IMG/VR virus record: IMGVR_UViG_3300025137_000243
Coordinates: 1-26,311 of that record
Strand: one strand, 5' to 3'
Length of the DNA stretch: 26,311 bases
Source: a virus
How positions within the stretch are numbered: the first letter of the stretch is position 1; every line of letters begins with the position of its first letter. Positions 1 through 26,311 of the stretch are shown here, one piece after another. The translations under genes were made by a program, and so were the position numbers. Under the pieces are notes generated by a model that was not told where the DNA came from, ran no database searches, and was given only the letters and a program-made list of their open reading frames with translations.

Positions 1-1359
1 GTATGTGCAATATATTGTGGTTCAGGTTCAGGTGATGATAATATATTTGCAATTAAAACAGCTAGTAATGCTAATGCTTTTAAATTAGATCAATCAGGAG
101 ATATTGGATTAGGTTTAGCTGCTCAAGATGGTGTTAATTTAAAAGTTTCAGGTTGTACAAGATTAATAGATGATTTAGAAGTAGGAGGTAATATTCAAAC
201 TCCAATGATATCAGCTGATGAATCTAAGAGTAATATAATTATAGGTCAAGCTAGACCTACTAGAAACGGAATTAGTTTACCCACAAATACAAAACATAAT
301 TTTTCTAGTTTTATATCGGGAGCTAATATATCTGGAAGTCAGATATTTGGTGGGTTTAGAAACTGTATAATGGGTCAAGATTCTACTATTATTGGTGGTA
401 ATACTAATAAAATTTTCAGTTCAACTTTTAATAGTGGTTACGCTTGCATCGGTAAAAGTTCATCAACTATTATAGGTGGTACATTTAATACGATGCTTTC
501 TAGCACCGGTGGTGATACATGTAATACAATTATAGGAGGGTCAGCTAATACAGTAGGCGGTCAACATAATATAATAATAAACGGTTATGGTAGCAAAATT
601 ACTAGTACACATCCTAGATATTCTAATATTAGAAATTTAATAGGTCCTAGTTATGCAAGTTGTATATTAGCAGGATACGGTGGTTATAATCAGATCTTAA
701 CCGGAAGATATAACAGAATTACTACTAATAATGATCAAACGGCTATGCAACGAAATACCATAATAAATGGTATTTATAATTGTATTTTCGGTAATAGTAG
801 TATAAATACACATCTTGGTGGTGGTAGTTATAATCAAATTAATGGTTCTAATTATAATACCGTAGGCGGTGGTAGTAATTGTTTGATAGGTGGTTCTCAA
901 AATACTATATTAGGTTTTTTTAATCATTCTACAGGTTCAAAAAATATAATTCTCGGTTGTAAATTAAGAGTAGGTACTGATACAACTTTAACTACTGTAG
1001 TTAATAATTTAAGTGCACAATGTAACATACACGTTAACGGTCAATTACTAGGAGGTACATGTCAGAATAAAATATGTAATTCATCATTTACTTTAGGTAA
1101 TTCAGATAATGGTAAGAGTATATATTTAAACACAGCATCAGGTACAATTAATGTCACAGTTAATTGTATGACATCAGGTTTCGCTACTAGATTTATATTA
1201 GAAGGAGGTTCTAATCCAGTAGCATTTGTTACAGGTGCAGGTTTATCAGGTTTAAATAGTTTTGAAAGTAGAACATGTATGACAGTACCGTTTAGTCAAG
1301 CTGATATAAATTTTAGATCAGAACGATATGCATTTTTAGGAGGTAATTTACAAACATGA
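1..1359 (+). CDS. Partial tail-fibre/adhesin protein, cysteine-rich beta-helix
   Basis: The frame is open from base 1, so the real start lies upstream of the window and 452 codons are seen. The first internal ATG (205) is probably not the start. Most of the visible protein is a run of short repeats of the form I-I-G-G-x-x-N-x-I/C-x, resembling the left-handed beta-roll repeats of YadA-like heads and phage fibres. Cysteines recur at equivalent repeat positions (NCI, SCI, NCL and similar), which is unusual for a phage fibre. The last 100 residues lose the repeat and may be a trimerisation or tip domain. The stop overlaps the next start as ATGA, so the two genes are probably translationally coupled and their products may work together. 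A receptor-binding or fibre role is inferred from repeat architecture. The exact family is not recognised. Confidence 0.7.
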   Translation, partial: VCAIYCGSGSGDDNIFAIKTASNANAFKLDQSGDIGLGLAAQDGVNLKVSGCTRLIDDLEVGGNIQTPMISADESKSNIIIGQARPTRNGISLPTNTKHNFSSFISGANISGSQIFGGFRNCIMGQDSTIIGGNTNKIFSSTFNSGYACIGKSSSTIIGGTFNTMLSSTGGDTCNTIIGGSANTVGGQHNIIINGYGSKITSTHPRYSNIRNLIGPSYASCILAGYGGYNQILTGRYNRITTNNDQTAMQRNTIINGIYNCIFGNSSINTHLGGGSYNQINGSNYNTVGGGSNCLIGGSQNTILGFFNHSTGSKNIILGCKLRVGTDTTLTTVVNNLSAQCNIHVNGQLLGGTCQNKICNSSFTLGNSDNGKSIYLNTASGTINVTVNCMTSGFATRFILEGGSNPVAFVTGAGLSGLNSFESRTCMTVPFSQADINFRSERYAFLGGNLQT

Positions 1360-3185
1360 TTAGAAATACTTTAGTACCATTCCCGCTTTCAAGCACTGTA
1401 ATTCAAAAATTTGCATATGAAAGGCCTGAAGAGTTTGAAAATTTAGCAGTTTATACCCCAGGTGTAACTGAAATATACACAGCTTTACATGCAGTATTTC
1501 CTCCAGGTACCGGCAATGAAAATCTTTCCGGTATTAATTTTGCTGTATTTCACGCAGATGTTAATAGTGGTAGTATAAGTGTTGATTGGGGTGATGGTAA
1601 TACTGAAACTATGACAAGTGGTGCTACTGTTTATCATTTTTATGATTATAATGATTTAAATCCAGATACAGAATTTAGAGGTTATAGACAAGTAGTTTTA
1701 TCAGCTGTACCAGCTACAGATGGTTCTAAATTTTCAGATATAGATATAAATGTTGACGGTCCATGGTCACCAGGATTTACTTCAAATACAAATAGATTTA
1801 ATCAAAATATATTAGATTTAGCAATGAGTTCATCAGGTGCTACAAGAATGAAAATAGGTGGAGGTGATAGGCCATTAAAAATGTGTGAAAAAACTAGACT
1901 TTGTAACACAACGAGTAATCGATTAACAGACCCACAACAAGAATTTTGGGATGGATACACCTCAATACAAGACGTTAACGCACCATATATGCATGTTGAT
2001 ACAACTGAAAGCCATCAAGAAGTTTTTAGACTTTGCTATAAATTAAGAATATTACCTGATGAATTTGCTGATCCAGATAGGTATTGGTTTTGGAATGCAA
2101 GTAGCTTATATTTAGCATTTGATTCCTGTTGGAGTTTAAGATACTTACCTGAAGGTTTATTTGATAAACAAGGCCAGACAAGTGAGTTAGCCAATGTTAC
2201 TGATTATAGATATATGTTTAGATATTGCTATAATTTAAGATATATACCTAGACTACCAGTACGTACATCAGGATCAGCTATAAGAGTTGCATTTATGTTT
2301 GAAGATTGTCAACACCTTATAAAACTTCCTAGAGATTTTAAAGGTAATAACATTACATCATCAAGTAGTAATGGAATAGAACGACTATTTTATAATTGTA
2401 TAGATTTAGAAGATTTTGGAGATTTTAGTTTAGCACAAATGGATTCATCAGCTCGAGCTTATCATAGTATAGCTGCTGAAGGTATTTTTAGACAAACTGG
2501 TAGAGATAAATTTGAAGAAGTGCCGTGGTTAGGGGTAGATCCGACTTTCATTAATAGTAACGCAGACATAGGTGGTATAGGTATTATAAGACCAGGAAAT
2601 GGTCCGAAAAGATTAAATTCACAATATTTTAAAGAACATGGAGGATTATTAGATATGACTAATATTACTGATGCTCAAGATGCTTTTAATTCTAATAGAA
2701 CAATTGAGGCATATCCAATAATTAAAGTCGGTCCTAATAAAATGACTAATAGTAACACTTTATTTAGAATGTTTTTCGGAAATTATTGTTTAAAAACTAT
2801 TCAATTTAGTGGTTTTGATGTAGATGAAACTTTCGGTAATGGTGAATATTATCAAATGTTTTATCAAAATACCCAGTTAGTAGCTATATCAGGCCTACCC
2901 TTTAACGCAGCAAATGATAGTGGAGATTACAGTAGTATGTTTAACAGTATAGGCACACTAGCTCATATAACATTTCCAGGGGCATCAGGAGACGAAACTG
3001 GTTTTTCTGAAAGTATTAGCTTAACTAAGATGCCATTCACTAGACATGAAATAGTTAATATATTTCAATACTTAAAAACGGTTGGTGGTAAAACTATTAC
3101 CTTAACTGATAATAATTTTGCTGATGATTTAACTGCAGGAGAATTAGCAATAGCAACAGGTAAAGGTTGGACAGTAACAACATAA
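1356..3185 (+). CDS. Tail-associated adhesin with PKD-like and BspA-type leucine-rich repeats
   Basis: 609 aa. Residues about 60-120 contain a PKD-like signature (VDWGDGNTE followed by YHFYDY), a beta-sandwich fold common in surface proteins. From about residue 220 onward there are repeats of the type M-F-x-x-C-x-x-L-x-x-I/L-P, the pattern of BspA-like leucine-rich surface repeats (DUF285-type). Both domains are used for protein or glycan binding. No signal peptide is seen, as expected for a virion protein. The start overlaps the stop of the preceding fibre gene (ATGA), and AGGAGG lies at 1338-1343, rather far (12 nt) from the start. A role in host recognition is inferred. It could instead be a fibre tip or baseplate wedge attachment. 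Confidence 0.65.
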   Translation: MIRNTLVPFPLSSTVIQKFAYERPEEFENLAVYTPGVTEIYTALHAVFPPGTGNENLSGINFAVFHADVNSGSISVDWGDGNTETMTSGATVYHFYDYNDLNPDTEFRGYRQVVLSAVPATDGSKFSDIDINVDGPWSPGFTSNTNRFNQNILDLAMSSSGATRMKIGGGDRPLKMCEKTRLCNTTSNRLTDPQQEFWDGYTSIQDVNAPYMHVDTTESHQEVFRLCYKLRILPDEFADPDRYWFWNASSLYLAFDSCWSLRYLPEGLFDKQGQTSELANVTDYRYMFRYCYNLRYIPRLPVRTSGSAIRVAFMFEDCQHLIKLPRDFKGNNITSSSSNGIERLFYNCIDLEDFGDFSLAQMDSSARAYHSIAAEGIFRQTGRDKFEEVPWLGVDPTFINSNADIGGIGIIRPGNGPKRLNSQYFKEHGGLLDMTNITDAQDAFNSNRTIEAYPIIKVGPNKMTNSNTLFRMFFGNYCLKTIQFSGFDVDETFGNGEYYQMFYQNTQLVAISGLPFNAANDSGDYSSMFNSIGTLAHITFPGASGDETGFSESISLTKMPFTRHEIVNIFQYLKTVGGKTITLTDNNFADDLTAGELAIATGKGWTVTT

Positions 3186-3200
3186 AGAATATATAATATT

Positions 3201-3509
3201 ATGAGTACAGAAACATTATGCCCTAGTACATTTGAAGGGTTTTATATGAAAGAAGGTCCTAGTGCAAGGACAGGTAGAACAATGCTTTTTTTCGGTAAGA
3301 AAAAAGTTTTATTTCCTGATGGTAATACGCTTCTTAGAGCTAATTCCGGTTCTTATACATACCCAGTAAGCGGGTGGACATGGTTTAATAGTTTAGAAGA
3401 AGCTTGTGATAATTGGAGTTTAGATATAGAACTATACGAGTTAGAATTTTACGGGCCTTATTATGAATTAATTACTGGTAAAGATCCTTTTATAGATCCG
3501 ATAATATAA
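3201..3509 (+). CDS. Hypothetical protein, 102 aa
   Basis: Not recognised. The protein is rich in aromatic residues (Tyr, Phe, Trp), has no membrane segment and ends in an acidic, proline-containing tail. It follows the adhesin by 15 nt on the same strand, so it may be co-transcribed and could be a chaperone or small partner of the tail genes; that is inference from position only. A TATAAT-like element lies only 3 nt before the start, which does not fit the 5-6 nt spacing seen elsewhere in the window. Confidence 0.55.
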   Translation: MSTETLCPSTFEGFYMKEGPSARTGRTMLFFGKKKVLFPDGNTLLRANSGSYTYPVSGWTWFNSLEEACDNWSLDIELYELEFYGPYYELITGKDPFIDPII

Positions 3510-3512
3510 ATA
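3505..3512 (+). promoter_or_regulatory. T4-type late promoter
   Basis: Exact TATAAATA, 5 nt before the GTG codon at 3518. It overlaps the end of the 102-aa gene. The position supports GTG as the true start of the next gene. Confidence 0.6.
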
Positions 3513-3517
3513 TATAT

Positions 3518-3709
3518 GTGAATTGTAATTTCATTAAATCTAAATACTATTGCTTTCTTATACATGAAAAGCAAGAAATAGATAGATTGAAATGGATTGA
3601 ATCAGAAAAAGAAAACCGTGATATTGGATATTATAGAGCGGTTTTTTTATGGAATGAAAAGCATAGAACAAGTTGGATAACTCACTATAAAGAATTATCT
3701 ACTTTTTAG
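3518..3709 (+). CDS. Small hypothetical phage protein, GTG start
   Basis: 63 aa. Its core (W-I-E-S-E-K then R-D-I-G-Y then W-x-x-K-H-R-x-x-W) resembles short, Trp-rich conserved proteins common in marine T4-like phages; no function is known to me. The only plausible start is GTG, since the ATG two bases earlier runs straight into a stop. A perfect TATAAATA ends 5 nt before the GTG, the same geometry as other late genes here, which supports this start. The last 11 bases overlap the convergent gp5-like gene. Confidence 0.6.
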   Translation: MNCNFIKSKYYCFLIHEKQEIDRLKWIESEKENRDIGYYRAVFLWNEKHRTSWITHYKELSTF

Positions 3710-5858
3710 AATTACTTCTTGGAGTAGCTGCAGCTCTATCTGTATTACTATTCAATACTTCAGCTGATTCTCTAACATCAGTATTGGTATCTTTCAACGT
3801 TAACGGTAAGTTAGCAAAAGCATGAGAGTGAGCAAAAATAGTAACAGGCCACGTACCAGCAGATGACCCACTACCAACAACAGCTTCACCATGAGCTATA
3901 GTCGTTTCTGACTCTTGATATTCTCTTGGTGCAGTAACATGTTGCAAGAATACTTCACCTTCTACATGCATACCACCACCTATAACAACATTTTTATTAA
4001 TCCCTAAACTACTATCTATTAAAACTTGTCTTTGGTTTTTATTTCTTAATCTTAATATTTCTGCACTTATATTAATTACTTTTCCGGAATCAATATTAAT
4101 TTCATTATCTGAACCTATATTAATTTGTTCACCAGCAATATTAGTTATCGTACCGCTCATATTAACAGGCCCGTAAGATTTTAAATTTAAACCTCCTGCA
4201 CCAACCATTACGTTATATCTATTAGAAACATTTAATGTTGAATTACCTCCAGGTAAATCTTGCACGTGTACATATTCTAATAAAGGTGTACCTTTTTTAT
4301 TAACGTATACTGAACTACTATTAACAACTACTTCACTGTTAGTAAGTTTACCAATATCATCCATTCTAATACTACCAAAATCATTCATTAGAACTCCAAT
4401 AGTTTCTAATTTATGTTTAGCAATTTCTACTATTTCTGAACCTCCTTGACCTAGTTCCAACTCTACGTCAGTAATTTTTTTAAGATTGGCCTGAATCAAT
4501 GTAGATAAATTTTCTTTTTTATCTTCTACATCCCAAGTACCATCTTGCGTAGATATACTCTTGCCTTCCCCACCAGGTCCCCAATTATTATAGTTTAATT
4601 CAGTCCAATTAGCATTAGATGGAGCTTTATTAGTAGACGGATTATCGGAACCGCTAATAGATATATCATCATTATTATCATAAGCTCCTAAACTACCAGG
4701 AGATGTATTAGATTTACCATCTAATGTACCATATTTTACACTACCATCAGTAACTGGATAATTTTCAAAAGAACCAGATCTTTTCTGTTCAGTACTATTT
4801 CTTCTTAATAAAATTAAACCACTTGAATCTTTAACGTTATTGTCAATTGCTCTTTTAGTTTCAAATAATTGTTTATTATCTTGAAAAACTGATACTATAT
4901 CTTTCCATTTTTTATAATACTCTTTATTTAAATTACCTACTTTTCTATAATTGTCTCTTTTTACTATTTCATCTTTATTTTTACTAGTATGTAAATTTTT
5001 ATTACCTTGTACTGTTTCAAATTGATCGTTAAGGACTAATTTTTGATCATTTTTAGTTGCTAGTTCAATATTAGTTTGATTATTAAGTTCTTTAAAAGAA
5101 CCTGAATAATGAGTTAATTTAATCTTTTCATTTAAGTCTGAATTAATTATTTCGAAAGTACCACCTTTTTGATTTAATACATACTTATTTCTATAGTTAT
5201 CAACGTTAGCATCTTCTTCAGTTGTAGATCTACTAAAATTTTCATATTTACCTGGATAGTCTAAATTGCTATCATATATACCTTGCCAATCACTGTTACC
5301 AAAACTAGCACCTAATATAACTGGAAATAAAGGATTACCATCTCTAAAAAATACATATACATGCGCACCAACACTTGGTATACCGAATGAACCTTTTGCT
5401 TTATTAGAATACACACTAGGTTTATACATATATGAATAAGGATTAGCAAAATTACTTTCTCCACTTTTATTAAATGCATCGTTTAATCTGAAAGAAGATT
5501 TTTCATACAATTCTCCTGGTGCAGTTGCTGAACCTGATTGTGATGTCGAAGTAAAATTACTATCAGAAATACTACCTGCTAAATTAAAATTATTAAATCT
5601 ACCTGAAGTATTTTCACCGAATAAAGGTGATGATATCTCTGACCATGGTAAAATAATTTTTAGATCTTCTAAAATAGGAGTTATATCAGAATTAATATTA
5701 TCTCCGATAAATTTAATTTTTTTATCCTTTTTATCAGCAACCCATTTATTATATAAATTAGCTGATACATTAGGTACGTATACTTTAACCCTTCCTCTTT
5801 TTTCTGGGTCATTATTTTGTATTACCATACCTAAATATATGCTATTATACTCTTTCAT
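3699..5858 (-). CDS. 5: Baseplate central spike/hub protein, gp5-like
   Basis: 719 aa. The N-terminus (YLGMVIQNNDPEKRGRVKVY) is the OB-fold start typical of T4 gp5/VgrG spike proteins. A second conserved patch near residues 155-175 (SFGIPSVGAHVYVFF, then LFPVILGAS) matches the phage baseplate-hub OB domain. The C-terminal third is rich in short N-I/I-N-I and V-I-G-G repeats, as expected for the trimeric beta-helical needle. In T4 this protein forms the membrane-piercing spike and carries a lysozyme domain in the middle. I see no lysozyme motif here; residues about 200-540 are low-complexity and Asn/Ser/Asp-rich instead. It has its own late promoter and lies 24 nt downstream of the 232-aa gene, so the two probably belong to one baseplate block. 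Confidence 0.8.
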   Translation of the reverse strand: MKEYNSIYLGMVIQNNDPEKRGRVKVYVPNVSANLYNKWVADKKDKKIKFIGDNINSDITPILEDLKIILPWSEISSPLFGENTSGRFNNFNLAGSISDSNFTSTSQSGSATAPGELYEKSSFRLNDAFNKSGESNFANPYSYMYKPSVYSNKAKGSFGIPSVGAHVYVFFRDGNPLFPVILGASFGNSDWQGIYDSNLDYPGKYENFSRSTTEEDANVDNYRNKYVLNQKGGTFEIINSDLNEKIKLTHYSGSFKELNNQTNIELATKNDQKLVLNDQFETVQGNKNLHTSKNKDEIVKRDNYRKVGNLNKEYYKKWKDIVSVFQDNKQLFETKRAIDNNVKDSSGLILLRRNSTEQKRSGSFENYPVTDGSVKYGTLDGKSNTSPGSLGAYDNNDDISISGSDNPSTNKAPSNANWTELNYNNWGPGGEGKSISTQDGTWDVEDKKENLSTLIQANLKKITDVELELGQGGSEIVEIAKHKLETIGVLMNDFGSIRMDDIGKLTNSEVVVNSSSVYVNKKGTPLLEYVHVQDLPGGNSTLNVSNRYNVMVGAGGLNLKSYGPVNMSGTITNIAGEQINIGSDNEINIDSGKVINISAEILRLRNKNQRQVLIDSSLGINKNVVIGGGMHVEGEVFLQHVTAPREYQESETTIAHGEAVVGSGSSAGTWPVTIFAHSHAFANLPLTLKDTNTDVRESAEVLNSNTDRAAATPRSNSKK

Positions 5859-5863
5859 ATTGA

Positions 5864-5871
5864 TATTTAAT
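5864..5871 (-). promoter_or_regulatory. Late promoter of the gp5-like gene
   Basis: ATTAAATA on the minus strand, 5 nt before the ATG at 5858. No Shine-Dalgarno sequence lies in the short gap after it. Confidence 0.5.
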
Positions 5872-5882
5872 TTAAATTTCTC

Positions 5883-6581
5883 TTACGTCAATGAATACAT
5901 TTCCTTTTCTTCATCTGTTAAATTTAAATTATTTTTTCTAAATTTTAAAAATGAATCATTTATTTTACTTAAATTTAATTCTTGATCTTTAGAAATATTA
6001 GCAATACTCTTTTCAGTTAAAGCATTATTAATTAAATTATTTTCAGAATCACTACAAAAACCTGAAGATAGAGAAGCTTTTTTTATGGGGTCTAAGCTGA
6101 TATCTTTTATTTGTTTATTTGATAAATTACCTATATTTTGCATTGGAGATTTAAAGCTATCTTTATTAATTTTAGCTGACTCAAATCTTTGTATACTTTC
6201 CTTTTCTATATTTTTTAATTCATCTTCTAATTCTAATTCTAAAATTTGGTCCTGTAAGGTAAATTCACCTTGTATATTACTGAAACTATCAAATACATTT
6301 TTTAGTTTACCAGTTAAATTATCTAAAGGACCTATAAAGAAGCTACCTATACTATCTTTATCGAAGCCTGGCAATTTAAACTTATCAATACTACCGGTAG
6401 TAATACCAGTTATAATATCAATAGCACCATCAATTTTATCACAAACAGCACCTTTAACATTCTTTATAGTGTTAGTTATTTGATTTCTTTTAATACTTGG
6501 AGATAAGTTTTCAGTAACAGAAGGTGTTATATTGTTTAAGTTTTTACTAAATGAATCTATTGGTGGTCTTTTAAATGCCAT
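5883..6581 (-). CDS. Hypothetical structural protein, probably baseplate
   Basis: 232 aa, not recognised. It is Asn/Lys/Ser-rich with predicted helical stretches (an E/L-rich segment around residues 105-135) and no membrane segment or signal peptide. It is transcribed just ahead of the gp5-like hub gene, with a late promoter of its own, so a baseplate or tail-assembly role is likely by position. Without sequence similarity the exact counterpart in T4 cannot be named. Confidence 0.6.
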   Translation of the reverse strand: MAFKRPPIDSFSKNLNNITPSVTENLSPSIKRNQITNTIKNVKGAVCDKIDGAIDIITGITTGSIDKFKLPGFDKDSIGSFFIGPLDNLTGKLKNVFDSFSNIQGEFTLQDQILELELEDELKNIEKESIQRFESAKINKDSFKSPMQNIGNLSNKQIKDISLDPIKKASLSSGFCSDSENNLINNALTEKSIANISKDQELNLSKINDSFLKFRKNNLNLTDEEKEMYSLT

Positions 6582-6587
6582 ATAGAA

Positions 6588-6595
6588 TATTTACT
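6588..6595 (-). promoter_or_regulatory. Late promoter of the 232-aa gene
   Basis: AGTAAATA on the minus strand, 6 nt before the ATG at 6581. A variant of the late consensus, divergent from the early-type promoter of the deazaguanine operon. Confidence 0.4.
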
Positions 6596-6622
6596 TGATT
6601 ATTACGTTTTAGATGTTATAAT
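6595..6622 (+). promoter_or_regulatory. Sigma70-like promoter of the deazaguanine operon
   Basis: TTGATT at 6595-6600, 16 nt spacing, then an extended -10 (TG-T-TATAAT, with TATAAT at 6617-6622) 6 nt before the ATG at 6629. It is not of the late type, suggesting earlier expression, as a DNA-modification operon would need. Confidence 0.5.
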
Positions 6623-6628
6623 TATGGT

Positions 6629-7417
6629 ATGTTAGTATCTCATGAAAGTCCTATTAGTATATTAGATAAATCGAGAATGTATAATGACTATGATTATGCG
6701 TTAGTTCATTTATTTGAAACTCATCCTGATTATTATAATTTTTTTAAAGACAGTGTTACTGTTGGTAGAGAAGTGCTATTAGATAATAGTATTTTTGAAC
6801 TTGGTGAATCTTTTGATTCCGATAAATTTGCTAAATATGCAAATGAATTAAAACCTACTTATTATATAGTACCTGATGTTTTAGAAGATGGTTATAAAAC
6901 GATACAGGGGTTTGATAATTTTGTTAATAAATATCCTGATTTACCTGGGTTGAAGATCGGAGTAGTGCAAGGTAAAACTTGGGATGAGTTAGTTGATTGT
7001 TATAAGTATATGTCTGATAATGCTGATTATATTGCAATTAGTTTTGATTATAGTTATTATATAGTTACTGGGGTAGGTAAAACTAAACTTGAAAGATATT
7101 CAACTGGTAGATATAAATTTATAAATGATCTTCAGCGTGAAGGTATTTGGAATAAACATAAACCTCATCATTTATTAGGTTGCTCATTAGCTAAAGAATT
7201 TAATTTATATGTAAATGATAGATCTATTAGATCAGTAGATACATCTAATCCAGTAGTAGCAGGTATTAAGGAACTACGATATAATGGTAATTTAGGTTTA
7301 AATGATAAACCTTCTATTAAACTTGCAGATTTAATCGATCATGAAGTAACAGATACACAAATGGAAAATATAGAATATAATGTTAAGAATTTTAGAAAGA
7401 TTGTAAATGGTAGTTAG
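6629..7417 (+). CDS. dpdA: DpdA-like 7-deazaguanine DNA transglycosylase (TGT-fold)
   Basis: 262 aa. The pattern matches tRNA-guanine transglycosylase relatives of the phage DpdA type. VPDVLED (residues 81-87) parallels the substrate-binding Asp segment. GVVQGKTWDELVDCY (111-125) parallels the GIVQGG loop of TGT. ISFD (137-140) follows, then HLLG (181-184). SVDTSNP (202-208) has Asp204 at the place of the TGT nucleophile. DpdA exchanges guanine in DNA for a 7-deazaguanine such as preQ0 or preQ1, protecting phage DNA from restriction. At 262 aa it is shorter than bacterial tRNA TGT (about 370) and lacks an obvious C-x-C-x2-C zinc motif, which fits phage DpdA better than a tRNA enzyme. It overlaps the next gene by 11 nt, and QueF is third in the operon, which strengthens the call. 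A tRNA-modifying role is the main alternative. Confidence 0.75.
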   Translation: MLVSHESPISILDKSRMYNDYDYALVHLFETHPDYYNFFKDSVTVGREVLLDNSIFELGESFDSDKFAKYANELKPTYYIVPDVLEDGYKTIQGFDNFVNKYPDLPGLKIGVVQGKTWDELVDCYKYMSDNADYIAISFDYSYYIVTGVGKTKLERYSTGRYKFINDLQREGIWNKHKPHHLLGCSLAKEFNLYVNDRSIRSVDTSNPVVAGIKELRYNGNLGLNDKPSIKLADLIDHEVTDTQMENIEYNVKNFRKIVNGS

Positions 7418-7961
7418 TTTTACAGGAGCTCAAAGTACAGGTAAATCTACTCTTTTTAATTTATTGAAAAGTTCTGATAGATTTCGTAAATTTAATTTTG
7501 TATGTGAATTAACTAGAACGTTGAAAGAAGATTATAATCTTAATATAAATGAAGAAGGTAATGATATAACTCAATTAGCTATACTTAATGGTCATTTTAT
7601 GAATTATTTAAAGTATAAAAATACTAATGTATTGTTAGATAGATGTATTTTAGATGGAGTTGTATATACTACCTATCTTTATCATACTGGTAAAGTTAGT
7701 AAAGAGGTAGCTGAATATGCAGATTATTTAACTAGTAAATTGGTTAATAGCGTGGATATAATCTTTTATACAGAACCTGATGTACCGTTGGTAGATGATG
7801 GTGAACGTAGTATAAACATAGAATTTAGAAATAAAGTAATAGATCTATTTGAAGAAGCAATTACTCATTACAATATAGATGTAGTAAGATTGAAAGGATC
7901 GGTAGAAGAAAGAATAGAAACAATTAAAGATAAATATGACTTATGGCAAACAATAAATTAG
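7407..7961 (+). CDS. NadR-like P-loop ATPase/kinase (AAA_28 type)
   Basis: 184 aa. The N-terminus has a Walker A motif GAQSTGKST (residues 7-15). A hydrophobic strand ending in LLDR (about 72-75) is a probable Walker B or DR motif. FYTEPDVPLVDDGERS (about 126-141) closely resembles the lid region of NadR ribosylnicotinamide-kinase and related AAA_28 proteins. These enzymes phosphorylate small nucleosides or act in NAD salvage. Its start lies inside the dpdA-like gene (11 nt overlap) and its end inside queF (19 nt overlap), so the three are translated as one unit. That suggests a role in deazaguanine supply or use, for example nucleoside phosphorylation, but an unrelated NAD-salvage role is equally possible from the sequence alone. 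Confidence 0.75.
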   Translation: MVVSFTGAQSTGKSTLFNLLKSSDRFRKFNFVCELTRTLKEDYNLNINEEGNDITQLAILNGHFMNYLKYKNTNVLLDRCILDGVVYTTYLYHTGKVSKEVAEYADYLTSKLVNSVDIIFYTEPDVPLVDDGERSINIEFRNKVIDLFEEAITHYNIDVVRLKGSVEERIETIKDKYDLWQTIN

Positions 7962-8872
7962 ATAACAGTAATATTAGTAAACATTTAGGAGCAATATCTC
8001 AATATAAGAGTACTTATGATCCTGGATTGCTCGTAAAAGAGCCTCGTAGTAATAATAGAGAATACCTTAATATATTTGACGATGACTTACCTTTTGTGGG
8101 GTATGATACATGGAATGCATATGAAGTATCGTTTCTATTAGAAAATGGTAGACCAGTGACAGGTGTAGCTAAATGTGTATATCCATGCACGAGTAAATAT
8201 ATTGTAGAGAGTAAGAGTATAAAGTTATACTTTAATTCTTATAATATGAGTAAGATTGCTAGTAATAAGGATGAAGCAGTTCAATCATTTGAAGCAACTG
8301 CAAGTGAAGATTTAAGTAATTTATTGGAAACTGATGTAGTAGTATCTTTCCAAGACGGAGTAAGAGTTAATAATAAATTTGATAGTCCTAATAATGAATG
8401 GGATATAGATGAATATTTAAATGTAGATCTTCTAGAAGATCATAAAGATTTTAAATATACACAATATACAGAAGATCCTAGTTTATTAGAAGCTATTAGC
8501 CGTACAAAAGATCTTGAACAAAAGTTTTATTCAGGTCTACTAAAGAGTAATTGTCGTGTTACTTCTCAACCAGATTGGGGAGATGTATTCATCTATATTA
8601 AATCAAAGAATGCTATCGATGCTCATAGTATAAAAAACTATATTATATCATTTAGAGATGAGTGTCATTTTCATGAAGAGATTTGCGAATGTATCTATAA
8701 AAGATTAAAAGATGCTTTTGAACCTAGTGAGCTTTTAGTGATGTGTTTATATGCTAGAAGAGGTGGTATTGATATTAATCCAGTTAGAGCGTCAGATATA
8801 AATCTAATTAACTTACTTGCTGATAATTTAATAGATAGTAAAGCAATTCATATTAAGACATCTAAACAATAA
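7943..8872 (+). CDS. queF: QueF, NADPH-dependent 7-cyano-7-deazaguanine (preQ0) reductase
   Basis: 309 aa, the full length of the E. coli-type two-domain QueF. Seen motifs are the N-terminal Y-K-S-x-Y-D-P-x-L-L (21-30), the QueF signature ESKSIKLY (89-96, NADPH binding), LLKSNCRVTSQPDWG (199-213) with catalytic Cys204 and Asp211, FHEE (243-246) giving His244 and Glu245, and RRGGIDINP (272-280). All key residues of a working enzyme are present. QueF reduces preQ0 to preQ1. Next to a DpdA-like gene, the expected outcome is preQ1, or a derivative, in phage DNA. preQ0 synthesis genes (folE, queD, queE, queC) are not in the window, so preQ0 must come from the host or from elsewhere in the phage. 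The gene is last in its operon, ahead of a strong terminator. Confidence 0.93.
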   Translation: MANNKLDNSNISKHLGAISQYKSTYDPGLLVKEPRSNNREYLNIFDDDLPFVGYDTWNAYEVSFLLENGRPVTGVAKCVYPCTSKYIVESKSIKLYFNSYNMSKIASNKDEAVQSFEATASEDLSNLLETDVVVSFQDGVRVNNKFDSPNNEWDIDEYLNVDLLEDHKDFKYTQYTEDPSLLEAISRTKDLEQKFYSGLLKSNCRVTSQPDWGDVFIYIKSKNAIDAHSIKNYIISFRDECHFHEEICECIYKRLKDAFEPSELLVMCLYARRGGIDINPVRASDINLINLLADNLIDSKAIHIKTSKQ

Positions 8873-8895
8873 ATTTAATATCTAATTATTGTAAC

Positions 8896-8932
8896 AAAAA
8901 AGACCCAGCCGATAACTCGACTGGGTCTTTTG
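8896..8932. terminator. Bidirectional rho-independent terminator
   Basis: The stem AAAAGACCCAG / CTGGGTCTTTT has a loop that itself can pair (CGA/TCG). It is flanked by A and T runs, so it can act on both strands. It ends the queF operon (+) and the gp23 gene (-), which converge here. Confidence 0.85.
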
Positions 8933-8954
8933 TTGAAGTGTATAAGACTTAAGA

Positions 8955-10448
8955 TTATCCGAAGTACACGCTGTTTGTACCAGGTGTAAACGCTTCTCCG
9001 AGTCCTGTACAAATGATAACGTGATAGTATAGATTAGCACCGAAAATATTGTCAACGACACCATAACGTGTAAGCAAGCCTACGCGAGGTGCGAAGTCAT
9101 TAGGTCCGATTGTTCTCTGTACCATAACTGGGATGTATGGGCAGTAGATAATACCAGTGTCATAGAATTCAGGTCCCTTGTATCCAAGTAGAGCATATTC
9201 AAGACGAGCACCACGTAATGTAGACCCTCCTTGAGCTTCTGCTTGACCTTCTGTTCTTGTGTCACGATAAACGTTGAAACGTCCACCAAGATTACCAATC
9301 TTAGCAACACCTACTGGTTGTGTATTAACATTACCTTGGACTGGTACCCACTGGAATTCAGGGAGCATTTCCAAGATAGCGCATACACGAGGTGTAGCTA
9401 CGATGAAGTTAGCAGCACCACGGCGATTTCTCACTGCGATTCTATTAGCTTCTACGATAATTCTTTGATAGAAATCTCTGTTACGTTCTACTAACCAACG
9501 ACCATCTGCAGAAGCAGGACTCCATACAGAGTAACCTGAACCACGTCCAGCATTTAGAGCAACTTGAATCATTCTCATCAACATTTCTCTATCGATTTCA
9601 GCCTGAATTTCATATGACATTGCATTTGTTAATTCAGTATCGATATCGATACCATTCATGTTTTTAAGATCTTGTTCAAGTTCAACTGACCAGCGAGCGC
9701 CTAAGCGTCTAGTACCGGCTTCAACAGCTGTCTTCTCGAAAGAAACTTCGAAGTTAGGAATATTACCTGTAATTTCAAAGTTCTGAAGAAGAGCTGCAAC
9801 ACCTTGATCCTGTTCTTCCATAGTGAAAGCTGCATCTGCATCTCCACCACCGGATAAGAACGATGCCGAAGCACCTGTATAACGAGTATCAAGTCTTTGA
9901 TAACCAGCTTCTGTACCACCAGTTTCACGTAAAGTGGAAACTTGTGAGCCAGGACCTGAATTACCAGTGCCTAAACCGTCAATACCAGAACCTAGAGTTT
10001 CATCTGAATAGCGATAACGCAATGCAAATGCTAACCCAACTGGTCCAGCCATTGGTTGAACACCAACGATTTCATTTGTAATTAACTCGGGAAAAGTACG
10101 TCTAATCATCGGAATCAAGATTTTCGGCAAACGAGCATCAGCTGGTGCGTATGTATCCAAGCCTGGTGTACCACCAACTTGATTAGGAGCGCCAATTGAA
10201 GAACCATTACCTAGTGAACCGCCAGTACCTGACTGATTCGCATTAGAAGGTGTATAGTTAGGTCCAGCCTCTTGAATACACCATGCTTCTTGGTTTTCAA
10301 GTAGCATTGCTGTATTTAAACGGGTGTGACTATCTTCGATTGCTGCAACACTTTTAGATGTGTAATCCAATACTGGACCCCATTTTTCTAAAAGAGAAGC
10401 TGCTCTTGATTCATCTATATAAGCCTGTGTAGGTCTAATTGATTTCAT
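8955..10448 (-). CDS. 23: Major capsid protein, gp23-like
   Basis: 497 aa from the ATG at 10448, chosen because AAAGGA lies a few bases upstream; a longer TTG-started frame (10478) is rejected. The sequence matches T4-family major capsid proteins throughout: an N-terminal acidic/helical propeptide, the RRTFPELITNEIVGVQPM segment, Gly-rich loops, and the C-terminal YGVVDNIFGANLYYH. An (I/L)-x-E prohead protease site, IQE, is at residues 58-60, predicting removal of a 60-residue propeptide by gp21 (T4 removes 65). The gene is visibly richer in G+C than its neighbours, as is common for the most highly expressed phage gene. It follows the scaffold gene and has a structured, Shine-Dalgarno-bearing leader, unlike most other genes here. 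Confidence 0.95.
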   Translation of the reverse strand: MKSIRPTQAYIDESRAASLLEKWGPVLDYTSKSVAAIEDSHTRLNTAMLLENQEAWCIQEAGPNYTPSNANQSGTGGSLGNGSSIGAPNQVGGTPGLDTYAPADARLPKILIPMIRRTFPELITNEIVGVQPMAGPVGLAFALRYRYSDETLGSGIDGLGTGNSGPGSQVSTLRETGGTEAGYQRLDTRYTGASASFLSGGGDADAAFTMEEQDQGVAALLQNFEITGNIPNFEVSFEKTAVEAGTRRLGARWSVELEQDLKNMNGIDIDTELTNAMSYEIQAEIDREMLMRMIQVALNAGRGSGYSVWSPASADGRWLVERNRDFYQRIIVEANRIAVRNRRGAANFIVATPRVCAILEMLPEFQWVPVQGNVNTQPVGVAKIGNLGGRFNVYRDTRTEGQAEAQGGSTLRGARLEYALLGYKGPEFYDTGIIYCPYIPVMVQRTIGPNDFAPRVGLLTRYGVVDNIFGANLYYHVIICTGLGEAFTPGTNSVYFG

Positions 10449-10453
10449 AGTAT

Positions 10454-10528
10454 ATTTTCCTTTATTATTCGACCCCAAGGTTTATGAAAACCAGGAAACT
10501 CAGGAATACCTAAAATTATATAAAAAAT
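10454..10528 (-). promoter_or_regulatory. Structured leader of the major capsid gene with strong RBS
   Basis: The gap between gp22 and gp23 holds a possible -10 (TATAAT at 10515-10520), a small hairpin (GGTTT/AAACC, 10479-10492) and AAAGGA about 10 nt before the start. This gives an untranslated leader of roughly 60 nt, in contrast to the near-zero leaders predicted for other genes. Confidence 0.4.
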
Positions 10529-11386
10529 TTAGTATTTTGAAAGCTCGTCCATATAAGGTGTTGGAGCAGAACTGCTACCTGAAGACGTTTCTTCATAAAT
10601 CACCCGATCGACGTTATCTCTCTTGCTTAAAGCTTCTTCCTTTAAAGACTCGAGTCTGCCACTTTCTTTCTTAGAGAAAAGCTTCAATGTATAATCAAAA
10701 TTCTCAGAGATAAAGTCATATCCTTTACCTTTTAATTGTTTTGCCATATACTTTTTAGCTCTTTCATCAAGCTTAACAGTCTTTTGTTCAAATAATAGAT
10801 CAGATTTAATTTGATCTAAATTTTCTCTTAAAACTGCATTTTCTTCTGCAACAGACTCAAGCTTACTAGAAGCTTCATTTATTTGTTTCTTACCATCGAT
10901 AACAGCTTCTTTAATGCTTTCTTTTTCAAGAGCACTATCAACTGCTAAATGGTTTCTTAATCCTTCTAATACTTTAACAGCTTTTGTATTTTTAACTGCT
11001 TCTTCAATTGTATCAGTAGGTACTTTTTCTTCTAGATATACATCTAGATAATTAGAAATATTTTCAACTAAATCACTTTGGAAACCTGAAGCACTTTCAT
11101 TAATTTCACTTTCATATTTTTCGATAACCATTTTAAGCTTATTAGCTCTATCTGAATCGATTGCTTCAACTACTCTTTGTAATTTATCTGAATGATCGAC
11201 ATCAATTTTTTCAACAAGCTCTGTTAACTTCTCTGTATACATTTCGTCTTGCCTGTTTAATGCATCTTCTACATGTAATTCAACCTTATCGTTGACTTTA
11301 CTTTCGAATACAGTTTCAATTTCAGATAGAACTTCATCGTTAAGTGCTCCACCAGTTGCTTCTTTTAATATTTGTTTAATGTCCAT
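10529..11386 (-). CDS. 22: Prohead scaffold protein, gp22-like
   Basis: 285 aa, highly charged and almost entirely helical with heptad-like patterning over residues about 20-220, as expected of the T4 prohead core protein gp22. The C-terminus is Ser-rich (EETSSGSSS). In T4, gp22 forms the internal core around which gp23 assembles and is then degraded by gp21. Position directly between the gp68-like/gp21 genes and gp23 is the conserved T4 order and the main basis for the name. The start follows the gp68-like stop by 3 nt with no clear promoter of its own, so it is probably read through from the gp68 promoter. Confidence 0.8.
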   Translation of the reverse strand: MDIKQILKEATGGALNDEVLSEIETVFESKVNDKVELHVEDALNRQDEMYTEKLTELVEKIDVDHSDKLQRVVEAIDSDRANKLKMVIEKYESEINESASGFQSDLVENISNYLDVYLEEKVPTDTIEEAVKNTKAVKVLEGLRNHLAVDSALEKESIKEAVIDGKKQINEASSKLESVAEENAVLRENLDQIKSDLLFEQKTVKLDERAKKYMAKQLKGKGYDFISENFDYTLKLFSKKESGRLESLKEEALSKRDNVDRVIYEETSSGSSSAPTPYMDELSKY

Positions 11387-11389
11387 AAT

Positions 11390-11533
11390 TTAGAATATAC
11401 TTATATTATTATTTATTATCTTACGCTCTATTTTTCTATCAACTATGTTAGATAAATTTGAACTTGCCTTTTTATAATCTCTATCCATTACATTAGATAT
11501 AAATTTTTTAATTTCTGTTTTTATCGCCTTCAT
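11390..11533 (-). CDS. 68: Small prohead core protein, gp68-like
   Basis: A 47-aa frame in the 156-nt gap between gp21 and gp22. It is basic and helical, with a run S-N-L-S-N-I-V-D-R-K-I near residues 25-35 that resembles the short prohead core proteins (gp67/gp68 family) found at this locus in T4-like phages. A perfect late promoter (TATAAATA) lies 6 nt before the ATG, and the stop is 3 nt from the gp22 start. T4 gp68 is longer (141 aa), so the name rests on position and short-form homologues; the gene itself is well supported. Confidence 0.65.
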   Translation of the reverse strand: MKAIKTEIKKFISNVMDRDYKKASSNLSNIVDRKIERKIINNNISIF

Positions 11534-11539
11534 TTTTAA

Positions 11540-11547
11540 TATTTATA
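11540..11547 (-). promoter_or_regulatory. Late promoter of the gp68-like/scaffold genes
   Basis: Exact TATAAATA on the minus strand, 6 nt before the ATG at 11533. It overlaps the last codons of the gp21 gene. Confidence 0.65.
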
Positions 11548-12211
11548 GAGTTCTTAAAAATTTGATAATATTATCTCTTAAAAACGTGTCTTTATCTTTT
11601 AAAGGCATGTTACTTATATTTTTTTCAAAAGTTTCATATGATTCTTCAAATTGACCATACTTATTAACAACATATTGTTTGCTTTCTAAAATACCATTAA
11701 CAAATGCTTTTGGAAATGATGGATCAGCTACGCAGTCAATAGCAACTAATTTAAAATCTTTTACTCTATTAATACCATCTGTACCAGATTCTGGAATTAA
11801 TTGACCTAATGCTCTAGAACTCATACCAACTCTAACCCCATCATTAATTAAACTTCTAACTATTAACCCGGTTGGTGTAGAAAGCACTTTACTTTTACCG
11901 TAAAATACATTTCCTTCTTGAGACATTTCAGTTACTAAATGACAAGCTCTCTCTAGATCAACATCTGCAGTAGTAGGATGATTTAACTCACCCATTGCAC
12001 GTCCTGTTTTAACCATCATGTTTTCGTATCGTTTAATCTCACGTTGCATTTCTTCTAAAGGGTAAATTCTTTTATTTCTATTTACCCCTTCAGCCATCAT
12101 ATAAGGTCCTTTAATATAAAAGTTTTTACTATCTTTTGAGTTACCTTCCTCAACGATATATTCAAACTCTTCCTTAGGAGCTGGTGTTTCTACAATTAAG
12201 TTTAATCCCAT
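11543..12211 (-). CDS. 21: Prohead core protease, gp21-like
   Basis: 222 aa (T4 gp21 is 212). Clear match to the T4 gp21 serine protease family: GPYMMAEGVNRNKRIYP at residues 35-51, the catalytic-His motif GELNHP (His78), and the catalytic-Ser motif GMSSRALG (Ser131/Ser132). A VAIDCVADPSFP segment follows at the expected distance. The enzyme matures the prohead by cutting scaffold and capsid propeptides after (I/L)-x-E, and a matching IQE site is present in the gp23 protein of this window. It carries an exact late promoter 5 nt before the start. Confidence 0.92.
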   Translation of the reverse strand: MGLNLIVETPAPKEEFEYIVEEGNSKDSKNFYIKGPYMMAEGVNRNKRIYPLEEMQREIKRYENMMVKTGRAMGELNHPTTADVDLERACHLVTEMSQEGNVFYGKSKVLSTPTGLIVRSLINDGVRVGMSSRALGQLIPESGTDGINRVKDFKLVAIDCVADPSFPKAFVNGILESKQYVVNKYGQFEESYETFEKNISNMPLKDKDTFLRDNIIKFLRTL

Positions 12212-12216
12212 AATAT

Positions 12217-12224
12217 TATTTATA
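12217..12224 (-). promoter_or_regulatory. Late promoter of the protease gene
   Basis: Exact TATAAATA on the minus strand, 5 nt before the ATG at 12211. No ribosome-binding sequence follows it. Confidence 0.65.
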
Positions 12225-12234
12225 GCTTTTTAGC

Positions 12235-12699
12235 TTATTTCCATCCGCAATTCAATTCTTTCTCAGTGACTATTAAGAATTTATAACCTTTTTTATCAGC
12301 CCATTCTTGAGCTGCTTTCCATTTAGCTACATTAATAACATATGTTTTTTGTTCGTATAACATAGTTGAACTTTTTTTCTTTTTAGATCTTACTGGTCTT
12401 TTAGTCTGTTTACTCGGTTTTATTTCAATTAAAAATTTATTATTATTACCATTTCTATCTTTAAAAATTATAAAATTATCTACAAAATACCTATGCACCT
12501 TATTATCTAAAGGACTTAAGTATGGTATTATAACATTTTCACTACCCCATTTTAATATATTTTCATTGCAATCAGCCCATTTAAAAAATTTCAATTCCCA
12601 ACCTGATCTAAAGATAGGTAACTTCTTTCCTATATATTTTTCTATATTAACAGGCTTATATACACCTTGTTTAAATTTATTTCTATTATTATTTTTCAA
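12235..12699 (-). CDS. 4: Head completion protein, gp4-like (TnsA-type nuclease fold)
   Basis: 154 aa (T4 gp4 is about 150). Conserved features of the gp4 head-completion family are seen: Y-K-P-V-N near residues 14-18, FRSGWELKFFKWAD, ILKWGSENVIIPY, SPLDNKVHRYFVDNF and FLIEIKPSKQT, ending with WKAAQEWADKKGYKF. The E...D...E-x-K pattern is that of a TnsA/restriction-endonuclease-like fold. In T4 the protein completes DNA-filled heads before tail joining. The only available start is TTG at 12699, which is 17 nt from the divergent gene at 12717. It lies inside the head cluster, as expected. Confidence 0.88.
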   Translation of the reverse strand: MKNNNRNKFKQGVYKPVNIEKYIGKKLPIFRSGWELKFFKWADCNENILKWGSENVIIPYLSPLDNKVHRYFVDNFIIFKDRNGNNNKFLIEIKPSKQTKRPVRSKKKKSSTMLYEQKTYVINVAKWKAAQEWADKKGYKFLIVTEKELNCGWK

Positions 12700-12703
12700 A
12701 CCT

Positions 12704-12711
12704 TATAAATA
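12704..12711 (+). promoter_or_regulatory. Late promoter of the 173-aa plus-strand gene
   Basis: Exact TATAAATA, 5 nt before the ATG at 12717. It lies within the 17-nt divergent gap to the gp4-like gene. Confidence 0.65.
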
Positions 12712-12716
12712 TAATT

Positions 12717-13238
12717 ATGACATTTGAAGAAAAAATCATTAAAAATTCTAGTATTAGACAAAAAAATCTTGTAAGACCGGCAAAGATTGCGTTCGAAAAG
12801 CCTGATACTGGAGTTACAATTAACAAAAAAGGTGCATATTACCTTATAAAAGACTCAGCAGATGTAACAGTAAAATATGTAGTACATCTATGTTACGGTT
12901 CATATAATAACCCTATCAATGATTTAAAAGGTAAATTTACTCAGAGTGAAATTATAGATTTTGTAGGTAGAAGTAAAGAAGAGCAGCAAACAAAACAGCT
13001 GTTAAATATTATTTTAACTGATATCGGTGTAGTAAACAATAATTTTACTACTGAAACAAAAGAAGATCTAGATCTAACTATTAATGATGAAATAGATGAT
13101 GTATATGGAGATTATGAATTAGAAGATTCTGATTCAACTTCAAGTAGCTCATCTACTACATCTAATGAAACTATAGATGTTAACGATGCTAGTGGTATAA
13201 TACAAAAACTTATAGAAGTTTTTCAAGCAAAAAGTTAA
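12717..13238 (+). CDS. Hypothetical protein, 173 aa, late-expressed cargo gene
   Basis: Not recognised. Residues 1-115 look like a compact domain (AYYLIKDSADVTVKYVVHLC is the strongest beta segment). The C-terminal 60 residues are very acidic and then Ser/Thr-rich, probably disordered. The gene is opposite in strand to the head genes around it and has its own exact late promoter. It meets the gp13 C-terminal gene end to end with a 4-nt overlap (TTAA shared by both stops). It therefore sits like a small cargo gene inserted between gp4 and gp13. A virion or assembly role is possible but not shown. Confidence 0.7.
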   Translation: MTFEEKIIKNSSIRQKNLVRPAKIAFEKPDTGVTINKKGAYYLIKDSADVTVKYVVHLCYGSYNNPINDLKGKFTQSEIIDFVGRSKEEQQTKQLLNIILTDIGVVNNNFTTETKEDLDLTINDEIDDVYGDYELEDSDSTSSSSSTTSNETIDVNDASGIIQKLIEVFQAKS

Positions 13239-14014
13239 CCAACAAAGAATAGAGGTGGATCTGCATCTCCTTGACCAGGTGCTCCAGTCATTAACTGCTC
13301 TTCCAAAGCAGCTTTTTCAGCTAAACCTTCTTGTAATAGGTCTGTATTAAGAGTACCACCACCAAATAATTGCGTACCTTGATATTTACCTCTTACTCTA
13401 CCTACTGATATTTTACATAAAGCTTGAGCATATTGATATACCCAAAGTTCTTTTACTAAATCTCTAATAGGTCTTTCAACGTAACAAGATATAACACCAT
13501 AAAATCTAATACTAGAGTTACTAGCATTAGGTTGTGGATACATTCTTAATAATTGAGTTCTAGGATCAAACGTATATGATCTTCTTGTAGCTAGCATTTT
13601 TTCTCTTGTTTCTAACCAATTTTTTAAAGTATACCAGCTCACTAAATCGAAACCATAATTACCCATCGCATAACTAAAATATGTTTGCTGAGCTAATGTT
13701 TGTTCAATAGTAAATAAAGTATTGATACCAGTTGTTGAACCTTCTTCAAAGTCTGTAATATCAATTACCTTTCTATAGTCCATTACATCGTAATCAAAAC
13801 TATTAACATATGTATCAACTTCTCCTACAGATACACCTTGAACTGTAAAATTATTTTTAACTTCAGGTTTAAATGAACCTTCAATTTCTGATGATAGTGA
13901 TGATGTAGATAATGAACTTACTATTGTATTTTTTAATAATTCATTGAATATATCTCCTACGTTAACACCGTCTGTGAGTATACTAGAAAGAACTGTAGTT
14001 GTAGCATTGTACAT
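13235..14014 (-). CDS. 13: Neck/head-closure protein, gp13-like C-terminal region
   Basis: 259 aa. Residues from about 105 (YFSYAMGNYGFDLVSWYTLKNW) through RSYTFDPRTQLLRMYPQP, the VERPIRDLVKELWVYQYA helix and the tail VGRVRGKYQGTQLFGGGTLN...GDADPPLFFVG match the conserved C-terminal part of gp13 neck proteins of T4-like phages, as I recall them. The N-terminal domain usually found in the same protein is instead seen in the gene just upstream. Late promoter and ATG are in place and the reading frame differs from the upstream gene, so this is a separate gene rather than a frameshift product. In T4, gp13 and gp14 close the filled head and join the tail. Confidence 0.7.
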   Translation of the reverse strand: MYNATTTVLSSILTDGVNVGDIFNELLKNTIVSSLSTSSLSSEIEGSFKPEVKNNFTVQGVSVGEVDTYVNSFDYDVMDYRKVIDITDFEEGSTTGINTLFTIEQTLAQQTYFSYAMGNYGFDLVSWYTLKNWLETREKMLATRRSYTFDPRTQLLRMYPQPNASNSSIRFYGVISCYVERPIRDLVKELWVYQYAQALCKISVGRVRGKYQGTQLFGGGTLNTDLLQEGLAEKAALEEQLMTGAPGQGDADPPLFFVG

Positions 14015-14019
14015 AATAT

Positions 14020-14027
14020 TATTTAAT
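14020..14027 (-). promoter_or_regulatory. Late promoter of the gp13 C-terminal gene
   Basis: ATTAAATA on the minus strand, 5 nt before the ATG at 14014. It overlaps the stop codon of the upstream gene. Confidence 0.5.
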
Positions 14028-15222
14028 ATCCACCTCCACCAGAGTCTGAGTAAGGTCCACTACCTCCACCAGAATCATCTTCACCAGATTCATCATCTTG
14101 TGGTGGTATGTAAGGATCCCCAGACCCTCCTCCTTCTGATTGTTCGTAAGTTATATCTCCGCTAACAAATTTACCATTTATTTGTTTTACTTGAATATCT
14201 TTGAAAGCTACAAAATCGTTTAAGTTGCCTTCAGTAGGTATATTTGTTGTATTACCATCAGTAAAAGTAAAATTAAAATATGAATTATTATCATCATCAG
14301 AAACACCTGAGAATCCATTAGCGTATGTTACGAATCTAATATCTGCCCATTGACCTTTGGGTGGTAATATATATGCACTGATATTATTACCTGAATCTTT
14401 ATTAAGATTTTTAACAACTAAGCCATTAACATAGTTATTATATTTAGATACATATATTTTACCTGTAATAAGATAACTGCTATGCGGGGTTGGATTCCAG
14501 AAATTTAATTGTTCTAAAGTAGAAGTCCCAAATGCAGCAAAATATGAATTTTCATTTGTAGATACAGGTATAACTTTATTATAACCTGTCAAACCTCCTA
14601 AGAATGTATTAGTACCATGTTCAATACCTGCTCCGTAACTAGAATAAACTCCATTATTATAAGTAGAAACTGTATCAGTATAGACTGTAGATAACATTGA
14701 TAAATGAGTATATCCTAAAACTGATTGAGCTCTATGCTCTTCATATGTACCAGAATAATAACTTAAACCTGTACTATCATACATATAATGTGGAATAAAA
14801 TTACCTAATAAGTATGCAGGATCAAAATATATAGCTTTAATAGCACTAGTAGCTACAAATGAAGTATCTGATTCATCGATTAACTTAGTAAAGTCTTTAT
14901 TAAAAGTTTTTAAATCTTTCTGTTCTTTAAAAGTATCAGTATTTTGTAAAGTAAATAAATCAGCTAAATTAATACCATGATCTTTTTTATAAAGAGCACT
15001 GTCAAACATAAGATATTCTTTTGTATAACCAGCAAACTTACTGAAATATTCTATAGCGATACTTATATTTTCATAAATTTGATCTCTATGCAGCTCAACA
15101 TTTATAAAAGGGTAACCTAATGATCTTAGAATTCTATCACTAAGTCTATTATAATTATCAACTCGTGTATTTAAATTTGTACTTTGAAACCCTGATATAG
15201 GTGCTATTTCACTCTTAGACAT
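14023..15222 (-). CDS. Neck protein, gp13-like N-terminal domain with long variable extension
   Basis: 399 aa. Residues about 25-75 (ILRSLGYPFINVELHRDQIY, then IAIEYFSKFAGYTKEYLMF) match the helical N-terminal start common to gp13-type neck proteins. The middle (residues about 130-350) is Tyr/Thr/Ser/Asn-rich with beta character and is not recognised. The last 40 residues are a Gly/Ser/Asp-rich low-complexity tail (GGGSGDPY, DDSGGGSGPYSDSGGGGY). It lies 8 nt upstream of the gene carrying the gp13 C-terminal part. Most likely a neck or head-tail connector component; the middle could be a decoration or a structural insertion. Confidence 0.6.
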   Translation of the reverse strand: MSKSEIAPISGFQSTNLNTRVDNYNRLSDRILRSLGYPFINVELHRDQIYENISIAIEYFSKFAGYTKEYLMFDSALYKKDHGINLADLFTLQNTDTFKEQKDLKTFNKDFTKLIDESDTSFVATSAIKAIYFDPAYLLGNFIPHYMYDSTGLSYYSGTYEEHRAQSVLGYTHLSMLSTVYTDTVSTYNNGVYSSYGAGIEHGTNTFLGGLTGYNKVIPVSTNENSYFAAFGTSTLEQLNFWNPTPHSSYLITGKIYVSKYNNYVNGLVVKNLNKDSGNNISAYILPPKGQWADIRFVTYANGFSGVSDDDNNSYFNFTFTDGNTTNIPTEGNLNDFVAFKDIQVKQINGKFVSGDITYEQSEGGGSGDPYIPPQDDESGEDDSGGGSGPYSDSGGGGY

Positions 15223-15227
15223 AATAA

Positions 15228-15235
15228 TATTTATT
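15228..15235 (-). promoter_or_regulatory. Late promoter of the neck gene
   Basis: AATAAATA on the minus strand, 5 nt before the ATG at 15222. Divergent from a similar promoter at 15255. Confidence 0.55.
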
Positions 15236-15254
15236 GAATAAAGTAAATTGAATC

Positions 15255-15262
15255 AATAAATA
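15255..15262 (+). promoter_or_regulatory. Late promoter of the tandem small genes
   Basis: AATAAATA, 5 nt before the ATG at 15268. Confidence 0.55.
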
Positions 15263-15267
15263 ATAAT

Positions 15268-15462
15268 ATGGCATCAGGTGACATTTTAATTACATTAGTA
15301 CCCGTAACATCAGCTAACGGAAGTAATACTATTAATATAGCTAGGAGCCCAGATTTAGTAGCTCAATTTTTAACTGAGACGCAAAATGCTGCTCCCGCTA
15401 AAACACTTTTTGATATATCATTTGTAAGAACGAATATCATAGCAACTTTTAAAGAAGACTAA
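15268..15462 (+). CDS. Small hypothetical protein, first of a tandem paralogous pair
   Basis: 64 aa, not recognised. It shares the pattern M-A-x-G-D-I, V-P-x-T-S-A, P-x-L, K-T-L-F-D-[IV]-S and a final I-x-x-T-F with the next gene, so the two arose by duplication. No membrane segment is seen. Own late promoter; inserted on the opposite strand between the gp13 and gp20 genes. A small virion protein is plausible, but nothing in the sequence proves it. Confidence 0.7.
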   Translation: MASGDILITLVPVTSANGSNTINIARSPDLVAQFLTETQNAAPAKTLFDISFVRTNIIATFKED

Positions 15463-15463
15463 T

Positions 15464-15667
15464 ATGGCAGCAGGAGATATACATATGTCAGTAGTGCCAT
15501 CTACATCAGCTACTGGATTAAGTGGTGATGAATTTGTTACTATAGGAAATAATCCTAGTTTATTAACAAAGTTTATAAATGAACGTCAAAAAACTCCTCC
15601 TAATAAGACGTTATTTGATGTTTCAGATGATAGAGGTCGTATAATACTTACCTTTACTGAAAATTAA
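15464..15667 (+). CDS. Small hypothetical protein, second of a tandem paralogous pair
   Basis: 67 aa, a diverged copy of the preceding protein. The shared positions are listed there, with a 3-residue insertion near residue 20. The start follows the previous stop by one base (TAATATG), so translation is coupled. It ends 10 nt from the convergent portal gene, with no terminator visible between them. Confidence 0.7.
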   Translation: MAAGDIHMSVVPSTSATGLSGDEFVTIGNNPSLLTKFINERQKTPPNKTLFDVSDDRGRIILTFTEN

Positions 15668-15677
15668 TAATAATTTA

Positions 15678-17414
15678 TTAAACCTCTGGAGTTGCATCAG
15701 CACCGGCATCAGCACCAGGTTCGCCTTCAGCACCACCTACCTCTGCGGGTCCCCCTCCAAAGTCTGGAGGAGTTTCAGGACTAACTTCTCCTCCTGCTAT
15801 AGGTGGTAAACCAGTACCTTCAGCTCCTGGAGCACCACCTTTTTCAAGATCATCTCTCCAGTTAGGTCCTCCACCACCGATTTGTTGAATCTCCCATTGA
15901 AGCTCAGCATCTTTTCTTAAGAATTCTCTATTAGCTTTAATTTCTATATCATTCCATCCTAGATATCTTTTTTGTGCATATGTAGATGATACAAATTCAC
16001 TACCAGCTAATGTATTATAATTTTGAGCTTTTAATTCAAGTTTTTGATTTTCTCTTAACTCATAAAAGTTAGTCGGTACATTAAACTCAAGATATAAGTC
16101 ATTAGCGTTTAATTCATACTTTTCAAATAAACCTGTTAATTTCAGGTGAGTCATGAAACCATTTTTAAGACCAGTTGCAAATTGTTGTTGCAATCTAATA
16201 ATAAATTTAGCAAACTTAAGCTCTTCTCTAAGCATATCTAAACCATCATTATATGATGATTCACTATTCAATCTATTGGTAGGTACTTTTAATGCTTTAT
16301 ATAGTTTATTAACAAAGTATACTAAATCTGCTAATTCACCTAAATTAGCTCCACCTTGTAATTGAGTAACTGATGTTCCATCAGAACCTGCTCTCTTAGC
16401 AAACCAGAAACTATCTAACATTGATTGAGGGTTAAATTTTTGAACTTGCCCTGATTGATTAACGTCAAATGTCTTTTTACTCCAATACTCTTGAATAAGT
16501 TTTCTTAAGTAAGCTTCAGCTTTAGGTGGTGCCATATTACCGACATCAACATTAAAAACTAATCTTTCAGGAGCTCTAACTAATCTATATATAACAATAG
16601 CATCTTCAATTAAAGATAATTGTCTATAAGCTCTTCTTGCGTTTTCTATATGAGGTAATCTAAATGTCTTATCTTGATTCCAAATACCTGAATTAACATA
16701 TGAGATTTGATTCTCATCCATTGGTATAAAGTCATACTTATCAATTTTTTCAGGTTTATTTTCATTAAAGATTGGTTTACGTAAAACGAATCCTTTAATA
16801 ATCATATTTTGAATATTGTCATATATAGGATCTATTAAATCAGGAGGTAGCATAACTGCACCTAATATACCATCTTGTGTAAATCCGTTATGAATAATAT
16901 GCTCAAAATAAACTTCACCTTCTATTAATAATTGTCTGAAATATTCAAAACCTTTTTTATCTAAATTAAAATAACCAATATATTTTTCAAATTGATCCCT
17001 TATCTCTTGTGTTTTTTCAGCATCAAGATCAGAACCATTCTTAAATTTTAAAGTTACTATGTTACCGCTTTCATCTTTATTGATACACTCATCACAAATT
17101 TCGTCTAATGCATCACTAATCTCAGCAAACGCAGCCATAATTCTATAATCTCTTAATCTACCTCCTTTATTCTCTTCAATATTTGCGTAAACTAAAGAGT
17201 TATAATTACCATCTACAGCAATTTGACCTGCACCTTGGTTATTAAAATCGTTATTATAAAATATAGAATTTTTAGCTAAAGCTTCTACTCTTCTCATTCC
17301 AGTATCCTGAAACGTACTATACTTTGGATTGAGATCTTGCATTACTGCATTAAAATCCATAGTTTGGTAAGGTAGTTTATTAACTAAGTTTTTGAAAAAT
17401 CCTTGCTCGGCCAT
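15678..17414 (-). CDS. 20: Portal protein, gp20-like
   Basis: 578 aa. Strong match to T4-type portal proteins: MAAFAEISDALDEICDECI near residues 88-106, then GEVYFEHII, a LPHIENARRAYRQLSLIEDAIVIYRL(V)RAPERLVF helix-rich block, KVPTNRLNSES, and the LKFAKFIIRLQQQF segment. The last 60 residues are Gly/Pro/Glu/Ala-rich low complexity. The portal is the dodecameric ring at the capsid vertex through which DNA is packaged and on which head assembly starts. Own late promoter. The usual gp17-18-19 neighbours are not in the window, so order differs from T4. Confidence 0.95.
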   Translation of the reverse strand: MAEQGFFKNLVNKLPYQTMDFNAVMQDLNPKYSTFQDTGMRRVEALAKNSIFYNNDFNNQGAGQIAVDGNYNSLVYANIEENKGGRLRDYRIMAAFAEISDALDEICDECINKDESGNIVTLKFKNGSDLDAEKTQEIRDQFEKYIGYFNLDKKGFEYFRQLLIEGEVYFEHIIHNGFTQDGILGAVMLPPDLIDPIYDNIQNMIIKGFVLRKPIFNENKPEKIDKYDFIPMDENQISYVNSGIWNQDKTFRLPHIENARRAYRQLSLIEDAIVIYRLVRAPERLVFNVDVGNMAPPKAEAYLRKLIQEYWSKKTFDVNQSGQVQKFNPQSMLDSFWFAKRAGSDGTSVTQLQGGANLGELADLVYFVNKLYKALKVPTNRLNSESSYNDGLDMLREELKFAKFIIRLQQQFATGLKNGFMTHLKLTGLFEKYELNANDLYLEFNVPTNFYELRENQKLELKAQNYNTLAGSEFVSSTYAQKRYLGWNDIEIKANREFLRKDAELQWEIQQIGGGGPNWRDDLEKGGAPGAEGTGLPPIAGGEVSPETPPDFGGGPAEVGGAEGEPGADAGADATPEV

Positions 17415-17420
17415 TGTAAT

Positions 17421-17428
17421 TATTTAAT
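17421..17428 (-). promoter_or_regulatory. Late promoter of the portal gene
   Basis: ATTAAATA on the minus strand, 6 nt before the ATG at 17414. Confidence 0.5.
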
Positions 17429-17444
17429 TAAAATTCTTATACTA

Positions 17445-20252
17445 TCAATTAAAACCACTTCCTATAATAAAGAAAGTGCTTTCTCCTGCAGGAGCACCAA
17501 TTGATATAATTTGATCTGTATTATAACCAAATCCTGAATTAGTTATAGAAAGTGATACGACTGAACCCCCGCTTAACGTTGCTGTTATTTGAGCTCTACC
17601 TTCTTCTGGTGTAGCATTAGGTTCAGGTATATGTATTGTAGGTGTATTAAAATAACCGAAACCTTTATTCAATATACCTAATGGTTTAATTGTACCAGTT
17701 CTATCTGAACCTGATAATTCGTTAAATACAAAAGTAGATAATCTCATTGAATTTATATTAGGAAACATTATAGCTTTAATAGAAGCTTGATATGGTTTAA
17801 AATCATTAAATGCTACGTCTCTATTTAAATCTCTACTAAAAGGAATAGTAACATCATTTATAGCTCCTGAAATAGTAGTTTGTAAAGATAGTGAACCAGT
17901 ATCATCTAATGGGTTAGGATCTTCTAATTTTATATTACCTGACCCTGATAAAGATGCAGCTGAAAGCGGTGTACCAGGGCTAGCTTGCAATCTTAAATTG
18001 GAAAGTCTATATCTATTATTTGCACTTAATAAATCATTTCTTGTACCTTGCTGTACTCTAAAATCACTCATTAAACCTTTTGCATTAACATACGATATAC
18101 CGCTTATTTCATCTGCAATTGAACTACCAATTTTAAACCCCGATACTGTTAACATATCTGATGCATTTACGTTCTTATTATCAATTTTTAAATTACCATC
18201 TAAATAGATATACTCTTGATTTTCACTTATACCTATTAACAAATGATGCCATCTATTAATTTCAAAAGCACTAGTTACAAGTCTAATTGCGTTAGATTGA
18301 TTATAAACTGCAGTTGAATAAGTTAATGAACCTTCATAGTCGATCCCATATATACGTCTCTTTGTAGATTCTGGACCTTCAAAACTACCGCCAGTTTCAA
18401 ATATTTTACCATAAGTACCACTTAAAGGATATTCTTGAAAATTAACAAATGCTTCAAATAAACCGTCTCTTTTATCTTTATTGTTAAAGTTAATTGATAC
18501 TGAATTTTGACCTTCAAAGAAGTTTGCAGCTGTTATTGCATCTTCAAATGTAATGTCTAATGGATATTGAAGATTAACTGATGATAATAGTAAGCTACTA
18601 TCCGGATCGGTACCTGAATCTGGTATTGATAAAGTAAAGAAACTTTTTTCTTCATTAGTAGACAATGTATTTGTTTTACGTTGTATGAAGAAACTAGTAT
18701 CATCACCTCTAGTCCATATATCACTTAAATGATTCGACGTATATCTACCATCTGCTCCTGAAGCTGGTCCTGAAAAATTATTTAAATCAACAAATGATGA
18801 AAGATTAAACACACCAGCACTTAAATAGTTTCCAGTAATACCTTGAGTTATTGAAGATAAATTTAAAGCGTCAGTACCAGTACCAAATTTACCTAAATTA
18901 CCATTATAATCAGGAGGTGAATCAGGATTAATAGCTGGTACATATCTATAATATAATCCTGGATTTCTTACTAAAATATCCCCTATAGTACCGCTATCTA
19001 TAATAGCTTCAGCAGAGATATTTTGAGCTTTAGAATCAGGTAAGCTTATACTTACATCAGGTGTCTTTCTATAACCTGAACCTGGATTGGTAATTGTAAC
19101 TGATTGAACTGAACTATTTGATAATGTTAAAGTAGCTACAGATCTGTCAGGTACTTCTCCTTTAAATGCATGATCTGAAAAAGCATACCCTGCTATATTA
19201 TATGGTATAAATCTTATTTTACCTGCAGAAATAGAAGGGCTGTTTAATATTATAATATTTTCATTTAATACAGTAAATGGTATTGGTTGTCCTGTAATAG
19301 GTTCTTGTCTATCAAATACATCAATAGTAGTTAAAGCATTAAATGCAGTAGGATTATTACTGCTAACTAGTACATTAGATGTATGATTAAAACTATAACC
19401 TTGTAATAGAACATTACCTGAAGCGTAAGGGGATAAAGTTAAGTCTTCTACAATATTTGTATTGTTATAGAATATGCCTGTAATTTGAGGGTTACCTGAT
19501 ACTGAGATCGTTTCAATTCTACTATCTAATCCTGTAGATGTAGGGTATGTATAAGTATTACCTGATAAAGATTCAAAATTATCATAATTTTCTAACTCAG
19601 TTTCTAATCTAAAGTTATTATCTATATAAAATACGTTACCTTGCGGGTCATCTACATCTTTAAACAACCAACCTTTTAAAGTAAATGTAGTATCACCTGT
19701 TACTCTTGCTTTTTGGTTACCAGCTAATTCAGTTGGATAACTTAAACTAACATCTCCATTCCATAATACTTCACTTCTTATTTCTTGATCAACACTTAAA
19801 CCAAATTCTTCTGGTACCTTCCATGATACTACTACATACGGGTTACAAAAAGGTACAAAATTACTTAAAATTTGATCCATATCAGTTTGATATCTTGTAA
19901 GAATAGAAACTGATAGATTTATATTAACTGGTATAGGAGATTTTAAATGTCTAGATACTTTATCATTACCTATTTCTCCTTGATAATAGAATCCATCTAC
20001 TTTATTAAAAACTCTGTTTTCATCTCTAGATACTGAATTCACATTAACTGAAACAACCGGTAATGTTAATGTTTTATTTTCATTAATAATATCTTGTAAC
20101 ACTCTTTGTTTTGGTGCATAGAGATATCTTACATTTATCTTATCTTGCTCGTTTCTATTTTTATTGAAACGGCCTATGACAATATCATCGAACGCAGCTA
20201 CAAACTGCGTCAACATATCTTTAATTTCGAAATAAAAGGGCCTACTCTTCAC
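17445..20252 (-). CDS. 15: Tail terminator/sheath stabiliser gp15 fused to a large LamG-like extension
   Basis: 935 aa; T4 gp15 is about 272. Residues 1 to about 225 align by pattern with T4 gp15: a V-x-Y-x-x-x-x-R/K patch, the LPVVSVNVNS strand, NINLSVSILTRYQTDMDQIL (T4 has ELSIFTRYEDDMFQI), then a beta-rich stretch ending in FTLKGWLFKDVDD (T4 has FEVNGWMYPPVDD). The remaining 700 residues are extra. They hold several copies of an N-x-G-x-G-Y-x-x-x-P motif (around 390, 430, 865 and 915) and a concanavalin/LamG-like domain (about 530-755; R-W-H-H-L then Y-L-D-G-N, ending near DFRVQQG). The start is GTG at 20252, supported by a late promoter 6 nt before it. gp15 caps the tail tube and sheath below the neck, so the extension would project near the head-tail joint. 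Confidence 0.8.
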   Translation of the reverse strand: MKSRPFYFEIKDMLTQFVAAFDDIVIGRFNKNRNEQDKINVRYLYAPKQRVLQDIINENKTLTLPVVSVNVNSVSRDENRVFNKVDGFYYQGEIGNDKVSRHLKSPIPVNINLSVSILTRYQTDMDQILSNFVPFCNPYVVVSWKVPEEFGLSVDQEIRSEVLWNGDVSLSYPTELAGNQKARVTGDTTFTLKGWLFKDVDDPQGNVFYIDNNFRLETELENYDNFESLSGNTYTYPTSTGLDSRIETISVSGNPQITGIFYNNTNIVEDLTLSPYASGNVLLQGYSFNHTSNVLVSSNNPTAFNALTTIDVFDRQEPITGQPIPFTVLNENIIILNSPSISAGKIRFIPYNIAGYAFSDHAFKGEVPDRSVATLTLSNSSVQSVTITNPGSGYRKTPDVSISLPDSKAQNISAEAIIDSGTIGDILVRNPGLYYRYVPAINPDSPPDYNGNLGKFGTGTDALNLSSITQGITGNYLSAGVFNLSSFVDLNNFSGPASGADGRYTSNHLSDIWTRGDDTSFFIQRKTNTLSTNEEKSFFTLSIPDSGTDPDSSLLLSSVNLQYPLDITFEDAITAANFFEGQNSVSINFNNKDKRDGLFEAFVNFQEYPLSGTYGKIFETGGSFEGPESTKRRIYGIDYEGSLTYSTAVYNQSNAIRLVTSAFEINRWHHLLIGISENQEYIYLDGNLKIDNKNVNASDMLTVSGFKIGSSIADEISGISYVNAKGLMSDFRVQQGTRNDLLSANNRYRLSNLRLQASPGTPLSAASLSGSGNIKLEDPNPLDDTGSLSLQTTISGAINDVTIPFSRDLNRDVAFNDFKPYQASIKAIMFPNINSMRLSTFVFNELSGSDRTGTIKPLGILNKGFGYFNTPTIHIPEPNATPEEGRAQITATLSGGSVVSLSITNSGFGYNTDQIISIGAPAGESTFFIIGSGFN

Positions 20253-20258
20253 TATTAT

Positions 20259-20266
20259 TATTTAAT
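20259..20266 (-). promoter_or_regulatory. Late promoter of the gp15-like gene
   Basis: ATTAAATA on the minus strand, 6 nt before the GTG at 20252. It overlaps the last codons of the phosphoribosyltransferase gene and supports the GTG start. Confidence 0.5.
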
Positions 20267-20714
20267 GTTTATCCCAGGGAAAGACATACCAAGCATCGCC
20301 TTCATATTCAGCTCCATAAAATCCTTTAGTAAATTTAGACGTTTGTCTTTTAATACATGCGCTATAGTATATTTCTTTAATTTCTCCTCTATCATAATGA
20401 TAATTTAAATATTTAGAAACTACATCGAAAGTCAAACCTGAATCATTTATATCATCAACTACTAATACATTACCTGCAAGTGAAGGATTACCGTAATATT
20501 GTGTCTCTTCTACGTCTCTAGTTCTTACACCGAGCATATCTAAGTATGGAGTTTCTAATTGATAACTTATCATAGTAGCTGGTATCATTCCTCCTCTTGC
20601 TATACCTAAAATAGAATCTATTTTTATATTTTTATCTTTTATATATGTTAAAATATTATCATTAAATGAAGATATATCACTCCAAGATATATTTTTAAGA
20701 TTCTTACTGCCCAT
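20262..20714 (-). CDS. Type I phosphoribosyltransferase (purine, Gpt/Hpt-like)
   Basis: 150 aa. It has the PRPP-binding signature VLVVDDINDSGLTF (about residues 83-96) and the upstream ILGIARGGMIPATMIS loop (about 36-51) typical of purine phosphoribosyltransferases. A C-terminal W-x-V-F-P-W resembles the xanthine-guanine type. Such enzymes join PRPP to a purine base to make a nucleotide, acting in salvage in the cytoplasm. The substrate cannot be fixed by eye. Its promoter is of the TATAAT class rather than the late class, suggesting expression apart from the structural genes around it. Confidence 0.82.
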   Translation of the reverse strand: MGSKNLKNISWSDISSFNDNILTYIKDKNIKIDSILGIARGGMIPATMISYQLETPYLDMLGVRTRDVEETQYYGNPSLAGNVLVVDDINDSGLTFDVVSKYLNYHYDRGEIKEIYYSACIKRQTSKFTKGFYGAEYEGDAWYVFPWDKH

Positions 20715-20719
20715 ATATA

Positions 20720-20725
20720 ATTATA
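20720..20725 (-). promoter_or_regulatory. TATAAT promoter of the phosphoribosyltransferase gene
   Basis: TATAAT on the minus strand, 5 nt before the ATG at 20714, at the very end of the upstream gene. No GGAAC box and no clear -35 are seen. Confidence 0.4.
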
Positions 20726-20975
20726 GACTCTTTTTCTTCTTTTTCAACTTCTTCTTTTTCTTTTTAACCTCTTCATCTCCAATACCGTTACTATGAAACA
20801 TACCATTGAATTTAGATGCTTGTACTGTTGGTAAATTACCTTTATGAAATGAATTTTTACTTTGAGCAGGTGTATATTTTCCATAATTTTTATCATTATT
20901 TCTTTGCTGCATTACACCTATTGCATGTTGATTTAAACCTTCTAAAATTTTTTCAATTTTTTTATCGAATTGCAT
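20721..20975 (-). CDS. Small basic protein with poly-lysine tail
   Basis: 84 aa, not recognised. The N-terminal 30 residues form a probable helix (KKIEKILEGLNQHAIGVM) and the middle is polar. The C-terminus is almost pure lysine (12 of the last 14 residues). Such a tail would bind nucleic acid or an acidic partner electrostatically. It has an AATAAATA late promoter and shares a divergent promoter region with the membrane protein at 21001. A minor virion or DNA-binding protein is a guess. Confidence 0.65.
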   Translation of the reverse strand: MQFDKKIEKILEGLNQHAIGVMQQRNNDKNYGKYTPAQSKNSFHKGNLPTVQASKFNGMFHSNGIGDEEVKKKKKKLKKKKKSL

Positions 20976-20980
20976 AATAA

Positions 20981-20988
20981 TATTTATT
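20981..20988 (-). promoter_or_regulatory. Late promoter of the poly-lysine protein gene
   Basis: AATAAATA on the minus strand, 5 nt before the ATG at 20975. It overlaps the divergent late-type motif at 20986-20993. Confidence 0.5.
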
Positions 20989-20993
20989 AAATA
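20986..20993 (+). promoter_or_regulatory. Late promoter of the membrane coiled-coil gene
   Basis: ATTAAATA, 7 nt before the ATG at 21001. The spacing is slightly longer than at the other sites. Confidence 0.4.
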
Positions 20994-21000
20994 TTAAGTA

Positions 21001-21396
21001 ATGAATGGTCTTATTTCTTTATTACGAAATGGTTTAGAAAATTTTAATTTTGCTACGTTGATATTAGCGGGTCTAGGTGCTTTAGCTGCTCTATGGCTTA
21101 ATAATCAATATGTAACTAAAGAAGTTTATGATAAAGATAAAGAAATTATTCTTTTAAAAATCGATAACTTAGAAACACAGACAGAAGCTATTAGATATAT
21201 GGCAATGAGTAACTCAGAAGATTTAAAACAAATGTTGCCTATAGTTAGCAAAATAGAAGATTTACTTTCTAATTTAATTACACCTACTGGTGATATTATT
21301 TTAACTGAAAATATGAAAAAGTTAGAAGTTGATATAGCTATTATAAAGAAAGATATCGAGTATATGAAAAATAGATTATGGCCTGCTAAGAATTAA
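21001..21396 (+). CDS. Membrane-anchored coiled-coil protein, i-spanin- or holin-like
   Basis: 131 aa. One hydrophobic segment lies near the N-terminus (residues about 17-33, FATLILAGLGALAALWL). A long charged helical region with coiled-coil character fills residues 40-130. This layout (short N-terminal anchor, periplasmic coiled coil) resembles inner-membrane spanins, though other phage membrane proteins share it. It has its own late promoter, sits on the strand opposite to its neighbours, and its stop overlaps the stop of the convergent gene by 4 nt. A small lipoprotein at 24662 could be an outer-membrane partner; that pairing is speculative. Confidence 0.6.
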   Translation: MNGLISLLRNGLENFNFATLILAGLGALAALWLNNQYVTKEVYDKDKEIILLKIDNLETQTEAIRYMAMSNSEDLKQMLPIVSKIEDLLSNLITPTGDIILTENMKKLEVDIAIIKKDIEYMKNRLWPAKN

Positions 21397-21839
21397 TAAA
21401 ATAATTCTAAATAAATTTTTGTATATTTATCTTCAAACTTTCTTGCCTCTACTTCATACTTATTATAGTAATACTTATTAGAGCATTTTTCTACATCTTC
21501 CTCTGAATAATTCATCTTTCTATCTGAGACGTTATCTAAATTATCTTGAATAAAATGTCTCAATTCATGGAAGAAAGAACTTAAAACCCACTCTCTTTTT
21601 TTCTTAACACTCCTAGAAGGACCTTTTAAAGATAATTCCATTTCATTATGATTAAAATAATATCCTGAATCATGAGTATATACTCCTTTAATATCTAAAT
21701 CATACTTCCATAACTTACGAGTTGATTGATACTCATTAATAATAAAGTTACAAAAGTTATTCAGTTGTTTCTTATTAATTTTAAGTTTTTTAAACTCTTT
21801 TTTAGTTTTAGTATCTAAATTTAAATCAACTATAATCAC
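21393..21839 (-). CDS. Putative zinc metalloprotease-like protein with HELRH motif, GTG start
   Basis: 148 aa. A helix carrying HELRHFIQD (His-Glu-x-x-His, about residues 91-99) is followed 30-40 residues later by a conserved-looking E-V-E-A-R segment (about 129-133). Together these give a gluzincin/SprT-like zinc-binding arrangement. The rest is Lys-rich and not recognised. Possible roles are processing of phage or host proteins. The start is GTG: a TATAAT box lies exactly 6 nt before it, preceded by the GGAAC element, and no ATG is available. The gene is monocistronic, placed after a strong terminator. Confidence 0.6.
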   Translation of the reverse strand: MIIVDLNLDTKTKKEFKKLKINKKQLNNFCNFIINEYQSTRKLWKYDLDIKGVYTHDSGYYFNHNEMELSLKGPSRSVKKKREWVLSSFFHELRHFIQDNLDNVSDRKMNYSEEDVEKCSNKYYYNKYEVEARKFEDKYTKIYLELFY

Positions 21840-21845
21840 ATCTAT

Positions 21846-21861
21846 ATTATATCACAGTTCC
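21846..21861 (-). promoter_or_regulatory. GGAAC-TATAAT promoter
   Basis: On the minus strand, AGGAACTGTGATATAATATAG, with TATAAT at 21846-21851, 6 nt before the GTG at 21839. The TGATATAAT part is an extended -10. The element directly follows a terminator. It is nearly identical to the promoter of speD. Confidence 0.7.
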
Positions 21862-21862
21862 T

Positions 21863-21890
21863 AAAAAAAAGAGCGTTAATAAACGCTCTC
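21863..21890 (-). terminator. Rho-independent terminator
   Basis: Minus-strand stem GAGCGTT/AACGCTC (21871-21888) with a 4-nt loop, followed by eight T residues. It ends the transcript of the 113-aa gene, whose stop is 6 bases away. Confidence 0.85.
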
Positions 21891-21895
21891 TTTGA

Positions 21896-22237
21896 TTAAA
21901 TCTTACCGTTATTTTTTAAACGATTGTATTGTCTTTCCGGAATGCCTAATTTGATCCACGGTGGAGTGTTGTCTTCTTCAACTACCTCCTCCACTTCTTC
22001 AACTACCTCTTCTACTACTTCTTTAGTAGCAATAGAAACTTTAGCATGTGAGTCATCACACTTACCATCTACATCGTCTGTGTCACCACAACCGCAATCT
22101 GGTTTACTATCATAAGCTTTTACAAGTTGTTTAATAAGTTTCTCTTTATTGTATCTCCTATCAAGCTCAATACCCTCTTCACGACCTAGGAGCTCTAAAT
22201 CGATCTTACTTAATTTTTTTAATTCTTTTTCAGTCAT
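21896..22237 (-). CDS. Acidic protein with HeH/SAP-like N-terminus
   Basis: 113 aa. Residues 1-45 (KLSKIDLELLGREEGIELDR, then KEKLIKQL) resemble the HeH/LEM or Rho-N-like helix-extension-helix domain found in many phage head and tail accessory proteins. A Cys-Gly-Asp-rich loop (CGCGDTDD, about 53-60) and a run of V-E-E repeats (about 75-92) follow. The C-terminus (about 93-113) is basic and conserved-looking. The start lies one base after the stop of the upstream structural gene with AGGA before it, so the two are co-translated. Function unknown. Confidence 0.7.
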   Translation of the reverse strand: MTEKELKKLSKIDLELLGREEGIELDRRYNKEKLIKQLVKAYDSKPDCGCGDTDDVDGKCDDSHAKVSIATKEVVEEVVEEVEEVVEEDNTPPWIKLGIPERQYNRLKNNGKI

Positions 22238-22238
22238 A

Positions 22239-23351
22239 TTAAAATCCTAATAGTATCTTTCTTGATCTTTCTTGAGGTCCTTGTATCTTACCAATTGATG
22301 TTGCTGAGGCATGTAATGTATGTGATCCTGATGCATCTACACCTTGACCTCCAATACCTTTCGGAAATGCTGCATTTGTATCATACTCTTGTACATAATG
22401 ACCACCATCTGATTTATCATAAGTTATAACTCCTACTTTAAATCCTGATGCATTTGATGTAATTGTTGCTGCTCTTCCAGCTCCTCCTACATTTGCTAAA
22501 GTATATTCAACAGGTCCTAATGCATTACCTACAGCTGGTGAGTTTGCAACTTCATTCTCATTATAAATGATACCTGCTGGTTGTAAACCTTGTTTTGTTC
22601 TCTTAACTTCAAATACTATATCTGCTCCAGATGTTATATAAACTTCTGTACCAGCTATTTCTCTAGAGAACGATGCTGTTTTAATTGTTATTGTTTCACC
22701 TGCTCCAAAGAATTGACCTTGACCGGTAACATGAACTGATGCTTTAGGTATTTCTTGACCACTTACCTTACCAAATTTACCTGTTAATGATCCACCTAAT
22801 AATTGAATAGCTGATAAAGTAATTTTAACTGCACCACCAATACCACCAGAACTTGCTACGAATGTTGGATTAGCATTTCCTGATTGATTAGCACTTAAAT
22901 GATTAGCATTTGATTCAAAAGTATAAGTATGACCTAATACATTAGCATCATTTAATACATTACCTTTACGATCTAACGCTCTTCCTGCTCCAGTAGAAAA
23001 TACTGATGCACCAATGTTTCTTTTAAATAAATCTTCATTACCTGCTCCTTGTGCACTATTTGATGCAGCATCTGTAGCAAAAAATGCTCTTGCTTTTGTT
23101 GTTGATCCGATTAAGCCTCCGCCTCTCATAAAGCCTAAGTCTTTAATCTTAATCTTCTTAGCACCTAATGGGTTGGTACTGACTGTTGTTATATTAGTAT
23201 TAGCACCTCCTACAACGCAATAGTAAAGAGACTTATCAGTAGCTTCAGGCGCTCCAAAAGCTCCTTGCGCATGTTGATTTTCGTACCCCATTACGCCTGC
23301 TGATAAAAGGGCGTTATTATAAATGTTACTTAAAGTAAATCCTGAACTCAT
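22239..23351 (-). CDS. Hypothetical structural protein, Gly/Ala/Ser-rich, 370 aa
   Basis: 370 aa from the ATG at 23351. That start is chosen over an in-frame ATG at 23474 because a perfect TATAAATA lies 5 nt before it; the longer version would also run through the divergent nuclease promoter. The protein is rich in Gly, Ala, Ser, Thr and Asn with beta-strand patterns, starts with SSGFTLSNIYNNALLSAG and ends in RKILLGF. It looks like an abundant virion component (decoration, head fibre or tail protein), but I do not recognise the family. It is translationally coupled to the 113-aa gene after it. Confidence 0.65.
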   Translation of the reverse strand: MSSGFTLSNIYNNALLSAGVMGYENQHAQGAFGAPEATDKSLYYCVVGGANTNITTVSTNPLGAKKIKIKDLGFMRGGGLIGSTTKARAFFATDAASNSAQGAGNEDLFKRNIGASVFSTGAGRALDRKGNVLNDANVLGHTYTFESNANHLSANQSGNANPTFVASSGGIGGAVKITLSAIQLLGGSLTGKFGKVSGQEIPKASVHVTGQGQFFGAGETITIKTASFSREIAGTEVYITSGADIVFEVKRTKQGLQPAGIIYNENEVANSPAVGNALGPVEYTLANVGGAGRAATITSNASGFKVGVITYDKSDGGHYVQEYDTNAAFPKGIGGQGVDASGSHTLHASATSIGKIQGPQERSRKILLGF

Positions 23352-23356
23352 AACAA

Positions 23357-23364
23357 TATTTATA
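23357..23364 (-). promoter_or_regulatory. Late promoter of the 370-aa structural gene
   Basis: Exact TATAAATA on the minus strand, 5 nt before the ATG at 23351; this decides the start. Confidence 0.65.
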
Positions 23365-23452
23365 TATTTAAAGCAACTTTTCCGCAAACTATCGCGCTTT
23401 TTCCCAAGACAAAGCAAAGCAATGCGCATAGGTCGCAGAATGTTACAGACGT

Positions 23453-23460
23453 TATAAATA
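23453..23460 (+). promoter_or_regulatory. Late promoter of the nuclease gene
   Basis: Exact TATAAATA, 5 nt before the ATG at 23466. Confidence 0.65.
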
Positions 23461-23465
23461 AGTTT

Positions 23466-23888
23466 ATGTATCAATATAAAGCAATTATAACAAAGGTAAT
23501 CGATGGTGACACTGTTGATGTAGATATCGATTTAGGTTTCGATGTATGGTTAAAGAATCAGCGCATCAGACTATACGGCATAGACACACCAGAGAGTAGA
23601 ACGTCAGATAAAGTAGAAAAGGTATTCGGTAACTTAGCAAAAGCTAAAGTGCTACACTTCTGCCCTGTAGGTGAAAAAATAGTCCTTCAGACTAGAACAG
23701 ACGACAGTAGAGGCAAATACGGTAGAATCTTAGGTGAACTAATTACCGATGAAGGTATTAATGTCAATACTTACCTTGTAGAAAATAGTTATGCAGTTGA
23801 ATACTTCGGTATGTCGAAAGAAGACATAGCTCAAAAGCAGTTAGATAACCGTCAAATTATTCTTGAAAGAGGAGAAGTTACAATTTAA
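23466..23888 (+). CDS. Thermonuclease (staphylococcal nuclease-like, SNase family)
   Basis: 140 aa with the full SNase core: KVIDGDTVDVDIDLGFDVWL (residues 11-30, Ca-binding Asp residues), IRLYGIDTPESR (about 35-46, catalytic Arg and Glu region), and RGKYGRILGEL (about 79-89, second catalytic Arg). The family cuts DNA and RNA with calcium. No signal peptide is seen, so it would act in the cytoplasm unless released by lysis, perhaps in host DNA breakdown or late DNA processing. Late promoter with near-zero leader. Genes of this family recur in marine T4-like phages. Confidence 0.9.
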   Translation: MYQYKAIITKVIDGDTVDVDIDLGFDVWLKNQRIRLYGIDTPESRTSDKVEKVFGNLAKAKVLHFCPVGEKIVLQTRTDDSRGKYGRILGELITDEGINVNTYLVENSYAVEYFGMSKEDIAQKQLDNRQIILERGEVTI

Positions 23889-23902
23889 TTAATTTTTTTC
23901 CT

Positions 23903-23928
23903 ATACTAGAGATACTTCGAGTATAGAT
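23903..23928 (+). other. Hairpin after the nuclease gene
   Basis: CTATACT/AGTATAG, a 7-bp stem with a 12-nt loop, between the nuclease and holin-like genes. No T-run follows, so it is a weak terminator at best and may be an mRNA 3' processing or stability element. Confidence 0.35.
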
Positions 23929-23974
23929 TCCCTTACACACGTTAAAATTAATAGGAGAGTTCCCTTGAGACTGT

Positions 23975-23982
23975 TATAAATA
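23975..23982 (+). promoter_or_regulatory. Late promoter of the holin-like gene
   Basis: Exact TATAAATA, 6 nt before the ATG at 23989. Confidence 0.65.
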
Positions 23983-23988
23983 TAGTCC

Positions 23989-24219
23989 ATGGAGAATGTA
24001 ATATCAAATATACAAGCCGGTCTCAAAGCAATCACACAAATGGGAATTGGAGTAATTTCAATATCCATTATTGCTGAGATTCTATTCGGAACAGGAGCGC
24101 TATTCGGTGCTGATGTTGTCGGAAATCTTACGTCAATAGTGTCTACCTTAGGAGGACAAAATGGATTAGTCGGACTAATCGCATTACTTCTATTAGTGGT
24201 ACTATTAAAAAGAGATTGA
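23989..24219 (+). CDS. Small two-helix membrane protein, holin-like
   Basis: 76 aa, with two hydrophobic segments (about residues 18-42 and 56-72) separated by a short polar loop, and a basic C-terminus (KRD). Size, topology and late promoter fit a class II holin, which would make holes in the inner membrane to time lysis. Other small phage membrane proteins look the same, so the call is by form only. It is ended by a strong terminator before speD. Confidence 0.55.
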   Translation: MENVISNIQAGLKAITQMGIGVISISIIAEILFGTGALFGADVVGNLTSIVSTLGGQNGLVGLIALLLLVVLLKRD

Positions 24220-24226
24220 TTATAAC

Positions 24227-24265
24227 AAAGAGAGAGTTCCTACCAGAGCTCTCTCTTTTTTTTTA
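24227..24265 (+). terminator. Rho-independent terminator
   Basis: Stem AGAGAGAG (24229-24236) / CTCTCTCT (24249-24256) with a run of nine T after it. It separates the holin-like gene from the speD promoter, which starts three bases later. Confidence 0.85.
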
Positions 24266-24267
24266 TA

Positions 24268-24283
24268 GGAACTGTGATATAAT
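24268..24283 (+). promoter_or_regulatory. GGAAC-TATAAT promoter of speD
   Basis: GGAACTGTGATATAATATAG, with TATAAT at 24278-24283, 5 nt before the ATG at 24289. The TGATATAAT part is an extended -10. Confidence 0.7.
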
Positions 24284-24288
24284 ATAGT

Positions 24289-24678
24289 ATGAGCCATTTC
24301 GGAGATCATATTATAATAGATTTGTATAATTGTAAGATAGGTTCCTTAAGTGATGAGGAACGTATTAAGAATTGTATTAATGATATAGTTAAAGCTTGTA
24401 ATATGGAACTAATGAACGTTCCTGTTATATATAAAGCTAAGCCGATATCGGAACGCGATAAAGGAGGCTATACAGCATTCGCAGTAATAACTGAGAGTCA
24501 TATATCGATGCATACGTTCCCGTTCCGTGGTTATAACTCTATAGATGTATATACTTGTAGGAACGATCTCGACCATAATAAGGTACTAGAGATAGTAGAT
24601 AAGTATTTCGTTCCAGATAATAAAGACGTGTCTATAGTTAAAAGAGGTATACAGTTCCCTAATGAAGACGTTATATAG
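24289..24678 (+). CDS. speD: S-adenosylmethionine decarboxylase proenzyme
   Basis: 129 aa, the size of the short bacterial/archaeal SpeD. The self-cleavage site Glu69-Ser70 (ITESHISMHTFP) gives a pyruvoyl group on Ser70. His75 and Cys90 stand 5 and 15 residues further on, the same spacing as Ser63, His68 and Cys83 of the Thermotoga enzyme. It makes decarboxylated S-adenosylmethionine, the aminopropyl donor for spermidine. speD is a known auxiliary gene of marine T4-like phages. It has a non-late promoter and stands alone between two terminated units. Its sequence is saturated with GGAAC/GTTCC. Its 3' end overlaps a small lipoprotein gene. Confidence 0.95.
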   Translation: MSHFGDHIIIDLYNCKIGSLSDEERIKNCINDIVKACNMELMNVPVIYKAKPISERDKGGYTAFAVITESHISMHTFPFRGYNSIDVYTCRNDLDHNKVLEIVDKYFVPDNKDVSIVKRGIQFPNEDVI

Positions 24679-24793
24679 CATAATATTAATACTCTTATTG
24701 AGTTCCTGTTCCAGTTTAGAGCAACGCAGGAACGTCCCCGAATGGCATATGGAACAAGACCTAAACGAAGTGTTCCTTTATATAGGTTCCTAA
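24662..24793 (+). CDS. Small lipoprotein, possible o-spanin
   Basis: A 43-aa frame starting inside the speD 3' end in another frame (17-nt overlap). Residues 1-16 are a classic lipoprotein signal: M-K-T, a hydrophobic run, then the lipobox L-S-S-C with Cys16. The mature part would be 28 residues, polar, ending in a mixed acidic/hydrophobic tail. Such very short lipoproteins are typical of outer-membrane spanins (Rz1 type), which connect to an inner-membrane coiled-coil spanin during lysis. No partner frame surrounds it, and Pro content is low, so an entry-exclusion or other surface lipoprotein is also possible. Confidence 0.55.
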   Translation: MKTLYSIILILLLSSCSSLEQRRNVPEWHMEQDLNEVFLYIGS

Positions 24794-24930
24794 TATAAAG
24801 AGGAAAAAAATTATCTCAAAAAAATGTGGCATGGGGATATCCGTTCCCGTAACTCCAACTCTCTCCATAAGAATATTCGCACGTTAACTTCTCTCTAGCG
24901 GGTTCCTCTCATGAGCGGGGTACCCGAGCG

Positions 24931-24958
24931 AGAAAAGACCGCCTCGCTCCGAGACGGC
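24931..24958 (-). terminator. Rho-independent terminator
   Basis: Minus-strand stem CCGTCTC / GAGGCGG (7 pairs including one U-G) with a 5-nt loop, then TCTTTT. It lies 33 nt after the stop of the 159-aa gene. The 24794-24990 gap that contains it is the most GC-rich intergenic stretch here and also holds a GGGTACCC palindrome. Confidence 0.65.
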
Positions 24959-24990
24959 CTCTTCAACATCACACTACTCAACAAATACTA

Positions 24991-25470
24991 TCAACCAGGC
25001 TGTGGGTAATGAGGATCATCTTCTACCTCACCTTTCATACGATCGACTTGACTACTTAATATACGATCTATCTTAACAGCTTCTGAGAACTTACCTAAAC
25101 GATCACACTCATCCTCTTCTAAAAATATAGCAACTCTTCCGGATGCTAGCTCGTGGATCCTTCCCTTCTCTAACGTTAGAGTAATATAATCGTTATCGGC
25201 GCCTTTACTAATATCGAACGTCGGCACCTCTTTCTTCTCTATATCATCTCTGATCACGGTAAAGTCATCCGAGCGCGCCCAGTGCTTATTCTCCATATCT
25301 ATAACAACCATTCCGGCATGCTTCTGCGCCATCGTAGCGTACTCGACCTTATGGCCATATTTCTCTCCAGGAGCGCAAACTTCAATTGCAGTTATAGTTG
25401 TCTCTCCCCATTTCGATTCGACTCTATCGCCGACCTTAAAAGTATATTCTGTAGTAGTTGTGTTATTCAT
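24991..25470 (-). CDS. Hypothetical protein, SH3-like N-terminus, 159 aa
   Basis: Not recognised. Residues about 9-75 (Y-T-F-K-V-G-D-R-V-E-S-K-W-G, then repeated beta strands) resemble a small SH3-like barrel of the KOW/Tudor kind. The middle (about 95-125) has strand-helix patterns, and the C-terminus is charged with a short Pro-rich end. No membrane segment. The gene is in a separately regulated block (GGAAC-TATAAT promoter), so early or middle expression and a host-takeover function are plausible by analogy only. Confidence 0.65.
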   Translation of the reverse strand: MNNTTTTEYTFKVGDRVESKWGETTITAIEVCAPGEKYGHKVEYATMAQKHAGMVVIDMENKHWARSDDFTVIRDDIEKKEVPTFDISKGADNDYITLTLEKGRIHELASGRVAIFLEEDECDRLGKFSEAVKIDRILSSQVDRMKGEVEDDPHYPQPG

Positions 25471-25476
25471 ATCTAT

Positions 25477-25492
25477 ATTATATCAGAGTTCC
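25477..25492 (-). promoter_or_regulatory. GGAAC-TATAAT promoter
   Basis: GGAACTCTGATATAATATAG on the minus strand, with TATAAT at 25477-25482, 6 nt before the ATG at 25470. Confidence 0.65.
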
Positions 25493-25510
25493 TAATCATT
25501 GGTCTTCTAG

Positions 25511-25807
25511 CTAGTACTGCGGATCAAGGTTGATACCTGGTGAATCCGGATCAGCAAATCCTTTACCGTAGTTAGCTTCCATCTCATCGGCGATAGGATC
25601 AGGCTCTGCAAAAAACTCTCTCATCCCGTCGCAGAAGACCTCACTATCCTTATATAAGGCTCTTATAAGCTGGATAATCTGTGGGTTATACCTCTCCTTA
25701 ACAATCTCTCTAACTATCTTACTGGCGTTATCGTCTCTAGAAGCAGCCTGTAATACGAGGATTGCGTCTGTAATATCTAATCTTGATGGTGTGTTTGTGT
25801 TACTCAT
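25511..25807 (-). CDS. Hypothetical protein, 98 aa
   Basis: Not recognised. Residues 1-65 are mostly helical (ILVLQAASRDD, then KIVREIVKERYNPQIIQLIR). The C-terminal 35 residues are acidic and rich in Pro, Asp and Gly. No membrane segment or catalytic motif is visible. It is expressed from a GGAAC-TATAAT promoter with no leader and is followed by the next promoter of the same class, so each gene in this block is its own unit. Confidence 0.65.
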   Translation of the reverse strand: MSNTNTPSRLDITDAILVLQAASRDDNASKIVREIVKERYNPQIIQLIRALYKDSEVFCDGMREFFAEPDPIADEMEANYGKGFADPDSPGINLDPQY

Positions 25808-25813
25808 GCTATA

Positions 25814-25829
25814 ATTATATGACAGTTCC
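25814..25829 (-). promoter_or_regulatory. GGAAC-TATAAT promoter
   Basis: GGAACTGTCATATAATTATAG on the minus strand, TATAAT at 25814-25819, 6 nt before the ATG at 25807. The TG of the extended -10 is changed to TC here. Confidence 0.55.
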
Positions 25830-25930
25830 GTTAAACCGGTATCCGCCTATACGGAGGGCTTTTAAACTAATATAAGAGGAACGCACGCGAGGATAAAAAT
25901 TTTTCGGAGACACTAAGTTATATACAGATT

Positions 25931-25956
25931 CTCCAAGACATTCCAAGACATTCCAA
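25931..25956. repeat. Short tandem repeat, 10-bp unit
   Basis: About 2.6 copies of the decamer TTCCAAGACA (25931-25956), in the gap between the tRNA and the 98-aa gene. Too few copies to call an iteron array. Confidence 0.55.
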
Positions 25957-25992
25957 TCATCCCGAATAGGAACATATATATAATTAGAGTGA

Positions 25993-26067
<75 letters not shown>

Positions 26068-26076
26068 TTTATTATT

Positions 26077-26274
26077 TTATCCAAATATAGACATCACAGT
26101 AACTACTAAAGCTAAACAAAACGTATACAATAACATTGCTTGCCAGAAGTCTTTATTCTTATACCACTCTAACGGTCCATGACTCTCTGATCCGCATAAG
26201 TTCATATTCTTATTTTGTTTTTGTACAACTGATATACGCTCTCCTTTAACTCCTTTGTATATTACTTCTTTCAT
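26077..26274 (-). CDS. Small single-pass membrane protein, 65 aa
   Basis: Not recognised. The N-terminal 40 residues are basic and polar, with a Cys-Gly and a Trp-rich patch. Residues about 43-64 form one hydrophobic helix (FWQAMLLYTFCLALVVTVM) ending at the C-terminus, so it would be anchored by its tail. Unlike most genes here it has a normal ribosome-binding site, GAGG at 26282-26285, 7 nt before the ATG. It lies directly upstream of the tRNA on the same strand. Confidence 0.6.
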   Translation of the reverse strand: MKEVIYKGVKGERISVVQKQNKNMNLCGSESHGPLEWYKNKDFWQAMLLYTFCLALVVTVMSIFG

Positions 26275-26311
26275 TTAAATACCTCTATAATAAACGGCAC
26301 AAAGACTACCC

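Follow-up and report, generated by a model that had tools for sequence, protein, structure and literature searches.

How a phage replaces every guanine in its genome is an open mechanistic question for phages of the CP220 type, and a compact three-gene cassette in a T4-like virus, where a small kinase is encoded between a predicted guanine transglycosylase and QueF, raises it in a specific form: is the base swapped in finished DNA or on dGMP, and what part does the kinase play? Both the kinase partnership and the level of the swap appear worth following up. The cassette lies in an IMG/VR record of 26,311 bases, analyzed in its entirety (hereafter, the window); the record is a fragment, so that genes missing from it mean little. 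The three open reading frames, all on the plus strand, occupy positions 6629-7417 (262 aa), 7407-7961 (184 aa) and 7943-8872 (309 aa), with overlaps of 11 and 19 bases. They are real genes, as had been claimed from the sequence alone, and not chance reading frames, because the gene order is identical in dozens of contigs, with 44-94% identity for the kinase.

The cassette is surrounded by minus-strand structural genes of the T4 type, namely, those for a gp5-type hub (3699-5858), gp23 (8955-10478, convergent to queF), a gp22-like protein (10529-11386), the gp21 protease (11543-12211), gp20 (15678-17414) and a gp15-type protein (17445-20252), which justify the original label of a T4-like genome, along with a gp4-like head-closure gene (12235-12699). 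Among cultured phages, the nearest relatives of the gp23 in the window are cyanophage proteins, at only 32-35% identity. Dozens of uncultured marine T4-like phages carry the cassette at one and the same site; in most relatives of the window type, it sits between the genes for the gp5-type hub and gp23, on the opposite strand. The cassette is therefore an established component of one marine T4-like lineage, and preQ1-type genome modification would be a fixed trait of this widespread lineage and not an occasional acquisition. This marine virus of bacteria most likely employs the trio to make preQ1 and to substitute it for guanine in its DNA.

A shared promoter for the three genes had been proposed as well. 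The candidate is a sigma70-type sequence, TTGATT-N16-TATAAT (6595-6622, plus strand), that matches the consensus at 10 of 12 positions and has a -10 box ending 6 nt before the dpdA ATG. By consensus score, it does not stand out from chance, with 15 such sites found against 19.1 expected; by conservation, it does better, inasmuch as about 21 relatives keep TTGA-N16/18-TATAAT upstream of dpdA although their spacer sequences vary. In most of these relatives, some 6 bases separate the end of the -10 box from the ATG, which suggests a leaderless message. Between queF and gp23, a stem-loop with runs of A and T at its flanks (8885-8945; predicted RNA fold of -21.9 kcal/mol, z -6.1 against shuffled sequences) looks like a two-way terminator.

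The product of the first gene (6629-7417, plus strand) can be assigned to DpdA3-type guanine transglycosylases on the strength of its protein family, homologs, predicted fold and invariant acids. It belongs to phrog_19058 (8.5e-69), a PHROG of unknown function, and has no family match in Pfam or NCBIfam, TGT families included; nor did a PDB sequence search with the protein or its profile yield any meaningful match, and only fold comparison succeeded. The AlphaFold model (pLDDT 94.8) has the TIM-barrel fold of the TGT type: the best 50 PDB fold matches are tRNA-guanine transglycosylases without exception, with E values down to 8e-9 and TM-scores of 0.59-0.69 by query length. Across 12 diverse phage homologs, D52, N53, D83, H181, G184 and D204 are invariant, and Asp204, which lies in the SVDTSNP motif and had been singled out at the start, is invariant in 44 metagenomic homologs, too; it is the candidate nucleophile, with Asp52 and Asp83 as the other invariant acids. 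The motifs VVQGKT, KPHHLLG and VDTSNP are collinear with IIQGS, KPRYLMG and FDCVMPTR of E. coli TGT (the profile score is weak, and it is the collinearity that counts), and LDNSxF and SxDTS of this group align with LDSGAF and SxDSS (SCDSS) of DpdA1. By alignment, as opposed to atomic superposition, the protein thus has the pair of catalytic aspartates of the TGT D102/D280 type together with counterparts of the IVQG, YLMGVG and FDCVxPTR motifs. Fold, motifs and homologs jointly bear out the DpdA-type transglycosylase of the original prediction.

The profile search and structure prediction that had been suggested as a check place the protein within the TGT fold and outside the tRNA-specific clade. 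Its only cysteines are Cys124 and Cys185, so that there can be no C-terminal zinc site, which takes three Cys and one His; its 262 aa fall about 110 residues short of E. coli TGT (approximately 375 aa). We therefore reject a tRNA-specific TGT on account of the missing zinc site, the short length and the lack of a Pfam or NCBIfam TGT match. Membership in DpdA1 or DpdA2 is rejected, too, because HMMs cleanly separate the protein from DpdA1, DpdA2 and TGT: each family scores its own members at 1e-59 or better, whereas the window protein reaches only E of about 2-3 with the DpdA1 and DpdA2 profiles. In a viral fold library, likewise, three proteins of its own group match at TM 0.83-0.93, against about 0.5-0.66 for DpdA1/DpdA2-type proteins. 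A scan with the Youna2 DpdA found nothing. An acidic pI was considered as a sign that the enzyme does not bind DNA and was discarded, the values being 5.6 for DpdA1, 5.8 for DpdA2 and 5.4 for the DpdA3-type group. The GenBank phage homologs are those of Flavobacterium phage immuto (52%, annotated as a DNA guanine transglycosylase) and Campylobacter Firehammervirus (49-50%), with more distant ones in phages of Cellulophaga, Bacillus, Weizmannia, Rhizobium, Chryseobacterium and Aeromonas; all solid homologs found are phage proteins. The protein, then, represents a compact subfamily, probably the DpdA3 of Cui 2023. That subfamily reportedly includes the CP220-type transglycosylase of Campylobacter phages, and DpdA3 is reported to permit complete replacement of G; the CP220 protein is 49.6% identical to that of the window.

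The third gene (7943-8872, plus strand) encodes QueF, the NADPH-dependent 7-cyano-7-deazaguanine reductase that converts preQ0 to preQ1. The 309-aa protein exceeds the Pfam cut-offs for both QueF_N (PF14819, 1.6e-34) and QueF (PF14489, 2.8e-22), matches Vibrio cholerae QueF (3bp1) at 5e-44 and is of the full-length, two-domain type found in E. coli and Vibrio. In alignment with the V. cholerae enzyme, Cys204, Asp211, His244, Glu245 and the ESKSIKLY motif are invariant, so that the full-length QueF initially recognized here has its catalytic residues and NADPH motif intact. It is a clear but divergent homolog, falling short of the TIGR03138 equivalog cut-off (247 vs 293 bits). The intact NADPH motif favors a reductase and leads us to reject the archaeosine synthase QueF-L, in which this motif is lost. 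A QueF homolog of the same general kind accompanies dPreQ1 in the DNA of Streptococcus phage Dp-1 (PMC6884629).

Taken together, the transglycosylase, QueF and their homologs support the earlier prediction that this phage carries preQ1 in its DNA, and with considerable confidence, we propose that the cassette places preQ1 or a derivative there. Where the preQ0 comes from is a separate matter. The 26-kb fragment contains no queC, queD or queE, and the cassette had been described as minimal and host-fed; this is not supported, because relatives with the cassette at the same site encode queC (L035, L060), queD (L049, L056, L060) and queE (L049, L056, L060) elsewhere in their genomes, making a host-fed supply unlikely for this phage. 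FolE was not found in the same-site relatives, so that this step may fall to the host. In the locus L080, dpdA, the genes for a formyltransferase and the kinase, and queF form one run with queC, queE and queD, the last three named from sequence.

The middle gene (7407-7961, plus strand) is the one that the original prediction named as a kinase and left without a role. Pfam, profile and fold evidence put the 184-aa protein in the AAA_28/thymidylate-kinase/deoxynucleoside-kinase/NadR-kinase group of P-loop kinases (PF13521, 1.1e-19; profile match to thymidylate kinase, 1.2e-5), and it has the P-loop kinase fold of the TMPK/dNK group. Among its fold neighbors are nucleoside kinases (deoxyadenosine kinase, dCK and NadR) and an NMP kinase (dTMP kinase); we propose that it acts as a kinase for the modified deoxynucleotide. 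With the kinase as the sole bait, dpdA is present in all of the best 80 IMG/VR loci and queF in 77, and in the other three, the sequence stretch ends 28, 34 and 319 bases past the kinase gene. A preset, annotation-free rule, which called for a small kinase-type reading frame on the same strand within 1.5 kb of dpdA, was satisfied by 15 of 17 DpdA3-type loci compared with none of 14 DpdA1/DpdA2 loci (Fisher p 5e-7, a value that is too favorable, since loci of one lineage are not independent of each other; the 14 controls come from a few lineages). On a later look, both loci that the scan missed, L103 and L104, had a longer upstream reading frame that ends in a kinase-like domain; that of L104 has a degenerate P-loop and lies about 1.5 kb away.

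A kinase-type gene or domain thus occurs near dpdA in all 17 DpdA3-type loci, from unrelated phages, (five types in all, two fused). AAA_28 kinases are found in the window, immuto, CP220 and CC_R7; AAA_18 kinases in Cellulophaga and Chryseobacterium phages; DNMK (PF21448) in Aeromonas phage Ahp1 and L107; and DUF3310, to which T7 gp1.7, annotated as a nucleotide kinase, belongs, in L110 and L120, with Rhizobium phage I1_18 encoding it as a fusion with dpdA. Bacillus and Weizmannia phages have a P-loop kinase of another type. This diversity is a better argument for partnership than the p-value. The association of a kinase with this transglycosylase subfamily is general, and the kinase is a constant part of the system.

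Other nucleotide-acting genes recur in the DpdA3-type systems, too. A phosphoribosyltransferase gene in the window (20262-20714, minus strand; PF00156, 2.7e-9) might be an accessory that salvages released guanine, a link suggested by genome context: in immuto, a homolog is flanked by queE and folE, and in L080, it follows queD; other phosphoribosyltransferases adjoin queD in L120 or lie upstream of dpdA in L103, and 7 of the 10 window-type contigs searched encode such enzymes. A gene of the dGTP-diphosphohydrolase family PF18909 is located between those for the formyltransferase and the kinase in L077, L078 and L085 and is present in the window-type contig G001 as well, albeit in only 2 of 21 records searched, whereas the MazG family is absent from all 21 records of relatives. 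Among other DpdA3-type phages, phi19:2 encodes MazG, immuto PRA-PH, and others DCD/dUTPase types; L078 encodes a protein of the LOG type, a nucleotide-cleaving family.

From the genes, the fold, the catalytic residues and the constant partnership with a kinase, we infer a scheme for the substrate, the product, the extent of replacement and the level of the exchange. Phage QueD, QueE and QueC, presumably encoded elsewhere in the genome as in the relatives, would make preQ0 with the help of host FolE, and QueF would reduce it to preQ1 (7-aminomethyl-7-deazaguanine). A dGTP diphosphohydrolase, where encoded, would convert dGTP to dGMP, on which the DpdA3-type enzyme would exchange guanine for preQ1 via a covalent Asp204 intermediate; the dedicated kinase would then phosphorylate d(preQ1)MP to the diphosphate, from which the host would make the triphosphate, and the polymerase would build DNA with preQ1 in place of most or all guanine, blocking restriction enzymes. 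The kinase seems unlikely to act on the side chain of the base and likelier to act on the nucleotide, because the end bases differ among phages that share the kinase: amido in CP220 and, presumably, formyl-preQ1 in immuto and preQ1 in the window phage. As a whole, the scheme, in which preQ1 replaces guanine and nucleotide-level exchange and the kinase are integral steps, has in our estimate close to an even chance of being correct. We would give the same, tentative standing to its generalization, namely, that DpdA3-type enzymes are nucleotide-level transglycosylases with a dedicated kinase, and in some cases a dGTP diphosphohydrolase, that feed d(7-deazaG)MP to the dNTP pool and so yield a genome without guanine.

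A slightly less probable reading, which corresponds to the published view, is that DpdA3 introduces preQ1 only after replication, at guanines of the completed DNA, with the kinase as a nucleotide-supply helper and not a step of the modification; it could, for example, phosphorylate GMP or dGMP made from released guanine that is salvaged with the phosphoribosyltransferase. The TGT fold itself fits such a route, given the precedent of TGT and DpdA1, which act on polymers, and so do the phosphoribosyltransferase genes near several DpdA3-type systems. Crippen et al. 2019 reportedly saw dITP in CP220-infected cells, but no phosphates of dADG, and concluded that the base is inserted into DNA that already exists, and Cui 2023 is said to describe the insertion as post-replicative. 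Phage replication clusters often contain nucleotide kinases and dUTPases anyway, and the rarity of PF18909 and the absence of MazG among the relatives count against the nucleotide route, too. In phage CAjan, moreover, dpdA is required for DNA modification (Hutinet 2019, PMC6884629), which is in keeping with the finished-DNA route. What this route leaves unexplained are the five types of kinases beside or fused to DpdA3-type enzymes, with none beside DpdA1 or DpdA2, and the dGTP-diphosphohydrolase-family gene inside some of the cassettes. We lean to the swap on dGMP, with the two routes at about even chances.

Compatible with either route, although rather improbable, is the possibility that preQ1 is an intermediate and that the base is completed by an enzyme whose gene lies beyond the fragment, either a methyltransferase or one resembling the formyltransferase of immuto. 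A formyltransferase-family gene is located between dpdA and the kinase gene in immuto and in most of the distant relatives L075-L091, and such an enzyme reportedly was named DpdN by Cui 2023 and assigned to formyl-preQ1; however, 12 same-site contigs of the window type, all fragments of up to 93 kb, contain no match to this family, so that plain dPreQ1 is the simplest prediction for the window type. Least probable by far is that the cassette boosts queuosine in host or phage tRNA as a translation aid without DNA modification: QueF is indeed an enzyme of the queuosine pathway, the window encodes one tRNA-Asn(GTT) with a Q-type anticodon, and tRNA boosting has been discussed for phages with preQ0 genes but without DpdA (PMC6884629), but the transglycosylase has no zinc site, is separate from TGT and has solid homologs only among phage proteins, and CP220, which has the closest kinase-dpdA pair among characterized phages, has fully modified DNA.

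Returning to modification of the phage genome by preQ1, the cassette is not new but a relative of known cassettes of Flavobacterium and Campylobacter phages, and the initial view that it embodies a distinct anti-restriction strategy is not supported, since immuto and CP220 carry related sets; the lack of visible hydroxymethylcytosine genes, invoked for the same view, carries no weight in a 26-kb fragment of structural genes. As the smallest natural set, comprising a transglycosylase, a kinase and QueF, it is of interest nonetheless. Immuto (vB_FspM_immuto_2-6A, NC_055915) shares with the window dpdA, the AAA_28 kinase and full-length QueF, at 52%, 36% and 48% identity and arranged alike, as well as a phosphoribosyltransferase. 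It differs in that the formyltransferase-family gene stands between dpdA and the kinase gene and the cassette lies away from the gp23 site, with queD, queE and folE adjoining it and queC at another place in the genome. The Campylobacter Firehammervirus phages CP220 and CPt10 share dpdA (about 50%), followed directly by the AAA_28 kinase (about 38%), and a T4-like structural region; unlike the window, they have no adjoining QueF, an amido (dADG) and not an aminomethyl product, and a second related kinase elsewhere. The CP220 genome combines the dpdA-kinase pair with queC, queD and folE. In CP220 and CPt10, 100% of dG is replaced by dADG (PMC8306585), and in Hutinet 2019, the Campylobacter phages had been grouped with phages in which no DpdA could be recognized (PMC6884629). 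Homologs of the cassette, hence, occur in phages with complete guanine replacement and not a partial mark, a connection that had been overlooked.

The phages with DpdA1 (9g, CAjan) or DpdA2 (Vibrio phage nt-1, KVP40-like) resemble the window in combining a TGT-related transglycosylase with preQ0 genes, and in KVP40-like and pf16 phages, DpdA2 is paired with QueF; however, these enzymes belong to other subfamilies (about 280-464 aa), have no kinase neighbor and modify DNA partially, with approximately 30% replacement at most (PMC6884629). If the exchange indeed takes place on dGMP, this would explain why DpdA3-type phages replace all G and DpdA1/DpdA2 phages only a fraction.

Diaminopurine (Z) genomes achieve complete replacement via the dNTP pool, with PurZ, a MazG-like dNTP hydrolase and a dedicated polymerase. 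The base and the enzymes are different, without a transglycosylase among them, and it is the logic alone that is alike, namely, replacement at the level of the pool and a dNTP-hydrolyzing helper; the proposed scheme, if true, would add to the Z-genome route a second one by which a base is completely replaced through the pool.

Both in the window (6595-6631) and in most of about 20 relatives that share its cassette, some 6 nt separate the end of the -10 box from the start codon of dpdA. With this spacing the dpdA message would have no leader or almost none, and a ribosome-binding site would not fit.

In Rhizobium phage I1_18, a single ORF (L009:5965-7233) encodes both the DpdA3-type transglycosylase and, fused to it, a domain of DUF3310, to which the T7 gp1.7 nucleotide kinase belongs. 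Another domain recurs at DpdA3-type loci: unnamed and about 130 aa long, it carries the motifs EGIHxxP, PHRHxFxF and DRDxEF, is fused to a kinase-like domain in two Cellulophaga-type loci (L103:3082-3996 and L104:1489-2457) and is encoded by a stand-alone ORF upstream of dpdA in three Aeromonas-type loci (L107, L110 and L120). Within the related cassette L078, ordered dpdA, formyltransferase, dGTP-diphosphohydrolase-family gene, kinase and queF, a LOG-type protein (PF03641; L078:1125-1817) is encoded that is possibly a nucleotide phosphoribohydrolase.

The window encodes a phosphoribosyltransferase (phrog_8995; 20262-20714), homologs of which lie within the queuosine gene clusters of Flavobacterium phage vB_FspM_immuto_2-6A and the related locus L080; it may salvage the guanine set free by base exchange. 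A 935-aa protein (17445-20252) is an unusual fusion, starting as a gp15 tail-sheath stabilizer and continuing into tail-fiber and laminin-G-like segments. Two plus-strand ORFs of 384 and 609 aa (205-3185), with weak, repeat-type matches only (an ice-binding beta-roll, below the cut-off, and phrog_9915), possibly encode tail-fiber or adhesin proteins.

The window also holds genes for a Staphylococcal-nuclease-type endonuclease (PF00565, phrog_452; 23466-23888) and an S-adenosylmethionine decarboxylase (24289-24678). By sequence, the ORF immediately 3' of queE in relatives (L143:4893-5240; L145:5310-5678) is of the decarboxylase kind too; however, whereas in these relatives it directly follows queE, the window gene has no adjoining queE.
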